Shown in pieces: positions 1 to 64,000 of a stretch of 64,000 nt of DNA. Origin of the DNA: Faecalibacterium hattorii (GTDB taxonomy: Bacteria > Bacillota > Clostridia > Oscillospirales > Ruminococcaceae); contig NZ_PRLC01000007.1 in the NCBI RefSeq assembly GCF_003287455.1, positions 1 through 64,000 of the forward strand, given 5' to 3'. A program made the position numbers and the translations under genes. The notes beneath the pieces were generated by a model. That model was not told the DNA's origin. It was given only the letters and a program-made list of their open reading frames with translations, and made no database searches. Numbering within the stretch: position 1 is the stretch's first letter; each line of letters opens with the position of its first letter.

Positions 1-103
1 TGTTTACCGTGTTTTTCCAACACGAAAATAGGTTCCGTTACAAGTTTTTCGATATTGTTCAATTTTCAAGGTCCTGTGAGCGCCTCAGCCTTTCGGCTGA
101 CGA
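1..103 (-). other. 5' leader of an rRNA operon (16S gene lies off the left edge)
   Basis: Read on the minus strand, this stretch follows two consensus promoters and contains a CCTTGAAAATTGAACAATA-type string, which is characteristic of Firmicute rRNA leaders and spacers. It has no open reading frame. A short hairpin (CAGCC, then CGAAAG, then GGCTG) lies near 87-102. The assignment to rRNA is inference from promoter strength and leader sequence, because the mature 16S would begin beyond base 1. Confidence 0.65.
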
Positions 104-110
104 CTTGATT

Positions 111-139
111 ATTTTATCACAGAAGTGATTTTTTGTCAA
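111..139 (-). promoter_or_regulatory. rRNA-type promoter P2 (proximal)
   Basis: On the minus strand, TTGACA (134-139) is separated by exactly 17 bp from TAAAAT (111-116). It is the promoter nearer the left edge and drives transcription leftwards out of the window. Confidence 0.75.
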
Positions 140-295
140 GCTCTTTTTTTCGAAGCTGTCGAACTTTCTGAACTTGGAGCGCCTCGAAACCTCTCAAATC
201 TCTTTGGTGTTTCTTGACGTCTATTGGTTCTTTTCTTCAGCTTCTCACTGAGACTTCGGAAGTCATTCTTTTGCCTCAGCGCTTGGCGCTCAAGT

Positions 296-324
296 ATAAT
301 ACCACATGCCCGCCCGTTTGGCAA
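296..324 (-). promoter_or_regulatory. rRNA-type promoter P1 (distal, tandem)
   Basis: On the minus strand, TTGCCA (319-324) is followed after 17 bp by TATTAT (296-301). It lies about 185 bp upstream of the second promoter, and tandem promoters are the usual arrangement of rRNA operons. Bases 325-480 are AT-rich with A/T tracts on the minus strand, like an UP-element region. No gene is seen in 1-775 apart from these elements and the nrdD control region. Confidence 0.7.
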
Positions 325-630
325 CCCCTTTTTTCAACTTTTTTGCCCTCTTTTTTCGCTTTGTCTCTTTTTGCTAGTTTTTTGTTCCTTTTCAACACTC
401 TCTTTGACAAGCTTGGATACAAGGTCTTCTCCGGGGCTTTTCTTTCTGTTCTGTCCCTATATAATGTAATAATATAAGAGCTCCGTATAGATGCCAGCGG
501 ATATTACGAGCCGGAATGCGGATACTATCCCTGCACTGCTTGTCAAGACCTTTGCGTTCAAATTTTGCCCCGAAAATCTCTCCGTATTTTTGGTCAAACT
601 TCCGAAACACAAAATGTAGTGGTCTATCCA

Positions 631-658
631 TTGACATATCACTAAATAGTGATATGAT
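631..658 (+). promoter_or_regulatory. nrdD promoter with a palindromic operator in the spacer
   Basis: TTGACA (631-636) and TATGAT (653-658) are 16 bp apart. The spacer is filled by a perfect inverted repeat at 636-655, with 9-bp arms (ATATCACTA / TAGTGATAT) around AA. A repressor bound here would block RNA polymerase. The core CACTA-AA-TAGTG resembles an NrdR box but is 2 bp shorter than the usual consensus, so the cognate regulator is uncertain. Confidence 0.7.
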
Positions 659-775
659 AGAAGCACATTCAAACGAATTGATTCTACGGCATTTTGCGGG
701 CGGCTCTGGCAAAAAGGGGACGCCCGTTTGAACTGCGGCAAAGAGTGCAACCCGATAAAAAGATGGAGGAAAGCC

Positions 776-2947
776 ATGAAGATCATCAAGCGCAACGGCT
801 CGGAGGTTCCTTTCGATATTACCAAGATCATCACCGCTGTTACCAAAGCCAGCGATTCCGTAAGCGGCAAGAGCCGCCTGACCCGCGAGCAGATCACCCA
901 GATCGCTGCGGAGGTCACGGACCAGTGCCAGTCCCTGAATCGCGCGGTCAGCGTGGAAGAGATTCAGGATATGGTGGAGAACAAGTTGATGGACATGAAG
1001 GCCCACGACATTGCCCGCCACTACATCACCTATCGGTATGTCCAGAGCCTGAAGCGCCAGACCAACACCACCGACGAGCGCATCCTGAGCCTGATCGAGT
1101 GCCAGAACGAAGAGGTCAAGCAGGAGAACGCCAACAAGAACCCCACCGTGAACAGCGTTCAGCGTGACTACATGGCCGGCGAGATCTCCAAGGACCTGAC
1201 CGCCCGTCTGCTGCTGGACCCGGAGATCGTCAAGGCCCATCAGGAGGGCCTGATCCACTTCCACGATTCCGATTACTTTGCCCAGCACATGCACAACTGC
1301 GATCTGGTCAATCTGGAAGATATGCTCCAGAACGGCACCGTCATCTCCGGCACTTATATTGAAAAGCCCCACAGCTTTTCCACCGCCTGCAACATTGCGA
1401 CCCAGATCATCGCACAGGTGGCGTCCAACCAGTACGGCGGCCAGAGCATCAGCCTGACTCACCTCGCCCCCTTCGTGGATGTCTCCCGCAAGAAGATTGC
1501 CGCCGAGGTCGAGACCGAGATGGAGGGCCTGAACGTCTCCGCCGAGCGGAAGAAGGCCATCGTCGAGCGCCGTCTGCGCAACGAGATCAACCGCGGCGTC
1601 CAGACCATCCAGTATCAGGTCGTCACCCTGATGACCACCAACGGTCAGGCTCCGTTCATCACCGTCTTCATGTATCTGGGAGAGGCCCGGAACGCGCAGG
1701 AGAAGGCCGACCTTGCCATCATCATCGAGGAGACCATCCGCCAGCGGTATCAGGGCGTCAAGAATGAGGCGGGCGTTTGGATCACCCCGGCCTTCCCGAA
1801 GCTGATCTATGTGCTGGAAGAGGACAACATCCGCCCCGGCACCCCGTATTACTACCTGACCGAACTGGCCGCCAAGTGCACCGCCAAGCGGATGGTGCCC
1901 GACTACATCTCCGAGAAGAAAATGCTGGAGATGAAGATCGACAAAAATGGCGAGGGCCATTGCTATACCTGCATGGGCTGCCGCAGCTTCCTGACCCCGT
2001 ATGTGGACCCGGAGACCGGCAAGCCCAAGTATTACGGCCGCTTCAATCAGGGCGTCGTCACCATCAACTTGGTGGATGTGGCCCTGTCCTCCGGTGGCAA
2101 CTTTGAGAAGTTCTGGAAGATCTTCGACGAGCGTCTGGCCCTCTGCCATCGTGCCCTTCAGGCACGCCACAAGCGGCTGCTGGGCACCCCCAGCGACGCT
2201 GCCCCGATCCTGTGGCAGTACGGCGCGCTGGCCCGTCTGAAGAAGGGCGAGAAGATCGACAAGCTGCTCTTCGGCGGCTACTCCACCATCAGCCTCGGCT
2301 ATGCCGGCCTGTATGAGTGCGTCAAGTATATGACCGGCCGCAGCCACACCGACGCCGGTGCCAAGCCCTTTGCCCTGAGCGTGATGCAGCACATGAACGA
2401 CAAGTGCAATGAGTGGAAGAAGGCTGAGAACATCGACTACTCCCTCTACGGCACCCCGCTGGAATCCACGACCTACAAGTTCGCCAAGTGTCTCCAGAAG
2501 CGGTTTGGCATCGTGCCCGGCATCACCGACAAGAACTATATCACCAACAGCTACCATGTCCATGTGTCCGAGCCCATCGATGCCTTCACCAAGCTGAAGT
2601 TCGAGAGCGAGTTCCAGAGGCTGTCGCCGGGCGGCGCCATCAGCTATGTGGAAGTACCCAACATGCAGGACAATCTGGAAGCCGTCATAAGCGTGCTGCA
2701 GTTCATCTACGACAACATCATGTACGCCGAGTTGAACACGAAGTCCGACTACTGCCAGTGCTGCGGCTACGACGGCGAGATCAAGATCGTTGAGGACGAC
2801 GGCAAGCTGGTGTGGGAGTGCCCCAAGTGCGGCAACCGCGACCAGAATAAGCTGAACGTCGCCCGCCGCACCTGCGGTTACATCGGCACTCAGTTCTGGA
2901 ATCAGGGCCGCACGCAGGAGATCAAGGACCGCGTTTTACACCTGTGA
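776..2947 (+). CDS. nrdD: Anaerobic ribonucleoside-triphosphate reductase (class III)
   Basis: Reduces ribonucleoside triphosphates to deoxy forms under anoxia, using a glycyl radical. The 723-residue product begins with an ATP-cone (MKIIKRNGSEVPFDITKI) and continues through the ten-stranded barrel. It ends with a zinc site (CQCC and CPKC pairs) and the glycyl-radical loop RRTCGYIGTQFW followed by NQGR, about 20 residues from the C-terminus. I chose the ATG at 776 because GGAGG lies just upstream; an in-frame start at 728 would add 16 residues without a ribosome site. The activase gene nrdG follows 58 bp later, and the palindrome-bearing promoter at 631-658 is the likely control point. Confidence 0.97.
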   Translation: MKIIKRNGSEVPFDITKIITAVTKASDSVSGKSRLTREQITQIAAEVTDQCQSLNRAVSVEEIQDMVENKLMDMKAHDIARHYITYRYVQSLKRQTNTTDERILSLIECQNEEVKQENANKNPTVNSVQRDYMAGEISKDLTARLLLDPEIVKAHQEGLIHFHDSDYFAQHMHNCDLVNLEDMLQNGTVISGTYIEKPHSFSTACNIATQIIAQVASNQYGGQSISLTHLAPFVDVSRKKIAAEVETEMEGLNVSAERKKAIVERRLRNEINRGVQTIQYQVVTLMTTNGQAPFITVFMYLGEARNAQEKADLAIIIEETIRQRYQGVKNEAGVWITPAFPKLIYVLEEDNIRPGTPYYYLTELAAKCTAKRMVPDYISEKKMLEMKIDKNGEGHCYTCMGCRSFLTPYVDPETGKPKYYGRFNQGVVTINLVDVALSSGGNFEKFWKIFDERLALCHRALQARHKRLLGTPSDAAPILWQYGALARLKKGEKIDKLLFGGYSTISLGYAGLYECVKYMTGRSHTDAGAKPFALSVMQHMNDKCNEWKKAENIDYSLYGTPLESTTYKFAKCLQKRFGIVPGITDKNYITNSYHVHVSEPIDAFTKLKFESEFQRLSPGGAISYVEVPNMQDNLEAVISVLQFIYDNIMYAELNTKSDYCQCCGYDGEIKIVEDDGKLVWECPKCGNRDQNKLNVARRTCGYIGTQFWNQGRTQEIKDRVLHL

Positions 2948-3005
2948 CCTTCTCAGGCGCATCGCGCAAGCGATGACGGAAGGAGTCAATTTTCTGATAT
3001 TTACC

Positions 3006-3557
3006 ATGAATTACGCTACCATTAAATACTATGACATCGCCAACGGCCCCGGCGTGCGGACGAGTGTGTTCGTCTCTGGGTGCCGCCACCACTGCCCCGG
3101 CTGCTTCAACGAGGTGGCATGGGATTTCGGCTATGGCAAGCCCTTCGACAAGGCCATCCGCAACGAGGTCTTCGCCTCCTGCCAGCCCGCCTACATCACC
3201 GGGCTGAGCCTTCTGGGCGGCGAGCCCATGGAGCCGGAAAACCAGCGGGAACTTCTCCCCTTCGTCCGGAATTTCAAAGCCCTCTACCCAAACAAGACCA
3301 TTTGGTGCTACTCCGGCTATACGTGGGAGCAGCTCACCGGCAAGGACCCTTGTCCCGCCCGGTGCGAAGTCACCGACGAGCTGCTGGCCCTGCTGGACGT
3401 CCTCGTAGACGGCCGCTTCCTCGAGGCAAAGCACGATATCTCCCTGCGCTTCCGCGGCAGCTCCAATCAGCGTCTGCTGGATGTGCCCAAATCTCTTGCC
3501 GCCGGGCAGCCGGTCTGGTGGGAGGATGAGAAGGTCTTCGCCACGCATACGATGTAA
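3006..3557 (+). CDS. nrdG: Anaerobic ribonucleotide reductase activating protein (radical SAM)
   Basis: Generates the glycyl radical on NrdD by reductive cleavage of S-adenosylmethionine. The N-terminus MNYATIKYYDIANGPGVRTS matches the family start and is followed by the iron-sulfur motif CRHHCPGC (CxxxCxxC). The product of 183 residues is of normal length. The start at 3006 is chosen from family similarity. The nearest good ribosome site (GGAAGGAG, about 2978-2985) is rather far upstream, so a slightly earlier non-ATG start is possible; the in-frame ATG at 2973 has no ribosome site. It is co-transcribed with nrdD and ends at a strong terminator shared with convergent recQ. Confidence 0.95.
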   Translation: MNYATIKYYDIANGPGVRTSVFVSGCRHHCPGCFNEVAWDFGYGKPFDKAIRNEVFASCQPAYITGLSLLGGEPMEPENQRELLPFVRNFKALYPNKTIWCYSGYTWEQLTGKDPCPARCEVTDELLALLDVLVDGRFLEAKHDISLRFRGSSNQRLLDVPKSLAAGQPVWWEDEKVFATHTM

Positions 3558-3562
3558 CAACA

Positions 3563-3614
3563 AAGCGTTCTGGTTTCCACCGCCCGGCAGGGCAATGTGG
3601 AAACCAGAACGCTT
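3563..3614. terminator. Bidirectional terminator between nrdG and recQ
   Basis: A perfect 18-bp stem (3563-3580 with 3597-3614) starts AAGCGTTCTGG and ends in TTTTCGTTT on the plus strand. The same hairpin serves convergent recQ on the minus strand. Confidence 0.9.
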
Positions 3615-3619
3615 TTCGT

Positions 3620-5200
3620 TTATCGTGACTCCACCGCGTCCTCGATGATGCGGAGGAAGTCCCGGCCATAGTGGGCGGCTTTCTTTTCGCCCACGCCCGT
3701 GATGTTCAGCAGCTCGTCGAGGCTGAGGGGCTTCTTCTGCGTCATCTCGCGGAGGGTGGCGTCGTTGAAGATCATATAAGCGGGCACCTTCTGCTTCGCG
3801 GCCAGCCGCTTGCGCAGGGCATACAGCCCGGCCAGCAGCTTTTCGTCGGCTTCGCTCAGCGGTTCGGCATCGGCTGCGCGGCGGCGGGCACCGGCCAGAC
3901 GCTTGGCGCTGGCGGCGGCGCGCTCCTTGGCCTGTGCGGCTTGCTGCTGCATCTCCTCGGCGGCCTGTTCCGACATCCGGCAGTTGGAGCAGTTGCCGCA
4001 TCTGGGGGCCGCAGCCTCGCCGAAGTAGTTGAGCAGAAAGCTCCGCAGACAGCGCGGCGTCGTGGAATAGAAGGTCATGTACTTGAGCCGTTCCTCGGCT
4101 TTGCGGGCCGCTTCGGCTTTGACGTCCGCCGGGAGGCCGTTGTCCGCTTCCATCTCCTTGTCGATGAAGAAGCGGATGGTCCGCACGTCGGTGCCGGAGT
4201 AGAGCAGGGTGCAGCGAGCCGGTTCCCCGTCGCGGCCCGCGCGGCCCGCCTCCTGATAGTAACTTTCCAGATCCTTGGGCATATTGTAATGAATGACGAA
4301 CCGGACGTTGGGCTTGTCGATGCCCATGCCAAAGGCGTTGGTGGCCACCATGATCTGCACCCGGTCGTAAAGGAAATCGTCCTGATTTTTCCGCCGGGTC
4401 TCCGGGTCGAGCTTGGCGTGATACGCCGCCGCCCGGATGCCCCGGCTCTGAAGCAGACGGGTCGTCTCGTCCACCTGCTTGGTAGTGCTGCAATAGATGA
4501 TGCCCGCGTTGTCCCGCTCTTTGAGCACCAAATCCAGCAGGACCCGCGGCTTTTCGCTGGGCAGGGCCCGGCGGGTGCCGAAGTAGAGATTCGGGCGGTC
4601 GAAGCTGGTGATGACCTCATAGGGGTCGTGGAGATCCAGATGGCTGCGGATGTCGTCCCGGACATGGGCGGTGGCCGTGGCCGTGAAGGCTCCGATGACC
4701 GGGCGCTTGGGCAGGGTCTCCACGAACTCTTTGATGCGGAGGTAGCTGGGGCGGAAGTCCTGCCCCCACTGGCTGATGCAGTGGGCCTCGTCCACTGTCA
4801 CCATACTGATCTCCCGCTCCTGCGCAAACCGCTGGAAGCCCGGCATCTCCAACCGCTCCGGGGCCACATAGATGATCTTATACCAGCCCTCCCGCGCACG
4901 GCGGAGCATCAGGGCCTTCTGGTGATCGGTCAGGCTGTTGTTCAGGAACGCCGCCGCCACGCCGGCCTGTACCAGCGCCCCCACCTGATCTTTCATCAGG
5001 CTGACCAGCGGCGACACCACGATGGTGATGCCCGGCAGCAGCAGCGCAGGCACCTGATAGCAGATGGACTTGCCCGCACCGGTGGGCATCACGGCCAGAA
5101 CGTCCTGCCCGGCCAGCAGCCGGGAGACGATCTGCTCCTGTCCGGGGCGGAAGCCGTCATAGCCGAACACTTTTTTTAAGATCGAATGCGGGTTTTCCAT
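3620..5200 (-). CDS. recQ: ATP-dependent DNA helicase RecQ
   Basis: A 3'-5' DNA helicase for recombinational repair and stalled forks. In the 526-residue product, Walker A is MPTGAGKS (about 38-45), the helicase box is DEAH (VDEAHCISQWG), and motif VI is QEAGRAGRDG. The RecQ zinc cysteines include CGNCSNC, and an HRDC-like domain lies at the C-terminus (LDELLNITGVGEKKAAHYG). The start at 5200 has GGAGGAACTC directly upstream; a longer in-frame start at 5299 lacks a site. An extended -10 box (TGGTATACT on the minus strand, about 5250) is a plausible promoter. The region between the RQC zinc domain and HRDC is short and Ala-rich. Confidence 0.95.
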   Translation of the reverse strand: MENPHSILKKVFGYDGFRPGQEQIVSRLLAGQDVLAVMPTGAGKSICYQVPALLLPGITIVVSPLVSLMKDQVGALVQAGVAAAFLNNSLTDHQKALMLRRAREGWYKIIYVAPERLEMPGFQRFAQEREISMVTVDEAHCISQWGQDFRPSYLRIKEFVETLPKRPVIGAFTATATAHVRDDIRSHLDLHDPYEVITSFDRPNLYFGTRRALPSEKPRVLLDLVLKERDNAGIIYCSTTKQVDETTRLLQSRGIRAAAYHAKLDPETRRKNQDDFLYDRVQIMVATNAFGMGIDKPNVRFVIHYNMPKDLESYYQEAGRAGRDGEPARCTLLYSGTDVRTIRFFIDKEMEADNGLPADVKAEAARKAEERLKYMTFYSTTPRCLRSFLLNYFGEAAAPRCGNCSNCRMSEQAAEEMQQQAAQAKERAAASAKRLAGARRRAADAEPLSEADEKLLAGLYALRKRLAAKQKVPAYMIFNDATLREMTQKKPLSLDELLNITGVGEKKAAHYGRDFLRIIEDAVESR

Positions 5201-5356
5201 GAGTTCCTCCGTTATAATAGATGAGCACTGCCTTTGGAGCCTTACCAGTATACCACAAAAAACGCCGGTTTGCGCGCCGGAGGGCCTCCTTTTTGGCAAA
5301 ACGAACGAAATGTCACAAGGATTTTTTTACAATTGATAGCTTTTCAGGCGCGAAAA

Positions 5357-5365
5357 TGATATAAT
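5357..5365 (+). promoter_or_regulatory. Extended -10 promoter for the glycosyltransferase gene
   Basis: TGATATAAT matches the extended -10 form (TGN then TATAAT at 5360-5365). No good -35 hexamer sits at the standard distance; TTGATA lies 21 bp upstream. Confidence 0.5.
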
Positions 5366-5432
5366 GAGACTACATATCTCCATCCCGGCTGTTTTTTGTG
5401 CCGGACCCAACGAAAAAGGAGCATTTTAAACC

Positions 5433-6458
5433 ATGCAGAAATTGATCACATTTGCAGTCCCCTGCTATAATTCTGCCGCTTATATGCGTCACTGCATCGA
5501 GACCCTGCTCTCCGCCGGAGAACAGGCCGAGATCATCCTCGTGGACGACGGTTCCGTCAAGGACGAGACCCCCGCCATCTGCGACGAATATGCCGAGAAG
5601 TACCCCACCATCGTCAAGGCCATCCATCAGGAGAACGGCGGCCACGGCGAGGGCGTCAATCAGGGCATCCGGAACGCCACCGGCCTGTACTACAAGGTCG
5701 TGGACAGCGACGACTGGCTCGACACCGCCGCCCTCAAGACCGTGCTGGCCAAGCTGCAGACCCTCGCGGCCCGCGGCACCGCCCCCGACCTGATGATCTG
5801 CAACTATGTGTACGAGCATGTGGAGGACAACACCAGCCACACCGTCCGCTACACCAACGTCTTCCCGGAGAACCGGCTCTTCACTTGGATGCACGTGGGC
5901 CATTTCCGCCCGGACCAGAACCTGCTGATGCACTCGGTCATCTACCGCACGCAGGTGCTGCGGGACTGCGGCATGGTGCTGCCCAAGCACACCTTCTATG
6001 TGGACAACATCTTCGTCTACCAGCCGCTGCCCTACGTCAAGAGCATGTACTACATGAACCTTGACCTCTACCGCTACTTCATCGGCCGCTCCGACCAGAG
6101 CGTGAACGAGAGCGTCATGGTCAAGCGTGTAGACCAGCAGCTCCGTGTCACCAAGCACATGATCGATTGTCAGGACCTCGACGCCCTCAAGAACGAGAAG
6201 CGTCTGCGCAGCTACATGCTGCACTACCTGTCCATGATGATGGCCGTCAGCGATATCTTCCTGCTGCTGGACGGCAGCGCCGAGGCCAAGGCCAAGAAGG
6301 CCGACCTGTGGAGCTACCTCAAGGCCCACACCAGCCCCGCCGTCTTCCACTCCATCCGCTACGGCTTCGGCGGCGTGACCAACCTCAACTTCCCCAAGGG
6401 GGATACCATCGTCATCGGCTGCTACCGCATCGCGCAGAAGCTCTTCAAATTCAACTAA
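5433..6458 (+). CDS. Family 2 glycosyltransferase
   Basis: Transfers a sugar from a nucleotide donor, probably to a cell-surface glycan. The 341-residue GT-A fold product shows FAVPCYNSAAY at the start, the nucleotide-binding LVDDGS (about 36-41) and the metal-binding SDDW (DXD-like, about 91-94). The C-terminal 120 residues are helical and not distinctive. AAAAAGGAG lies 12 bases before the ATG. It is a single gene with its own promoter and a terminator at 6496-6533. The acceptor cannot be told from sequence. Confidence 0.9.
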   Translation: MQKLITFAVPCYNSAAYMRHCIETLLSAGEQAEIILVDDGSVKDETPAICDEYAEKYPTIVKAIHQENGGHGEGVNQGIRNATGLYYKVVDSDDWLDTAALKTVLAKLQTLAARGTAPDLMICNYVYEHVEDNTSHTVRYTNVFPENRLFTWMHVGHFRPDQNLLMHSVIYRTQVLRDCGMVLPKHTFYVDNIFVYQPLPYVKSMYYMNLDLYRYFIGRSDQSVNESVMVKRVDQQLRVTKHMIDCQDLDALKNEKRLRSYMLHYLSMMMAVSDIFLLLDGSAEAKAKKADLWSYLKAHTSPAVFHSIRYGFGGVTNLNFPKGDTIVIGCYRIAQKLFKFN

Positions 6459-6495
6459 AATAAAACTTGTTGTTTCTTTTGGAATAATGTTGCCG

Positions 6496-6533
6496 AACCG
6501 GGCAGCTGGGTCACATCCAGCTGCCCGGTTTTC
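6496..6533 (+). terminator. Intrinsic terminator after the glycosyltransferase
   Basis: Perfect 14-bp stem (AACCGGGCAGCTGG, 6496-6509, pairing with 6517-6530), followed by TTTTCGTTT. Confidence 0.85.
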
Positions 6534-6580
6534 GTTTGGATACAAGCTCGTTAAGAAAACTTCAGAGTTGAGCCTTGTGA

Positions 6581-7381
6581 AATGTTGTTGCCATCGACGA
6601 CGCCGTGGGTCTGGTGCTCTTTTCGGCTTCCTTCGGCGTGGCGAACGCGCTGGAGCAGGGCCGCATCGACCCCCTCAGCGTCATCGTCGAGCCGCTGGTG
6701 GAGATCGTCATCTCACTGGGGCTGGGTGCGCTGGCCGGTTTTGTGCTCAACCAGCTGGAAGTCTACTTCCACTCCCGCTCCAAGCGCATGAGCCTCTCCG
6801 TCGCCTTTGTCCTGCTGACGGTGGGCCTCTCGATGCTCTCCTTCCAGATCGGGCCGGTGCACTGCAGCTTCTCTCTGCTGCTGGTCTGCATGATGACGGG
6901 CACCGTCTTCTGCAACATCTGCCCCACTTCCGATGAGCTGATGGACCGCCTCGACCGCTGGGTGTCGCCGGTGAACATCCTTTTCTTCGTCCTCAGCGGC
7001 GCAGAGCTGGACCTGAACATCCTGTCGAACCCGCTGGTGCTCCTCATCGGCGTGGTGTACATCACCTCCCGCTCGCTGGGCAAGATCAGCGGCTCCTACG
7101 TGAGCTGCCGCGCCACCCACTGCAGCGAGAGGATCCAGAAGTATCTTGGCATCACGCTGCTGCCGCAGGCCGGTGTGGCGCTGGGCATGGCAGCCGAAGC
7201 CGCCGAACTTTCCGACGGCCACATGGTGCGGAACGTCGTGCTTTTCTCAGTGCTCGTGTATGAGCTGGTCGGCCCGACCCTGACCAAGTTCAGCCTGACC
7301 GCCGCCGGTGAGATCGAACCGGAAGGCCGTACCAGCGCCCGTACCGCCAACAAACCGGAGGCACCCGTCACCTTGGACTGA
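6581..7381 (+). pseudogene. Cation:proton antiporter, 5'-truncated
   Basis: The frame opens after an in-frame TGA at 6578-6580 and at once reads NVVAIDDAVGLVLFSASFG. That is the conserved mid-protein segment of CPA-type Na+/H+ (Kef/Nha-like) antiporters, with the ion-binding DD pair. The remaining roughly 265 residues keep the last membrane segments (for example SLGLGALAGFVL and LGITLLPQAGVALGMA) and a hydrophilic tail. The first half of the transporter is absent, and no ribosome site precedes the internal GTG at 6605. Homology begins 50 bp after the upstream terminator, marking a deletion junction. It is probably nonfunctional. Confidence 0.75.
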
Positions 7382-7397
7382 TCTCAAGAAACAAAAA

Positions 7398-7442
7398 GGG
7401 GCTGCTGCACATCGTTTCGCCGAATGTGCAGCAGCTCCTTTT
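7398..7442. terminator. Terminator between the antiporter remnant and the DUF5662-type gene
   Basis: A 15-bp stem (GGGGCTGCTGCACAT, 7398-7412, with 7424-7438; one G-U pair) is followed by TTTTG on the plus strand and A/T-rich sequence on the other. It serves the convergent genes. Confidence 0.8.
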
Positions 7443-7446
7443 GTTC

Positions 7447-7983
7447 TCAGTAGGTATCCGAGCAGCCCAGTAATAATTTCATGTAGGCGAAGGTCCGCTC
7501 CTGCCCAAGGTCGCGTACCATTTTCAGCAGCTTTTCCAGCAGGGCACGGGTCTCCGGGTGGAGCATGTAATGATCCTTGCTGTGCTCGTAGTATTCCCAC
7601 GGGGAGGCATCGGTGTATTTTTCGCCCAGATAGATCTGGCTGGCCGCCACCCGGTCGCAGATCATCTCGCAGACATACCGCAGCGGCATCTTCATGCCGG
7701 TCATGCCGGATTTATTGGAGCTGTAGTCGATCCAGTATTCGAGGTGGTGCTTGTTCCGGCCCTTGTGGTGGAGCCACGCCGAGGAGTAGCCCTTGGCATC
7801 CCGCTCGGCCTCGTTGGGGCTGTGGTCGCCCTGATAGTAGATGCAGCCGGGGATGAACTCCGTGGGGCTGTATTTGCTCAGGTCGTGGGCCAAGCCCTGC
7901 TCGTACAGGCCGCATTCAAAGCAGTATTTCATCACCAGCAGCTTGTGGCGGGTGATGGTCTCAAAATGGCCTAGGATGTTCAT
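7447..7983 (-). CDS. DUF5662 family protein
   Basis: A soluble 178-residue protein starting MNILGHFETITRHKLLV, with several conserved His and Asp residues (GLAHDLSKYSPTEF, WLHHKGRNKHH). This pattern fits DUF5662, a family of unknown function common in gut Firmicutes and Bacteroidetes. The clustered His/Asp suggest metal binding, which is inference. Its ATG overlaps the stop codon of the upstream glycosyltransferase (ATGA at 7980-7983), so the two are probably translationally coupled at the end of the polysaccharide operon. Confidence 0.8.
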   Translation of the reverse strand: MNILGHFETITRHKLLVMKYCFECGLYEQGLAHDLSKYSPTEFIPGCIYYQGDHSPNEAERDAKGYSSAWLHHKGRNKHHLEYWIDYSSNKSGMTGMKMPLRYVCEMICDRVAASQIYLGEKYTDASPWEYYEHSKDHYMLHPETRALLEKLLKMVRDLGQERTFAYMKLLLGCSDTY

Positions 7984-9866
7984 GCTTCGCCTCCGCGAAA
8001 ACGCACTGTCACTTTCCCCGCTTTCAGCCCGCGCAGATCGTCGCTCTCCGAAAAATCCTCCCGGTCGCGGGTCAGGTTGGGGTTGTAGTAGGGGTCGTCG
8101 AGGATGTTTTCCTTCCCGTGGATGGCATAGAGCCGCTGCTGTTCGGCGGCAAAGCGGGCCGCCTTGGCGGGATCTTTTTCGTCGCCGCCGCGGCTCTTGC
8201 TCTCGTAGTGGGTCAGCTCGGCGTAGGGGGTCCATGCGATGCGGCAGCCCGCATCCCGCACCCGCAGACAGAAGTCCACGTCGTTGAACGCCACGGCGAA
8301 CTGTTCATCCAGCCCGCCCACTTCGTCGTAGACACTGGCCTTGACCAGCAGACAGGCCCCCGTTACCGCCGAGAAGTCCTGCACGGTGGCGATGCGGAAC
8401 AGATAGCCGCTGCCGCCCTTCTGCTTATACTTGTGGCTGTGGCCCGCGTAGCCCCCAAGGCCCGTGATGACGCCCGCATGCTGGAGCGTCTCGTCCGGGT
8501 AGTAGAGCATGGCCCCGCAGATGGCCGCACCGCCCTTGTGGGCGCACTGCCGCAGCAGCTCCGTCAGCCAATCCCCGTTGCGGACTTCCACATCGTTGTT
8601 CAGCAGCAGCAGGTAATCCCCCGCTGCCGCTTTCCGGCCAAAGTTGTTGATGCCGGAGAAGTTGAAGCCCTTTTCCGGGTAGGTGACCACCTTCAGGCCG
8701 TCGTATCGCTGTTTCGCCTTCTCGTAGTAGGCAAAGGTGGCCGGGTCAGTGGAGTTGTTCTCGATGACGATGATCTCGTAGTTGTCCCACGTCGTCTTTT
8801 TCCAGATGCTTTGCAGACACTTTTCGAGGTCATCGGTGTGGTCCTTGTTGGGGATGAGGATGCTCACCTTCGGGTCGCCCTCGATGTCCCACTTCACCCG
8901 GTAAGTGCTGGGGAAGAGGCCGTCCTCCACCGTACCGGTGCGGCCGGTGCGGGCCAAGTGGTCGGCCAGTGCCTTTTTGGCTGCTGCTGCCACATAGGGC
9001 TTGGCCTCGGTGCCGCCGGAAGTAGACCCCGCATGGACCCGCCAATAATAGAGTACCTGCGGCACATGGGCCGCGCCGCCCACCTGCTCGATGAGGCGGA
9101 GGAAGAGGTCGTGGTCCTGACTGCCATCGCACTCCGGCCGCTCGCCGCCCACGGCATCCCACAGGGCCTTTTGGAACACGGCCAAATGGCAGATGTAGTT
9201 GCAGCAGAGCAGGTAATCCGGCGCATAGTCCGGCTTGAAGTGCGCTACGATGGGCCGCTGGATGCTCTTGGAGAAGAGTGCTTCATCGCTGTAAAGGAAG
9301 CCATCCGGCTCCCCCCGCTCCCGCAATTGCAGGATGGCCTTGCCCATCGTGTACATCGCGTGGGGCGCCAGAATGTCGTCGTGGTCCGCAAGGGCCAGAT
9401 AGTCCCCGGTGGCAAGGGAAGCAGCAGCATTGGTGTTCGCCGCAATGCCCTTGTTTTCAATCTTTTTGTATACGATGCGTTGATTCTTCGCCTGATATTC
9501 CTCCACGATCCGTTTTACGGCATCGTGTTCCGCGTCGGACGCATCGGCAAGGCAGAGCTGACCGTTGGGAGCCGTCTGATCCACAAAAGAATTCAGAAAT
9601 TCCCGCAGGTATGGTTCCGGCGTATTGTACAGCGGGGTCAAGATCGAGATGGTGGGCAGCCCGCAGGAGTCCGCCGTCTGCCCGGCCAGTTCGGCCCTTT
9701 GGGCTTCCAGCACCTTTTTCGTGGGCAGATACCGGGCCTTTTTGCCGAAGCACCGGCGCTTGACGAAACCGGCCCCCCGCGCCAGCATGGTGCCGAGGCC
9801 CTCATCTTTCGTCAGTTGGACAGCATAGCCCGCCAGCTCCTTGGCGCGTTTCAGTCGTACATTCAT
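7980..9866 (-). CDS. Two-domain family 2 glycosyltransferase (surface polysaccharide)
   Basis: A 628-residue protein with two GT-A domains. The first (about residues 70-280) has ISILTPLYNTPE and the metal site LADHDD. The second (about 330-570) has VSILIPNKDHTDDL, VIENNSTD and LLLNNDVEV. Tandem GT2 proteins of this type build rhamnan- or teichoic-like wall polymers. There is no membrane segment, so it acts at the cytoplasmic face. The gene follows the ABC exporter genes by 1 bp, which places it in the same transcription unit and supports a role in making the exported glycan. Confidence 0.9.
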   Translation of the reverse strand: MNVRLKRAKELAGYAVQLTKDEGLGTMLARGAGFVKRRCFGKKARYLPTKKVLEAQRAELAGQTADSCGLPTISILTPLYNTPEPYLREFLNSFVDQTAPNGQLCLADASDAEHDAVKRIVEEYQAKNQRIVYKKIENKGIAANTNAAASLATGDYLALADHDDILAPHAMYTMGKAILQLRERGEPDGFLYSDEALFSKSIQRPIVAHFKPDYAPDYLLCCNYICHLAVFQKALWDAVGGERPECDGSQDHDLFLRLIEQVGGAAHVPQVLYYWRVHAGSTSGGTEAKPYVAAAAKKALADHLARTGRTGTVEDGLFPSTYRVKWDIEGDPKVSILIPNKDHTDDLEKCLQSIWKKTTWDNYEIIVIENNSTDPATFAYYEKAKQRYDGLKVVTYPEKGFNFSGINNFGRKAAAGDYLLLLNNDVEVRNGDWLTELLRQCAHKGGAAICGAMLYYPDETLQHAGVITGLGGYAGHSHKYKQKGGSGYLFRIATVQDFSAVTGACLLVKASVYDEVGGLDEQFAVAFNDVDFCLRVRDAGCRIAWTPYAELTHYESKSRGGDEKDPAKAARFAAEQQRLYAIHGKENILDDPYYNPNLTRDREDFSESDDLRGLKAGKVTVRFRGGEA

Positions 9867-9867
9867 C

Positions 9868-10611
9868 TCATGCCTCGCCGCGCTGGGTCGCCTTGTAAGC
9901 GTCGCAGACCGTCTTGGTGTCGCCGTTCATCTTCAGGTGGCCGTGGCTCAGCCATGCCACCTTGCTGCACATCCGCTCGATCTGCTCGATGGAGTGGGAC
10001 ACCAGAATGACCGTAGTACCGCCCGCCATCAGCTCCTGCATCCGCTTTTCGCACTTCTGCTGGAAGAGGAAGTCGCCCACCGACAGCACCTCGTCCGCGA
10101 TCAGGATGTCGGGCTTGGTGATGGTGGCAATGGCAAAGCCAATGCGGGCCACCATGCCGGAGGAGTAGTTCTTGAGCGGGACGTCGAGGAAGTTCTGCAG
10201 TTCGCTGAACTCCACGATCTCGTCAAATTTTTCGTCGAGGTACTTGGGCGAGAAGCCCAGCACCGTGCCGTTCAGGTAGATGTTCTCGCGGGCGGTCAGA
10301 TCCATATCGAAGCCCGCGCCCAGCTCGATGAGCGGGGCGATGGTGCCGTTGACGGTCACCTTGCCCTTGGAGGGCTTGTACACGCCCGCAATGGTCTTGA
10401 GCAGGGTAGACTTGCCCGAACCGTTCAGGCCCACAAGGCCGTAAAAATCGCCGGGCATGATGTCAAGGCTGACGTTTTTCAGGGCGTAGAACTCGTCGTA
10501 TTGCAGACGGCCCTGCACCATGGCCAGCAGGTATTCTTTCAAGCTCTCGTGCTTTTCGGTGGAGAGGTTGAAGCACATGGAAACATTGTCCACTTTGATG
10601 ATCGGTTCCAT
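9868..10611 (-). CDS. Polysaccharide ABC exporter, ATP-binding subunit (Wzt/TagH-type)
   Basis: Powers export of a lipid-linked polysaccharide or teichoic-like chain. The 247-residue product has Walker A GLNGSGKST (about 60-68), signature YSSGMVARIG and Walker B ILIADEVLSVGD, followed by the switch His in VSHS. It lacks the extra C-terminal carbohydrate-binding domain of some Wzt proteins. It pairs with the permease encoded 12 bp upstream. Confidence 0.92.
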   Translation of the reverse strand: MEPIIKVDNVSMCFNLSTEKHESLKEYLLAMVQGRLQYDEFYALKNVSLDIMPGDFYGLVGLNGSGKSTLLKTIAGVYKPSKGKVTVNGTIAPLIELGAGFDMDLTARENIYLNGTVLGFSPKYLDEKFDEIVEFSELQNFLDVPLKNYSSGMVARIGFAIATITKPDILIADEVLSVGDFLFQQKCEKRMQELMAGGTTVILVSHSIEQIERMCSKVAWLSHGHLKMNGDTKTVCDAYKATQRGEA

Positions 10612-10623
10612 TTTGTCCCCTCC

Positions 10624-11433
10624 TTAAATGTGCAGCACGAAGCGATCCTGCGTTTTGCGGAACATCCAGACGCCCACCACCATGGACAGCACCGCGCAGA
10701 TGCCGCAGACCGCGAACATGTTGAAGTCCAGCGGGATGCCCCACATCAGGGTGCGGCGGAAACCGGTGATATACCAATACATCGGGTTCAGCTTGATGAT
10801 CTGCTGCATGTTGAAGCCGCCGATGGAGAAGGTCATCTGGGTGGGGTCGTAGAAGATGGCGGAGAAGTAGAGCAGCGCCGTGGTGAAGACGCTCCAGATG
10901 TGCATGATATCCCGGAAGAAGACCGTTGCCGCCGCGAGGAAAAGCCCGACGCCGAGGCTGAAGAAGAAGAGGGTCACCAGCGGGTAGAGCGCCTCAAGGA
11001 TCGTCAGGTGGAACGGTGCCCCGGTGAAGATCATCACCAACAGCAGGGCCACAAAGCTGAACACGCAGTTCACCATGGCGAAGCAGCACTTTTCCAGCGG
11101 GAAGATATACTTGGGGATATACACTTTTTTCAGCAGGGGCGCGGCGCTGAGCACGCTGGACATGCTGGCTGAGGTGGCCTCGTTGAAGAAGTTGAACAGC
11201 AGCTGGCCGCACATCAGGAAGACCGGGAAGTTGTCGATGCCGCTGCCCCGCATATCCATCAGGCTGCTGAACACGGCCCAGTACACAAGGCACATCAGCA
11301 GCGGGTTCAGCACGCTCCACACCACGCCCAGCACGCTGCGGCGGTATTTGAGCTTGAAGTCACGGCTGACGAGGTTCCACAGCAGATAGCGGTACCGCCA
11401 AAAGCCGTTGAGCATTCCTTTCAGTTTTGCCAC
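10624..11433 (-). CDS. Polysaccharide ABC exporter, permease subunit (Wzm/TagG-type)
   Basis: A 269-residue membrane protein of the ABC-2 family with about six hydrophobic segments. It has the typical N-terminal amphipathic start (RYRYLLWNLVSRDFKLKYRR) and a segment LGVVWSVLNPLLMCLVYWAV. It forms the channel for the ATPase encoded next. The gene begins 6 bp after rfbC, so the order rfbC-permease-ATPase-glycosyltransferase-DUF5662 forms one unit. Confidence 0.92.
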   Translation of the reverse strand: MAKLKGMLNGFWRYRYLLWNLVSRDFKLKYRRSVLGVVWSVLNPLLMCLVYWAVFSSLMDMRGSGIDNFPVFLMCGQLLFNFFNEATSASMSSVLSAAPLLKKVYIPKYIFPLEKCCFAMVNCVFSFVALLLVMIFTGAPFHLTILEALYPLVTLFFFSLGVGLFLAAATVFFRDIMHIWSVFTTALLYFSAIFYDPTQMTFSIGGFNMQQIIKLNPMYWYITGFRRTLMWGIPLDFNMFAVCGICAVLSMVVGVWMFRKTQDRFVLHI

Positions 11434-11439
11434 AGGCGA

Positions 11440-12006
11440 TCACCACTTTTCAAAGAATTCGAACTTCTGGGCTGCAAAGGACTCATGCAGTTTGTCCTTG
11501 GCGCTGGTCTTGTGCTCGCAGCCGCAGTCCGGCCACTGAACGTTGACGGTGGGGTCATCGTAGGGGATGCCGCCCTCGCTGGTGGGGTCGTAGACGTCGG
11601 TGCACTTGTAGCAGAATTCCGCCACATCGCTCAGCACGAGGAAGCCGTGGGCAAAGCCTTCGGGGATATAGAACATCTTCTTGTTCTCCTCGGACAGGGT
11701 CACGCCCACCCACTTGCCGAAGGTGGCGCTGTGGGGGCGGCAGTCCACGGCGACGTCATACACTTCGCCCTTGGTCACGCGGACCAGCTTGCCCTGCGTG
11801 TGGTTCTTCTGGAAGTGCAGACCGCGCAGCACGCCGCGGGTGGAGCGGCTCTGGTTGTCCTGCACGAACTCTTTGTCGATGCCGGCTTCTGCGAACTGAT
11901 CCTTCTGATACGTCTCCATGAAATAGCCGCGGTCATCGCCGAACACCTGCGGCTCAATGACCACAACACCGGGGATCTCGGTCTGCGTAAAAGTAAATTT
12001 GCCCAT
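11440..12006 (-). CDS. rfbC: dTDP-4-dehydrorhamnose 3,5-epimerase
   Basis: Third step of dTDP-L-rhamnose synthesis. The 188-residue cupin has the family motif RGVLRGLHFQ with the catalytic His, the substrate region IPEGFAHGFLVLSD and the active-site Tyr in EFCYKCTD. rfbA, rfbB and rfbD are not in the window. Its position at the head of the exporter operon suggests that the exported polymer contains rhamnose, which is inference. Confidence 0.95.
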   Translation of the reverse strand: MGKFTFTQTEIPGVVVIEPQVFGDDRGYFMETYQKDQFAEAGIDKEFVQDNQSRSTRGVLRGLHFQKNHTQGKLVRVTKGEVYDVAVDCRPHSATFGKWVGVTLSEENKKMFYIPEGFAHGFLVLSDVAEFCYKCTDVYDPTSEGGIPYDDPTVNVQWPDCGCEHKTSAKDKLHESFAAQKFEFFEKW

Positions 12007-12090
12007 ATTTCGTTTCCTCTCTGTTTTCTTTTAAGAATTATTTTTTTGTTGTATATGAAAAGTCCCGAAGGGCTTTTGCGCAGGGTAGAT

Positions 12091-12150
12091 AGCTCGCCCT
12101 CTCCGTCACGCTTCGCGTGCCAGCTCCCCCAAAGTGGGAGCCCTTGGCAT
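12091..12150. repeat. Partial copy of the Faecalibacterium-type intergenic repeat
   Basis: The minus strand reads GGGCTCCCACTTTGGGGGAGC, then TGGCACGCGAAGCGTGACGG and AGAGGGCGAGC. These are the same nested hairpins as the full elements at 22834-22940 and 27158-27263 but without clear ends. It lies between dacF-like and rfbC. A short hairpin (12058-12078, AAAAGTCCC/GGGCTTTT) beside it may terminate transcription. Confidence 0.55.
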
Positions 12151-12202
12151 ATCGGGCAAGTCTGAGCGCATACCGGCAGCAGCCGGGCCTTGCGCTCTAT
12201 CG

Positions 12203-13510
12203 TCAGTGCTTACTTCTCGGCTTACGTTTTCTCCTAGCTCGGATGCGTATGACTGCAAACACCACCACCGCCGCCAGCACGGTGGCACCGAGAGAGATGG
12301 CGAGCAAGCCGCCCGCGGTTTTCTTGATATTGCGGGAGGCGGGGAGCTGAACGTTCGCGTTGGCCGCGACGACCTCTTCCAGCCCCTCGATGTTCGCCTT
12401 GACCCGGACGGAGGTGGATTCCTGCACATCGCCGCCCTGAATGGTATACACCGCGTAAGCCTCCGGGTCAACCCCCAAAATATAGCGTTCGGGCAGTTCA
12501 AGGCTCACCGACACATTGTCGGCGGTCAGGCCGTCGGCCAACAGCAGCCGCACACCGGGGTCGCTGACGGTCACAGTACCCATGGCGCTGCCGCCGCCCA
12601 CGACCTCCATCTGGGCCGTCACCCCCTGCGCGGGGATGTCGGTGTAGCCGGTAAAGGTCGCAAAGGCGTGATCCAGCAGGGTGCGGACGTCGTTGTACTT
12701 GTCGGTCTTCAGGTTGCTCTGCATGGTCACGCAGATGAGCCGGACGCCGTTCTGCTCCGCCAGACAGACATAGCTGTAGCGGGCAATGTTGGTGTAGCCG
12801 ATCTTCGAGCCCAAAATGGCCGGGATATAGTACCGGCTGGACCCCACCCGCATCTTATCCTGCTGGTGGAAGTACCGGGTCACGGGCTGGATGTTGGTGG
12901 GGGCCATCGTGTACATCTCGTTCCGGGTGAAAAGGGTCTCAAAGCCCGGCTGGGTCAGCGCCCAGCGCAGGATCTGCGCCATATCGTAGCAGCTGGTGTA
13001 GTGGTCCTCGTCGCTGATGCCGTGGGGGTTCGCGAAGTGGGTGTGCTGCAAGCCCAGCTCCGCTACCTGTGCGTTCATCGCGGCCACACCGTCGGCGATG
13101 GTGCCGCCGCCGAAATATTCCGCCAGCAGGTTCGCGCCGTCGTTGGCGCTGGCCATCATGGTGGCGTACAGCGCATCCGTCAGGGGAACTTCCTCCCCTT
13201 CCTGCAATGCGATGTGGCTGGAATCAGTACCCGCCAGCGAGTAAACGTCCTCGTGGCTGACGGCCAGCTTCACGCCGTCCCACTGGCCCTGCGCCTTTTC
13301 ACAGGCAAGGCCCAGCGTCATCACCTTGGTGATCGACGCCGGGTGCAGTTCCTCGTCCATATTCTGCTGCGCCAGCACCAGCCCGGTGTCCGCGTCAATG
13401 ATGCAGTAAGCTTCGGTGGTCGTCAGGGCCGGGGCCGCCGCCGCGCCGGGCGCAAAGGCCGCCAACAGGCACAGCAGGGCCGCGCACAGCACGGTGATCT
13501 GTTTTTTCAT
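12203..13510 (-). CDS. D-alanyl-D-alanine carboxypeptidase (S11, DacF/PBP5-like)
   Basis: Trims the terminal D-Ala from peptidoglycan stem peptides at the outer face of the membrane. The 435-residue product has a signal peptide (MKKQITVLCAALLCLLAAFA), SxxK in SITKVM, SxN in SANDGAN and the third box as KIG rather than KTG (GSKIGYTN). A C-terminal transmembrane helix (ATVLAAVVVFAVI) and a basic tail RARRKRKPR anchor it. The KIG box is a variant worth noting. It is single-gene, divergent from nothing obvious. Confidence 0.92.
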   Translation of the reverse strand: MKKQITVLCAALLCLLAAFAPGAAAAPALTTTEAYCIIDADTGLVLAQQNMDEELHPASITKVMTLGLACEKAQGQWDGVKLAVSHEDVYSLAGTDSSHIALQEGEEVPLTDALYATMMASANDGANLLAEYFGGGTIADGVAAMNAQVAELGLQHTHFANPHGISDEDHYTSCYDMAQILRWALTQPGFETLFTRNEMYTMAPTNIQPVTRYFHQQDKMRVGSSRYYIPAILGSKIGYTNIARYSYVCLAEQNGVRLICVTMQSNLKTDKYNDVRTLLDHAFATFTGYTDIPAQGVTAQMEVVGGGSAMGTVTVSDPGVRLLLADGLTADNVSVSLELPERYILGVDPEAYAVYTIQGGDVQESTSVRVKANIEGLEEVVAANANVQLPASRNIKKTAGGLLAISLGATVLAAVVVFAVIRIRARRKRKPRSKH

Positions 13511-13587
13511 CTGGTATACTCCGTTGTTCCTTTAATCTGTTTTAGTATACCACACTTTGCCCCGCCTGAAAAGAGAAATGCGCCCCT

Positions 13588-14181
13588 TCACGCCCCGATC
13601 CTCTCCCGCAGCAGGGGCTGGATCTGCCGCCCGGCCAGCGCCGCTTCCAGCGCAGCGGGCAGCAGGGCGAAATCCGCCTTCAGGCTCTGCGGCTTCGCGG
13701 CCGGGTCATCCTGCCCGTAGGGCACAAAATAGTAATGTTTGCGCTGGCGCAGCCGGGCGATGTTCTCCCCCGATGCCCCCAGTCCGTCGTTGGTGGAGAC
13801 GGCGATCAAAACCGGGCACCCCACCCGCAGCAGACTTTTCGCCGCCAGCGTCACCGGCGTGTCGGAAAGGCCCACCGCCAGCCGGGCCAGTGTCGTTCCG
13901 GTGCAGGGCGCAATGACCAGCGCCTCAGCCAGCCGCTTCGGCCCCAGCGGCTCCACGGCTTGCAGGGTATCCAGCACCGGGTTCCCGGTCAGCTCCTCCA
14001 GCCGCGCCTTCCATTCCGCCGCCGTGCCGAACCGGGTGTCCAGCCGGGACGCTGCAAAGCTCATCACCGGCAGCAGCTCCCAGCCCTGCCGCACCAGCCG
14101 CCCGGCCTGTGCCGTGGCCGTGCCCAGCGTACAAAAGCTCCCGCAGACCGCAAACGCGATCCGCCCTCGCGGTGTGTTCAT
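13588..14181 (-). CDS. dpaB: Dipicolinate synthase subunit B (flavoprotein, SpoVFB-like)
   Basis: A 197-residue flavoprotein of the UbiX/Dfp type with IAFAVCGSFCT at the start and APCTGTTLARLAVGLSDTPV in the flavin site. With subunit A it makes dipicolinic acid from 4-hydroxytetrahydrodipicolinate; the product loads into spores. The ATG overlaps the stop of subunit A (ATGA, 14178-14181), indicating coupling. Assignment rests on the overall pattern and the pairing with dpaA. Confidence 0.88.
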   Translation of the reverse strand: MNTPRGRIAFAVCGSFCTLGTATAQAGRLVRQGWELLPVMSFAASRLDTRFGTAAEWKARLEELTGNPVLDTLQAVEPLGPKRLAEALVIAPCTGTTLARLAVGLSDTPVTLAAKSLLRVGCPVLIAVSTNDGLGASGENIARLRQRKHYYFVPYGQDDPAAKPQSLKADFALLPAALEAALAGRQIQPLLRERIGA

Positions 14182-14972
14182 GCTCTCCCCTCCCGCTCCT
14201 GTATCATCGCGCAGACTGTCTGCGCCACAAACCCACCCGCCGTTTCCGGCGCACAGGCGGCGGGCAGACTCAGCGCATGGACCGCCGTATGGCCCAGCCG
14301 CTGCGCCGCCGCAAAGTCTGTTCCACCGGGCCGCGATGCCAGATCAACGATCAGGCTCCCCGGCCGCAGGGCTGCCAGCACCGGCTCGGTCAGCACCGGG
14401 GCGGGGACGGTGTTCACCACCGTATCAAATGCCGGGGCCGCCCCGGCCACCGCCGCCAGCGGAATGCTGCGCAGCCCCAGACTTTCGGCCAGCGCCCGCG
14501 GCCCGGCCCGCCGCGCGGCCACCGTCACCTGTGCGCCCAGCGCGGCCAGCCGCACCCCCAGTGCTTGCCCTACCGGCCCGAACCCGGCCAGCAGCACGCC
14601 GCTGCCCCAGAGCGTCTGGGACCGCTGCGCCAGCAAAATGCCGATGCACCCCTCCGCCGTGGGGATGGCGTTCCGCACGGTCAGCTCCTCCCGCGTGAAG
14701 TAATCCACCAGCTCTACCCCGGCCTCCCGCGCGATCTGCTGCGCCTCCGCCGACAGCTTCCCGCCCAGCGCCAGTGCCCCCGGCTTCGCCGCCCGCAGCA
14801 GCGCGGCAAGCGGCGTCCGCGCCTCGTCCAGCGGGAGCGGCAGCAGGATGTAATCCGCTCGTGCCACCTCTTCCGCGCCGCACACTTCGTACCCCGCCCG
14901 CGCCAGCGCCCGGCCCGCCGCCGCTTGCCGCGCGTCCCCGCCGATCACCGCAAACCGTTTCTGTTCCTCCAT
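14178..14972 (-). CDS. dpaA: Dipicolinate synthase subunit A (SpoVFA-like)
   Basis: A 264-residue Rossmann dehydrogenase with FAVIGGDARQAAAGRALA at the N-terminus and a second dinucleotide motif LAGFGPVGQALG. It contains VNAIPTAEG-like sequence (TVRNAIPTAEGCIG), typical of this family. The chosen start (14972) has GGGAGGGGGAG upstream; an in-frame start 18 bp earlier is possible. Codon use is very GC-rich, as in dpaB. Spore dipicolinate synthesis is unexpected if the host is a non-sporulating Faecalibacterium-like organism. Confidence 0.88.
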   Translation of the reverse strand: MEEQKRFAVIGGDARQAAAGRALARAGYEVCGAEEVARADYILLPLPLDEARTPLAALLRAAKPGALALGGKLSAEAQQIAREAGVELVDYFTREELTVRNAIPTAEGCIGILLAQRSQTLWGSGVLLAGFGPVGQALGVRLAALGAQVTVAARRAGPRALAESLGLRSIPLAAVAGAAPAFDTVVNTVPAPVLTEPVLAALRPGSLIVDLASRPGGTDFAAAQRLGHTAVHALSLPAACAPETAGGFVAQTVCAMIQEREGRA

Positions 14973-15037
14973 GCCCGCTCCCCCTCCCAAGGTTTACGAC
15001 AGGCTATGCAGGGAGCCGCCAAGATGTGAAACCGCGC

Positions 15038-15065
15038 TTGACTTTTAGGCCCAAGTGCATATAAT
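15038..15065 (+). promoter_or_regulatory. Strong promoter of the toxin-like locus
   Basis: TTGACT (15038-15043), 16-bp spacer, TATAAT (15060-15065). A perfect 14-bp palindrome GTCTCCATGGAGAC lies about 20 bp downstream in the transcript (15087-15100). Confidence 0.75.
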
Positions 15066-15114
15066 AGAATTAACGAATGTAAATAAGTCTCCATGGAGAC
15101 ACGTAAGCAAACAA

Positions 15115-15157
15115 GAAGCCCCCCGGTATCGCTACTACCGAGGGGCTTCCTGTTTTT
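15115..15157 (+). terminator. Leader hairpin with T-run in front of the toxin-like ORF
   Basis: A 14-bp stem with one mismatch (GAAGCCCCCCGGTA, 15115-15128, with 15136-15149), then CTGTTTTT. The transcript from the 15038 promoter would be about 80 nt if it stopped here. The loop region CGGTATCGCT also occurs in the leader at 45376-45401. Confidence 0.7.
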
Positions 15158-15158
15158 A

Positions 15159-15275
15159 GTGCTTACCGCCCTTGAACTGGTCGTTCTCCTGCTCAGCCTG
15201 ATCGGCGGGGCAGTGTACGTTACATTTCAGATCACATGGACCGTTTCTCACAGCGATGAACACAAGAAAAAATGA
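15159..15275 (+). CDS. Small hydrophobic toxin-like protein (holin-like toxin / type I TA)
   Basis: A 38-residue product from GTG, with one membrane helix (LTALELVVLLLSLIGGAVYV) and a charged tail HSDEHKKK, as in the Hol_Tox/Fst-like small toxins. The frame also opens at ATG 15093 (60 residues), but that start lacks a ribosome site and runs through the leader hairpin. The ORF ends at a bidirectional terminator toward which a convergent minus-strand RNA runs, the standard layout of a type I toxin-antitoxin pair. Function is inferred from size, hydrophobicity and arrangement. Confidence 0.6.
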   Translation: MLTALELVVLLLSLIGGAVYVTFQITWTVSHSDEHKKK

Positions 15276-15306
15276 CCGCCTCATAGTTCCAGCCGTGAGC
15301 GGTCAT
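15272..15306. terminator. Bidirectional terminator of the toxin-like locus
   Basis: ATGACCGCCTCA (15272-15283) pairs with TGAGCGGTCAT (15296-15306), with a one-base bulge. A-rich and T-rich runs flank it on the two sides (AAAAAA before, CTTTTTC after). Confidence 0.8.
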
Positions 15307-15363
15307 CTTTTTCTTGACTAAACCGGTAAGGAGCTAGCCGTTTGCGGGCCAGCGCCTTTTCTA
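15272..15363 (-). ncRNA. Candidate antisense antitoxin RNA
   Basis: A minus-strand promoter (15369-15397) starts a predicted transcript of about 90 nt that runs into the 3' end of the toxin-like gene and stops at the shared hairpin. No ORF with a ribosome site is seen in it. Overlap with the toxin mRNA covers the terminator stem, as in Fst/RNAII loci. Not shown experimentally. Confidence 0.55.
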
Positions 15364-15368
15364 TTTGT

Positions 15369-15397
15369 AGTATAACCTTCCTACGTCCAATTGTCAA
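15369..15397 (-). promoter_or_regulatory. Promoter of the candidate antisense RNA
   Basis: On the minus strand: TTGACA (15392-15397), 17-bp spacer, TATACT (15369-15374). This is a near-perfect consensus promoter. Confidence 0.8.
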
Positions 15398-15436
15398 GCG
15401 TTCGGCTTGTTTTGGGCGTTTCTTTTTTACGCAAAA

Positions 15437-15475
15437 AAGCCCCGGAGTGAGGCCGCAAAGCTCATTCCGGGGCTT
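15437..15475 (-). terminator. Terminator of the 15554-16147 lipoprotein gene
   Basis: AAGCCCCGGAGTGAG (15437-15451) pairs with 15461-15475 (one G-U). On the minus strand it is followed by TTTTTTGCG. Confidence 0.8.
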
Positions 15476-15553
15476 CGTTGATTCAACGGGTCATTTGGTG
15501 CAGTTCAAAGGGTATATTCAGTGATGCAATGCCCAATTTGTTGTAGAAACCAA

Positions 15554-16147
15554 TTACTTGGTTGCCTTCTTCTGCATATCAACCTTCATCACGACGATGG
15601 TATAGGTCTTACCATTGACAGTAACATCTTGGAAAGCCATCATACCAGTGCCCTTAGTCTCGTAGTCTCCAATTTCGGTAGAGGCATGAATAACCACATT
15701 CTTCGTAATATTCTGAGCAATCTCCAGTGCATTAATACCCTCGTTCAGAGTATTAAACAGCTTGCTGTCATATTTCACCTTGGTAGCATAGCTCACAAGG
15801 TACATATTAGTATCCTTGCGATCCTTGCCAGCCAGAGCATCAAGAATAGCATCCTTCTTGCCCTTCAGGATGGTATCAATGGTATCCTTCTCGCCAATCT
15901 TTTCTTCAACGATGCCGGCAACAGCCTTCGTCTTATCCTTCAGCTCAGAATCAGCAGCCTTGAAAGTGATCTCCACGTTCTTTTCACCGGTCTCATCTTC
16001 CACGACTTTTGCCAAAGGAGACTTGATTGCGTCGTTAATAACAGCAATAACCTCTTTCTCATTCAGAGAAGAACCACAGCCGGTCAGGACTGCCATTGCC
16101 ATAACGCCAGCGAGCGCAACGGCCATGAGTTTCTTAAACATTTTCAT
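15554..16147 (-). CDS. Lipoprotein of unknown function
   Basis: A 197-residue precursor with a lipoprotein signal (MKMFKKLMAVALAGVMAMAV then lipobox LTGC). The mature part is acidic and mixed alpha/beta, without a motif I recognise; its C-terminus is Lys-rich (VDMQKKATK). The start at 16147 has GGAGGATACGATT upstream; a longer frame to 16222 has none. Codons are clearly more AT-rich than in neighbouring genes, suggesting acquisition or relaxed composition. It is monocistronic with its own terminator. Confidence 0.8.
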   Translation of the reverse strand: MKMFKKLMAVALAGVMAMAVLTGCGSSLNEKEVIAVINDAIKSPLAKVVEDETGEKNVEITFKAADSELKDKTKAVAGIVEEKIGEKDTIDTILKGKKDAILDALAGKDRKDTNMYLVSYATKVKYDSKLFNTLNEGINALEIAQNITKNVVIHASTEIGDYETKGTGMMAFQDVTVNGKTYTIVVMKVDMQKKATK

Positions 16148-16343
16148 AATCGTATCCTCCAAAATAGTTTTCACACTGCACCCATTCAGGCGTTTTCTGT
16201 TCGCCTGATTTGTTAAGCTCATATTACCATTTTGTCACAGTTTATTCAATACCCTTTTTGATTTTTGTTTCATTTGACAATTTCAGGTGGATTCTACTGG
16301 GCATTTTGCTGGAAATCAAAGGAAAATGGGCGGACAGAAAAAG

Positions 16344-16371
16344 CCCCTTGGCGGGGGGTACAGCCAAGGGG
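16344..16371 (-). terminator. Terminator downstream of the Rpn-type remnant
   Basis: CCCCTTGGC (16344-16352) pairs with GCCAAGGGG (16363-16371). On the minus strand this gives a hairpin followed by CTTTTTC. Confidence 0.7.
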
Positions 16372-16372
16372 C

Positions 16373-16735
16373 GAATGCCTTTTGCAATGCCTCTGCTTTC
16401 CACTTTATCAAGCACATCACACATATTGCGTGGGCCTCCTTTCCTGTCATCGGTGCTGGTATTATATGCGTCTTCAAATCGGTGGTCATTCGTCATGATG
16501 CTCAACAACTGAAGCGTTTCCTGCACATGCGTCAGATCCTGTGAACTTGGCACATAATCGCCTTTCTCTCTTTTCTGCACAAAGTAGTCTGCAACCACCT
16601 TGAAATCGCTTTGGAACAGCTCTACCTGCTCACGGTTCAGATACGCGATCTGGAATCTGCGCCTAGAACTTGCTTTCCGTTGAATAACAGCACGTTTACG
16701 ATATCAGAGAATACATCAAAGTAGATGTTCAGCAT
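16373..16735 (-). pseudogene. Rpn/PD-(D/E)XK transposase-family nuclease, internally deleted
   Basis: The minus strand starts with a ribosome site (GAGGTG) and MLNIYFDVFSDIVNVLLFNG, the usual beginning of this family, then stops after about 30 residues. In another frame the C-terminal part resumes: RFQIAYLNREQVELF, then VADYFVQKREKGDY and NMCDVLDKVESRGIAKG. The catalytic PD-(D/E)XK middle (about 150 residues) is missing, and the frame continues through the terminator without a proper stop. It is therefore a deletion derivative with a frame change. Confidence 0.75.
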
Positions 16736-16796
16736 GGTATCACCTCGCAGATGTGAGTCACTTGTTATTATTGTACCTTCTTTCTGTTCACAAAAC

Positions 16797-16921
16797 AAGA
16801 CGCAAAAAAACCTCCGGCTTCTTATCACAGAAACCGGGGGGCTTTGTTCGCTTTATTGGTGCTTTCTCAAGCCCTCACGCAAAACCTTGCGGGGGCTCTT
16901 GATCGCAGCCGGGGGCGGGTG
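16797..16921 (-). repeat. Decayed duplicate of the ppdK 3' end and terminator
   Basis: This stretch matches 18916-19030 almost base for base. It has the hairpin, TTTATTGGTGCTTT, AAGCCCTCACGCAA and then the last codons of ppdK (read as AAIKSPRK on the minus strand). In this copy the ppdK stop codon TAA has become GTT. Homology ends a few bases into the coding part. Between here and the next gene (16922-17100) I see only a 22-residue orphan frame ending EENLEKIIAEMG, which may be another gene remnant. Confidence 0.7.
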
Positions 16922-17100
16922 CCAAAATTGCAGAGCGTTCGGAGTAACGATGATACGTTATTTGTGAATTTCCAGTGTGTTTTACCCCATCTCCGCAATG
17001 ATCTTCTCCAAATTTTCTTCCTGCAAATAGAATTCCGGCAGTTTGCCTTGTCATATAGAACGAATGGGCGGCGTTTGCAAGGAGCAGTCATACACAAAAC

Positions 17101-17132
17101 GCCCCCGGCTTCCTGTCATGGAAACCGGGGGC
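17101..17132 (-). terminator. Terminator of the C69 dipeptidase gene
   Basis: GCCCCCGGCTTCC (17101-17113) pairs with 17120-17132 (one mismatch). On the minus strand it is followed by GTTTTG. Confidence 0.75.
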
Positions 17133-17172
17133 GCTGCGGTTTTATGGGAAACGCCTCAGGCGCTGCAAAGCC

Positions 17173-18756
17173 TCAGTGCAGCAGAGAGCTGACCCATGCC
17201 CGGGCGGCCGTCTTGGCCTGGAGCTTATTGTACATTTTCAGAGTGGTGTTGTACACCTTCTGGCTCATGGCATTGCTGGCGTTGGTGGCGGCAGCCTGCT
17301 TGGCCTCAAGTGTGTCGGCGGCGGCAACGGCGGCCTTCATATCGGCGTAGTCGGCCATGATCTCCTGCTGGAGCGCGGCATAGCTGGCCTTGGCTGCTGT
17401 CCGATCCTTTGCGGTGACCTGATTGCCATTGCTGCCGTAGGTCAGCAGGTTGGAGAGGGCGTCACGCACGCCGTAGAAGGAGTCGGTCCAGTCGTCCGGG
17501 TAGGTATAGTAGCGGCCTTTGGCATCCTGATACCAGACGCCCTCGGTGGGCTGCTCGTCGGAACGGGTGACTTTATGGACCGAGACCTTGTAGACATCTG
17601 CGGTGTCGGTGGTCAGCATCGGATAGTAAGGGACGAAGGCGTTGTACACGTCGTCATCAAAAGCGGTCCACTCGGTAATGGCGGTGTTCAGATCGCCGGT
17701 GGCGCTCACCTGGAACAGATGAGTCTCCACATTGCCCGTCTTGCCGATGGGCTCGGTCTGAAAGAAGTGGATGGAATCCTCCACCGAGAACTTCTTGGTC
17801 AGCTGGATGTTGGAGTAGACCGGGACGATGGCACCGTTCTCGCCGACGTTGCTGATAGCAAAGTCGGTCTCGCTGTAGTTGTCCTTCGTAAAGGTGTCGG
17901 TGCCGTACAGGTAGTTCAGGCCGGCTGCCATGCGGTCCGATGCGATGTCGCCGTTATAGGAGGCATCCAGATCGATGACATTGGCAGCGGCGTCGCCCAC
18001 AAAGGTACCGGCCTTCTGGGCTACGGAGATCAGGTTGGCGGAGGCCACCACGTTGTCGGTGTCATCCAGATCGATCTTGCCCATAGCGGCGATGTTGGGC
18101 TGCATGAAGACCACGCTGGAGGAGAGCTTCAGGGCAAGGTAGGTGTGGCCCGTCAGGTTCTCCACGAACCAGGTCTCGTTCTGGTCGGCAATGAACACGC
18201 CGGAGCCGCCGGCTGCACCGGCGTTGTCGTAGATGGAGGTCAGCAGGGCAACACCCTCGCGGGCCGTGGAAGCTTCGCTCAGCAGCACCGTGGTGATCTC
18301 GGCTTCTTCAATGCCGTTGTCCACATAGGGGTCTACGCTCAGCACGGCGTCGGTACCGTAGAGAGACTCGGTAGCAGAGACCATGACGCCCTTCTCGTTG
18401 GTGCCAGCCTCCTCATAGGGGGTGTGCTCGTGGGTGCTGTCGCAGTCCGGGCAGACACCCAGACCGTTGTCGTCCCGGCGGGCGGTGTAGCGGTAGCTGT
18501 CGTGGGTGAAGGTGTAGGTAAAGCCGTAGCAGCCCTCGTACACCTCGCCCGCGGTGTGCTTCCCGGCGGGGCTGATGTTGAACAGCTTGTTGTAATCGTT
18601 GGTGCCCAGATCCTCGATCCGGCCAAACATGGTGGTGCCGTCCTCGGTGAGGTCGCTGCCGACATAGAGTGCCGTGCAGGCGAAGGCAGAAGGAACCACG
18701 GCAAGCGTCATCGCACAGGCGATGAAAGCCGCAGCAATTTTCTTCTTCAAAGACAT
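17173..18756 (-). CDS. C69-family dipeptidase, secreted
   Basis: An N-terminal nucleophile hydrolase that cleaves dipeptides. The 527-residue precursor has a signal peptide ending in SAFA, directly followed by CTALYVGSDLT. That Cys would be the N-terminal catalytic residue after cleavage, as expected for family C69 (PepD). Later motifs include ATESLYG and FIADQNETWFVENLTGHTY. The start at 18756 has GAGAGGGATC upstream; the longer frame does not. A CPDCDSTHEHTPYEEAG insertion near residue 100 could bind a metal. It is monocistronic. Confidence 0.9.
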   Translation of the reverse strand: MSLKKKIAAAFIACAMTLAVVPSAFACTALYVGSDLTEDGTTMFGRIEDLGTNDYNKLFNISPAGKHTAGEVYEGCYGFTYTFTHDSYRYTARRDDNGLGVCPDCDSTHEHTPYEEAGTNEKGVMVSATESLYGTDAVLSVDPYVDNGIEEAEITTVLLSEASTAREGVALLTSIYDNAGAAGGSGVFIADQNETWFVENLTGHTYLALKLSSSVVFMQPNIAAMGKIDLDDTDNVVASANLISVAQKAGTFVGDAAANVIDLDASYNGDIASDRMAAGLNYLYGTDTFTKDNYSETDFAISNVGENGAIVPVYSNIQLTKKFSVEDSIHFFQTEPIGKTGNVETHLFQVSATGDLNTAITEWTAFDDDVYNAFVPYYPMLTTDTADVYKVSVHKVTRSDEQPTEGVWYQDAKGRYYTYPDDWTDSFYGVRDALSNLLTYGSNGNQVTAKDRTAAKASYAALQQEIMADYADMKAAVAAADTLEAKQAAATNASNAMSQKVYNTTLKMYNKLQAKTAARAWVSSLLH

Positions 18757-18927
18757 AATAGTATCGATCCCTCTCTTGTTGATTGTCGGCATTTCGTCGG
18801 CAGGTGTCATAATACACCCATTTTAACTAAAATGCAAGTATTTTCCCGAAATTTTAGCATATATTCATTTTTATATGGTATATATTCATACTATGTTTTT
18901 CATCTGCCCCTCCGTGAGCGCAAAAAA

Positions 18928-18961
18928 CCGCCCCGGCTTCCTCTTTCGGAAACCGAGGCGG
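18928..18961 (-). terminator. ppdK terminator
   Basis: CCGCCCCGGCTTCC (18928-18941) pairs with 18948-18961. On the minus strand it is followed by TTTTTTGCG. Confidence 0.8.
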
Positions 18962-19000
18962 TCATATACTTTATTGGTGCTTTCCCAAGCCCTCACGCAA

Positions 19001-21667
<2,667 letters not shown>

Positions 21668-21771
21668 GCGTTGTTTACCTCCCAATTGTGGCCCCCGGTG
21701 CTTTGCTCCGGCGGTCTCATCGTTTGCTCACAATTCTGATACGATGAACATTGTCATGTGAATGCTAAACC

Positions 21772-21780
21772 ATTATACCA
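21772..21780 (-). promoter_or_regulatory. Extended -10 promoter of ppdK
   Basis: On the minus strand: TGG directly before TATAAT (21772-21777). The -35 candidate TGGCAA is weak, as expected for an extended -10 type. Confidence 0.55.
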
Positions 21781-21843
21781 GAAAATCCACGTCTTGCCAC
21801 CATGCAAAACACCGAATTTGTTTGATAATTTTTGTGCAATCCC

Positions 21844-21872
21844 TTGCATTTTACTCAGTTTTTGAGTAATAT
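21844..21872 (+). promoter_or_regulatory. Promoter with a palindrome in its spacer, upstream of the GlmU-type gene
   Basis: TTGCAT (21844-21849), 17-bp spacer, TAATAT (21867-21872). The spacer holds TTACTCA-GTTTT-TGAGTAA (21851-21869), a perfect inverted repeat that could be an operator. The 175-nt leader to the gene contains TTGGATA...TATCCAA (hairpin near 21926-21947) and two copies of the TGGATACAA motif. No ORF with a ribosome site lies between 21668 and 22046. Confidence 0.55.
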
Positions 21873-22046
21873 AGAATGGGAGAGATTTCGAGAGGTTTTT
21901 AGTTTCTGGAGCCGTTTTCGGCTTGTTGGATACAACTTTCTATCCAATGTGCAGGATCGTGGACAATGTACCAGAAATTTGTCGGAGTTTCTCCTCATCA
22001 TGGATACAACAAAAAGGTCATTTCGTCCCGAAGGAGGGATCAGTTT

Positions 22047-22802
22047 ATGGAATCTGTTTCCAATAGCGCGCTGGAGGCTGCCCGCGCAAAGCTGGCCGAA
22101 GCCGAGGCAAAGCGGGAAACGCTCCTGCTGCGCCACATCGCAAACGGCGTAAACATCGCAAGCCGCACCGTGGAGATCGACGATGGCGTGGTCATTGCGC
22201 CGGGTGCCACCATTCTGGCGGGCACCATCCTGCGCGGCAAGACCGTCATCGGCGCGGGCTGCGTCATTGGCCCCAACAGCCTCATCGAGGACAGCACCGT
22301 GGACGAGGGCACCACCGTCAACGCCAGCCAAGTTTACGGCAGCCACCTCGGCCCCCACAACAACATCGGCCCCTTCACCCATGTGCGGGTGAACACCGTC
22401 ACCGATTACGGCGTCCATCTGGGCGCTTACGTGGAGACCAAAAACTCCAACTTTGCCCGCGGCAACACGGTCAGTCACCTGACCTACATCGGCGACAGCG
22501 ACGTGGGCAAGTACTGCAACTTCGGCTGCGGCACCGTCACCTGCAACTACGACGGCAAGGATAAGTTCCGCACGCAGATCGGCGACTACTGCTTCATCGG
22601 CTGCAACACCAACTTGGTGGCCCCGGTCAAGGTAGGCGACGGCGCCTATACCGCTGCAGGCAGCACCATCACCAAGGATGTGCCCGCACAGGCGCTGGGC
22701 ATCGCCCGCGACCGCCAGACCAACCTCGAAGGCTGGGCTGCCCCCAAGATGGAAGCCTACATCGCCAAAAAGAAGAAGCTGGAGGATGCGCAGGGCAAGT
22801 AA
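22047..22802 (+). CDS. Left-handed beta-helix acetyltransferase, GlmU C-terminal type
   Basis: A 251-residue protein equivalent to only the acetyltransferase half of bifunctional GlmU. An N-terminal helix is followed by hexapeptide repeats (VVIAPGATILAGTI...), the region IGPFTHVRVNT with a downstream His (YGVHLGAYVETKNS), and TCNYDGKDKFRTQIGD. The last matches the CoA/substrate part of GlmU. It would acetylate glucosamine-1-phosphate for UDP-GlcNAc synthesis. The uridylyltransferase half is absent and must be supplied elsewhere. GAAGGAGGGATC precedes the ATG; the longer frame from 21966 lacks a site. Confidence 0.85.
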   Translation: MESVSNSALEAARAKLAEAEAKRETLLLRHIANGVNIASRTVEIDDGVVIAPGATILAGTILRGKTVIGAGCVIGPNSLIEDSTVDEGTTVNASQVYGSHLGPHNNIGPFTHVRVNTVTDYGVHLGAYVETKNSNFARGNTVSHLTYIGDSDVGKYCNFGCGTVTCNYDGKDKFRTQIGDYCFIGCNTNLVAPVKVGDGAYTAAGSTITKDVPAQALGIARDRQTNLEGWAAPKMEAYIAKKKKLEDAQGK

Positions 22803-22833
22803 GCGTCCGCCGCTCCTCCATCGGGCTGCTGCA

Positions 22834-22940
22834 AACTCCTTCCGGCATCGCTGATGCGATGCCACCTCCCTCAATGAGGGAGGCTTTCGGCCCCCTCTCC
22901 GAGGGGGCTGGCACGGCAAAGCCGTGACTGGGGGAGTTTA
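22834..22940. repeat. 107-bp MITE-like intergenic repeat
   Basis: Bounded by the inverted ends AAACTCC and GGAGTTT. Inside are three hairpins: GGCATCGC/GCGATGCC, CCTCCCTC/GAGGGAGG and GGCCCCCTC/GAGGGGGC. A TGGCACGGC/GCCGTGACT element follows. The 27158-27263 element has the same order and length. No coding capacity is seen. Confidence 0.75.
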
Positions 22941-23004
22941 CTGCGGCCTTTTTCGCGTTTGACGATATTTCGATTCAAAATGTATATCTTTTTATCCGCG
23001 CGTA

Positions 23005-23013
23005 TGATATACT
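23005..23013 (+). promoter_or_regulatory. Extended -10 promoter of pth-mfd
   Basis: TGA followed by TATACT (23008-23013), about 50 bp before the pth start. No clear -35. Confidence 0.5.
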
Positions 23014-23065
23014 AAGAACTTGCTTTCAAAGCATCATCAAAAAACAGGAAAAGGCAAGTCACGAT

Positions 23066-23644
23066 ATGAATGCAACTGACATCTGGCTGATCGCCGGGCT
23101 GGGCAACCCGGAGCCCAAATACGACGGCACCCGCCACAACGCCGGGTTCGCCGCGCTGGACTCCCTCGCCGCCAAGTGGGGCATCGCGGTCAGCAAAACC
23201 AAATTTCAGGGCCTGTGGGGCCAAGGGGATGTGGACGGCCACAAGGTCGTGCTGCTCAAGCCCCTGACCTACATGAATCTTTCGGGCGACTCCATCGCCC
23301 CGCTGGCGGGCTTCTTCAAAATCCCCGCCGACCACGTCATCGTCCTGTGCGACGATATCACCCAGAACCCCGGCAAGCTCCGCATCCGGCCCTCCGGTTC
23401 GGCGGGCGGCCACAACGGCCTGAAGAGCATCATCGCCCGCCTCGGCGGCGAGAACTTCCCCCGCATCCGCATCGGCGTCGGAGCCAAGCCCCGCCCGGAC
23501 TACGATCTGGCCGACTGGGTGCTGGGCAAGTTCCCGCCCGACGATGCCAAGGCCATGGCCGACCGGTATCCCGATTTGGAGGCCGCAGCCAAGCTCATCA
23601 TGGATGGCAAGCTGGGGCTGGCACAGAGCAAGTATAATGGATGA
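23066..23644 (+). CDS. pth: Peptidyl-tRNA hydrolase
   Basis: Releases peptides from prematurely dropped peptidyl-tRNA. The 192-residue product carries the family signature: AGLGNPEPKYDGTRHNAGF with catalytic His (about residue 27), LLKPLTYMNLSG and SAGGHNGLKSI. Length is normal. It is followed 54 bp later by mfd with a hairpin between, an arrangement common in Firmicutes. Confidence 0.97.
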   Translation: MNATDIWLIAGLGNPEPKYDGTRHNAGFAALDSLAAKWGIAVSKTKFQGLWGQGDVDGHKVVLLKPLTYMNLSGDSIAPLAGFFKIPADHVIVLCDDITQNPGKLRIRPSGSAGGHNGLKSIIARLGGENFPRIRIGVGAKPRPDYDLADWVLGKFPPDDAKAMADRYPDLEAAAKLIMDGKLGLAQSKYNG

Positions 23645-23670
23645 TTGCGCTGCGTTGCAGCGCAATCATC
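23640..23670 (+). other. Perfect hairpin spanning the pth stop codon
   Basis: GATGATTGCGCTGC (23640-23653), loop GTT, then the perfect complement to 23670. It includes the pth stop (23642-23644) and lacks a T-run, so it is more likely an mRNA processing or stability element than a terminator. Confidence 0.6.
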
Positions 23671-23698
23671 CTCAGCCCACTGCGAAAGGAGGTCCACG

Positions 23699-26600
23699 AT
23701 GTACGAATCCCTGCTGAAAAACACGGCAGAGTACCAGAAAATTTCTGCGAGCCTTGCCGCGCCGGGCCCGGCAGCGCTGTTCGGGCTGCCTCCGGCGGGC
23801 CGGGCGCTGCTGTATGCGGTGCTGCAAAAAGACCTTGGGCGGGTGCTCTGCATCGTGACGCCCGGCGAGGCTGAGGCCACCCACTTTGCGGATGACCTCA
23901 AGGCGCTGGGGCTGACGGCAGCGGTCTTCCCGCCCCGCGACTTCATGCTCCGCCCGGTGGAGGGCGCGGGCCGCGAGTACGAGTACCGGCGGCTGTCGGT
24001 GCTGGGCGCACTGGCGGGCGGGCGGCTGAATGCCGTCTGCGTCCCGGCGGAGGCGCTTTTGCAGTACACCGTCCCCCGCGACGAGTTTTTGAAGAACACC
24101 CTCACCCTCAAGCCCGGCATGGTCTACAACCGGGAGGCGCTGGTGGAGCGGCTCTTCTCCGCCGGATACGTCCGCCGCAGTCAGGTGGACGGCCCCGGCC
24201 AGTTCAGCGTCCGCGGCGACATCGTGGACATTTACGCCCCCGATATGCGCCAGCCCGCCCGTATCGAATACTGGGACGACGAGATTGATTCGCTGGCCTC
24301 CTTCGACCTGCTGACCCAGCGGCGGGACGGCACACTGGAAAAAATTTACCTCTCCCCCGCCCGCGAGGTGCTGTTCGGTAGCACGGCCGACACCGCCGAG
24401 GCCCTGCGCGCGGCTCAGAAGAAAGCCCGCGGCAAGCACCGCGCCGCGCTGGAAAAGGCCATGGAAGCCGACCTGTCCCAGCTGGACTCCGGCCTGATGC
24501 CCGAAGCCATGGACAAATACTATGGTCTCCGCTACCCCGCCCCGGCCACCCTGCTGGACCATCTCGACAGCCCCCTCTTCGTGCTGGACGAAGTGGGCGG
24601 CATCCGGGACGCTCAGAAGGCCACCGAGTTCCGCCGCAGCGAAGAGCTGACCGGTCTGCTGGAAGAGGGCGTCCTCTGCCCCGGTCTGGACGTGCTGTAT
24701 CAGACCATGGACGACCTCATCATCGCCGCCCAGAAGCAGAGCACCCTGCTGTGCGAAAACTTCCTGCGCGGCATGAACGAGTTCCAGTTGAAAGCCCTCA
24801 TCAACGCCGAGGCCTTTGCCGCCCCCAACTGGGGCGGTGACATGGCGTCCCTCCGGGAGGACCTTGACCCCCTCATCGCGCAGGGGTATGCGGTCACCCT
24901 CTTCGCCGGCACGCCCAAGGGCGCAGCGGCCCTGACCCGCGACCTTGCGGACAAGGGCTACGCCGTCAGCATGAGCCGGGACGTCCGCCCCGCCAAGGGG
25001 CTGGTGCAGGTGCTGCCCGGCCACCTGACCGCCGGGTGCAACTTTCCCTTCGCCCGCATGGCGGTCATCTCCTCCCGGCGGCACGGGCTGGACGAAGCCT
25101 CCGCCGAAGCGAAGAAGCGGAAAAAGAATAAGAACGCCCTGTCCAGCCTGTCGGACATCAAGCCCGGCGACTATGTGGTGCACCAGAGCCACGGCATCGG
25201 CATGTATGCGGGCATCCAGCGTCTTGAGGTGCAGGGTGCCATCAAGGATTACCTGAAGATCCAGTATTCCGGCTCGGACGTGCTGTATGTTCCTGTCACC
25301 CAGTTGGACCTGCTCAGCCGCTACACCGCCCCCGGCGACGAGGAAAAGGTGAAGCTGGCAAAGCTGGGCGGAACCGAGTGGCAGCGCACCCGCGCCAAGG
25401 TCAAAAAGGCCACCGAGGAGATGGCGCAGGAGCTCATTGAGCTGTACGCCCGCCGTCGACAGGCCACAGGCTACGCCTTCCCGCCCGACGGCGACTGGCA
25501 GAGCGACTTCGAGGCCCGGTTCGAGTACGACGAGACCGACGACCAGCTCAACGCCACCTCCGAGATCAAAAAGGATATGGAGCGCGGCTATCCCATGGAC
25601 CGTCTGCTCTGCGGCGACGTGGGCGTGGGTAAGACCGAAGTGGCCCTGCGGGCCGCGTTCAAGTGCGTCATGGGCGGCAAGCAGTGCGCCATCCTTGCGC
25701 CCACCACCCTGCTGGCGTGGCAGCACTACAACACCATCCTTTCCCGGATGGAAGCTTTCCCCGTCAAGGTCGGGATGCTCTCCCGCTTCCGCACCGCCAA
25801 GCAGCAGAAAGAGACCCTGCGGGGCTTGCAGGCGGGCAGCGTGGACATCGTGGTGGGTACCCACCGGCTGCTGTCGAAGGACGTCCGCTTCCACGACCTC
25901 GGCCTTGTCATCATCGACGAAGAGCAGCGCTTCGGCGTCAAGCACAAGGAAAAGCTGAAGGAAAACTTCATCGGCGTGGATATGCTGACCCTCTCGGCCA
26001 CCCCCATCCCCCGCACCCTGAACATGGCCATGAGCGGCATCCGGGACCTGTCCACCATCGAGCAGCCGCCCATCGAGCGGCAGCCTGTGGAGACGTTCGT
26101 TTTGGAGTACAACGACATCATCCTCGCCGAAGCCATGAAGAAGGAGTTGGCCCGCGGCGGTCAGGTCTACTACCTGCACAACCGGGTGGACAACATTGAG
26201 TCCTGCGCCGCCCACGTCAGCCAGATGGTACCCGGTGCCCGCATCGGCATCGCCCACGGCAAGATGACTGAGGAGGAGCTGAACCCCGTCTGGCAGCACC
26301 TGCTGAACGGTGAGATCGACATCCTCGTCTGCACCACCCTCATCGAAACGGGCATTGACGTGCGCAACTGCAACACCCTTATCATCGAGGACGCCGACCG
26401 GATGGGTCTGGCTCAGCTCTACCAGATCCGGGGCCGGGTAGGCCGTTCGGGCCGGAAAGCCTACGCCTACTTCACCTTCCGGCGGGACAAGACCCTTTCC
26501 GACATTGCCCAGAAGCGGCTTTCCGCCATCCGGGAGTTCACGGCCTTCGGCTCCGGTTTCCGCATCGCCATGCGCGACCTCCAAATTCGCGGCGCGGGCA

Positions 26601-27160
26601 GTCTGCTGGGCCACAGCCAGCACGGCCACATGGAGGCCGTAGGCTATGACCTCTATGTCAAGATGCTGGGGCAGGCCATCGCGCGGGCCAAAGGCGAGCC
26701 CATCCAGCGGGACAAGAGCGAATGCCTTGTGGATCTGCGGGTGGACGCCTACATCCCCGAAAAATATATTGCCGACGGCCCCGGCCGGATCGAGGCCTAC
26801 AAGCGGATCGCCGCCATCCAGACCCCCGAAGATGCCGCCGACGTGCTGGACGAGCTGATCGACCGCTACGGCGACCCGCCCCCTTCGGTCAGCGACCTTG
26901 TCAATGTCTCCCTTGTCCGCGTTCAGGCCACCGCCGTGGGCGTGTATGAGGTCACCCAGAAAAAGGACACCCTCGTGCTTCAGGTGGAGACGCTGGACGT
27001 GCCCATGATCCGGGGGCTGCTCGTGGCCTTCAATGGCCGCGTCACCGCCGGGGCGGGCAGCAAGCCCTACCTCTCCGTCACTCTTCAGAAGGACGAAAAG
27101 CCACTGGAATTGCTGCAAAGCATCCTGAAGGCAATGGGAGAGATCTTAAAAGATAAATAA
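23699..27160 (+). CDS. mfd: Transcription-repair coupling factor
   Basis: Removes RNA polymerase stalled at DNA damage and recruits UvrA. The 1153-residue product has a UvrB-like N-terminal module, the polymerase-interacting domain (KPGDYVVHQSHGIGMYAGI), and a RecG-like translocase with Walker A GDVGVGKTEVA and DEEQ box (IIDEEQRFGVKHKEK). The TRCF C-terminal domain is present. The start at 23699 has AAAGGAGGTCCACG; the longer frame from 23645 lies in the hairpin. The stop codon TAA is formed by the terminal repeat of a MITE-like element (27158-27263). Confidence 0.97.
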   Translation: MYESLLKNTAEYQKISASLAAPGPAALFGLPPAGRALLYAVLQKDLGRVLCIVTPGEAEATHFADDLKALGLTAAVFPPRDFMLRPVEGAGREYEYRRLSVLGALAGGRLNAVCVPAEALLQYTVPRDEFLKNTLTLKPGMVYNREALVERLFSAGYVRRSQVDGPGQFSVRGDIVDIYAPDMRQPARIEYWDDEIDSLASFDLLTQRRDGTLEKIYLSPAREVLFGSTADTAEALRAAQKKARGKHRAALEKAMEADLSQLDSGLMPEAMDKYYGLRYPAPATLLDHLDSPLFVLDEVGGIRDAQKATEFRRSEELTGLLEEGVLCPGLDVLYQTMDDLIIAAQKQSTLLCENFLRGMNEFQLKALINAEAFAAPNWGGDMASLREDLDPLIAQGYAVTLFAGTPKGAAALTRDLADKGYAVSMSRDVRPAKGLVQVLPGHLTAGCNFPFARMAVISSRRHGLDEASAEAKKRKKNKNALSSLSDIKPGDYVVHQSHGIGMYAGIQRLEVQGAIKDYLKIQYSGSDVLYVPVTQLDLLSRYTAPGDEEKVKLAKLGGTEWQRTRAKVKKATEEMAQELIELYARRRQATGYAFPPDGDWQSDFEARFEYDETDDQLNATSEIKKDMERGYPMDRLLCGDVGVGKTEVALRAAFKCVMGGKQCAILAPTTLLAWQHYNTILSRMEAFPVKVGMLSRFRTAKQQKETLRGLQAGSVDIVVGTHRLLSKDVRFHDLGLVIIDEEQRFGVKHKEKLKENFIGVDMLTLSATPIPRTLNMAMSGIRDLSTIEQPPIERQPVETFVLEYNDIILAEAMKKELARGGQVYYLHNRVDNIESCAAHVSQMVPGARIGIAHGKMTEEELNPVWQHLLNGEIDILVCTTLIETGIDVRNCNTLIIEDADRMGLAQLYQIRGRVGRSGRKAYAYFTFRRDKTLSDIAQKRLSAIREFTAFGSGFRIAMRDLQIRGAGSLLGHSQHGHMEAVGYDLYVKMLGQAIARAKGEPIQRDKSECLVDLRVDAYIPEKYIADGPGRIEAYKRIAAIQTPEDAADVLDELIDRYGDPPPSVSDLVNVSLVRVQATAVGVYEVTQKKDTLVLQVETLDVPMIRGLLVAFNGRVTAGAGSKPYLSVTLQKDEKPLELLQSILKAMGEILKDK

Positions 27161-27263
27161 CTCCTTCCGTCATCGCATTCGCGATGCCACCTCACTCCCG
27201 GAGGGAGGCTTTTGGCCCCCTCCCAGAGGGGGCTGTCGAGCGAACGCGAGACTGAGGGAGTTA
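27158..27263. repeat. 106-bp MITE-like intergenic repeat abutting mfd
   Basis: Same architecture as 22834-22940. Ends are TAACTCC and GGAGTTA, with hairpins ATCGCATTCGCGAT, CTCCCGGAG and GGCCCCCTC/GAGGGGGC, then GCGAACGCGAGACTGAGGGAG. The first bases double as the mfd stop codon. Confidence 0.75.
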
Positions 27264-27283
27264 CAAAAAATAGGAGTATATTT

Positions 27284-28408
27284 ATGAAGAAAAAACTTCC
27301 CGCACTTCTCTGTGCACTGGCCCTCATCATCAGCCTTGCGGGCTGCGTCATCTCCACCCCGGACACGGTGGGCACCATCGGCGATGTGGAGATCACCTCC
27401 GGCCTGTATCTGCTGGCCCAGTACAACGCCTACCAGTCCGCCGCGAACCTCGCCTCCTCCGATCAGGACGCCGCCAACGTCAAGAGCTTTTTGAAGGAGA
27501 CCATCACCACCGATCCCGACAGCGGCGAGACCGCCACCGTCAGCGACTACATCGCCGACCAGACCCAGAAGAATCTGGATCTGTACGCCGCCGTGGAGTC
27601 CCGCTTCGACGAACTGGGCGGCCAGCTCACCGAGGCCGAGGAGTCTCAGGCCGACAGCTACGCTTCGCAGCTGATGGACCAGTACGCCGACACCTACAAG
27701 GCCAACGGCATCGGTCTGGAGACCCTCAAGCGCTTCGAGCGCATCCTGCTCAAGAGCAATGACCTGCTGGAGCTCGTGTACGGCCAGAACGGCGAGACCC
27801 CCGTCTCCGACGCCGACCTGACCAGCCACCTCGAAACCAGCATGTACGAGCTGGCTTACTACGCCATCCCCCTCTACAACACCAGCACCTACGCCTTCGC
27901 CGACGATGACCAGAAAGCCGAGATGCTCTCGCTGGCACAGGCCGCCGTGGACAGCTACAATGCCACTGCCCCGGACGATGCCGCCGCCCAGTTCGCCGCC
28001 TTCAACGCCGCCGCGTCCAACGCGCTGAGCGGCATCTACGCCGTGCTGGATTCCACCGTCCCCGATGACAGCACCACCTCCCTGCAGACCGAACTGCTGG
28101 GCAACAGCACCCTCGACTCGACCTTCACCGCCGAGGGCTCTGCCGACGCCATCCGTGCCCTGCACTGCGGCGACGCCGTGGCCGTGCAGTATTCGTCCCT
28201 CTCCCTCATCATGGCGGTCCGTCTCGACCCGCTGGACGGCTCTTCGCTGGACGCCGTCCGCTCGCAGGTGCTGAGTGACCTGAAGAGCGACGAGCTGGCC
28301 GACGCCCTCGCCGACTACGGCGCTTCCATGGAGCATCACCTTGATGCTCCCGCAATGAACAAACTCCCCGCTTCCAAGGTCGAACCGGCAAGCTCGTCCA
28401 AGCGCTAA
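27284..28408 (+). CDS. Lipoprotein, possibly SurA/PrsA-like
   Basis: A 374-residue precursor with signal MKKKLPALLCALALIISLAG and lipobox LAGC. The mature protein begins VGTIGDVEITSGLYLLAQY, which resembles the SurA/trigger-like N-terminal domain of peptidyl-prolyl foldases, and is helical throughout. No PPIase (rotamase) domain is evident, so a chaperone role is only a suggestion. TAGGAG lies 9 bases before the ATG. It follows mfd with the repeat element between, and ends before a strong terminator. Confidence 0.75.
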   Translation: MKKKLPALLCALALIISLAGCVISTPDTVGTIGDVEITSGLYLLAQYNAYQSAANLASSDQDAANVKSFLKETITTDPDSGETATVSDYIADQTQKNLDLYAAVESRFDELGGQLTEAEESQADSYASQLMDQYADTYKANGIGLETLKRFERILLKSNDLLELVYGQNGETPVSDADLTSHLETSMYELAYYAIPLYNTSTYAFADDDQKAEMLSLAQAAVDSYNATAPDDAAAQFAAFNAAASNALSGIYAVLDSTVPDDSTTSLQTELLGNSTLDSTFTAEGSADAIRALHCGDAVAVQYSSLSLIMAVRLDPLDGSSLDAVRSQVLSDLKSDELADALADYGASMEHHLDAPAMNKLPASKVEPASSSKR

Positions 28409-28485
28409 GATCCTCTTCTATCGCTCCCCTCACATGGTATCCTTTCAGAATCCAATCATCCTGATTTTGATTCTGTCAAATAACA

Positions 28486-28532
28486 ACGCCAAGGCCCCCG
28501 GAAGCAATAACCTTCCGGGGGCCTTGGCGTTT
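28486..28532. terminator. Bidirectional terminator, 20-bp perfect stem
   Basis: AACGCCAAGGCCCCCGGAAG (28486-28505) pairs perfectly with 28513-28532 around a 7-nt loop. It serves the lipoprotein gene and the convergent GH2 gene. Confidence 0.9.
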
Positions 28533-28538
28533 ATACTA

Positions 28539-30335
28539 TCATCGGGTCAGTCTCTCAAACTCCGCTTCCAGCGCCTCATTTACATCGCGGACGGCGGCGG
28601 GGTCGGGCTTGAGGGCCGCGCGGTCGTAGGTGAACAGACCGTTCACCTCGTCCTCCACATCGCTCACTTGGGTGTACACCAGCGCGGACAGGCCGTTTTT
28701 GAGCTGAGGGAGCACGGTGTCCCGCTGCAATTTCTGGTAGCGCTCCGTCAACTCGGCGCGGCTCTTGGCCGTGCCGTAACCGTAGGTCCTACGGGGCGGC
28801 TCATGGCCGGGCATGGGCCACGCGATGCCGCCGTATTCGCTCAGGGCCGCCACCCGCCTGCCGGGCCGGACCCGGAGGGGGTAGAAGTAGTTGTGGCGGG
28901 AGTCCACATCCCCGCCGCCTTGGTCGTACCAGCCGCTCGCCTCGTCCACAAGGCGGCTGGGGTCGAGGGCGCGCAGGGCCTCCACAGCCTTGGCCGCGTC
29001 GAACTGGCCCCACCCCTCGTTGAAGGGCACCCAGCAGCCGATGCAGGGATGCCCCCGCAGAGCCTCTACGGTAGCCTCCAGCTCCCGGCGGTATGTTTCC
29101 CGGCTGGCCTCGCTCCGGCGGCTCAGAAGGCCCCGCAGAGCCGCGCCGTCGGGCAGGTGCCGCAGCAGGGGCTGGAACACGTTGGTCAGGTAGGTCACGA
29201 ACCAGAGCTTGTAGGGCTCGCCGCCGTTCACCATGTCCTGCCAGACGATGAGGCCCAGCTTATCGCAATGGTAGTACCAGCGCTGGGGTTCGATCTTCGC
29301 GTGCTTGCGCAGGAGGTTGAAGCCCAGCTCCTTCACGGTCTGCAATTCGTGGACCACCGCCGCGTCGGAGGGCGGAGTGTAGAGGCCTTCCGGCCAGTAG
29401 CCTTGGTCCAGCAAGCCGTTCAGCAGAATAGGCTCCCCGTTCAGACAGAAGCGCAGGATGCCCTTCTTGTCCGGCTCACAGCTCCATTTCCGCAGCGCGA
29501 AATAGCTGTGCACCGTGTCGAAGCTCTCTTCGCCGCCCTGCGTCGTGCCCACGGTCAGGTCGTAGAGGAAGGGGCTGGCCGGGCTCCACGGGAAGAAGTG
29601 CTCCTCCGGGATGGTCAGGGTCACCTCGCCGTCTTGGCCGGCCTCGTCGCTGCCCCAGTCCTCGGCGATGGTCACGCCGCCCGCCCGCACCACGGCCCAG
29701 AGGTTCGCCGCGCCGCCGGGCTGGGCCGTGTGGGCCTTGACCGTCACGGTGCGGGCATCGTAGTCCGGGGTGACGGTCAGGGTCTCGATGTAGTTGTCCG
29801 GCACCCGCTCCAGCCAGACGGTCTGCCAGATGCCGCTCTGGGCCGGGTAGAACATCCCGCCGGGCTTGAGCGTCTGCTTGCCCCGCGCTTGGTGCCCGGT
29901 GCCGGTGGGGTCCTGCACAGCCACCCACAGGCGGTTGTGGTCGGCGTTCAGCGCGTCGGTGATGTCGAACGTAAAGGGCCAGTAGCCGCCCCGGTGGCCG
30001 CCCACCAGATGCCCGTTGACCTGCACCGCGCAGGCGTGATCCACAGCCCCGAAGTGGAGCAGCACCCGGCCGCCCTCCCCCGCGGGCGGGGCAAAGCTGC
30101 GGTGGTAGTGGAGCCACTCGCCGGGCCGGAGCGTCCGCCCCACGCCGGAGGCTTTCGTCTCCGGGGAGTAGGGCACCAAGATGTCGCCGTCCCACTGGGG
30201 CGGGAGCTTGGCCGATTTTGTGATGGCGTACTGCCACATACCGTTCAGGCTCTCGAAGCTGTCCCGCCGCAGCGCGGGGCGGGGGTATTCCGGCAGCGGG
30301 TGCTGGGGTCTCGATGATTTCGGCGCTTGGGGCAT
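28539..30335 (-). CDS. Glycoside hydrolase family 2 (beta-galactosidase/glucuronidase-like)
   Basis: A 598-residue cytoplasmic enzyme without a signal peptide. It has a GH2 N-terminal jelly-roll (NGMWQYAIT, WYHRSF-like LHYHRSFAPP), an immunoglobulin-like middle and a TIM barrel. The acid/base Glu is in VPFNEGWGQFD and the nucleophile Glu in ALSEYGG. Close relatives act on beta-galactosides, glucuronides or mannosides; the substrate cannot be fixed here. AAAGGCGGTGATCCCC precedes the ATG. No sugar transporter or regulator is adjacent. Confidence 0.9.
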   Translation of the reverse strand: MPQAPKSSRPQHPLPEYPRPALRRDSFESLNGMWQYAITKSAKLPPQWDGDILVPYSPETKASGVGRTLRPGEWLHYHRSFAPPAGEGGRVLLHFGAVDHACAVQVNGHLVGGHRGGYWPFTFDITDALNADHNRLWVAVQDPTGTGHQARGKQTLKPGGMFYPAQSGIWQTVWLERVPDNYIETLTVTPDYDARTVTVKAHTAQPGGAANLWAVVRAGGVTIAEDWGSDEAGQDGEVTLTIPEEHFFPWSPASPFLYDLTVGTTQGGEESFDTVHSYFALRKWSCEPDKKGILRFCLNGEPILLNGLLDQGYWPEGLYTPPSDAAVVHELQTVKELGFNLLRKHAKIEPQRWYYHCDKLGLIVWQDMVNGGEPYKLWFVTYLTNVFQPLLRHLPDGAALRGLLSRRSEASRETYRRELEATVEALRGHPCIGCWVPFNEGWGQFDAAKAVEALRALDPSRLVDEASGWYDQGGGDVDSRHNYFYPLRVRPGRRVAALSEYGGIAWPMPGHEPPRRTYGYGTAKSRAELTERYQKLQRDTVLPQLKNGLSALVYTQVSDVEDEVNGLFTYDRAALKPDPAAVRDVNEALEAEFERLTR

Positions 30336-30472
30336 TGGGGATCACCGCCTTTTGCAGTTTGTTGTATTTGACCCCATTTTAGCACAGAAGCGCGGCCTTG
30401 TATAGAAGCTTTCCGCATATCGCGGGCCCGCCCCGCATAGACTGCTTCCAGAACCAAACAAGGGTGGGAGGC

Positions 30473-31201
30473 ATGGGCATGTTTGTGGTCACACTGAACA
30501 AAGCAAGTTTGAAGAAATTCGGCATCGGGGCCATGTGCTGTGCGCTGGTGGCATTCAGCGCCCTGCTGGGGCGGTACATCAGCACCCGCACAGTCAGCGT
30601 TTCGGCCAGCGTGAACAAGATCGAGAGCGCACAGGATATCCAGACGTGGTTCACGGGCTACGGGCTGGATGTGGACGGCGCGTCCATCACGGCGGATAAG
30701 GTCAAGATCCCCCGCAAGTGGGACGACAGCTTCTCGGCCTTCAACGGCGTGGTGCAGCAGAGCGGGCTCGACCTTGCCCGCTACAAAGGAAAAACCGTCG
30801 AAAAGTGGACGGCTCTTATCCCCGCCGCCAGCAAGGGCGATCTGAGCCAGTATGGCGTGCTGCTGGTCTACCGGAAAAAAGCCATCGGGGCGTATTTATT
30901 GGAGAAGCCCTCCGGCACCGTCACCGGCATCAAAGACGCCCAGAGCGCAGCGCTCAGTGAGGAGACCCCCGCCGAGGAAGTCTCCGGCGAGGATTACAGC
31001 GGCGATTGGGGCGAGCGGCATGACGAGGAACTGGGCGCTTCCGACCAAGCGCAGCAGACCTCCGGCGAGGACTACAGCGGCGACTGGGGCGAGCGCCACG
31101 ACGAAGAGCTTTCCGCCGCCGATCAGGCCCAGCAGACCTCCGGTGAAGATTACAGCTACACCGATCTTCCCCTCGACGCAGAGGGGTATCCCGTCGAATA
31201 A
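30473..31201 (+). CDS. DUF4830-type membrane-anchored protein with C-terminal repeats
   Basis: A 242-residue protein with one N-terminal transmembrane segment (FGIGAMCCALVAFSALLG) and a compact extracytoplasmic domain (IQTWFTGYGLDVDG... KIPRKWDDSFSAFNGVVQ) that fits DUF4830. The last 70 residues carry two copies of an acidic repeat, SGEDYSGDWGERHDEEL, about 26 residues apart, plus a partial third (SGEDYS). GGGAGG precedes the ATG at 30473; the second ATG (30479) is an alternative. The function is unknown. Confidence 0.75.
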   Translation: MGMFVVTLNKASLKKFGIGAMCCALVAFSALLGRYISTRTVSVSASVNKIESAQDIQTWFTGYGLDVDGASITADKVKIPRKWDDSFSAFNGVVQQSGLDLARYKGKTVEKWTALIPAASKGDLSQYGVLLVYRKKAIGAYLLEKPSGTVTGIKDAQSAALSEETPAEEVSGEDYSGDWGERHDEELGASDQAQQTSGEDYSGDWGERHDEELSAADQAQQTSGEDYSYTDLPLDAEGYPVE

Positions 31202-31233
31202 ACTCTGTTGAAAATTTTCCACAAAAAATTCTG

Positions 31234-31261
31234 TTGAACTATACCAAAAAAACTGTATAAA
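31234..31261 (+). promoter_or_regulatory. Promoter region of ptsH-ptsI
   Basis: TTGAAC (31234-31239), 16-bp spacer, TATAAA (31256-31261). A second -10-like TATAAT occurs at 31303-31308 with a poor -35, so two start points are possible. Confidence 0.5.
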
Positions 31262-31409
31262 AATCAGCGAAATGAAATGGTGAAAAATGAACGATCCGGG
31301 TTTATAATAGGGGTAGGATATCCCGCAGCAAGATCGGCTGCGTCCGGCGCGGCCAACGGCCCCGGATTTTTAAGATGATGATAAGGGATACCGGTAAGGA
31401 GAAATGAGC

Positions 31410-31667
31410 ATGAAGGAATTCCAGTACACCGTCAAAGATGCCTGTGGCATCCACGCACGCCCCGCCGGGCTTCTGGTCAAGGTCGTCAAGGGCTTTTCCA
31501 GCACCGCGACCCTTGAGAAGAACGGCAAGACCTGCGACCTGCGCAAGCTGATGGCCCTGATGGGCATGGGCGTCAAGCAGGGCGAGACCGTCACCATCAA
31601 GGTCGAGGGTGAGGACGAGGACGCCGCAGCAGAAGCGATCCAGAAGTTCCTGATCGAGAACGTCTGA
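31410..31667 (+). CDS. ptsH: Phosphocarrier protein HPr lacking Ser46
   Basis: Passes phosphate from enzyme I to sugar-specific PTS components. The 85-residue product aligns without gaps to Bacillus HPr: the catalytic His15 is in GIHARPAG. The position of the regulatory Ser46 is Lys (NGKTCDLRKLMALM instead of NGKTVNLKSIMGVM), so it cannot be phosphorylated by HPr kinase at that site. The start at 31410 gives the right numbering and spacing (AAGGAG plus 8 bases); an ATG two codons earlier is too close to the ribosome site. ptsI follows. Confidence 0.95.
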   Translation: MKEFQYTVKDACGIHARPAGLLVKVVKGFSSTATLEKNGKTCDLRKLMALMGMGVKQGETVTIKVEGEDEDAAAEAIQKFLIENV

Positions 31668-31681
31668 GCACCAGCGAACCA

Positions 31682-31716
31682 AAGCCCTTGCGGGAACTCC
31701 CTGCGGGGGCTTTTTC
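31682..31716 (+). terminator. Terminator or attenuator between ptsH and ptsI
   Basis: AAGCCCTTGCGGG pairs with CCTGCGGGGGCTT (imperfect), followed by TTTT. It probably lowers ptsI expression relative to ptsH. Confidence 0.65.
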
Positions 31717-31754
31717 GCACAATGGAACATTTTGATGAGAAGGAGAAATGAACG

Positions 31755-33401
31755 ATGCAGGTAGGCACCGGCAAAAGCATCCTGAATGGGATTGCGATCG
31801 GCAAACTGAAACTTTACAAGAAAAAAGATACGGTGATCTCCACGGCAGACGCGGCCGACCCCGCTGCCGAGGAGGCCCGTTTTGAAGCGGCCCGCGCCAA
31901 GGCCATCGACCAGCAGACCGCCCTGTACGAAAAGGCACTGGACGAGGCGGGCGAGGACATCGCCGAGGTGTTCAACATCCACGCCATGATGCTGGACGAC
32001 GACGACTTCGTGGACACCATCAAGGAGATCATCAACGGCCAGCACAAGTGCGCGGAGTACGCCGTCAAGACTGCGGGCGACAATCAGGCCGCCGTCTTCG
32101 CGGCCATGGATGACCCCTATCTTCAGGCCCGCAGCGCAGACGTCATCGACATTGCACAGGCCATGCTGGACATTTTGCAGGGGGTGGACAACGCCTCTTT
32201 GCAGGGCACCGAGCCCAGCATCCTTGTGGCCGAAGACCTCGCCCCCTCCGAGACGGTCCGGATGGATAAGAGTCTGCTGCTGGGCTTCATCACCCGCGAG
32301 GGCAGCTCCAACAGCCACACCGCCATTCTGGCCCGCAGCATGAACATCCCCGCCCTGATCCAGTGCAAGGAGATCCAAGACGACTGGGACGGCAAGATGG
32401 CCGTGGTGGACGGCTACAACGCCTGTGTGTACGTAGACCCTACCCCCGACCTTTTGGAGAGCCTGACCAAGCGCCAGCAGGAGGATCAGAAGAAACAGGC
32501 CCTGCTCAGCGAGCTGAAGGGCAAGCCCAACACCACGCTGGACGGCAAGACCATCAACGTCTTCGCCAACATCGGCGGCATGGGCGACGTGGGTGCGGTC
32601 CAGCAGAATGACGCGGGCGGCGTCGGCCTGTTCCGCACCGAATTCGTCTACCTCAACTGCAAGGACTTCCCCACCGAGGACTACCAGTTCGAGGCGTACA
32701 AGCAGGTCCTTGAGAGCCTTGCCCCGAAGAAGGTCGTCGTCCGCACCTGCGACATCGGCGCCGACAAGACCGTGGACTATATGAAGCTGGATCACGAGGA
32801 CAACCCCGCCCTCGGTTACCGCGCCATCCGCATCTGCCTGACCCGCCGGGACTTCTTCAAGACCCAGCTCCGGGCCCTGCTCCGGGCCTCGGCCTACGGC
32901 AACATGAGCATCATGTTCCCCATGATCACCAGTCTGCGCGAGCTGCAGGACGCCAAGGCCATCCTCGAAGAGTGCAAGCAGGAGCTGACCGCCGAGGGCA
33001 AGAAGTTCAGCGACAATATCGAGGTCGGCACCATGATCGAGACCCCCGCCGCCGTCCTCATCGCCGATGATCTGGCCGCCGAGTGCGACTTCTTCTCCAT
33101 CGGCACCAATGACCTGACCCAGTACACCTGCGCGCTGGACCGCCAGAACGCCAAGTTGGAGCCCTTCTTCGATCCGCACCATCCGGCTGTGCTCAAAGCC
33201 ATCCAGATGACCATCGAGGCGGGCCACCGCCACGGCATCTGGGTCGGCATCTGCGGCGAGCTGGGCGCGGACACTGCCCTGACCGAGACCTTCCTGCGGA
33301 TGGGCGTGGACGAGCTGTCCATGAACGCCAAGAGCATCCTGCCCGTGCGCAAGATCATCCGCAGCGTAAACCTCAGCAAGCCCTCCACCAAGAACGTCTG
33401 A
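31755..33401 (+). CDS. ptsI: PTS enzyme I (phosphoenolpyruvate-protein phosphotransferase)
   Basis: Transfers phosphate from PEP to HPr. The 548-residue protein has an N-terminal HPr-binding domain, the phosphorylated His in GSSNSHTAILARSMN, and a PEP barrel with MIETPAAVLIADDLA, SIGTNDLTQYT and GICGELGAD. Length is slightly below the usual 570. AAGGAG lies 9 bases before the ATG. It forms one unit with ptsH, separated by a weak terminator, and ends at the hairpin at 33440-33474. Confidence 0.96.
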   Translation: MQVGTGKSILNGIAIGKLKLYKKKDTVISTADAADPAAEEARFEAARAKAIDQQTALYEKALDEAGEDIAEVFNIHAMMLDDDDFVDTIKEIINGQHKCAEYAVKTAGDNQAAVFAAMDDPYLQARSADVIDIAQAMLDILQGVDNASLQGTEPSILVAEDLAPSETVRMDKSLLLGFITREGSSNSHTAILARSMNIPALIQCKEIQDDWDGKMAVVDGYNACVYVDPTPDLLESLTKRQQEDQKKQALLSELKGKPNTTLDGKTINVFANIGGMGDVGAVQQNDAGGVGLFRTEFVYLNCKDFPTEDYQFEAYKQVLESLAPKKVVVRTCDIGADKTVDYMKLDHEDNPALGYRAIRICLTRRDFFKTQLRALLRASAYGNMSIMFPMITSLRELQDAKAILEECKQELTAEGKKFSDNIEVGTMIETPAAVLIADDLAAECDFFSIGTNDLTQYTCALDRQNAKLEPFFDPHHPAVLKAIQMTIEAGHRHGIWVGICGELGADTALTETFLRMGVDELSMNAKSILPVRKIIRSVNLSKPSTKNV

Positions 33402-33439
33402 GCGTTCCGGCGGCCCTTGTAAAACCCCATAAAACCGCA

Positions 33440-33474
33440 GCCCCCAACCGGCCCAGATGCCGCCTTGGGGGCTA
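33440..33474 (+). terminator. ptsI terminator
   Basis: AGCCCCCAA (33440-33448) pairs with TTGGGGGCT (33466-33474), followed by ATTTTG. Confidence 0.7.
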
Positions 33475-33547
33475 TTTTGCGTCTGTGGAACAAGACGAAA
33501 TTTCATATAACAGCGCTGTAACAAGCCGTGCTTTCATCGCAAAATGC

Positions 33548-33576
33548 TTCACAATGCTAAAGTAAAATGTTATACT
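33548..33576 (+). promoter_or_regulatory. Promoter of the CDF transporter gene
   Basis: TTCACA (33548-33553), 17-bp spacer, TATACT (33571-33576), about 50 bp before the start codon. Confidence 0.65.
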
Positions 33577-33627
33577 AGTTCCAAGTCATTCCACCGACAA
33601 AATTCATCTGTATCAGGAGAAATCGGT

Positions 33628-34812
33628 ATGACCCAGCTTTTGATCCGCCTGTTCATCAAGCATCCCTCCGACACCAAGGACCCGGCGGTCCGCACCGCTT
33701 ACGGCAACTTGGCCAGCCTTGTAGGGATGGCTTGCAATATCCTGCTCTGCGTCGGCAAGCTGACGGTGGGCACCCTGTTTGGCTCCATCGCCATCATGGC
33801 CGATGCGCTGAATAACCTCTCGGACGCTTCGTCCAACGTCGTCAGCCTCATCGGCTTCCGGCTGGCTTCCAAGGCCCCGGATGCGGAGCACCCCTACGGC
33901 CACGCCCGCTACGAGTACCTCGCCGGGCTGGTGGTCAGCGTGACCATCCTTGCCATCGGCCTTTCGCTGGGCAAAGAGTCCATCGGCAAAGTCCTGCACC
34001 CCACGCCGGTCGTTTTCAGCTGGCTCAGCCTTGGGGTGCTGGCCGTTTCCATCGCCGTCAAGCTCTGGATGAGCCGCCTCAACCGCACGGTGGGCCAGCG
34101 CATCGCTTCCGAAACGCTGCTGGCCACCGCCGCCGACAGCCGCAACGACGTGCTGACCACCGGTGCTGTCCTGCTCTCCACCATCCTCTGCCGCGTTACG
34201 GGCTGGAACGTCATCGACGGCATCATGGGCGTGGCGGTGGCTGCGTTCATCCTCTGGTCGGGCTGGGGCCTCGTCATGGATACCCTCAGCCCCCTGCTGG
34301 GCGAAACGCCCTCGCCGGAGCTGGTGGCGCACATCGAGCAGACCGTCATGTCCTACCCCGGCGTACTGGGCGTGCATGACCTGATGGTCCACGACTACGG
34401 CCCCGGCCACCAATTCGCTTCGCTCCACGTCGAGTTCCCCGCCGAGGCCGACCCGCTGGCCGCCCACGACGTCATCGACAACATCGAGCGGGATTTTCTG
34501 AAAAAAGACAATTTGCAGGTCACCATCCACTATGACCCCATCGTGACCTCGGACGCCGCCGTGGGGGTGCTGCGCACCCGGCTGACGGAGCACCTCCGCC
34601 AGTTGGACCCCCAGCTTTCCATCCACGATCTGCGCATCGTCCCCGGCGGCAGCCACACCAACGTCCTGTTCGACCTCACTTTCCCGGCGGGCTACACCGG
34701 CGACACCGACGCTGCCATGGCCGAGATGTGCCGCTTCGTTACCGAACAGGATCCCAAATACAGCTGCATCATCAAACTGGAGCAGAGCTATTCCGTCGCT
34801 CCGCAAAAATAA
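33628..34812 (+). CDS. Cation diffusion facilitator (zinc/iron/manganese efflux)
   Basis: Exports divalent metal ions by proton exchange. The 394-residue product has six predicted membrane segments. The metal-site pattern is in NLSDASSNVVSLIGF (segment 2), and HPYGHARYEYLAGL follows it. The second metal pair is in ATAADSRNDVLTT (segment 5). A long C-terminal cytoplasmic dimerisation domain includes VHDLMVHDYGPGHQFASLHVE. Metal specificity is not certain. AGGAGAAATCGGT precedes the ATG. An aminotransferase gene follows after 24 bp, probably co-transcribed. Confidence 0.92.
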   Translation: MTQLLIRLFIKHPSDTKDPAVRTAYGNLASLVGMACNILLCVGKLTVGTLFGSIAIMADALNNLSDASSNVVSLIGFRLASKAPDAEHPYGHARYEYLAGLVVSVTILAIGLSLGKESIGKVLHPTPVVFSWLSLGVLAVSIAVKLWMSRLNRTVGQRIASETLLATAADSRNDVLTTGAVLLSTILCRVTGWNVIDGIMGVAVAAFILWSGWGLVMDTLSPLLGETPSPELVAHIEQTVMSYPGVLGVHDLMVHDYGPGHQFASLHVEFPAEADPLAAHDVIDNIERDFLKKDNLQVTIHYDPIVTSDAAVGVLRTRLTEHLRQLDPQLSIHDLRIVPGGSHTNVLFDLTFPAGYTGDTDAAMAEMCRFVTEQDPKYSCIIKLEQSYSVAPQK

Positions 34813-34836
34813 GATCGTTCACAGGGGGAAGTATTT

Positions 34837-36024
34837 ATGCTGAACGAAACCTATCGCGGAATGCTGAACCACAAGAGCGTCATCCGCGAGACCTTCATGT
34901 ACGGCAAACAGCACGCCGCCGAGATCGGCTATGAAAACGTCTTTGATTACTCGCTGGGTAACCCCAGCGTCCCCTGCCCGCCGCAGTTCACGCTGGCGAT
35001 GCAGAACCTGCTGGACACCGAGGAACCGGTGGACCTCCACGGCTACTGCCCCAGTCAGGGCGACCCCGGCTTCCGCACCGCCGTGGCAAAGCATCTGGCC
35101 AAGACCTTTGCTCTGCCCTACCAGCAGAAGCACATCTTCCCCACCACGGGTGCCGCCGGTGCCATCGCCCACGCCATCCGCGCCGTGACCCAGCCCGGCG
35201 ACGAGGTGCTGACCTTTGCGCCCTACTTCCCGGAGTACGGCCCCTACGTGGAGGGCACCGGGGCCCACCTCAAGGTAGTGCCGCCGCAGGCCCCGGCGTT
35301 CCAGCCGAACCTCGACGCCTTTGAGCAGATGCTGACCGAAAAGGTCACCTGCGTGCTCATCAACACCCCCAACAACCCCACCGGCGTCGTTTACTCCGCC
35401 GAGACCCTGACCCGGCTGGCCGAGCTGCTGGCCGAGAAGAGCCGCGCCTACGGCCACACCATCTTCCTCGTCAGCGACGAGCCCTACCGTGATATCGCCT
35501 TTGACGGGAAAGCTGTCCCCTACCCCGCCGCGTTCTACCCCCACACCCTGACCTGCTTTTCCTTCTCGAAGAGCCTCAGTCTGCCGGGCGAACGTCTGGG
35601 CTATGTGGCGGTCCGCCCCGGCTGCGAAGGCGAGGACATTCTCGTGGATATGATGGCCCAGATCTCCCGCTTCACCGGCCACAACTGCCCGCCCAGCATC
35701 ATCCAGCGGGCCGTGAGCCGCTGTCTGAATGTCACCAGCGACCTGTCCGTCTACGAGACGAACATGAACCTGCTGTACGACAAGCTCAAGGCCCTCGGCT
35801 TTGAGGTCGAGCGCCCCGGCGGCACCTTCTACATCTTCCCGAAAGCGCTGGAAGAGGACGCCAACGCCTTCTGTATGCGGGCACGGCAGTATGACCTGCT
35901 CCTCGTCCCCAGCGACACCTTCGGCGTCAAGGGCTATGTACGTCTGGCCTACTGCATCGACACCGAAAAGGTCGAGCGCAGCCTCCCGGCTCTGGAAAAG
36001 CTGGCTGCTTCCTACCGCAGATAA
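34837..36024 (+). CDS. Class I/II pyridoxal-phosphate aminotransferase
   Basis: A 395-residue fold-type I aminotransferase. Motifs include FDYSLGNPSVPCPP at the N-terminus, INTPNNPTGVVYS (substrate/PLP region), SDEPYRDIAFDG and the PLP-binding Lys in SFSKSLSLPGERLGY. Family members use aspartate or aromatic amino acids, and the exact substrate cannot be given. AGGGGGAAGTATTT lies before the ATG. It is followed by icd 87 bp later, so a link with 2-oxoglutarate/glutamate metabolism is plausible. Confidence 0.92.
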   Translation: MLNETYRGMLNHKSVIRETFMYGKQHAAEIGYENVFDYSLGNPSVPCPPQFTLAMQNLLDTEEPVDLHGYCPSQGDPGFRTAVAKHLAKTFALPYQQKHIFPTTGAAGAIAHAIRAVTQPGDEVLTFAPYFPEYGPYVEGTGAHLKVVPPQAPAFQPNLDAFEQMLTEKVTCVLINTPNNPTGVVYSAETLTRLAELLAEKSRAYGHTIFLVSDEPYRDIAFDGKAVPYPAAFYPHTLTCFSFSKSLSLPGERLGYVAVRPGCEGEDILVDMMAQISRFTGHNCPPSIIQRAVSRCLNVTSDLSVYETNMNLLYDKLKALGFEVERPGGTFYIFPKALEEDANAFCMRARQYDLLLVPSDTFGVKGYVRLAYCIDTEKVERSLPALEKLAASYRR

Positions 36025-36111
36025 AGCCGAACCTCCGGTGCGCATCTGGCAGTGCCGCCGGAGTCTTTGCTAGATTTTTTGATTTTTGTAAGAGAGGAAA
36101 GGGAAACCATC

Positions 36112-37320
36112 ATGGAAAAGATCAAAATGACCACTCCCCTTGTGGAGATGGACGGCGACGAGATGACCCGTGTGCTCTGGAAGCTCATCAAGGACGAGCT
36201 TCTCCTGCCTTACGTCGATCTGAAGACCGAGTACTACGACCTCGGTCTGCCCAACCGCGACGCCACCCGCGACCAAGTGACCCTCGACGCCGCCGAGGCC
36301 AACAAGAAGTACGGCGTGGCCGTCAAGTGCGCCACCATCACCCCCAACGCGCAGCGGATGGACGAGTACAAGCTCCACGAGATGTGGAAGAGCCCCAACG
36401 GCACCATCCGCGCTGCACTGGATGGCACCGTGTTCCGCGCCCCCATCATGATCGACAGCATCAAGCCCGCCGTCAAGTTCTGGAAAAAGCCCATCACCAT
36501 TGCCCGCCACGCCTACGGCGACGTGTACAAAGCCACCGAGTTCCGCATCCCCGGCCCCGGCAAGGCGGAGCTGCGGTTCACCGGCGCGGACGGCTCCCAG
36601 CAGACCGCCACGGTCTACGACTTCGAGTGCGGCGGCGTGCTCCAAGGCTCCTACAACAAGGACACTTCCATCCGCAGCTTTGCCCGCAGCTGCTTCAACT
36701 ACGCACTGGATAAAAAGCAGGACCTCTGGTTCGGCGCCAAGGACACCATCTCCAAGAAATACGACCACACCTTCAAGGACATCTTCCAAGAGGTGTATGA
36801 CACCGAGTACAAGGCCAAGTTCGAGGCCGCCGGCATCGAATACTTCTACAGCCTCATCGACGACATCGTGGCCCGCGTCATCCGTAGCGAGGGCGGCTTC
36901 GTCTGGGCCTGCAAGAACTACGATGGCGACGTGATGAGCGACATGGTCTCCACGGCCTTCGGCTCCCTCGCCATGATGACCAGCGTCCTCGTCAGCCCGG
37001 ACGGCAAGTACGAGTTCGAGGCCGCCCACGGCACCGTGACCCGCCACTACTACAAGTACCTCAAGGGCGAATCCACCTCCACCAACCCCATGGCCACCAT
37101 CTTCGCATGGAGCGGTGCGCTGAAAAAGCGCGGTGAGCTGGACGCCCTGCCCGACCTCGTCCGCTTCGGTGAGGCGCTGGAAGCCGCCAGCCTCCAGACC
37201 CTGAACGACGGCATCATGACCAAGGACCTCTGCGGCCTCGCCGAGGGCATCACCCCCACCCCCGTGGACAGCACCGGCTTCATCAAAGCCATCCGCGAGC
37301 GGTTGGAAAAAATGTTGTGA
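36112..37320 (+). CDS. icd: Isocitrate dehydrogenase, NADP-type
   Basis: Oxidative decarboxylation of isocitrate to 2-oxoglutarate. The 402-residue protein begins MEKIKMTTPLVEMDGDEMTR, typical of the eukaryote-like homodimeric subfamily, with isocitrate-binding SPNGTIRAALDGTVFR and the metal site DGDVMSDMVS. Its length is normal for that subfamily. AGGAAAGGGAAACCATC precedes the ATG; a longer frame from 36052 lacks a site. A strong terminator follows. Confidence 0.95.
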   Translation: MEKIKMTTPLVEMDGDEMTRVLWKLIKDELLLPYVDLKTEYYDLGLPNRDATRDQVTLDAAEANKKYGVAVKCATITPNAQRMDEYKLHEMWKSPNGTIRAALDGTVFRAPIMIDSIKPAVKFWKKPITIARHAYGDVYKATEFRIPGPGKAELRFTGADGSQQTATVYDFECGGVLQGSYNKDTSIRSFARSCFNYALDKKQDLWFGAKDTISKKYDHTFKDIFQEVYDTEYKAKFEAAGIEYFYSLIDDIVARVIRSEGGFVWACKNYDGDVMSDMVSTAFGSLAMMTSVLVSPDGKYEFEAAHGTVTRHYYKYLKGESTSTNPMATIFAWSGALKKRGELDALPDLVRFGEALEAASLQTLNDGIMTKDLCGLAEGITPTPVDSTGFIKAIRERLEKML

Positions 37321-37340
37321 GCCTCTATTTTATCGGATAA

Positions 37341-37379
37341 CACGAAAGGCGTCTGCCAGCACGGCAGACGCCTTTCGTG
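37341..37379. terminator. Bidirectional terminator after icd
   Basis: A perfect 17-bp stem (CACGAAAGGCGTCTGCC, 37341-37357, with 37363-37379) is followed by ATTTTTAT. It also serves the convergent flippase gene. Confidence 0.88.
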
Positions 37380-37395
37380 ATTTTTATATACACTT

Positions 37396-38886
37396 TTACG
37401 CCTTTTTCGGTTTCACCCAGCCATCCACGGCATTGACCAGCGCCTTGCCGCGCTGGCCGAAAATTTTCGGCAGGAGGAGGCGGGCCATAGCCCAGACCCC
37501 GGCGAAATTGTACAGGATGATGGCGGCGGTGATGAGGCCGGTCCACAGGCCGTAGAGGGGCACACCTGCCAGCAGGACGAAGGCTTCACACATCAGCGCC
37601 CCAAGGTTGACCGCCACCCGCGCGGGATGGATGGACATGCCGATCATCTTGTGGGCGTCCAGCGCACGAAGGGTGAACACCAGCCCAAGGCCGAGGAAGG
37701 ATGCGAAGGTCGCACCGATGGGGCCCCACCACTTGATGAAGAAATAGTTCATGATGCAGTTGCTCACCGCGCCGGAGAGCATCGTCCACAGGCTGTGGCT
37801 GGACTTCTTGTTGACGACGTAGACGCTGTTCAGGAACTGGTTGAAGCAGCTGCAGGTGGACGCCAGCGTCAGGAAGGGCACAAAGTGCCACGCATAGTAG
37901 TAATTCGATTTCATGATGTGCATGACCGGGCGGCAGAGCCAGATGATGCCCGCCGCACAGCAGAACAGCACGCTGGAATAGGTGCGGAAGATCTTGGTGA
38001 AGAACTTGGCGCGGCCGTCCTCCTCCGTTACGGCGGAAAGCTGCCATGCGTCGTAGAAGATCAGGCCCAGCGTGGTCAAAATGGTGGGCAGGAAGTAGCC
38101 GGTGGAAAGCAAGCCGCTCCACGCCTCGCCACTGTTGCCGTCGAGGCCGTTGCACATCTCCCGCACGAAGAACAGGTCGGACGCATTGATGACCCAGAAG
38201 CTGATCTGAGCCGGGATCATGGGCAGCGAGAAGCGGAGCATCTGCTTCCACAGGTCGCGGTTGATGCCCTTGAACTCCACAAAGTTCCAGAGCTTGCCGG
38301 TGAAGCTGAGGAAGAGCACGCTGACGAAGTCGCCGCTGATGATAGCCAGCAGGTAGCCGTTGGCGCCCCACTTGAAGCCCAGCAGATACAGCACATAAAA
38401 TGCCATGGTCGCCACGGTGCAGAGCACGCCGTCCACGGCCACCAGCTTGTTCCACTGGCGGCTGCGCACGAACTGGGTGCAGAGGGTGCGCAGACAGCTC
38501 ATCAGAACGTAGATGTAGATGAGCATCCCGTACTGCGCCATATCGGGCAGGAACTGCGCCACCGGCCAGCAGAGCACCAAGATGCCGAAGCCGCCGAGGA
38601 TGGTCAGCAGGCCGTTGGTGAACACCTGTTTTTCACTGTTGCCCTTGTCCAGACCAAAGCGGATGATGGCATTGGACATTCCCATCGACACAAAGGGGAT
38701 GAGCAGGTTTGCGTACTGGCTCAGGATCTTGGACAGGCCAAGGTCGGCGATCTCGGCCATGGCATAGGTCAGAAACGGCTGGACCAGCAGCGTCAGCAGC
38801 TTTGACGAAAAGCTTGAGATCGCAAAGATGATGGTATTTCCGGCCAGCTTTGAATATTTGTCGCCGGTGTTCTTTTCATTCGACAC
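37396..38886 (-). CDS. Wzx-type polysaccharide flippase (MOP superfamily)
   Basis: A 496-residue polytopic membrane protein with about 12-14 hydrophobic segments. It has a typical N-terminus for oligosaccharide flippases (KLAGNTIIFAISSFSSKLLT) and LVQPFLTYAM. Basic residues punctuate the loops, and a Lys-rich C-terminus (VKPKKA) is cytoplasmic. It would move a lipid-linked sugar unit across the membrane. No glycosyltransferase genes are directly adjacent; those of the exporter cluster lie about 26 kb away. Confidence 0.88.
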   Translation of the reverse strand: MSNEKNTGDKYSKLAGNTIIFAISSFSSKLLTLLVQPFLTYAMAEIADLGLSKILSQYANLLIPFVSMGMSNAIIRFGLDKGNSEKQVFTNGLLTILGGFGILVLCWPVAQFLPDMAQYGMLIYIYVLMSCLRTLCTQFVRSRQWNKLVAVDGVLCTVATMAFYVLYLLGFKWGANGYLLAIISGDFVSVLFLSFTGKLWNFVEFKGINRDLWKQMLRFSLPMIPAQISFWVINASDLFFVREMCNGLDGNSGEAWSGLLSTGYFLPTILTTLGLIFYDAWQLSAVTEEDGRAKFFTKIFRTYSSVLFCCAAGIIWLCRPVMHIMKSNYYYAWHFVPFLTLASTCSCFNQFLNSVYVVNKKSSHSLWTMLSGAVSNCIMNYFFIKWWGPIGATFASFLGLGLVFTLRALDAHKMIGMSIHPARVAVNLGALMCEAFVLLAGVPLYGLWTGLITAAIILYNFAGVWAMARLLLPKIFGQRGKALVNAVDGWVKPKKA

Positions 38887-38954
38887 GGTTTTTCAACTCC
38901 TGTACTATCCGCCCTTGCCCGCAGGGCGCTTCTTTTATACGTTCCCGATCTGTC

Positions 38955-38999
38955 AAACTCTCCCACTGTAGAGGAGCTGGCGCGAAGCGCCTGAGCGGG
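38955..38999. repeat. Partial copy of the intergenic repeat
   Basis: AACTCTCCCACTGTAGAGGAG followed by CTGGCGCGAAGCGCCTGAGCG keeps the end (AACTC) and the second hairpin of the MITE-like family described at 22834-22940. It lies between the flippase and metallopeptidase genes. Confidence 0.5.
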
Positions 39000-39557
39000 C
39001 TATTTCAATAACATCCGCCGAGCTTTCCAGTCCGGCAGAATGCGCTCCACCTGCGCCCAGAAGGCCATGCTGTGATTGGGCACAAGAAAATGGCAGTACT
39101 CATGTACTACCACATAGATCTGCGCTGCAGCGGGCATATTGTAAAGCTGGAGCGCAAAGGTGATCTGCCGCTTTGCGGGCACGCAGACCCCCCAGCGGCT
39201 CGTCATATCCCGCACCTTGATGGTGGGCTTCTGCCCGCCCAGCACGGCAGCAAAGGCCGGGTAAACCTCATCGCTCATCCGGGTGAAATGGGCCAGCGCC
39301 TCCGCTTTTTCGGGCAGGGGCTGACGGTACATCTTGGCTTGCCGGGCAGTAAGCTCGGCTTTCGAGCGCTCGATCCACTCCCGCCGCTCCAAAACCAAGC
39401 GGTCAGCGTCCGCCCAGCTGCACCCCAGCGGGATGCTGACGGCCACGCTGCCGTCCAGCCGGACGCGGATGTTCAGGTTCTTCACCCTCCGGCGGGCGGC
39501 CTCGTAGTTGATGCCGCCCGCGGTGCGCAGGGTCACTTCCGGTTTCCGGCCCGGCAT
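39000..39557 (-). CDS. YgjP-like zinc metallopeptidase (DUF45/M48-like)
   Basis: A 185-residue protein with the zinc motif HEYCH in VVHEYCHFLVPNHS (about 152-165) and the conserved TSRWGVCVPAKRQITF (about 120-135) that marks the YgjP/SprT-like group. It is a predicted cytoplasmic metal-dependent hydrolase of unknown substrate. The start at 39557 overlaps the last 25 bp of the upstream EamA gene, so the two are coupled; an in-frame longer form to 39695 lies wholly within that gene. Confidence 0.88.
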   Translation of the reverse strand: MPGRKPEVTLRTAGGINYEAARRRVKNLNIRVRLDGSVAVSIPLGCSWADADRLVLERREWIERSKAELTARQAKMYRQPLPEKAEALAHFTRMSDEVYPAFAAVLGGQKPTIKVRDMTSRWGVCVPAKRQITFALQLYNMPAAAQIYVVVHEYCHFLVPNHSMAFWAQVERILPDWKARRMLLK

Positions 39558-40462
39558 TTCCGCCACTCCTCCACCGGCAGCTGAGCCAGCACCACAGCCG
39601 CGAAGATCAGCACGCAGCCGAAGCCCTCCCGCACAGAGAGGCGCTGGTGCAGGATCAGCCAGCCGCCGAGGGCGCTGAACACACTTTCCAGACACATGAT
39701 GAGGCTGGCAATGGCGGGGTTCAGCTCCTTCTGGCCCAGAATCTGTAACGTATAGGCCACGCCGCTGGACAGCACGCCGCAGTAGATCAGCGGCAGCCAG
39801 TTGGCCCCGAACTCGGCCAGCGCAGGTGTCTCAAAGAGGAACGCCGCTGCGGTGCTCTCCACGGCCACGACGAAAAATTGCAGCAGACTCAGCCGCACGC
39901 CGTCCACGAGGGGCGAAAAATGATCCACCGCCATGATCTGAAAACTGAACAGCACGGCGCAGCTCAGCAGGATCCAGTCGCTCGACTCAATGCCGCCAAA
40001 GCCGTTCTTCATGCAGAGCAGGTATAGCCCACCCACCGAGATGACCATGCTCAGCCAGAGCTGCACGTTCCCCCGCCGGCCCAGAAAAAGCCCGAACACC
40101 GGCACCAGAACAACGTACATCGCCGTCAGGAAGCCCGCCTTTGCGGTGGAGGGGTTGATGGTGATGCCGATCTGCTGGGCCGCGCTGGCCGCAAACAGAA
40201 GGGTGCCGCAGATCAGGCCCGCGATCAAAAGCGTTTTGCGCTCGGCGTTGGTGGCGGGCCCGCCGAAGGGAACGCCCTGCTTGCGGTGCACGGCGTCGAA
40301 CGCCCGCACCGTGGGCAGCAGCACGATCACGGCCAGCCAGCTCCGCCCGGCCAGAAACGAATAGGCTCCCATGCCGGAACCCGCGCTCTGGGCCACGAAG
40401 GCCGTGCCCCAGATAAAGGCGCAGAGCATCAGCATCAGAGAATGTTTGGTTTGGGTATTCAT
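39533..40462 (-). CDS. EamA/DMT-family transporter
   Basis: A 309-residue membrane protein with ten predicted helices in two EamA repeats. It starts with LCAFIWGTAFVAQSAG and has the paired motif PLIYCGVLSSGVAYTLQILG in the second repeat, as in RhaT/YdcZ-like metabolite exporters. The substrate is unknown. The ATG overlaps by one base the stop of the upstream lipoprotein gene, and its end overlaps the next gene, forming a three-gene unit. Confidence 0.9.
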   Translation of the reverse strand: MNTQTKHSLMLMLCAFIWGTAFVAQSAGSGMGAYSFLAGRSWLAVIVLLPTVRAFDAVHRKQGVPFGGPATNAERKTLLIAGLICGTLLFAASAAQQIGITINPSTAKAGFLTAMYVVLVPVFGLFLGRRGNVQLWLSMVISVGGLYLLCMKNGFGGIESSDWILLSCAVLFSFQIMAVDHFSPLVDGVRLSLLQFFVVAVESTAAAFLFETPALAEFGANWLPLIYCGVLSSGVAYTLQILGQKELNPAIASLIMCLESVFSALGGWLILHQRLSVREGFGCVLIFAAVVLAQLPVEEWRKCRAGNRK

Positions 40463-41004
40463 CAGCCGATTCCCTCCACCTTGAGCAGACCATAGAGGTA
40501 ATACTTGCTGGAATCATAAGAGATGGTCAGTCGGTAGCTGGCATTGGGGTCGAGGTTGCCGATGTCGCAGTGGTAGTTCTGGCCGTCGGTGACGAAGTAG
40601 AAGGTGGTGTTGTCCACATACTCTGCGCCGCCATCGACCTTTTTCCACAGCGAGATCTTGAACTTCTGGACACCCTCGGCGGTACCGCAGCCGTAGACTG
40701 AGATCATCCCGTTCGGGGCGGTGAAGTAGTCGGTCTGGCGGCTCCATACCCCGTTGAACACGATGTTCAGCGAGCCGTTGGCCTTCGCCGTGGCATACTT
40801 GGCGGAGGTGTCGGCGATGCCATCGATCATCAGCGGGTCACTGCTGAGGACGGCCCACTGGGTCGTGTCCTCCTCCTGCACCTCGTCCGACGAGCCGGTC
40901 AATTTGTGTGCAATGGACGTCAATGTGCTCTTGCAGCCGGCCAGCACCAACAGTGCCAGAACTGCCGCCAGCGCAAAAGCAACGATCCGTTTTGTTTTCT
41001 TCAT
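40462..41004 (-). CDS. Lipoprotein of unknown function
   Basis: A 180-residue precursor with signal MKKTKRIVAFALAAVLALLV and lipobox LAGC. The mature domain is beta-rich (NIVFNGVWSRQTDYF ... YRLTISYDSSKYYLYGLLKVEG), reminiscent of small extracytoplasmic beta-sandwich domains. No family is recognised. It is the first gene of a unit with the EamA transporter and the metallopeptidase, driven by the promoter at 41064-41092. Confidence 0.8.
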   Translation of the reverse strand: MKKTKRIVAFALAAVLALLVLAGCKSTLTSIAHKLTGSSDEVQEEDTTQWAVLSSDPLMIDGIADTSAKYATAKANGSLNIVFNGVWSRQTDYFTAPNGMISVYGCGTAEGVQKFKISLWKKVDGGAEYVDNTTFYFVTDGQNYHCDIGNLDPNASYRLTISYDSSKYYLYGLLKVEGIG

Positions 41005-41063
41005 GGTTTATGCTCCTCAAAAATTGCAGAAAGGTGCACTTTTCGCAAGCGCTATACAGATAT

Positions 41064-41092
41064 AGTATACCGCATTTTTTTCCCGCATACAA
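41064..41092 (-). promoter_or_regulatory. Promoter of the lipoprotein-EamA-metallopeptidase unit
   Basis: On the minus strand: TTGTAT (41087-41092), 17-bp spacer, TATACT (41064-41069). Confidence 0.6.
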
Positions 41093-41265
41093 GGGCATTT
41101 GGTGCGCTCAGCCGGCAGATGGAACGCATCCGGCAATTTTCACAAAATCGCAGGAAAAAGATTGGACACGAAAATGCGGAAAACGGTTGACAAACTCACC
41201 GAAACCCGGTGCAATAAAAACGACACATTTTGACGCATTTTCGAGTAAGGAGGCAGTATGAGACG

Positions 41266-41934
41266 ATGGAACGACCGGATTTTCGCAAGCACCTCGGCCG
41301 GATAGCCGTTCTGTTCTGTCTTGCGGTGCTGCTGGCCGGGTGCAGCGGCAGCGAAAGCGCGGTGCCGCCGCCCATCCTGCCGCCGGCGGATACGGCAACG
41401 GACGATTCCCCGAAGCAGGACCCCGCCCCGGAACCGGAACCAGAGCCCGAACCAGAGCCGGAGCCCGAACCGGAACCGGAGATCATCGGGGATGCGCTGG
41501 CGCTGGTTTATGAGGTCTGGAATCTCCGCAGCGTTTCGGTCCAGTGCCAAGGGAAGCCGGGCACTCTGATCGTGATCCAGACCCACGCTGAGAACCAGAC
41601 GGCTCACAAGGCGCAGCTGAAGCACACGCTGGCAGAGCTTGGCTCGGTCACGCCCAGCAATGCAACGGACGGTATGGACGCAAACCGGCTGTTTGCGGGT
41701 GAAGCCGAAGACGCGCTGGGTGCATGGGTCGAAACAGACAAGAATGAGCGCATCTGGAGGCCGATCGTGGCGGCAGTCGATGCCGCGTCCGTGGAGATCA
41801 GGCCGGGCGAGGAAAAAATGGTTTACTGGTATGTTTTCCTCCCGGAGGAAAACGGCGCATGGACTCAAATGCACTGGGGCAGTCGGGAAGAACAGCGCGG
41901 CCGATTCAGCCCAATTCCACATAAAACCGCCTGA
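41266..41934 (+). CDS. Lipoprotein with a Pro-Glu repeat linker
   Basis: A 222-residue precursor with a basic start (MERPDFRKHLGR), a hydrophobic core IAVLFCLAVLLAG and lipobox LAGC. Residues about 55-75 are a run of nine Pro-Glu pairs, a rigid spacer, followed by a compact domain (DALALVYEVWNLRSVSVQCQ). The ending GREEQ-type tail is short. The function is unknown. AAGGAGG lies 12 bases upstream. A TTGACA box at 41188 with a weak -10 may drive it. Confidence 0.7.
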   Translation: MERPDFRKHLGRIAVLFCLAVLLAGCSGSESAVPPPILPPADTATDDSPKQDPAPEPEPEPEPEPEPEPEPEIIGDALALVYEVWNLRSVSVQCQGKPGTLIVIQTHAENQTAHKAQLKHTLAELGSVTPSNATDGMDANRLFAGEAEDALGAWVETDKNERIWRPIVAAVDAASVEIRPGEEKMVYWYVFLPEENGAWTQMHWGSREEQRGRFSPIPHKTA

Positions 41935-42031
41935 AAAAGCGTTTGTTCTGCCCAGCGGCAGCGCGAGACCGGGAATACTGGTGGCTTTCCCAAGAAAAGG
42001 AAGAAGTTTTTGTCGAAACCGACCGCAATCA

Positions 42032-42060
42032 TTGACGAAGCGGGATGGATTTTGTATACT
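42032..42060 (+). promoter_or_regulatory. Promoter of the AbrB-like regulator
   Basis: TTGACG (42032-42037), 17-bp spacer, TATACT (42055-42060). Confidence 0.65.
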
Positions 42061-42157
42061 GGGCGTACGACGCTGGTACAATTTTCCTGTGGCGGATCAA
42101 CGCCGGGCATTGTGGCCCGGAAAAAGATGGAAAATGAGGAACCCCTGCGTCGTAAAT

Positions 42158-42189
42158 AAAGGAGAAGCACATCAAAGGAGAAGCACATC
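42158..42189 (+). repeat. Tandem duplication of the ribosome-binding site
   Basis: Two exact 16-bp copies of AAAGGAGAAGCACATC (42158-42173 and 42174-42189) stand directly before the ATG at 42192. Each copy holds a full Shine-Dalgarno sequence, so the second acts as the site and the first is a standby copy. Confidence 0.9.
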
Positions 42190-42191
42190 AA

Positions 42192-42443
42192 ATGAAAAGT
42201 ACCGGAATCGTACGCGGCATCGACAACCTTGGGCGTATTGTCCTGCCAAAGGAGCTTCGGACCAGCATGAAGCTGGAGACGGATTCGAAGCTCGAAATCT
42301 TCGTGGAGGGTGATCAGATCATCCTCAAAAAGTACCGCGCCGCGGGGAGCTGCGACTTCTGCGGCGAAGTGGACCCCAATGCCGTGCAGTTTGCGGGTTA
42401 CTGCATCTGCTCGGAGTGCCGCAAAAAGATCGGAGCCCTGTAA
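42192..42443 (+). CDS. AbrB/SpoVT-family regulator with a C-terminal zinc ribbon
   Basis: An 83-residue protein. Residues 1-48 form the swapped-hairpin DNA-binding domain (MKSTGIVRGIDNLGRIVLPK, LEIFVEGDQIILKKY). Residues 53-76 carry two Cys pairs, CDFC and CSEC, a small zinc-binding tail not found in plain AbrB. It is a predicted transition-state-type DNA-binding regulator. A hydrolase gene follows after 16 bp, probably co-transcribed. Confidence 0.88.
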   Translation: MKSTGIVRGIDNLGRIVLPKELRTSMKLETDSKLEIFVEGDQIILKKYRAAGSCDFCGEVDPNAVQFAGYCICSECRKKIGAL

Positions 42444-42459
42444 CAAAAGGAGAGACTCT

Positions 42460-43386
42460 ATGAGCCAGATGATCGACCTGACACTGCCCTCTACGGTGCC
42501 GGGGCGGACGCTTCATGCGTTCCGCTGCGTGCCGGAGGGGGAGGTTCGCGCTATTTTGCAGCTTTCACACGGGATGGTGGAATTCATTGACCGCTACAAA
42601 CCGCTGGCCGAATCGCTGGCCCAGCGGGGCATCCTTGTGACCGGAAACGATCATCTGGGCCACGGCGGTTCCATCCGCACCAAGGCCGACTACGGCTATT
42701 TTGCCGAGCCGGACGGCAACCGCGCCGTGCTGGAGGACCTTCACTCCGTGACCAAGCTGACAAAGCAGCTCTACCCCGGCGTGCCGTATTTCCTGCTGGG
42801 GCACAGCATGGGCTCGTTCTATGCCCGGCAGTATCTCTGCGAGTGGGGCGAGGAGCTGGACGGTGCCATCATCATGGGCACCGGCTTCCAGCCCAAGGCG
42901 CTGGTCGCCTTCGCGCGGGCCGTCTGCCGGGTGCTGGCCGTCTTTTTCGGCTGGCAGCACCGCAGCAAGCTGGTGGCGAAGCTCTCCTTCCTCGGCTACA
43001 ATAAGGGGCTGGAGGGCCGCACCACCCACGATTGGCTCAACCGCGACCACGCTGAGGTGGACAAGTACCTCGCCGACGAGCGATGCACCTTCACCTTCAC
43101 CCTCAACGCCTACTACAGCATGTTCAGCGGCATCCTCCGCCTGTACGACCCAGCCTTCCTCGACCGGATGCCGAAGAACCTGCCGGTGCTCTTCCTCGCC
43201 GGGGACGCGGACCCCGTGGGCGAGCGGAGCGCGGGCGTCAAGCGGGCCGTGGAAAGCATGAAGAACGCCGGGATGCGGAATGTCCGGGTCAAGTTCTACC
43301 CCGGTGCCCGCCATGAGCTTCTGGTGGAGACGAACAAGCTGGAAGTCTTTGCGGACATCGGCGATTTCGTGGAACAGCAGCTCTGA
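42460..43386 (+). CDS. Alpha/beta hydrolase (monoacylglycerol lipase-like)
   Basis: A 308-residue serine hydrolase with oxyanion region LSHGMVEF, nucleophile elbow GHSMGS (Ser about residue 113), acid Asp in LAGDADPVG and catalytic His in GARHELLVE. The pattern fits the lysophospholipase/monoacylglycerol lipase group (hydrolase_4). No signal peptide. AAAAGGAGAGACTCT precedes the ATG; a longer frame starting inside the previous gene is excluded. Confidence 0.9.
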   Translation: MSQMIDLTLPSTVPGRTLHAFRCVPEGEVRAILQLSHGMVEFIDRYKPLAESLAQRGILVTGNDHLGHGGSIRTKADYGYFAEPDGNRAVLEDLHSVTKLTKQLYPGVPYFLLGHSMGSFYARQYLCEWGEELDGAIIMGTGFQPKALVAFARAVCRVLAVFFGWQHRSKLVAKLSFLGYNKGLEGRTTHDWLNRDHAEVDKYLADERCTFTFTLNAYYSMFSGILRLYDPAFLDRMPKNLPVLFLAGDADPVGERSAGVKRAVESMKNAGMRNVRVKFYPGARHELLVETNKLEVFADIGDFVEQQL

Positions 43387-43410
43387 AAAACAAAGCAAAA
43401 ACTGCAAAGG

Positions 43411-43447
43411 CACCCTGACCGGAACACGCCCGGCAGGGTGTCTTTTT
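43411..43447. terminator. Terminator between the hydrolase and S41 peptidase genes
   Basis: CACCCTGACCGG (43411-43422) pairs with CCGGCAGGGTG (43430-43440), one mismatch, followed by TCTTTTTA. Confidence 0.75.
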
Positions 43448-43459
43448 ATGTGAAATCTT

Positions 43460-45211
43460 TTAGGAACGGCGCAACCGGTCGAGTGCCGCTTCCATGATCT
43501 CATCGCGGCCTTCGCGGATTCTCTCAGCAGTGTAGTGCACCGCAACATCAGGCTGGATGCCGGTGCACTGCGTCTGAGCACCGTCCATTTCATAAATACC
43601 GAAGGATGTGAACTGCAATTGAAGTTCGCCGGGGAGGGGCAGAAAGGCAACATTGCCGTCGGCACCGGTCGAAGCTTCCCCTATGACCGTCACATTGTCC
43701 GCCTGTTTGAGAATGGTGATCAGATATTCACTTCGGCTGACGGAATTTTTATCCATAAGGATCACAACCGGTTTTTCATAGGGATAATAACTCTGCGAGT
43801 AGGTCAAAAGGCTGGAGTCGTAACCACAGGAGATGGGGTCCTTCGTAAAAGTTCCGGGAGTGGCGGCGTTTGGTTTTGCCACAACAATGGCGGGCTGGTA
43901 ACTGGTCGGGATATAGAAATAGAGCCCTATGACCCCGGAATACTGCCGCAGATCGATGATGAGTGCGTCCGTGTTCCGCAGCTCTTCCATAGCGTTGCAA
44001 AGCTCTGTTTCCGATTCGAGGACGCCGGGGTTGAGCACACCGATATTGCCACCAACGACTTGAAAAGCATCCAAGCCGTTCAAAACACTTTTCGTGTGGG
44101 AGACGGAATGCTCCGAGCCGGTCACGGAAAAGGAGCACTCCTCACCTCCGCGCTGAACGACGACCTCCATCGTTTCTGTCTCAGAATTCACAATAGCCCG
44201 CCACGCATTTGTCAGAAGCATGTCCTCTCTGGGCAGAGAATAATAAGGCTTCTTTTCGGCAGCTAACTCGTCGATGGTTTCCCCGTCGATGGAAACCAGA
44301 ACATCGCCTTTTTCCAAGGGACAGTTGTCCGCCGTGCCGGTCACGACCAACTGACCCCCCACATCGGAAACAGGAACGGGAAGATAGTATTCGCCGGGGT
44401 TAGAGCGGTACGAAAGCTTTGTGCCCTCCACCGTACTGCTCCACCAGACATGTGCATCCTGAAGTTCTCCCGTGACGGACGCAAGGGCAGCTTCGTAGCT
44501 TTCCCGGTCGGTGCCATCCAACATCGTTGGAATGGCTTCCAGAAGGACGGCATCCCAATCGCAGTCGAGCAAATGCAGGTAAGGGGCATAGTAGTCCAGC
44601 GCATTCCAAAGCCGGAACAGCCCCAGCAGCCGGAAGTCCGGGTCGGTGTAGTCCGACCCGTGTTCAGGTTCGTTGGAAAAATCCGGAACCCCCAGCGAAT
44701 CAAAGAAGACGGGCGCATGGGTCCGGTCAAGGTTTGTGGGAAGCATTGTCGGCAGTTTGGCGAGGTCACCTACCAGTGCTTCTCCCAGATAATCTGCATC
44801 TGCCGTCCATGAAAGGTCCGCTTCCGAAACGCTCGCATCGCTGCCGGAAGCTGCTTTGGGAATGCGGGCTTTGTAGTCGATCTCACCGAGGCTCGTGAAC
44901 CATTCGTGAAGCAGAGCATTCACGTCGTCGCTCGTCTCACAAGCGGATGCTTTGGACAGAAGGCTCAGAAGTTCAGCATCCCAATCGGAGGTGCCCAGCA
45001 AAAAAGCCGGGTGGTAATATTTTGCATATCCCCACACCTTGCAGAGTTTGGCAAGGTTCTGTGTTTGCTGGGAAGCGGAATTCTGGCGGTAGACCGCCGT
45101 TTGGTCGATCGACCCAGCCGCTTTCGACTGCGGCGCATCCGCAGAACACCCCGCCAGCGAGATGCAAAACACGACGGCGAGGAAAAGTGCAATTTTTCGA
45201 AGATGAAGCAT
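43460..45211 (-). CDS. S41-family peptidase lipoprotein (C-terminal processing protease-like)
   Basis: A 583-residue precursor with signal peptide and lipobox LAGC. An N-terminal helical domain is followed by a degenerate PDZ segment (LEKGDVLVSIDGETI, about 300-315) and the S41 core (ALIIDLRQYSG, then DKNSVSRSEYLI). In that segment the first Ser of SRSE aligns with the catalytic serine of Tsp proteases. The Lys of the usual Ser/Lys dyad is not obvious. GAGGAGGGCTTCCGTC precedes the ATG. Codons are less GC-rich than in neighbours. A short attenuated leader lies upstream (45376-45454). Confidence 0.82.
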   Translation of the reverse strand: MLHLRKIALFLAVVFCISLAGCSADAPQSKAAGSIDQTAVYRQNSASQQTQNLAKLCKVWGYAKYYHPAFLLGTSDWDAELLSLLSKASACETSDDVNALLHEWFTSLGEIDYKARIPKAASGSDASVSEADLSWTADADYLGEALVGDLAKLPTMLPTNLDRTHAPVFFDSLGVPDFSNEPEHGSDYTDPDFRLLGLFRLWNALDYYAPYLHLLDCDWDAVLLEAIPTMLDGTDRESYEAALASVTGELQDAHVWWSSTVEGTKLSYRSNPGEYYLPVPVSDVGGQLVVTGTADNCPLEKGDVLVSIDGETIDELAAEKKPYYSLPREDMLLTNAWRAIVNSETETMEVVVQRGGEECSFSVTGSEHSVSHTKSVLNGLDAFQVVGGNIGVLNPGVLESETELCNAMEELRNTDALIIDLRQYSGVIGLYFYIPTSYQPAIVVAKPNAATPGTFTKDPISCGYDSSLLTYSQSYYPYEKPVVILMDKNSVSRSEYLITILKQADNVTVIGEASTGADGNVAFLPLPGELQLQFTSFGIYEMDGAQTQCTGIQPDVAVHYTAERIREGRDEIMEAALDRLRRS

Positions 45212-45375
45212 GACGGAAGCCCTCCTCAGACGATCAAGATTTTTTCCAACTGTATCTGCATCGTGTCGTTGTTATAGAGGACGCCGAAATTTCCGCTGCG
45301 GCGAGCCGACTGATGTTTCCTATCCTCTGCTGCGGACCCCCTCTATCTGTCCGCAGCAGAACAACAAAGTAAAAA

Positions 45376-45401
45376 AGCCCAGAGCGATACCGCTCCAGGC
45401 T
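45376..45401 (-). terminator. Attenuator-like hairpin upstream of the S41 peptidase gene
   Basis: AGCCCAGAGCG (45376-45386) pairs with CGCTCCAGGCT (45391-45401; two G-U pairs on the minus strand), followed on the minus strand by TTTTTTAC. A 25-codon ORF (MYIQTKEPGAVSLWAFLLCC...) runs through it from about 45418. It also follows the patatin gene and could terminate that transcript. Confidence 0.65.
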
Positions 45402-45425
45402 CCTTTGTCTGTATGTACATATCGT

Positions 45426-45454
45426 ATTATAATGTCCGGGGCGGATATTGTCAA
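45426..45454 (-). promoter_or_regulatory. Consensus promoter of the S41 peptidase leader
   Basis: On the minus strand: TTGACA (45449-45454), 17-bp spacer, TATAAT (45426-45431). Both hexamers are perfect. Confidence 0.8.
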
Positions 45455-45476
45455 GGGAAGTGAACGGGTTTCATCT

Positions 45477-46346
45477 CTAGGTGCCCACCGATTCATCTTG
45501 TTTGGTGTTTTGCATCCACCGCACCAGCGCTTCGGCGTCCTGTTTGCCTTTGGCGTACATTTTTTCAAGGCCGGCGCGGTTCTTGGTCAGGGTGGACATT
45601 CCCTCGGTGCTGTCCGGGGCGATGATGCAGACAAGGCCCTGTCGCTCCAGCTCCCGCGCCCGCTGGACAGCCGTGTTGTACCGCCATACCCGGCGGCGCA
45701 GCCCCTCGGCTGCAGCGGGGTAATGCGACTGCAGCAGGTGTGCCAGATGCTTGTCCCGGGCATCACTGCTCACCAGCCCGATGGGCTTGGTCAGGATGAG
45801 AGCCACCCGGTCGCAGCCGTGGGCAAAGGCCCATTCCAGCGGGACGGGATCGGCAAGGCCGCCATCAAAATAAGGCACGCCGTCGATGACGCAGGGCTGG
45901 TCGATGACCGGGATGCAGCAGGACGCCATGAGGATGCGGTAGTCGTCCGGGTGGAGGTCTGCCTTGGTGAAATACTGCGCCTCGCCGTTCTGTGCATTAG
46001 CGGCCACCACGCAGAGCCCTGCCGGGCTGCGGGCAAGCGCCGCGTAATCCAGCGGATTCTCGCCGCCTGCATTGCTGAGGGTGCCGTAGACATAGTCCAG
46101 ATCGAGATAGGAGTGCTTGCGGATGAGGTTGTGCACGCTCATGTACTCCCTGCGGAAGGAGTATTCATCGTAAAAGGGCTTGTTCCGCCCATGCTGGCCT
46201 GCCAGATAGGACGCCATATTGGCGCTGCCCGCCGAAACGCCGATGCAGAGATCGAAGCGGAGGTCCTCCTCCAAGCAGCGGTCCAGCACGCCAGCGCCGT
46301 AAATGCCCCGCAGGCCGCCACCCACATCGATGACACCGTATTTCAT
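45477..46346 (-). CDS. Patatin-like phospholipase
   Basis: A 289-residue lipid acyl hydrolase with a Ser-Asp dyad. It has the oxyanion glycine run DVGGGLRGIYGAGVLD, the nucleophile motif GVSAGSAN (Ser about 40) and the Asp motif in FDGGLADPVPLEWA. No signal peptide. GGAGGAACAGACC precedes the ATG at 46346; a longer in-frame start has a poorer context. It ends just before the S41 leader promoter. Confidence 0.9.
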   Translation of the reverse strand: MKYGVIDVGGGLRGIYGAGVLDRCLEEDLRFDLCIGVSAGSANMASYLAGQHGRNKPFYDEYSFRREYMSVHNLIRKHSYLDLDYVYGTLSNAGGENPLDYAALARSPAGLCVVAANAQNGEAQYFTKADLHPDDYRILMASCCIPVIDQPCVIDGVPYFDGGLADPVPLEWAFAHGCDRVALILTKPIGLVSSDARDKHLAHLLQSHYPAAAEGLRRRVWRYNTAVQRARELERQGLVCIIAPDSTEGMSTLTKNRAGLEKMYAKGKQDAEALVRWMQNTKQDESVGT

Positions 46347-46507
46347 GGTCTGTTCCTCCATCGTTTCATTCCATTTCCCTCCCAGTATAACGGGACGGCG
46401 GGAAATACTCATTGAGCAAACGGCGGGATCTGATGCAATTTGCGGCAGAAAGCAGGATCTGCCGCAATGGTGGCAAACAAAAACGGCCAGCGTATCATGT
46501 GCTCTGT

Positions 46508-46553
46508 GATATGTACCCCCAATACTGGACACCCAGTATTGGGGGTACATATC
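46508..46553. repeat. Perfect 21-bp inverted repeat
   Basis: The arm GATATGTACCCCCAATACTG+G (46508-46528) is repeated exactly in reverse at 46533-46553, with the 4-nt loop ACAC. The inner TGTACCCCC...GGGGGTACA has TG/CA ends like terminal repeats of IS3-type elements. No T-run follows. It marks the start of the AT-rich stretch before the island. Confidence 0.85.
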
Positions 46554-46777
46554 AGTAACCTGCTCTTTCTTTGCCCTTTTTGTTGCAATCCGTTCTGAAT
46601 AATTGTCCTTTGATTTCGTTGAATGTGTTCCGTTCTTACTGCCTTTGGTTCTTGCTATAGCTGTGTCCTCTTATTTTATAAGTTCTTTTCTTATCTTATG
46701 GAAATGATATCTTCAATGTCGTTCAAACTGCTTTCGAGATTTTTCTGATTGCATATTCCAAGAACCAGAAGCAGGCT
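46554..46777. other. AT-rich intergenic segment before the island, no gene recognised
   Basis: This stretch has a base composition clearly lower in GC than its surroundings. It holds only short frames without ribosome sites. A fragment reading FEIFLIAYSKNQKQAL just before 46784 could be the tail of a lost gene, but nothing identifies it. Confidence 0.4.
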
Positions 46778-46842
46778 CTGTAAACCACTAGTTTACAGGG
46801 TCTGTTTTTTTCTTGACAAGGGCATCTTGTATCTGCTAGACT
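46778..46842 (+). promoter_or_regulatory. Island promoter D with an upstream palindrome, drives the XRE gene
   Basis: TTGACA (46813-46818), 18-bp spacer, TAGACT (46837-46842). A perfect palindrome CTGTAAAC-CACTA-GTTTACAG (46778-46798) lies upstream, centred at about -61. It is the full form of the half-site motif seen at the four other island promoters. Confidence 0.7.
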
Positions 46843-46942
46843 ACAGGTAGTTGAACAGGGTTGATCCTTCCATTGATCGCAGCGTGAATTTTTTTTCGGA
46901 GCCGCAAGGCTCACACGTCAAAAACGATCAGGAGGAAAGATC

Positions 46943-47890
46943 ATGGAAAACAAACTTACCGTGAATTATGCAACCGCATGGCTTATGGGGGTGGACCCTG
47001 CTGCAACTGGCGCAAGGCTGAAGCAGTACCGCAACGCCAACCACCTGACGCAGGAAGGGCTCTCGGGCATTCTGACGGATGGAGGCGACCCGGCTTCCCG
47101 GGTGAGCATCAGCATGTGGGAGAGCGGCAAAAAACTGCCAACTCTGTCGCACATGGTGTTCCTGCGGGAGCTGTACGGCTGCACGCTCGACGAGCTGATC
47201 TGTACTTACCGGCAGTCCGCAAGGGAGGCCGCAGACGGGGATCAGCCCGTCGTTTTTTATTATGATCTTCTATTGAACGCCGCAGGTTTCATGCCTGCGG
47301 CGTTTTTTGCGTTGCAGAGTGCTTTGCACGGGGTTAACCGCTGGTATATAGTGGTTTTTTGGCATCGGCAGTATACTTTGACCATGATCACGGCGGGGTC
47401 GCAAGACAGCCGAAACAAAGCCGCATACAAGCTGGAAACGCAAGGAGGAACCACCATGAAAAACATCAATTGCAAGAAGGATAAAGACCGCATCCTCTGT
47501 GTCACCGTGCGTGCACCGCTGGCAAAGAGACCCGGCAGACCGGTGCGGTATGTTGGCGCACACAACTTCTACTACCAGCCTGCTGGCAGCAAGGAGATCG
47601 CCTACCTGCTCAGCATGAAGAAATACGCAGCCACGGTCTACCACTTCTTTGAAGCGAACGGCCGTCTGGTCTGCGATGAAGACACCTGCATGACCCACAG
47701 CATCACCCTCGGCCAGCTCTACACTTCCCGTGCGGACCACAGCAACTTTTTGCTGAACAAACTGTTCCAGCGTCTGCCTGCACAGATCGAGTATGTGTGC
47801 CGGTATGAGCTGGGTGCAGCAAAAGCCGCCGACGAGCTGCTGGAAGCAGTGCCTGCCCGCCGCTTTGACGGCGAGCGCGATGCAGCCTGA
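46943..47890 (+). CDS. XRE-family regulator; frame runs without a stop into the next gene
   Basis: Residues 22-85 are a Xre/Cro helix-turn-helix (GARLKQYRNANHLTQEGLSG, then SISMWESGKKLPT). AGGAGG precedes the ATG. After about residue 95 the frame passes through two intrinsic terminators (47234-47258 and 47276-47308) and promoter E, then continues in frame through the 144-residue protein that has its own ribosome site at 47456. The real regulator probably covers only the first 100-110 codons, and its mRNA would end before any stop codon. A genuine 315-residue fusion is less likely. It is the likely regulator of the island promoters. Confidence 0.6.
   Translation: MENKLTVNYATAWLMGVDPAATGARLKQYRNANHLTQEGLSGILTDGGDPASRVSISMWESGKKLPTLSHMVFLRELYGCTLDELICTYRQSAREAADGDQPVVFYYDLLLNAAGFMPAAFFALQSALHGVNRWYIVVFWHRQYTLTMITAGSQDSRNKAAYKLETQGGTTMKNINCKKDKDRILCVTVRAPLAKRPGRPVRYVGAHNFYYQPAGSKEIAYLLSMKKYAATVYHFFEANGRLVCDEDTCMTHSITLGQLYTSRADHSNFLLNKLFQRLPAQIEYVCRYELGAAKAADELLEAVPARRFDGERDAA
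47234..47258 (+). terminator. Terminator inside the XRE reading frame
   Basis: GACGGG (47234-47239) pairs with CCCGTC (47246-47251), followed by GTTTTTT. Confidence 0.65.
47276..47308 (+). terminator. Second, stronger terminator inside the XRE frame
   Basis: AACGCCGCAGG (47276-47286) pairs perfectly with 47294-47304, followed by TTTTTTG. Confidence 0.85.
47332..47377 (+). promoter_or_regulatory. Island promoter E
   Basis: The motif GGTTAACCGCTGGTATA starts 40 bp before TATACT (47372-47377). No standard -35 hexamer at 17 bp. It drives 47456-51203 (four genes). Confidence 0.7.
47456..47890 (+). CDS. Unknown 144-residue protein, first gene of the AAA/JAMM-E1 unit
   Basis: Starts MKNINCKKDKDRILCVTV after CAAGGAGGAACCACC, behind promoter E. 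The protein is basic with scattered Cys and no membrane segment. It contains a Gly/Arg/Pro-rich stretch (AKRPGRPVRYVGAHNFYY) and an aromatic middle (YHFFEANGRLVCDED). I recognise no family. It could be a small modifier or adaptor of the system, but the C-terminus (GERDAA) lacks the di-glycine of ubiquitin-like proteins. It shares a reading frame with the upstream XRE ORF. Confidence 0.7.
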   Translation: MKNINCKKDKDRILCVTVRAPLAKRPGRPVRYVGAHNFYYQPAGSKEIAYLLSMKKYAATVYHFFEANGRLVCDEDTCMTHSITLGQLYTSRADHSNFLLNKLFQRLPAQIEYVCRYELGAAKAADELLEAVPARRFDGERDAA

Positions 47891-47904
47891 AAGGAGGATG
47901 CTTT

Positions 47905-48135
47905 ATGAGCAGCTTCATTGAGTTCACCACCATTGCGCTGGTACTGGTCTACATCGGCGTGGCCGCATGGAAGATCTGCACCTGCCGCACCATCTCGGGC
48001 AGCATTGGCGTGTCCTGCGCATTCCTGATCGGAGGGTTCTTCATTCTCCCGGTGGCTTACTCGGTGGCCACCGTGGTGTGCTGGGTGGCCGCCATTGCAA
48101 TCGTTCTGGCACTGATCGGTGCCTTCTTCGGCTGA
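47905..48135 (+). CDS. Small two-helix membrane protein
   Basis: 76 residues with two or three hydrophobic segments (FTTIALVLVYIGVAAWKI; GVSCAFLIGGFFILPVAYSV; VVCWVAAIAIVLALIGAF). AAAGGAGGATGCTTT precedes the ATG, and the AAA+ gene follows 13 bp later. It may anchor the AAA+ or JAMM-E1 protein at the membrane, judging by position only. Confidence 0.7.
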   Translation: MSSFIEFTTIALVLVYIGVAAWKICTCRTISGSIGVSCAFLIGGFFILPVAYSVATVVCWVAAIAIVLALIGAFFG

Positions 48136-48148
48136 AAGGAGCTTAGCA

Positions 48149-49483
48149 ATGAAAGAATTTGTCTTTGGCACGGCCGCACAGTTCGACTGGCTGGAAGCAC
48201 TGCTGGCCGATGGCCGCTGCCATGTGTTTGAGCACTGCGTGCTGCCCCCCGGCTGCACGCCGGGCACGGCACGGCTGGGCTTTGAAAAGAACAGCAGCGT
48301 CTATATCCTCTACATCGACTACGGCATCAAGACCACGGTGCAGGATGCAAAGTTCTGTAGCCTGCTGGAGCAGGGCGAGGTACGCTTTGTCTGCATGCAG
48401 GATATGGTCGAGTTCCTGTATGCGCTGCAGCCCCTGTTTGGTGCAGCGGCCCCTTCCGCTGGTGCGGAGCCTGACAGAGCGCAGGCAACACCCCCTGTGG
48501 CAGAGGAAACGCCTTCGGAGGACGATGTGGTGGACATGGCGGCGGTGCTGGAGCAGCGGGAAAAGCGGGAGCAGCCCCAACTTGTGGACCCGGAAAAGAT
48601 CAGCGGTCCGCTCAAGAAGCATGTCTTTGGGCAGGATGATGCCCTGAACGACATCGCGGAGCTGGTGGCGGTGCACAAGATGCAGAAGAAGGAGAAGATC
48701 CTCACCGTGATGCTGCTTGGCCCCACAGCAACAGGCAAATCAGAGACCGCAAAGTCGCTTGCGAAGATACTGACCGGGATCTACGGCACCGAGTACGGCT
48801 GCATCGAGGTTGCGGGCAGCGAGTTTGCAAGCTCCCACACCGTGAACCGCTTTTTCGGCGCGCCTCCGGGCTACGTCGGCCACGGCCAGCCCACAGTGCT
48901 GGACCCCGTGCGGCAGAACCCCTACCAGATCATCGTCATCGACGAGATCGAGAAGAGCGACCCCAAGGTGGTGGAAGGGCTCATGGAGGCCATTGACACC
49001 GGCAAGCTAGGCATGGCGGACAATTCCCCCGCCATCGACCTCAGCCGCTGCATCCTGATCTTCACCTCAAATCTCCCCATCCCCATGGACAAGTACCGGG
49101 CAGCCGGTGACTTCGAGCGCACCGAGATCTGCCGCGATGCCTTCACCAAATACTGCCACCGGCCCGAGATCAGCGGCAAGATCGCCAACTACATCGTCTA
49201 CCAGGAGCTTAGCCCCGAGGCCAATGCGCGCATCGTGATCAAGTTTATTCGTCAGGAGCTGGCGAATTACGACATCAAGCTGCGCTCCATCGACCCGGCA
49301 CTGCTCAACGAGTTCCTTGACTTCAATACGGCTTACGGTGCCCGCACCCGCGCCGGGAACGTCCGGGCATCGGTGGGCCGGCAGCTGCTGCACCTGCAAC
49401 TGAGCCACCCGCAGGAGGTTCTGGCCGGGAAGTCGGCAGCCCTCAGCGGTTCACTGCGCAAGATCCAGTTCGATCTTGCTTAA
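48149..49483 (+). CDS. ClpA/ClpB-like AAA+ ATPase with an island-specific N-domain
   Basis: 444 residues. Residues 1-98 are a domain shared with the 52503-52802 protein (MKEFVFGTAAQFDWLEALLA, RCHVFEHC, LGFEKN). An acidic linker follows. The AAA+ module has VFGQDDALNDIAEL, Walker A GPTATGKS (191-198), pore loop GYVG (241-244), Walker B IIVIDEIEKS (261-270) and sensor IFTSN. This is the second-ring type of Clp/Hsp100 ATPases, so it is probably a protein unfoldase. No IGF/IGL ClpP-docking loop is visible. AAAGGAGCTTAGCA precedes the start. It overlaps nothing and leads directly to the JAMM-E1 gene. Confidence 0.88.
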   Translation: MKEFVFGTAAQFDWLEALLADGRCHVFEHCVLPPGCTPGTARLGFEKNSSVYILYIDYGIKTTVQDAKFCSLLEQGEVRFVCMQDMVEFLYALQPLFGAAAPSAGAEPDRAQATPPVAEETPSEDDVVDMAAVLEQREKREQPQLVDPEKISGPLKKHVFGQDDALNDIAELVAVHKMQKKEKILTVMLLGPTATGKSETAKSLAKILTGIYGTEYGCIEVAGSEFASSHTVNRFFGAPPGYVGHGQPTVLDPVRQNPYQIIVIDEIEKSDPKVVEGLMEAIDTGKLGMADNSPAIDLSRCILIFTSNLPIPMDKYRAAGDFERTEICRDAFTKYCHRPEISGKIANYIVYQELSPEANARIVIKFIRQELANYDIKLRSIDPALLNEFLDFNTAYGARTRAGNVRASVGRQLLHLQLSHPQEVLAGKSAALSGSLRKIQFDLA

Positions 49484-49499
49484 GAGAGAGGAGAATACC

Positions 49500-51203
49500 A
49501 TGCGTAACGAGTTCTTTGCAAACATTGAAGCCGGTGCTGCCGCGGTGCGCAGCCTTGCGTGCAGCTCTGCCGACCGTCTGACCCGCCAGCTGGCAAGCGA
49601 CCCCGTGCGGGAGAGCCAGAACCAGCTGCCCTGCCCGGAAAAACCGGCGGAGCCTACGGTCCGCTTTTCCCGCCAGGTGCTGGCGGACTTCCGAAGCAAT
49701 GTGGGCCGCTACGCCCCCGAGACCGGCGGCATGATGGGCAGCACCGGGGATATGGCGCTGGTGGACCTGTGCCACTTCGATGCCCTCTCCCGCAACACGC
49801 CGGGCACCTTCTACTACGATGTGGATTCCATGACAAAGGTGTTCCACGACTGGGCCGAGAAAGGCTACCGCGTTACCGGCATCTACCACAGCCACCCCCG
49901 CGGCTGCATCCGCCCCTCCTACCACGATATTTCCACGGCGCTGATCCATCTGCGCTTCTTTGAGCAGGACTTCTTCTACCTGCCCATCCTTCGGCCTGCC
50001 CGCAAGGGGCTGTTCACGCTGTATTTCTACATCGTGCACCTCAAGGGCGATACTCTGACCGTGGATCTGGATCATGTGCTGCGGGCGGAAAGCGGCAGCC
50101 GCTATGCGCTGTGCACGTTTGCCCCGTGGCACAGGGAATACTCTGTGGCGGAGATGGACGCATACCGCGCTTCGCTGGAAGCACAGGAGCAGCCTGAAAC
50201 ACCTGCCGAAGACCCTGTAGTCAAGGCCCCCGCACAGCCTGCCGAGACCCCGGATTACTTCGGCAAGGTGCGTTCGCTCTACCCCCAGAAGGTGCTGGAG
50301 CAGAAAGTGGTGGTCTGCATTGGCGTGGGCGGGGCACGCAGTTTCTTGGAAAACTGCGCCCGCTCGGGCTTGCGCAACTTCATCCTCATGGACCCGGACA
50401 TCGTCAGCCCCTCCAACATAGCGACGCAGGCCGTGTTCATCTCCGAGATGGGCCGCAAAAAGGTCGAGGTAATCCGCGACCGCATCCGCGATATAAACCC
50501 GGACGCACAGGTGCTCTGCATCCCGCGTGCGCTGGACGATGCCATGAGTGATGAAGCGTTCAAGGCATACCTCGACCGCTTCCCCGGTCGCAAAGTTACC
50601 GATTACCTGATCCTTGGCTGCACTGATAACTTCGCAGCCCAGAAACGCTCTTCCATGCTGGCGCTGAAGTACGGCATGCCGTATCTGGCAGCCATGATGT
50701 ACGCACATGGTGCGGCTGCGGAGCTGATTTTCCTCTACCCCGGTGTGACGGCCAGCTGCCCGCGCTGTTTGCTGCGCAGCCGGTTCGAGCAATACGAACA
50801 CGGCTACCAGAACGACGTGGACTCCTCGGCCTGCCCCATCTTCGCCACCGAGCGGATGAACGCCACAAAGGGGTATCTGGCTCTGATGCTCCTGCTGTAC
50901 CACGAGGCTCCCGGCAGCCCCTTCAACACGATGCTGGACGCGGTGAAAGACCGCAACTTTGTGTGGATCCGCCTTGCCCCGGACCTCAAGGAACAGCTGG
51001 GCATCCAGCTGTTCGATCAGGTGCTGGGCGGGGACGCCGGGTGCTTTGCCTACATGGACGAGACGCTCTGGGTGCCCCAGCACCCGGATCGGCCCGAGTT
51101 CGGTGCAAAGCCCTGCAAGATGTGCGGCGGCACCGGCGACCTGCGCCACCTGCAGGTGGACTGGGCCGAGCTGGACACCCGCGCTATCCACTTCGACACC
51201 TGA
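49500..51203 (+). CDS. JAMM metalloprotease fused to an E1/ThiF-like adenylyltransferase
   Basis: 567 residues. Residues about 50-200 are a JAB/MPN domain with the complete JAMM signature: Glu74 (ETGGMMGS), then H130-S-H132 and S140-Y-H-D143, i.e. HxHx7SxxD, as in deubiquitinases. Residues about 255-567 are an E1/ThiF domain: CIGVGGARS (nucleotide loop), LMDPDIVSPSNIATQ (the usual Arg of SNxxRQ is Thr), GRKKVEVI and GCTDNFAAQKRSS. Two Cys pairs, CPRC (420-423) and CKMC (539-542), form a zinc site. Such fusions activate and recycle ubiquitin-like modifiers. AGAGAGGAGAATACC precedes the ATG. No signal peptide. Confidence 0.9.
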   Translation: MRNEFFANIEAGAAAVRSLACSSADRLTRQLASDPVRESQNQLPCPEKPAEPTVRFSRQVLADFRSNVGRYAPETGGMMGSTGDMALVDLCHFDALSRNTPGTFYYDVDSMTKVFHDWAEKGYRVTGIYHSHPRGCIRPSYHDISTALIHLRFFEQDFFYLPILRPARKGLFTLYFYIVHLKGDTLTVDLDHVLRAESGSRYALCTFAPWHREYSVAEMDAYRASLEAQEQPETPAEDPVVKAPAQPAETPDYFGKVRSLYPQKVLEQKVVVCIGVGGARSFLENCARSGLRNFILMDPDIVSPSNIATQAVFISEMGRKKVEVIRDRIRDINPDAQVLCIPRALDDAMSDEAFKAYLDRFPGRKVTDYLILGCTDNFAAQKRSSMLALKYGMPYLAAMMYAHGAAAELIFLYPGVTASCPRCLLRSRFEQYEHGYQNDVDSSACPIFATERMNATKGYLALMLLLYHEAPGSPFNTMLDAVKDRNFVWIRLAPDLKEQLGIQLFDQVLGGDAGCFAYMDETLWVPQHPDRPEFGAKPCKMCGGTGDLRHLQVDWAELDTRAIHFDT

Positions 51204-51245
51204 GAGCTTTTTGCACCGCAAACCGGTGGCTGAAACAAAAGACCC

Positions 51246-51291
51246 TGTAAACCAGCGGTTGATTCCTTTCCCAACGCAGGAGGCTTATAAT
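51246..51291 (+). promoter_or_regulatory. Island promoter A
   Basis: The motif TGTAAACCAGCGGTTGA starts 40 bp before TATAAT (51286-51291). There is no consensus -35. It drives the Gly-repeat gene. Confidence 0.75.
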
Positions 51292-51404
51292 ACAAACAAC
51301 ATAAGGCTTCACAAGTCTTATGCTGAAAGATACACTTCCGCCGGTCTGGCACCCAACCCGGGGTGCCCAGCCCAGTGGTCACACAAAACGGAGGTCTTTG
51401 CCCT

Positions 51405-52199
51405 ATGGCAAACGCAGAAATGGTCCGCATCCACACCCACAACATCCATGAGGAAGCGAAGATGAAGAACGAAACTATGAACGCCCGTAACCAGCTGCCT
51501 GGTGGCGGCTTCCACGGCAGCGAGCAGCAGACGAGCCTGCCCGGCGGCGGCTTCCATGGCGGCGAGCAGCAGACGAGCTTGCCCGGTGGCGGCTTCCACG
51601 GCGGCGAGCAGCAGACGAGCCTGCCCGGCGGCGGCTTCCACGGCGGCGAGCAGCAGTCGAGCATGCCCGGCGGCGGCTTCCGTGGCGGCGAGCAGCAGTC
51701 GAGCCTGCCCGGCGGCGGCTTCCATGGCGGCGAGCAGCAGACGAGCTTGCCCGGTGGCGGCTTCCACGGCGGCGAGCAGCAGACGAGCCTGCCCGGCGGC
51801 GGCTTCCACGGCGGCGAGCAGCAGTCGAGCATGCCCGGCGGCGGCTTCCGTGGCGGCGAGCAGCAGTCGAGCCTGCCCGGCGGCGGCTTCCATGGCGGCG
51901 AGCAGCAGACGAGCTTGCCCGGTGGCGGCTTCCACGGCGGCGAGCAGCAGTCGAGCCTGCCCGGCGGCGGCTTCCACGGCGGCGAGCAGCAGTCGAGCCT
52001 GCCCGGCGGTGGCTTCCACGGCGGCGAGCAGCAGACGAGCTTGCCCGGCGGTGGCTTCCACGGCGGCGAGCAGCAGACGAGCTTGCCCGGTGGCGGCTTC
52101 CACCATGGAGACGAACGGCAGGGTGACCCGTCAGAGAGCTGGCAGAAAGTGACTCTGCTTCTGGAGAATGGGGAAAGAGCCGATGTTCTGATCGAATAG
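51405..52199 (+). CDS. Tandem Gly-Gly-Gly repeat protein (LPGGGFHGGEQQTS units)
   Basis: 264 residues. A 30-residue head (MANAEMVRIHTHNIHEEAKM...) is followed by fourteen 14-residue repeats of LPGGGFHGGEQQ(T/S)S. A diverged fifteenth and a short tail (WQKVTLLLENGERADVLIE) end the protein. The tail resembles a beta-hairpin of a beta-grasp fold, but this is weak. Two units (5 and 9) read MPGGGFRGG, so a four-unit block has been duplicated. ACGGAGG precedes the ATG. It lies directly after JAMM-E1 under its own promoter A. It could be a modified or cleaved substrate, a scaffold, or an adhesive surface repeat; no signal peptide is present. Confidence 0.9.
   Translation: MANAEMVRIHTHNIHEEAKMKNETMNARNQLPGGGFHGSEQQTSLPGGGFHGGEQQTSLPGGGFHGGEQQTSLPGGGFHGGEQQSSMPGGGFRGGEQQSSLPGGGFHGGEQQTSLPGGGFHGGEQQTSLPGGGFHGGEQQSSMPGGGFRGGEQQSSLPGGGFHGGEQQTSLPGGGFHGGEQQSSLPGGGFHGGEQQSSLPGGGFHGGEQQTSLPGGGFHGGEQQTSLPGGGFHHGDERQGDPSESWQKVTLLLENGERADVLIE
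51495..52082 (+). repeat. Fourteen 42-bp tandem repeats
   Basis: Units of 42 bp encode 14 residues each and are nearly identical at DNA level, with synonymous and few coding changes, so they are recent or homogenised. Units 3-6 and 7-10 form a repeated 168-bp block. Confidence 0.92.
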
Positions 52200-52352
52200 G
52201 ATTAGAAGGCCATCTGGCCTCGCGAGGATGGAAGGCAGCTCAATATGCTGATCCATGACGGGCATCTGGTGTCGGAACTCGCTTGGTCATTCGTCTGACA
52301 GATAATAACGAAAGGAGATGATCGCAAAGCGCCTTATGGCGGCTTTGAGCAC

Positions 52353-52402
52353 AGCGGCCTGCAGACAGGGTGGCCAACCTGTCTGCAGGCCGCTTTTCTT
52401 TT
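52353..52402 (+). terminator. Strong terminator after the Gly-repeat gene
   Basis: A perfect 17-bp stem (AGCGGCCTGCAGACAGG, 52353-52369, with 52378-52394) is followed by TTTCTTTTTTT. Between 52200 and 52352 I see only short frames, one with AAAGGAG next to an ATG that again runs through the terminator. Confidence 0.88.
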
Positions 52403-52411
52403 TTTGTGCGG

Positions 52412-52457
52412 TGTAAACCAGCGGTTAGTTCAAAGCAGCCGGGATAAATTTTATACT
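52412..52457 (+). promoter_or_regulatory. Island promoter B
   Basis: The motif TGTAAACCAGCGGTTAG starts 40 bp before TATACT (52452-52457). It drives seven genes (52503-58239). Confidence 0.78.
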
Positions 52458-52502
52458 GGGACCAAAGCACAGCAAATGTGCAGCCAGAAAGGAGAAATGC
52501 CT

Positions 52503-52802
52503 ATGAAGGAATTCGTTTTGGGGACCGATGCACAGTACGAGATGCTCAAGCAGTCCCTAAATGATGATCGGTGCCATGTCTATGAGAGGTGCATCTTTCC
52601 TTCCTCGTTCAGTCGCCCCTCTGGGCGGATCGGCTTCGAGAAGGAGCAGGTGGGCTATGCACTTTTCATCGACAAAGGGCTCACCTGCGGCTGCCCGGTA
52701 GCCTCCCGGCTTCTGAAAAGCTGGCTGAAGGCCGGAACGCTGAAGTTTCTAGATTATACCGACATGAAGGTATTTCTGCGGAGCCTGACCTATCTTTATT
52801 GA
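52503..52802 (+). CDS. Stand-alone version of the AAA+ N-domain
   Basis: 99 residues similar end to end to residues 1-98 of the AAA+ ATPase (48149-49483). Shared features are MKEFV.GT.AQ, RCHV.E.C, R.GFEK, Y.L.ID.G and a C-terminal DM..FL..L. The family is not one I know. As a free copy it could be an adaptor that competes with or feeds the ATPase. AAAGGAGAAATGCCT precedes the chosen ATG; an ATG two codons earlier is too close to the site. Confidence 0.8.
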   Translation: MKEFVLGTDAQYEMLKQSLNDDRCHVYERCIFPSSFSRPSGRIGFEKEQVGYALFIDKGLTCGCPVASRLLKSWLKAGTLKFLDYTDMKVFLRSLTYLY

Positions 52803-52825
52803 AGTTACTTTGGGAGGAAGACTTT

Positions 52826-53278
52826 ATGGAAGAACTTATTGGCTGGGTGCTTTTGGCAATCTTTGTGGTGGCTGCGGGCAGAGTTGGGTATTTGATCTAT
52901 CAAAACAACCGGCACCCGGAGCAGGCAGCGGCTTCGGCAGCAACGGCCCGGCGTGACCCCCACGGTGAGACTGGCCCCATGATCTACTTTGCCAACGATG
53001 CACATGGCCGAACGGACCGTGAATATCAGTTCAACTACAAGTGGGTATACGATGGCACCCTTCACGCATACACCTGGCGCGCGTACATCCTGCGGATGCC
53101 CAGCCTGTGTGGTCGCCCCAGCGACGGCCACAGTACCCACCGCTGGAGCGATGCGAACGGCAACCACTGGGTCTGCTGGGATTCGCCCGTCACAAGCCTG
53201 ACCAAGATGCAGTCGGTGTCCCGGCTGTGGGCGGACAGTGTGCAGGAGTACATTGCCACCGGCAAGCTGTTTGGCTGA
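52826..53278 (+). CDS. Membrane-anchored protein with an E2-like C-terminal half
   Basis: 150 residues: one N-terminal membrane helix (GWVLLAIFVVAAGRVGYLIY), a variable linker, then a compact domain. The C-terminal half shows STHRWSDANGNHWVCWDSP (His106... Cys117) followed by VTSLTKMQSVSRLWADSVQE and a final TGKLFG. The order His, Gly, hydrophobic-Cys, Pro and a long helix matches the active-site region of ubiquitin-conjugating (E2) enzymes, so Cys117 is a candidate thioester site. The assignment is by pattern only. GGGAGGAAGACTTT precedes the ATG. Confidence 0.65.
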   Translation: MEELIGWVLLAIFVVAAGRVGYLIYQNNRHPEQAAASAATARRDPHGETGPMIYFANDAHGRTDREYQFNYKWVYDGTLHAYTWRAYILRMPSLCGRPSDGHSTHRWSDANGNHWVCWDSPVTSLTKMQSVSRLWADSVQEYIATGKLFG

Positions 53279-53292
53279 AAGGAGAAGGCACG

Positions 53293-54021
53293 ATGAAACG
53301 ATGTCCAAACCCGGACTGCCGTTCGGAGTTCTTCTTCGGCGATGCCAAGACCCACTGCCCCTTTTGCCACAGCGTTCTGGTGCAGGATACGGCACCTGCC
53401 GCCTCTCCCCGGGTGAGCCTACCGCTTTCGCCCCTTGTCAGCCCGCCGCAGGCACAGGCAGAGCCAGTGTTCATGCAGCACGGCCGGGGCGGCATCACCT
53501 GCACCGGCCGCGTTCTGGAACTGGACCATCAGGCTGTGTTTTACAGTCGGGCGCACAAGCTGTTCAATGCGCTGGTGCGCAGGGAACCGTATCAGTTCGC
53601 CCACCAGACGCTGGAATACACCGTCCGGGTCGAGCCCATCACCGACGAGGTGCCCAGCGAGGTGACGGACTTCTGCCTGTACGGCAACTGCCTGGGGCGC
53701 ATCCAGATCGGCGATGAGGTGCGTATCCGGGCAAAGGAACAGGGCGGCCACCGGGTGGTAAAGTCCATCTACAACCTTGCCACCGGCTCAGAGGTGAAGC
53801 CCGGGCTGCAGCTCAGCGCCACAGCCATCTGGCTGACGCTGGGGTTGCTGGCAGCGCTGCTTGCGGCCCTTGCCTGCACGGTGGTCTACCTGTTCCGCTC
53901 CGGAGTGGTAGCGGCATTCCTGCTGGCACTGCTCGCAGCCTGCATGCCCTTGTTCATCATGCTGATCGGCTTCTGGATCTTATTCCGGAGCGTATTTCCC
54001 AACCGCAGAAGAAGGAGGTAA
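53293..54021 (+). CDS. Zinc-ribbon membrane protein of unknown function
   Basis: 242 residues. The N-terminal zinc ribbon is MKRCPNPDC...HCPFC. A Pro-rich linker follows, then a beta-rich domain (GGITCTGRVLELDHQAVFYS, NCLGRIQIGDEVRIRAKEQG) with an OB-fold-like feel. Two C-terminal membrane helices (IWLTLGLLAALLAALACTVV; AFLLALLAACMPLFIMLIGF) and a basic end NRRRRR complete it. AAAGGAGAAGGCACG precedes the ATG. The HerA-like ATPase gene follows after 3 bp. Its role is unknown; it could anchor or regulate that ATPase. Confidence 0.75.
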   Translation: MKRCPNPDCRSEFFFGDAKTHCPFCHSVLVQDTAPAASPRVSLPLSPLVSPPQAQAEPVFMQHGRGGITCTGRVLELDHQAVFYSRAHKLFNALVRREPYQFAHQTLEYTVRVEPITDEVPSEVTDFCLYGNCLGRIQIGDEVRIRAKEQGGHRVVKSIYNLATGSEVKPGLQLSATAIWLTLGLLAALLAALACTVVYLFRSGVVAAFLLALLAACMPLFIMLIGFWILFRSVFPNRRRRR

Positions 54022-54024
54022 GCC

Positions 54025-56508
54025 ATGAACCCCTACAGCACTGAACTGCGCCGCGCCATGACGCTGGCCGACCAGATCCTTGCCCTCAAGCAAAACCGCG
54101 GCCTGGTCGATGCTGACGCCATGCAGGTGGACGCAGGCGCGTTTTTCCCCAACATCTCCCGCTGGACGCAGATGTGCGGCTTCCGCATGAGCGGCCCGCC
54201 CGAAGCAGGCAAGGCCCTGCTGCAAAAGGCTGCGGCGCGGTGGCTGCGTGCCGCCCACCAGAGCGGTGCCGCCTCGGCGTTCGTGTTCCGCACGGATCAC
54301 GGCAGTGCAGCCGCCTTCTACGGCAGCAGCATCGACAATGCAGCATTGTTCCAGTCGCTTTTGCCAGAGTGCGAGACCAGACCGCAGGCGTCCTGGTTCA
54401 GCGGTGGCTACCGCTGTTCGGGGCTGTTCCTGGGCACCTTTACCGCTGATGGCGTGGCCGAAGCACTGGCTTCGTCAGGGCTGGACCGCTGCTACGCGGC
54501 CTTCATCGCCCTGCCCGCAGCGGATGCCGACATTCAGGCCCTGCTGGAAGATGACCGCCGTCTTGCCCGGCAGCTTGAACCCTGCAAGGCGTTCCCCCGG
54601 GTGTGCGGCAGCGCTTCCCGCCGCACGGTGGAGGTGCCGGTGCAGAATGTGGCGGCGGCGCTGGATGCACTGCAGGAGGAGATCACGCTGCTGGAAAAGG
54701 CCCGCAGCACCGGCCTTGTGCAGGCGGTGATCCGCTTTGGTGCGGACAGCCGCACCGACTATCTGCAGCTTGCCGGCATCATCCGCGCATGCCTTGCCGG
54801 GCGGGAAGAGCAGCCGGGCTTTGAGCCTATCCGCTGCTTTGACCTGCAGGGGGATTTCCGCTATCCGGAGACCTGCCTTGCCATCCCCCGCGCAGCGGTA
54901 CGCCTGCCCGACGGCACCGCCGCCGCAGTCTATGTGGCAAGCCTTCAGAGCGCCGAAGCGGCGGCATCCTTCTGCGTGCCGCCCACCTGCGCCTGCCCGG
55001 GGTTCTATGTGCAGAACCCTGTGGAGGACGAGGGTTGCCGGGAGCTGTTCCCGGTGGTGCGCCCCATCGCGGCGGCAGGCGTCACGGCGGGCCGCGTGCT
55101 GGGCAGCGGCGCACCGGCAGCGATCCCGTTCTCGGCGCTGCTGTGCCACACGGCGGTGTTCGGAGCCTGCTGCACCGGCAAGACCACGCTGGTGAAGAAC
55201 CTGCTGGTGGACCTGTGGGCCCGGCAGCAGACCCCCTTCGTGGTGTTGGAAGCGGCCAAGAAGGAGTACAACGCTCTGCTGGGGCAGATCCCTTCGCTTA
55301 TGGTCTATACCTCCGGTGCCGATGGCCCATTGCTGCGCATCAATCCGCTGCGCCCGGAAGACGGTACGCTCATAGAGAACCACGCCGCCGTTACGCTGGC
55401 GCTGACGGCTTCCACCGGTGCAGAGCACCCCATCCCGGAGGCGTTCAGCGGCCTGCTGCAGCAGACCTACCACCGCTTTGGCTGGGAGTACGGCATGGCG
55501 GCCTACACCGACCCGGCAAAGCCCTTCCCAACCTTTGCCGATGTGCTGGCTGGGGTGGAGGACTATGTCGCCCACCACGCCCGCTATGGGCCTGAGGTGC
55601 GCCAGAACCTGACCGGTGCGCTGGAACTGCGCGCCGAGACCATGACCAGCGGTGCGTTGGGCCGCGTGTTCGCCGACCCCTTTGGCATGACGGCAAAGCA
55701 GCTGCTCACGGTGCCTACGGTTCTGGAACTGGCCGACTTCTCGGAGGAAGCCACGGCCTTCCTCATGAACATCCTGATGTTCCGCTTCCAGTCTTACCTG
55801 CAGCGGCTGCCCGAGTCTTCGGCGCTGCAGCGGCTCATCGTGCTGGAAGAGGCCCACAACGTGTTCCGCAAAACGGACGCCGAGGACAGCGCACTGGCCC
55901 GCTCCAACCTAGCCTTCGACAAGATGTTTGCCGAGATCCGTGCCAGCGGCACAGGCCTTGTCCTCAGCGACCAGCGGCCCTCCCTGATGCCGGATTCCGT
56001 CATGGCCAACACCGCCGTCAAGCTGTGTCTGGGCATGGATTCCGGCGAGGACCGGGGCTGCATGGGCAGCGTCATGGACCTTTCGGTGCTGCAGCGCCGT
56101 GCCCTGCACGCCTTCCGGCCCGGCGAATGCCTGATGACGGTGCGGGGCACTCACGGGGTGTTCCACCTGCAGACGGAAAAGCCCGGCACATCCGGGAGCT
56201 TTACGGCGGCCTGCCTTGTGTGCGGCAGCCGGTTCCGCTGCAGGAAAAGTGCCGTGCAGGGCCTGCTGGCCCCGCTGGATGCAGGGCAGATGCAGTACCA
56301 TCTGGCCCGTATCCGTGCCGACCCCTACAACATCCCTGTGCTTGCGGAGAACATCGAACAGATGCTGCAGCAGCTGCGCATCACGGCGGCAGCACCTACA
56401 AAGCTCTGCCTGCTGGGCGAAATGCTGGCCGGAGCCGGGGTGCCGCTGGGCGAGAGCCGACAGATCGTGACCGCATACCATAACCACCTGAAAGGAGGAA
56501 CTGTATGA
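54025..56508 (+). CDS. HerA/FtsK-like hexameric ATPase
   Basis: 827 residues. The first 350 are a poorly known domain, followed by a DUF87/HerA-type ATPase. Walker A is GACCTGKTTL (about 379-388), the FVVLEAAKKEYNALLG region follows, and Walker B is LIVLEEAHN (about 604-612). SDQRPSLMPDSVMANTA is sensor/arginine-finger-like. The C-terminal stretch has a zinc-like pair (CLVCGSRFRC). HerA/FtsK enzymes pump DNA or occasionally proteins through a hexameric ring. AAGAAGGAGGTAAGCC precedes the ATG. Its stop overlaps the next start (ATGA). Confidence 0.87.
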   Translation: MNPYSTELRRAMTLADQILALKQNRGLVDADAMQVDAGAFFPNISRWTQMCGFRMSGPPEAGKALLQKAAARWLRAAHQSGAASAFVFRTDHGSAAAFYGSSIDNAALFQSLLPECETRPQASWFSGGYRCSGLFLGTFTADGVAEALASSGLDRCYAAFIALPAADADIQALLEDDRRLARQLEPCKAFPRVCGSASRRTVEVPVQNVAAALDALQEEITLLEKARSTGLVQAVIRFGADSRTDYLQLAGIIRACLAGREEQPGFEPIRCFDLQGDFRYPETCLAIPRAAVRLPDGTAAAVYVASLQSAEAAASFCVPPTCACPGFYVQNPVEDEGCRELFPVVRPIAAAGVTAGRVLGSGAPAAIPFSALLCHTAVFGACCTGKTTLVKNLLVDLWARQQTPFVVLEAAKKEYNALLGQIPSLMVYTSGADGPLLRINPLRPEDGTLIENHAAVTLALTASTGAEHPIPEAFSGLLQQTYHRFGWEYGMAAYTDPAKPFPTFADVLAGVEDYVAHHARYGPEVRQNLTGALELRAETMTSGALGRVFADPFGMTAKQLLTVPTVLELADFSEEATAFLMNILMFRFQSYLQRLPESSALQRLIVLEEAHNVFRKTDAEDSALARSNLAFDKMFAEIRASGTGLVLSDQRPSLMPDSVMANTAVKLCLGMDSGEDRGCMGSVMDLSVLQRRALHAFRPGECLMTVRGTHGVFHLQTEKPGTSGSFTAACLVCGSRFRCRKSAVQGLLAPLDAGQMQYHLARIRADPYNIPVLAENIEQMLQQLRITAAAPTKLCLLGEMLAGAGVPLGESRQIVTAYHNHLKGGTV

Positions 56509-57452
56509 GCGAGATCAGCGGCGGCAGCGCCGAGAACGATGAGATGAACACTCCCGAAACAGGCGGCGAGACAGGCCAGACCGGCTCCGGAGGCACCGAA
56601 GGTCTTGCGGGCGGGAACCTGGAGAGCGTCCAGCTGGGCGAGGGCAGCGAAGTACCGCCCGCCGCCCCAGCAGCCGAAATCACCCCTGCCCCGGCAACAG
56701 AGGTACAGGAGCTCAGCCCGCAGCAGCAGGCCGAGGTCATCCACCAGAATACCATCGCCAGTATCCTACAGGAGAACGGGGCCTACTTTTCGCCCAAGGA
56801 TGCGGCCCGGGTCAGCCAGGGCGCAGACAGCATCCGGGTGGTGCAGGACCTTGGCGAGGGGGTGACCGGCGGCTACCGCTACAGTGAAGGGAAAAGCTCG
56901 ATCCAGCTGCTTGCCACCAGCAAAAACCAGCTGGAACGCTCTGCCATCCATGAGACGGTGCACTGCAGCAGCTTCAACCGGGAGATCATCGTGCCCGAGC
57001 CGTCAAAGGGCGGCTACATGGTCTACAATACCGTGGGCACCCGTCAGGCATCCTGGTTCAAGTCGGATAAGAATGGCGAGATCTCCAACTATGCAGAGAA
57101 AGGCAGAGGAATGAACGAGGGTATCACGACCATGTACACAAACCGGGAGCTGGCCAAGATTAGCCAGGAACGTGCCCTTGCCGCCCAGCGCCAGCAGATC
57201 TACGGCCATGCCACAGACCTGTGCACAGCACTGGAAGGGCAGGTGGGCGAAGCACCCATGAAGGAAGCCTTCTTTGGCGGCAACATGAAGGCGCTGGAAG
57301 ACAAGGTGAACGAACTGGCAGGGGATAAAGTGTTCGACAGCCTACGCAGCTGCCTGGACCGTGCCATTTCCGATGACTATACTGAACGTGTGGCCGCCAC
57401 CCGGGAGGCACAGGAGATCCTGGCCCGGATGGCAGAGAGGAGCAAAAAATGA
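56505..57452 (+). CDS. HExxH metalloprotein with a low-complexity head
   Basis: 315 residues. Residues 1-70 are a Gly/Thr/Glu/Pro-rich, disordered head. The central part includes the zinc motif HETVH (149-153, in RSAIHETVHCSSF) and a possible third ligand region MNEGITTMYTNRE. The tail is helical. There is no signal peptide. It could be a protease effector or modifier-processing enzyme, and similarity to known toxins is not visible. AAAGGAGGAACTGT precedes the ATG. It is coupled to the HerA gene upstream and to the next gene by ATGA overlaps. Confidence 0.75.
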   Translation: MSEISGGSAENDEMNTPETGGETGQTGSGGTEGLAGGNLESVQLGEGSEVPPAAPAAEITPAPATEVQELSPQQQAEVIHQNTIASILQENGAYFSPKDAARVSQGADSIRVVQDLGEGVTGGYRYSEGKSSIQLLATSKNQLERSAIHETVHCSSFNREIIVPEPSKGGYMVYNTVGTRQASWFKSDKNGEISNYAEKGRGMNEGITTMYTNRELAKISQERALAAQRQQIYGHATDLCTALEGQVGEAPMKEAFFGGNMKALEDKVNELAGDKVFDSLRSCLDRAISDDYTERVAATREAQEILARMAERSKK

Positions 57453-57838
57453 TGATCGATCTGGTATTTGATTATATGGCAGCAAAAGGCGTTGTCTTTT
57501 ATAGCCAGGAGGAGATGAAGACCGCCGAGGCGGGCATCCGGGAGTATCTGCAGTGCAATGGCATCCCGGAAGAAAAAAACGACGAATATTACCGTGATTA
57601 CCTGCACAGGGGGCTGGATATCATCGACCCTGCGGACCTGAAAGCCTATTTTCTGCACCGGAAGGCGATCAGCCTTGTGGTGCAGCTGCGAATCGAGCAA
57701 GCCCACGCAGGCGGCGTGCTCAAACCGGAGCGTGCTGTCCTGCTGCGCGAAGCGCTGGCCGAACTGTACCGTGCAGGGCTGGGGGAACGCTATGTGCCCA
57801 CCGAAGAGCAGGCCCGCATCGCAGGGAGTTTCGTCTGA
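57449..57838 (+). CDS. Unknown 129-residue helical protein
   Basis: Helical throughout (MMIDLVFDYMAAKGVVFYSQ, KNDEYYRDYLHRGLDI, AVLLREALAELYRAGLG), acidic, soluble. AGAGGAGCAAAAA precedes the ATG, and start and stop overlap the neighbours, so it is translated with them. No family is recognised. Confidence 0.65.
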   Translation: MMIDLVFDYMAAKGVVFYSQEEMKTAEAGIREYLQCNGIPEEKNDEYYRDYLHRGLDIIDPADLKAYFLHRKAISLVVQLRIEQAHAGGVLKPERAVLLREALAELYRAGLGERYVPTEEQARIAGSFV

Positions 57839-58239
57839 TGGCCGCGGCACCAGAGTTCCCGGCGTGGGCCGTGGAAGAAGCTGCCCGGCAGCTGCAGATC
57901 ACCCTGCGGCAACTGCGCCAGGCACAGGGTACCCTGTATTTCTGCACCCTGCCCAGCGGGCTGAGATTTGATCTGTACGCCGGTTTAGACGGCACGCTGC
58001 AGTGCTGGCGGCTGGTAGATGGCTCCAGGTGGGAGAAAGACCGCCGCATGGAATGCCGTGACCCTTCTCGGAACGGGCCCGCTGTGGGGGTGGAACCCAC
58101 AGGGGAAGGTACGCTCCGCATCTATGCCGAGCAGCACATCGATCCGGAAGAGCCAGACCCGGAGAAGAAAATCCTGAAATTGCTGCGTGGGTATGCGGAG
58201 CTGATCAGCGCACCGGAAATGCAGCACCTGGGGCTGTAA
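57838..58239 (+). CDS. Unknown 133-residue protein
   Basis: Starts MAAAPEFPAWAVEEAARQLQ, with a beta-rich middle (GTLYFCTLPSGLRFDLYAG, QCWRLVDGSRW) and a helical end (KKILKLLRGYAELISA). It shares one base with the preceding stop. It could fold as a small alpha/beta domain; no function assigned. It is the last gene before promoter C. Confidence 0.65.
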   Translation: MAAAPEFPAWAVEEAARQLQITLRQLRQAQGTLYFCTLPSGLRFDLYAGLDGTLQCWRLVDGSRWEKDRRMECRDPSRNGPAVGVEPTGEGTLRIYAEQHIDPEEPDPEKKILKLLRGYAELISAPEMQHLGL

Positions 58240-58280
58240 ACTGCTGGGTGATACACATTGCACGGCAGAGCTGGTATACT
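58235..58280 (+). promoter_or_regulatory. Island promoter C
   Basis: The motif TGTAAACTGCTGGGTGA starts 40 bp before TATACT (58275-58280) and overlaps the end of the upstream gene. It drives ClpP, VirD4, a small ORF and a membrane metalloprotein. Confidence 0.75.
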
Positions 58281-58311
58281 GGAACCAGAAAAAACAAAGG
58301 AGTGAATTACC

Positions 58312-58896
58312 ATGCAAGTGATTCAAAAAAGCAGCAGCGGCACCCAGAGCTTTCCGCTGGATGCCATGCTTCTGGCGCAGCGGACGGTGTTCCTGACCGG
58401 TGAGATCAACACCAGCACGGTCAACGCCATCATCCAGCAGCTTCTGTTTCTGGAAAGCGCAGATGCCACAGCCCCCATCAAGCTTATCATCACCTCGCCC
58501 GGCGGCACCGTGCAGGCGGGCCTTGCCCTTTACGACCAGCTGAAGGGCATGACTGTGCCCATCGACCTGTACTGTGTGGAGTTGGCGGCCAGCATGGCGG
58601 CGGTGATTTTGGCCGGTGGAAGACGTGGCCACCGCTTTATCCTGCGGCACAGCATGGTCATGATCCATGAACCGCAGATTGCTTCCGCTTCGGGCGGGGT
58701 ATGCGGCAGTGCATCCTCCATCCAGAAAACGGCAGAATCCATTTTGACCACCAAGCGAGAACTGACCGGCCTGCTGGCACGGGACACCGGCCACCGGGTG
58801 GAAGAGATCGAAGCGGCCATTGGTTACGACAACTTCATGAAAGCGGACGAGGCTGTGGCCTTTGGAATCTGCGACCGTATTGTGGACCGAGTGTAA
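58312..58896 (+). CDS. ClpP-like serine protease
   Basis: 194 residues, normal ClpP size. The handle is LIITSPGGTVQAGLAL, the nucleophile region ELAASMAAVI (Ser94), the catalytic His in RHSMVMIHEP (His119), and the Asp region GYDNF (Asp173). The usual GxASMGA is ELAASMAA here, still with Ser. The hydrophobic-pocket N-terminus (loops that dock Clp ATPases) is reduced. It is a second ClpP dedicated to the island, presumably fed by the AAA+ ATPase; pairing is inference. AAAGGAGTGAATTACC precedes the ATG. Confidence 0.9.
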   Translation: MQVIQKSSSGTQSFPLDAMLLAQRTVFLTGEINTSTVNAIIQQLLFLESADATAPIKLIITSPGGTVQAGLALYDQLKGMTVPIDLYCVELAASMAAVILAGGRRGHRFILRHSMVMIHEPQIASASGGVCGSASSIQKTAESILTTKRELTGLLARDTGHRVEEIEAAIGYDNFMKADEAVAFGICDRIVDRV

Positions 58897-58907
58897 AGGA
58901 GAGTACG

Positions 58908-60188
58908 ATGAAACGAGATTCTCTTGTTGTGGCGGAAGGCTGTGTGCTGTCCGGTGACGAGGTGGGCCGCACTCGCCCCAACGCAAATGCGCTGATCGTG
59001 GGCACCACCGGCTGCGGCAAAAGTACTAGCGTGATCCTGCCCACAGTGGCCCGGATGCACTGCAGCAACCCGATCCTGAGCTATGCAAAAGAGCGGGACG
59101 CCTACCTTATGGCAGAGTACCTCAAGCGCAAAAACTACATGGTGCACATCCTGAATGCGGCACACCCCAAGAAGAGCACCCTCAGCTACGACCCCATTGC
59201 TTCCATCGAGAGTTATGCGGACATCGAGGCACTGTCGGCAGCCATCGTGGATATGTCCATCCGCAAGAGCGTGGATGATTACTGGCAGGTCAAGGCAAAG
59301 CAGCTGCTCTCGGGCCTGATCGCTGGCTGCTTCATGACCTCCAAAGGCAGCCGTATGCCCGGCATGGCCGATGTGCTGGCACTGTTCGACAAGACCATTC
59401 CTTGCGAAAATGCCTATGGCGTTGAGCCGGAGCTGTATGGGATGTTCCAGCGGCTGGAAAAGGCCTCGCCGGGGTGCTTTGCGGTGCGGGAGTTTAACAG
59501 CTGGCGCAGCTTGCCAGAACGCACGGCATCCTGCGTGCGGGATACTCTGGCGGGTGCTTTGAGCACCGTATTCCCGGAGTCCATCCGCCGCATGATGCGA
59601 GAAAAACCGCAGTTCGACACTGTGCGTTTTGCAAGCCGCAAGGAAGCATTGCTGGTGATCACCTCGGCGGCAGACACCGCACAGCAATACTATGCGAACC
59701 TGTTCTACCGCAGCACGGAGCAGCAACTGCTCCGATATGCGGCCAGCTGTCCCGGCGGTGAGCTGCCTCGGGAAGTGCGCTACATCTTTGATGATTTCGC
59801 CTGCACGGCCCCTATTCAGGGCTTTGCCAGCGACATCAGCCTGTTCCGCTCGGCAGGGCTTTCGGCCATTCTGCTGCTGCAGTCGGAGCAACAGCTGGAA
59901 GCTATGTACAAAGAAGAAGCTGCCGTCATTCGGCAGAACTGTGCAGTATACGCTTACTTCCCCGGCGGGTTCGATAACCGCTCCTGTGAGATCGTCTCCA
60001 AACGGATGGATCTGCCATACGACGAGGTGCTCTATGCACCGATGGGTAAGGTGTTCGTAATGAGGTCAGGGTGTCGGCCGGCATGCCTGCCCCGCTACGA
60101 CACCCTGAACAGCCGGGAATACCAGGAGTATCTCAGTTGCAGCAATGACCGCACCGGCCGCAGACGCTTTGGAGGTGATGAGCTATGA
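58908..60188 (+). CDS. VirD4/TraG-like coupling ATPase
   Basis: 426 residues with Walker A VGTTGCGKST (about 31-40), the VirD4-type SYDPIASIESYADIEALS, the coupling-protein motif DDYWQVKAKQLLSGLIAGCF, Walker B-like YIFDDFACTAPIQGF and a C-terminal FPGGFDNRSCEIVSKR. Such ATPases recruit substrates to type IV secretion or conjugation machinery, but no N-terminal membrane helices and no other tra/vir genes occur here. GTAAAGGAGAGTACG precedes the ATG. The stop overlaps the next start (ATGA). Confidence 0.85.
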   Translation: MKRDSLVVAEGCVLSGDEVGRTRPNANALIVGTTGCGKSTSVILPTVARMHCSNPILSYAKERDAYLMAEYLKRKNYMVHILNAAHPKKSTLSYDPIASIESYADIEALSAAIVDMSIRKSVDDYWQVKAKQLLSGLIAGCFMTSKGSRMPGMADVLALFDKTIPCENAYGVEPELYGMFQRLEKASPGCFAVREFNSWRSLPERTASCVRDTLAGALSTVFPESIRRMMREKPQFDTVRFASRKEALLVITSAADTAQQYYANLFYRSTEQQLLRYAASCPGGELPREVRYIFDDFACTAPIQGFASDISLFRSAGLSAILLLQSEQQLEAMYKEEAAVIRQNCAVYAYFPGGFDNRSCEIVSKRMDLPYDEVLYAPMGKVFVMRSGCRPACLPRYDTLNSREYQEYLSCSNDRTGRRRFGGDEL

Positions 60189-60355
60189 GAATGTCCGCAC
60201 ACAAAAAGTTCGTGCTGGAACTGCGTGCCCCGGTGGAACGGTACGAGACCCGCAGTGCCGCAGGCTGTAAGCCGGGCACCGCCCGGGAAGATGACCTTGG
60301 TCAGATGCTAGAAAAAAAATTCGACGAGCTTTTTGGCCCGGGGGAAGAGGACTGA
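60185..60355 (+). CDS. Unknown 56-residue protein
   Basis: Reads MRMSAHKKFVLELRAPVERY and ends GPGEED. Its ATG overlaps the stop of the VirD4-like gene. The N-terminus is basic, the C-terminus acidic. Too short for recognition; a beta-alpha-like small adaptor is possible. GGAGG lies upstream inside the preceding gene (TTTGGAGGTGATGAGCT). Confidence 0.6.
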   Translation: MRMSAHKKFVLELRAPVERYETRSAAGCKPGTAREDDLGQMLEKKFDELFGPGEED

Positions 60356-60381
60356 AAAAGGAAAGAAGGGGATGTGGAGCA

Positions 60382-61428
60382 ATGCAGGATCGTTCGACGA
60401 TGACGCTGGGGGGATACCTGTACAGCGTTTTCTGGAAATTCGTGGTGGGCTATGTATGGTACCGCAGCCTGCTGTTCCGCCCGCTGGCGGGGCTTGAACG
60501 CAAAGCATCGCTGCACATTCTTTTGTGGCTGACGGCGGCTGCGGTACTTGCGCTCAGCCTTGGCTTCCGCCGCAGAAAAAACGGGTGGATCTCTTCAGCC
60601 TGCATCTTTCTGCCGTTTGGGCTGTACACGGTGCTGGCTTACGCAAACACCTTCCGCACACGCATTCTGCTGATTTTGATGCTGGCGGCTGTGCTGGCAA
60701 TGGGCCTTACCGCCGTGATGTTCTGGGGCAGGCGGCTCTCGCGCCGCCGTTTCCGGGCAAGGGTCTCCCGCTGGAAGTACCTGATGGTGTGTACGGCAGT
60801 CTCGGCCAGTGTCTGCCTAATCGGCAGTGTAGGGTGGCATGCGTTTCTGGAAGGGGAGCTGTTTCCCGCCGCAGTAAAAGCACAGGCATCGGCCGTGGAT
60901 GAAACGCAGGCGCAGACCATTGCCTCGAACATCAGTGAGGTGCTGAAGCTGCAGCCCGAGGTCTGGCAGGACCTTACCACGGCCCAGCGCATCGACACGA
61001 TGCAGACGATCTGCAACATCGAGGTGTATTATCTGGGCCTGCCCTGTGCGGTCACGGTGAGCGGTGCGAACCTTCCGGAAAACACGCTGGGCAGTTACGA
61101 TGACAGCAGCCGGGCCATCAGCATCAGCATCGAACATCTGGAAAATGACCCGGTGGAAGAAGTGCTGGACACCCTGCTGCACGAGATCTACCATTGTTAC
61201 GAACATCGCCTTGCAGAGGTGTACACCTCCGCAGACCCGGAACTGCAGCGGCTGCGGCTTTTCCGCGATGCAGCCGATTATGCCAATGAGGTGGCGCAGC
61301 CGGTGGACCCGGAAGAAGACTACAACGCCTATGCCGCGCAGGCACTGGAAACGGACAGCCGCGCTTATGCCGCTGCCGGTGTGCAGGAATACTACCACCG
61401 CATCGCGGTCTATATGGCGCAGAACTGA
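60382..61428 (+). CDS. Membrane zinc metalloprotein (HExxH)
   Basis: 348 residues. The N-terminal half has about four hydrophobic helices (ILLWLTAAAVLALSLGF, FLPFGLYTVLAYA, ILLILMLAAVLAMGLTAV, YLMVCTAVSASVCLIGSVGW). The C-terminal half is extracytoplasmic or cytoplasmic and has the motif HEIYH (about 266-270, in TLLHEIYHCYEHRL) with later Glu/Tyr-rich helices. It is a predicted membrane metallopeptidase, last in the island. The weak site GGAG lies 3-4 bases before the ATG. Substrate is unknown. Confidence 0.78.
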   Translation: MQDRSTMTLGGYLYSVFWKFVVGYVWYRSLLFRPLAGLERKASLHILLWLTAAAVLALSLGFRRRKNGWISSACIFLPFGLYTVLAYANTFRTRILLILMLAAVLAMGLTAVMFWGRRLSRRRFRARVSRWKYLMVCTAVSASVCLIGSVGWHAFLEGELFPAAVKAQASAVDETQAQTIASNISEVLKLQPEVWQDLTTAQRIDTMQTICNIEVYYLGLPCAVTVSGANLPENTLGSYDDSSRAISISIEHLENDPVEEVLDTLLHEIYHCYEHRLAEVYTSADPELQRLRLFRDAADYANEVAQPVDPEEDYNAYAAQALETDSRAYAAAGVQEYYHRIAVYMAQN

Positions 61429-61729
61429 TGTTACAACAGCAAATGCGGAACAGAACCGTTGACTTTTTCTGGAGGCACTGTACTGGGAAACATGAGCGTG
61501 TTGCGTTCTTGAAACGTCGCCTTTGTGCTTTTCCTTTCATAGGGCAGTGCGAACCTCCTCACGGCACAAGCCTCTGCCATCCTGAAAACCTCCGGTTCGC
61601 ACCACAGAAAAACAGTATTTTGCCCCAAATGCACTTTTCTTTTCATGCAACTCAATGTATAATACGAGTGTAATGTATATTTGCTCAGCTTCGACAGACC
61701 TTTTTCGATGTTTTTTAGAGAAGTTTGCC
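61429..61729. other. Non-coding stretch with a candidate structured RNA and array leader
   Basis: GTGCGAACC (61547-61555) pairs with GGTTCGCAC (61594-61602) across a 38-nt loop. A TTGACT box at 61459 lies upstream. TATAAT at 61659-61664, with a poor -35, could be the leader promoter of the CRISPR array. No ORF has a ribosome site. Confidence 0.4.
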
Positions 61730-62028
61730 ATTACAACTTATCCCCGCAAGGGGACGGAAACCCATGAATTCTTACTGATGACCCTTGCCCCCAACATTAC
61801 AACTTACCCCCGTAAGGGGACGAAAGCAAATTCAGCTTATCATGCCTTTCAATAACGCTCTGAGATTACAGCTTACCTCGCAAGGGGACGAAAGCAAAAG
61901 CCGCAAGGCGGTCTAGAGATTTATTGGGCTTACGACTTATCCCCGCTAGGGGACGGAAACCCCATCTTCTTGTCGGCGATCGTGATATACATACCGATTA
62001 CAACTTATCCCCGCGAGGGGACAACAAA
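61730..62028 (+). CRISPR. Short degenerate CRISPR array, five repeats, four spacers
   Basis: Repeats of 31-32 bp start at 61730, 61796, 61865, 61929 and 61997 with the core ATTACAACTTATCCCCGC / AGGGGACGGAAAC. Spacers are 34, 37, 33 and 36 bp. The GGAAAC or GAAAGC end is the 5'-handle type of type III arrays. Repeats differ in several positions, and the last one loses the GAAAC end, so the leader is on the left and the trailer on the right. No cas gene for processing or interference lies in the window. Confidence 0.88.
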
Positions 62029-62070
62029 GCACCTCCGCCACTGGCGTTTTGCCAGCAGCGGAGGTGCTTT
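62026..62070. terminator. Bidirectional terminator at the array end
   Basis: AAAGCACCTCCGC (62026-62038) pairs perfectly with 62058-62070; an inner CTGGC/GCCAG pair extends it. It separates the array from the convergent CARF gene. Confidence 0.85.
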
Positions 62071-62095
62071 GTGTTATCCTTATTCTATTTACAGG

Positions 62096-63559
62096 TTACA
62101 GGGCAAGCGCCATGCCTGCGGAAATGGTCATTGTAACAGGAAGCGCTTTGGCACCCTGAGGAACATTTGGCCTCATGGGACGGAGCTCCTGCAGGTAGTC
62201 CGTCACATCCTGCAGGAGCTGCTCAATATGAGCAATGTCCAGCGGGAGAATGCGGTCGCTCTGCAAGCCAAAAGAGTTATCGTTTGCATGGTTGACCTGA
62301 TTGCGGTAATGTATCACCCTTTGATAAAGCATTGCCGCTCCTTCGACCTGTCGCTGTACCTTATGGTCTATGACCAGCTGTCCAAAATCAATTGCCTCCT
62401 TCACATAGTCGTGGACCTCTTCTGCACTTGCCACGCCAAACAATATATTGCCGTCTTCATTTTCTCTGTTTCTGTTCAAGCGCAAATCTGCCGTATAGTG
62501 AAGTTTTTGCTGCAGCAGCGCCATCCGGCAGAAATGGAAATGAAACAATGGATACACCCATGGTTTCCCTTTGTTCTCTTTCCGTGTTTCCAAATATTTG
62601 AGCCCGCTTTCCGTAGGCTGTAAAAAAATATGGCTGCAAATATACTCCGGCATCTGCTCACACAACAATGTCAGCGCCTGCTGATATAACCCATGCTTTG
62701 CACACCAGCTCACCAGTTCCGGCAGCTTATCCAAAGCCCTCCGGTTATTTTCCTGTGATGCCAGCAGACCTTCGAATTCCATACGGAAACGATCATTCAA
62801 CAGATGAAAAAACAGGCTGATCAGGGTTTTGCTCTCTTTAGGCGGTGTCTGTAATGCCTGTGCGATCTGACGCAGATCCTCATTCAGTGCCTGCACCCGG
62901 CACAAAGCCAGATCATCCGAGAATCGATTGATGCAGGTCAGCAGCATGTGCAGAACCGGGTCGTTTTCGCCTTCGCTCTGCAAGTAATTTTTCAGCTTTT
63001 GTGCCGTTCCGGTAGAAAAGAATTCGTCCATTGCTGTGATCAGGTCGAATAAATTGTACAGCATACTGCTGTCGTGGATGCGGGAAGTCCCGTCCGGGCA
63101 CAGCTCAGAATAGATCACTCTGCGGGTCTCCACGCCTCGCAGGTCCCGCATACACCGGGCAGCTGTTACCAGCAGCATGGCAGTGTCCCGCATACCACCA
63201 GAAAGGTCGATGGAAAGGGTATCTTCTGCTTCGATTTTACCCAGCAGCAAAGAGATCGCCCGGAACTGCGCTTGATCATCCATGCTGTCCGGCACCGGGA
63301 TCACCACAAGCCGCTCTGCCGGAATGTCCACTGAAGGCAGGAACACATCCCGGAAATACTCTACAGTGGTGCAGGTTTTTCCGTCCGGCAGATGCACGGT
63401 AGGTTTGGTGCGCACCAACTCACTGCACAGCGCCAGAATGTAGTCCGGGCCTTCTTTGTGCTTTCTTAGTTCCTGAACGGCCGCTTCGTTGGTTTGGGTA
63501 TGGATATTCGGATTTCTGCCGAACGGACTCATATACAAAAGCAATACATTGCGTTCCAT
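62096..63559 (-). CDS. CARF-HEPN ribonuclease (Csm6/Csx1-like)
   Basis: 487 residues. The N-terminal part is a CARF sensor: LLLYMSPFGRNPN (about 7-19), then IDLSGGMRDTAMLLV (about 117-131), the ligand-binding motif of proteins activated by cyclic oligoadenylate. The C-terminal part is helical with the HEPN RNase motif RNQVNH (about 419-424, Rx4H). Known relatives degrade RNA when type III CRISPR complexes make the signal. No cas10 is in view. AGGAGGATGTGTAAG precedes the ATG. Expressed from the promoter at 63694-63722. Confidence 0.85.
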   Translation of the reverse strand: MERNVLLLYMSPFGRNPNIHTQTNEAAVQELRKHKEGPDYILALCSELVRTKPTVHLPDGKTCTTVEYFRDVFLPSVDIPAERLVVIPVPDSMDDQAQFRAISLLLGKIEAEDTLSIDLSGGMRDTAMLLVTAARCMRDLRGVETRRVIYSELCPDGTSRIHDSSMLYNLFDLITAMDEFFSTGTAQKLKNYLQSEGENDPVLHMLLTCINRFSDDLALCRVQALNEDLRQIAQALQTPPKESKTLISLFFHLLNDRFRMEFEGLLASQENNRRALDKLPELVSWCAKHGLYQQALTLLCEQMPEYICSHIFLQPTESGLKYLETRKENKGKPWVYPLFHFHFCRMALLQQKLHYTADLRLNRNRENEDGNILFGVASAEEVHDYVKEAIDFGQLVIDHKVQRQVEGAAMLYQRVIHYRNQVNHANDNSFGLQSDRILPLDIAHIEQLLQDVTDYLQELRPMRPNVPQGAKALPVTMTISAGMALAL

Positions 63560-63693
63560 CTTACACATCCTCCTGTTCTGTCCGCATCCGCAGCAGCTTC
63601 TGCTACCAGGTCTCATGCCGCTGTGATACGGTCACTTTGTTCGCACCGGGAAATTCTGCTACAGTTTTATCCTGGGCGGTTTCTTTTATCTGC

Positions 63694-63722
63694 ATCATAT
63701 CATGAAGCCGTTCTGCATGCAA
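63694..63722 (-). promoter_or_regulatory. Promoter of the CARF-HEPN gene
   Basis: On the minus strand: TTGCAT (63717-63722), 17-bp spacer, TATGAT (63694-63699). Confidence 0.6.
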
Positions 63723-63779
63723 GATAAAATAAAGTTTTTTCAGACCTTTATTCTTTCGATATTTTGTGCTATATTTAGC

Positions 63780-63812
63780 GTATGATCCCCGCAAGGGGGC
63801 AACACCAAGCAG
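63780..63812 (+). repeat. Isolated CRISPR-repeat-like sequence
   Basis: GTATGATCCCCGCAAGGGGG then CAACACC has the palindromic core CCCCGC...GGGG and spacing of the array repeat at 61730. Only one copy is seen here. The surrounding 63560-63973 holds no other recognisable gene apart from the promoter of the CARF gene. Confidence 0.5.
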
Positions 63813-63973
63813 CACCAAAAAGAAAGACGCGGTTATTCTATGTACACGCTTTTTATGTATCTCGTTGCGCCGGCTGTAATGAACATCATTTTCAGGAAGA
63901 ATAATTTAGAACTTCTTGCTTAACTATCTGCAACTTGTGAGCTTTTTTCTTTGCAGTAACAAGGGAGTGTATT

Positions 63974-64000
63974 ATGTTCATTAACTTTACCAACCATCCG
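63974..64000 (+). CDS. Start of a gene cut by the right edge
   Basis: ATG TTC ATT AAC TTT ACC AAC CAT CCG encodes MFINFTNHP to the window end, with GGGAG six bases before the ATG. The beginning (F-x-N-x-T-N-H-P) resembles small CRISPR-accessory or CARF-linked proteins, but nine residues are not enough to name it. Confidence 0.6.

Follow-up and report, generated by a model that had tools for sequence, protein, structure and literature searches.

The 64,000-nucleotide stretch of DNA analysed here (the window) carries a very rare fusion of a JAMM protease to an E1-type enzyme (JE1). In four of four lineages, namely the window, L035, the L033 type and the L034 type, such a fusion was found together with a Clp-type AAA+ ATPase, an E2-like gene and a short peptide with an [LM]PxGxF motif. 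Whether a compact E1/E2/JAMM peptide-conjugation system is built around JE1, with the short peptide as modifier, is considered an even call. The full proposal, put forward tentatively and at somewhat below even chances, is of a conjugation pathway with an unfolded short-peptide modifier (units of 14–15 residues or ORFs of 27–61 residues) that would end near LPxG and be a polyprotein of 15 units in one lineage. Its attachment would fall to a minimal E2 and to a JAMM-E1 whose ATP site has been rebuilt, a motor of Clp type, its reading domain matched, would act on the tagged protein, and tag, enzymes and reader would swap as a specificity cassette. The bacteria that carry these loci look like gut commensals related to Massiliimalia. 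The window genes concerned are as follows.

48149–49483, forward strand: AAA+ ATPase of Clp type (ClpA/B/C D2), with an N-domain of about 100 aa at 48149–48451
49500–51203, forward strand: JE1, 567 aa, with ATG at 49500 and TGA stop at 51201–51203
about 49710–49940, forward strand: JAMM part of JE1, placed by profile matches and alignment
about 50286–50783, forward strand: E1/ThiF domain of JE1, placed likewise
51462–52199, forward strand: repeat-peptide gene, 245 aa from the chosen ATG, 15 copies of [LM]PGGGF in a 14-aa unit (42 bp)
52354–52405, forward strand: hairpin and T run resembling an intrinsic terminator, about 155 bases past the peptide gene
52503–52802, forward strand: p99, a stand-alone copy of the AAA N-domain
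52826–53278, forward strand: p150, with an N-terminal membrane helix and an E2-like domain (about residues 51–150) in which R97, H102, H105 and C117 are invariant

The JE1 family as collected comprises only six sequences, some of them near-duplicates (window, L035, L033, L034, L037 and L051). Rows that show one of the loci L033, L034 or L051 again (L004, L036, L038, L071, L072 and L073) or the window again (L002, L003 and L070) were not counted. According to the ORF lists, only the E2-like gene and JE1 lie between the peptide and the AAA in L033, L034, L037 and L051, and no gene for a beta-grasp modifier was seen in these smaller loci. No ubiquitin-like Pfam match was obtained among the scanned window genes, and the models of p150 and p99 suggest an order of elements unlike that of beta-grasp; a modifier may be encoded elsewhere. 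L033 and L034 are two copies of the locus within one genome. Their E2-like proteins (46/105 identical residues), JE1 (185/448), AAA N-domains (43/120) and peptides differ, whereas the AAA core is identical at 320 of 352 residues, three downstream proteins are fully identical and the DNA is 97% identical from about AAA codon 125 on. As divergent peptide, E2-like protein, JE1 and N-domain lie beside a near-identical remainder, these parts swap as one cassette.

Analysis of the window peptide gene with TRF gave 14.5 copies of the repeat (93% matches), a typical unit being LPGGGFHGGEQQTS. The units are alike between lineages, with LPVGIFNGGREGQE in L033 and MPAGTFRGGEQSTSK in L035, and the motif [LM]PxGxF is present in 15 copies in the window and in 1–3 copies in the other loci, where it was located in the following short peptides.

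L035, 6129–6314: 61 aa
L033, 11471–11554
L034: on the reverse strand
L037: from 7398
L051: cut by the contig end, with the peptide start missing and the last 7 residues visible

In these five loci the motif ends 1–3 residues from the peptide C-terminus, and a search of 58 other loci (372,604 bases, with overlap between some loci) gave no ORF of under 100 aa with the motif so placed. The loci with AAA only (L093 and L094) and with HerA only (L067–L069) also had no short ORF with a C-terminal motif, and the peptide therefore tracks E1/E2. Shuffled upstream regions contained one motif in 3, 7 and 0 cases per 3000 trials (L033, L034 and L035, respectively), counts which flatter the motif since it was picked after the sequences had been inspected. 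The end of the terminal unit varies by lineage (VFC, TFR, TFRNS and a long tail in the window), so any account of peptide maturation is a guess. The region 52340–52415, which spans the hairpin behind the window peptide gene, has a predicted folding energy of −42.4 kcal/mol.

The preliminary description had read 49500–51203 as a JAMM protease fused to an E1, with the JAMM residues complete, the E1 half altered and C445 as candidate catalytic cysteine. A fusion of this make-up is encoded there, its JAMM half looks intact and its E1 half is truly altered; it is the proposal for the cysteine that failed. E74, H130, H132, S140 and D143 all occur, spaced as in HxHx7SxxD, and are identical in all six family members. 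The Prok-JAB profile scored 23.4 bits on residues 71–147 in the search with the whole protein, slightly below the 25-bit cut-off, and 26.7 bits, above it, in the genome search. The ThiF Pfam profile matched residues 263–428 with 74.3 bits against a cut-off of 28.1.

Within the E1 half, the glycine loop reads GVGGARS and the adenylation motif SNIATQ, both as described earlier, and the two departures concern the following codons.

50337–50339, forward strand: R280, in place of the third Gly of GxGGxG (R, R, I, A, A, I in the six members)
50424–50426, forward strand: T309, in place of the Arg of NxxRQ (T, T, N, T, T, N in the six members)

Both departures occur in 6/6 fusions from the four lineages, so that no related fusion keeps SNxxRQ and the claim of an alteration stands. 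Outside the family, the R280 column holds Gly in 38 of 38 E1-like proteins and the T309 column holds Arg in 36 of 38, the other two having Asn and Lys. These controls came from 40 loci, two of which gave no match; twelve E1-only loci served solely as out-group, and 28 of the 40 stem from same-family genomes and have a TcdA-like appearance, making for an unbalanced sample. Judged from these alignments, the departures at the two columns are not chance. With two ATP-site positions changed, adenylation by JE1 is not assured. It should also be noted that each JE1 member has one extra Arg, either at position 280 (window and L035) or at 311, directly after the Gln of the motif (L033, L034, L037 and L051), and that Arg at either site is found in 0/38 of the other E1-like proteins. 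As to an Arg supplied from nearby, that of NxxRQ itself is gone and R280 or R311 is a possible substitute. The other ATP-site residues (D298, D300, N306, Q310, K321 and D376) are retained in JE1, K321 and D376, the active-site Lys and Asp, being kept in all six members, and 'specialised' therefore appears to suit the E1 half better than 'dead'. An excerpt of PMC12250964, in which a ThiF-like RiPP enzyme is compared with MccB, reports an Arg, a Lys and an Asp as ATP/Mg contacts; these may be the same positions as those considered in JE1, where K321 and D376 are kept.

The residue C445 exists (50832–50834) and its column holds Cys in L035, is offset by one in L033 and L051 and lacks Cys in L034 and L037, a lack of conservation by which it was ruled out as E1 catalytic Cys. 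The only invariant cysteines of the six-member alignment are 420, 423, 539 and 542, in a CxxC...CxxC pattern that resembles the structural zinc site of MoeB and ThiF, and no conserved catalytic Cys was found besides these pairs.

The E2-like gene does not adjoin JE1 but lies three genes beyond it in the window and two genes beyond it in L035. One TM segment was predicted in p150 by hydropathy. The top VIA match of its AF2 model was chain B of 8hsb, a CBASS E2 (Z 6.6, rmsd 2.8 over 95), a Z score in the range that common fold arrangements can reach, and by our own count 29 of the 50 rows listed name an E2 or UEV protein, 15 of these being UFC1. The model is weak near His102 and His105 (block pLDDT 61–66), no E2 reached significance in Foldseek alone (best E 0.56) and the E2 profiles in Pfam and PADLOC did not match p150, so the predicted resemblance of its fold to bacterial E2s is a weak one. 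The candidacy of p150 as the modifier itself was ruled out, as the long helix of p150 lies at its C-terminal end and no Gly is common to the C-termini.

The AAA+ ATPase matched Pfam AAA_2 with 84.8 bits, NCBIfam ClpB and ClpA models (both below their equivalog cut-offs) and ClpB/ClpC structures in the PDB, and homologs are present in L035, L033, L034, L037 and L051. An IGF in the L033 protein aligns to the LGF of the ClpP-docking loop of ClpC1, and this segment is missing from the AAA of the window and of L035. A partnership of an island ClpP with the window AAA was considered and found unsupported, the AAA being without the loop and the other JE1 loci yielding no tblastn match to the ClpP gene at E 1e-2. 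The protein p99 is 41% identical to the AAA N-domain (mean pLDDT of its AF2 model 85.6), and L035 also has a stand-alone N-domain. A ubiquitin-like nature of this domain was not supported: none of its fold matches was clear, the best being YkuJ with a Z of 5.7, and it is without a C-terminal Gly.

The following genes also neighbour the system in the window.

47905–48135, forward strand: p76, two TM segments predicted by hydropathy, 38% identical to L035 6384–6611
53293–54021, forward strand: p242, putative zinc-ribbon start (CxxxxC...CxxC, by eye) and predicted membrane segment, 38.6% identical to L035
54025–56508, forward strand: HerA-like ATPase (PADLOC HerA, 39.1 bits), 42% identical to L035
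56505–57452, forward strand: p315, probable zinc metalloprotease with HETxH and NEG motifs
57449–57838, forward strand: p129, conserved in L035 with 38% identity

The motifs of p315 were found in 5/5 homologs checked (window, L035, L067, L068 and L069), and no Pfam profile matched it above the cut-off. A gene for p76 is kept next to the system in L035, and p242 also adjoins HerA in G222, G290 and G179. A defence role is suggested by neighbours only. A plasmid or phage home found no support in tblastn searches (E 1e-10) of 72,556 plasmid and 50,697 phage records, viral contigs held no relative of the HerA pair and none of the L034 JE1, and nothing significant was returned from a viral fold library. 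Scanning the window against Rfam (at the gathering threshold) and for tRNAs gave nothing.

The catalytic steps, cut site, targets and biological role are those that we infer, and the pathway would run as follows. The JAMM half would trim the short peptide, which in the window is the 15-unit polyprotein, and would later remove conjugates. The likeliest cut would be after LPxG, because only that Gly holds a shared place in all terminal units. The E1 half would then adenylate the new C-terminus of the peptide, with the lost Arg probably replaced by R280 or R311. Because JE1 is without a conserved E1 catalytic Cys, the peptide may be handed directly to C117 of p150, membrane-anchored in the window, and from there be joined to target proteins. 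The Clp-type AAA would use its N-domain, which p99 represents alone, to read the tag or the enzymes and would unfold the target; in the Massiliimalia form the ClpP-docking loop may point to degradation.

Three other explanations were weighed against this pathway. It is rather unlikely that the system is of RiPP type, with JE1 activating a multi-core precursor peptide at its C-terminus or its side chains, the E2-like protein and AAA aiding maturation or immunity, and a modified small peptide instead of a protein tag as product. A small ORF of short repeated cores, preceded by what looks by eye like a good ribosome site and followed by a hairpin, would fit such a precursor, as would the presence of MccB and PaaA among the closest solved relatives of the E1 half. 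However, no exporter gene was recognised by eye around the L033 and L034 triads, the AAA N-domain swaps jointly with E1/E2 and a JAMM fusion with an E2-like partner is not known as a typical feature of RiPP clusters. Such a pairing typifies conjugation and deconjugation systems in the relevant portion of Iyer 2006 (PMC1779556).

Loss of the two ATP-site residues in every member and the lack of a conserved Cys apart from the CxxC pairs would also suit an E1 half without ATP chemistry, that is, a binding scaffold that leaves JE1 a plain JAMM protease acting on the peptide or on conjugates of it. This is distinctly improbable, with D298, N306, Q310, K321 and D376 retained in 6/6, a new Arg near the lost one in each lineage and the E2-like gene still kept nearby. 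Equally, the short ORF could be a leader peptide or regulator, the enzymes acting on another modifier (such as a host ThiS/MoaD-like protein) or on a protein's own C-terminus. The attenuator-like arrangement in L033 and L034, where the peptide gene precedes the E2-like gene with a hairpin after it, speaks for a leader, and a precedent for the rest is given in part of PMC11153139, where in type II CBASS the cyclase itself is linked to PspA by Cap2. This too is decidedly unlikely, as the 15-copy, 245-aa repeat protein of the window cannot be a leader, an amino-acid motif and not merely a position is conserved in four lineages, and conservation is lacking at the C-termini of the AAA, which would be the obvious self-modifier.

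The modifiers known from ubiquitin-type systems are proteins of beta-grasp fold, and Pup relies on different enzymes; should E1, E2 and JAMM be able to work with a short peptide, the fold of the modifier is not needed. If true, the conjugation pathway would offer a minimal peptide tag, genetically encoded and equipped with a writer, an eraser and a reader of its own, that could be tested directly in E. coli. The loss of the E1 Arg throughout the clade, where a new Arg stands at either of two nearby sites, is likewise a natural experiment on the ATP contacts that an E1 requires. Pup and UBact are likewise small, probably disordered modifiers linked to an AAA machine, the Pup ligase being PafA and not an E1; the proposed modifier shares the tie to such a machine, and unlike Pup its repeat unit is much shorter. 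Pup and UBact are named among prokaryotic degradation systems in an extract of PMC11354881.

No system combining JE1, an E2-like protein, AAA and peptide was found in the open-licence literature, as judged mostly from titles and the opening of abstracts. The nearest relatives are the bacterial E1/E2/JAB operons of types 6a–6e (Iyer et al., 2006; PMC1779556). As presented in the section on these operons, especially for 6e, they share with JE1 loci a JAB N-terminal to E1, a partner of E2 fold (putative in the JE1 loci), sporadic spread and a tandem-repeat partner. Type 6e, however, has a polyUbl of beta-grasp domains of about 70–75 aa and an inactive E2/RWD, whereas here the repeat is of 14–15 aa and the E2-like protein retains its His and Cys; a Clp-type AAA is present in 6/6 JE1 loci, and that section mentions no Clp/AAA. 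Bacterial ubiquitin-like operons other than CBASS hold a beta-grasp modifier, and none was seen in the smaller JE1 loci or among the scanned window genes. Type II CBASS Cap2/Cap3, CdnG-E2, Bil and Bub would resemble the system in having E1/E2/JAB conjugation near defence genes, and the p150 model appears closest to the E2 of 8hsb; unlike in these, a cyclase, a BilA or a Bub modifier was not recognised when the window genes were scanned for known families (Bub as it is cited in part of PMC13373217). With MccB, PaaA and other ThiF-like RiPP enzymes JE1 would share the use of an E1-type domain for a short gene-encoded peptide. MccB and PaaA carry an N-terminal RRE, according to the excerpt of PMC12250964, whereas the N-terminus of JE1 is a JAMM and it is accompanied by an E2-like protein and AAA. 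With ThiF, MoeB and UBA5, the last being the best solved match to the JE1 family profile, the fusion has in common the E1 fold, the CxxC pairs and the retained Lys and Asp, and it differs from them in that both GxGGxG and NxxRQ are altered.

The JAMM-E1 fusion of the window (JE1) is encoded at 49500–51203 on the forward strand as a single 567-aa protein, in which a JAMM/JAB domain at the N-terminus is joined to an E1/ThiF domain. Every JAMM residue named in the preliminary description was found, and the departures reported there for the E1 half were borne out, with GVGGARS in place of GxGGxG and SNIATQ in place of SNxxRQ. JE1 is the third gene of a same-strand cluster (approximately 47905 to 57838) with the following order:

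p76, with two membrane segments
Clp-type AAA ATPase
JE1 (49500–51203, forward strand)
repeat peptide
p99, a stand-alone AAA N-domain
p150, E2-like protein
p242
HerA-like ATPase
p315, with a HETxH motif
p129

All ten genes are also present in locus L035, where the peptide gene stands in first place. No match was detected in the other JE1 loci (tblastn, E 1e-2) for the window genes 3′ of p129 (p133, ClpP-like, VirD4-like and p348) or for the HTH gene preceding p76.

The fusion is very rare among the genomes and collections searched. Matches better than 1e-50 were obtained only in its own genome and in G228 (Massiliimalia massiliensis) among 297 family genomes, with its own genome alone matched in overlapping draws from the order (394 genomes) and class (391), and G228 alone matched among 120 of its relatives, a set overlapping the other draws. 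Pattern scanning, a method which may overlook diverged relatives, returned 16 query-related loci from a collection covering 84,980 species; four were full fusions (L035–L038) and 12 matched the E1 part or little more. L036 and L038 correspond to the pair of loci in G228, which leaves L035 and L037 as new. Five scans of viral contigs, some of them empty, gave one contig (L051), and no relative was found in plasmid or phage records. The resulting set comprises six sequences of four lineages, namely the window, L035, L033 with L051, and L034 with L037.

The six members were aligned with 38 E1-like proteins of other loci. The Arg column of NxxRQ reads T, T, N, T, T, N in the members and Arg in 36 of the 38 others, while the third Gly of GxGGxG is replaced by R, R, I, A, A, I and is kept in all 38. 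Position 311, the residue following the Gln, reads A, G, R, R, R, R, with Arg in none of the outsiders. Every member thus has exactly one new Arg, which stands at the glycine loop in the window and L035 and behind the Gln in the other four, a pattern that would fit substitution for the lost Arg by a nearby residue. Residues D298, D300, N306, Q310, K321 and D376 are retained in all six. A study comparing a ThiF-like RiPP enzyme with MccB assigns ATP and Mg contacts to an Arg, a Lys and an Asp (PMC12250964), to which these JE1 columns may be equivalent. A family profile searched against solved sequences (20 matches at 1e-6) placed UBA5 at the top, followed by TcdA, MccB, PaaA, ThiF and MoeB. Of the cysteines, C420, C423, C539 and C542 alone are invariant, and thus a conserved E1 catalytic Cys is absent; C445, previously put forward for this role, lies outside this group and the proposal was not upheld.

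A small protein with a conserved domain of ~90 aa accompanies JE1 in all lineages, represented in the window by p150 (32% identity over 68 residues to its L033 counterpart). Its gene is immediately 5′ of JE1 in L033, L034, L037 and L051 and lies 3′ of it in L035 (two genes on) and the window (three genes on). Its invariant residues include R97, H102, H105, C117, W135 and Y142, and an N-terminal membrane helix is predicted in the window and L035 and not in L033. No match to the E2 families of Pfam and PADLOC was found. The AlphaFold2 model of p150 has a mean pLDDT of 70.7 (blocks from residue 61 at 60 to 85; His102/His105 region at 61–66), and Foldseek against the PDB returned nothing significant (best E 0.56), with UbcH5 in the titles of the top five rows. 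Of 999 chains in a second look with VIA, only the top-ranked one, the bacterial CBASS E2 in 8hsb, scored Z >= 5 (Z 6.6, with an rmsd of 2.8 over 95 residues). Below Z 5 the list was mixed (CV_2116, UFC1, a kinetochore chain, a TRAF helix, BubCD, more UFC1, other E2s and type III secretion chaperones), and an E2 or UEV protein is named in 29 of the 50 listed rows, with UFC1 accounting for 15 of these. As Z < 8 may reflect a common arrangement, p150 is termed E2-like and not E2.

Short peptides carrying the motif [LM]PxGxF were found in these loci. In the window repeat gene a 42-bp unit recurs 14.5 times (93% matches), with [LM]PGGGF present 15 times. L035 encodes a 61-aa peptide with three motifs and the C-terminus ...KMPAGTFR. 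A 27-aa ORF lies 5′ of the E2-like gene in L033, with a ribosome site judged good by eye and the ending NGGREGQELPSGVFC; the corresponding ORF of L034 and L037 has 39 aa and the C-terminus SLPPGTFRNS, and LPIGVFC lies at the end of contig L051. In L033 the spacing between the two motifs is 14 residues, equal to that of the window, and F(N/H)GG is shared. Across 58 other loci (372,604 bases, with overlap between some loci), the motif occurred in eight ORFs shorter than 100 aa, and in none of these within three residues of the end. Dinucleotide-shuffled upstream regions of L033, L034 and L035 yielded one motif in 3, 7 and 0 of 3000 cases, the motif having been picked after inspection. Stable hairpins lie 3′ of the peptide gene in the window (~155 bases away), L033 and L034, with a weaker one in L035 (−13 kcal/mol). 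The peptide tracks the E1 and E2-like genes, since loci with only the AAA (L093, L094) or only the HerA module (L067–L069) are without such an ORF.

The locus is present twice in G228 (L033 and L034). Between the two copies, identity is 46/105 for the E2-like protein, 185/448 for JE1 and 43/120 for the AAA N-domain (residues 1–125), against 320/352 for the AAA remainder and 197/197, 781/781 and 321/321 for the following three proteins. From L033 position 13870, at about AAA codon 125, the DNA is 97.2% identical over 6039 columns (blastn) through the whole remainder of the region compared, with no similarity passing 1e-5 upstream of 13870. The peptide, E2-like protein, JE1 and AAA N-domain therefore swap as one unit, which provides the strongest evidence for an N-domain that reads something particular to its E1/E2/peptide set. 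The N-domain is additionally made alone in the window and L035; the p99 model was confident (pLDDT 85.6) with no clear structural match. It is not restricted to the JE1 system, as two further genomes of the family have it on an AAA that stands alone. These Clp-type AAA genes (L093 8474–9889; L094 2562–3917) are close to flagellar and FtsA-like genes (judged by eye), with E1, E2 and peptide not seen nearby. The AAA is an ATPase of Clp D2 type. In L033 an IGF aligns to the LGF loop of ClpC1, which is the ClpP-docking loop, and a degradation outcome is plausible for this Massiliimalia form; the segment is missing from the window and L035 AAA, so degradation is not indicated for the window form.

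The neighbourhood of JE1 appears defence-like from its gene content, which falls short of proving defence. A Csx1/Csm6-like (CARF-HEPN) gene lies past the island (62096–63616, reverse strand), and a type III-A Cas set (Cas10, Csm2, Csm3, Csm4, Csm5, Cas6) lies just past the window (65309–71634 of the same contig, C50; L074), with an integrase fragment behind it near 72483. A gene for a TIR domain with Sel1 repeats comes immediately after the conserved island in L035 (15394–17646), L034 adjoins a type I methyltransferase gene and L033 a gene with weak STAND/NB-ARC matches, below cut-off. L033 and L034 carry mobile-element genes, as T4SS-coupling-like and replication-relaxation genes were found, and a mobile element is indicated in the window by a VirD4-like conjugation protein of the CD1115 family (58701–60188; 171 bits, below the cut-off of 250). 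The start of this ORF overlaps the ClpP-like gene (58312–58896), which has AASM and MIHEP motifs; two further ClpP-family genes are present in the genome. The protein at 60382–61428 has four predicted membrane segments, a C-terminal HEIYH and a weak SprT-like match, below cut-off. It should also be noted that p242-HerA-p315 (53293–57452) is a module found also without JE1 (L067, L068, L069). HerA was matched in 27 of the 297 family genomes, its own included, and p242 and p315 homologs flank it in 3 of 14 short HerA loci examined. In genome G222 the neighbours of the module are a protein kinase, a PP2C-like gene (by eye), a FHA protein and a ClpB-like AAA.

The genomic facts are observed, and the working scheme considered most likely adds a chemistry that we infer. 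The JAMM half would trim the peptide, the E1 half would adenylate its new C-terminus, and the Cys of the E2-like protein would take the peptide and pass it to targets; the AAA would then act on targets bearing the tag, which the JAMM could remove again. Alternatively the E1 half may be dead, a reading to be weighed with both the lost Arg and the retained ATP-site columns in view. The peptide might instead give a RiPP-like product, MccB and PaaA being among the profile matches, or the short ORF, with its hairpin, may be a regulatory leader peptide and the modifier another one. Trimming and conjugation of the peptide remains the preferred reading. Among the open-licence papers listed by the literature searches, no title or abstract opening described a short peptide and a Clp ATPase together in an E1/E2/JAMM system. 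Type 6e operons, according to PMC1779556, combine a JAB-E1 fusion, JAB being N-terminal, with a protein of E2 fold and a partner built of tandem repeats, the repeats being beta-grasp domains of ~70–75 aa, whereas a beta-grasp modifier gene was not seen in the JE1 loci. For this reason the system is not filed as 6e, Bil, Bub or CBASS, all of which it resembles in its proposed working, as far as the putative chemistry goes.
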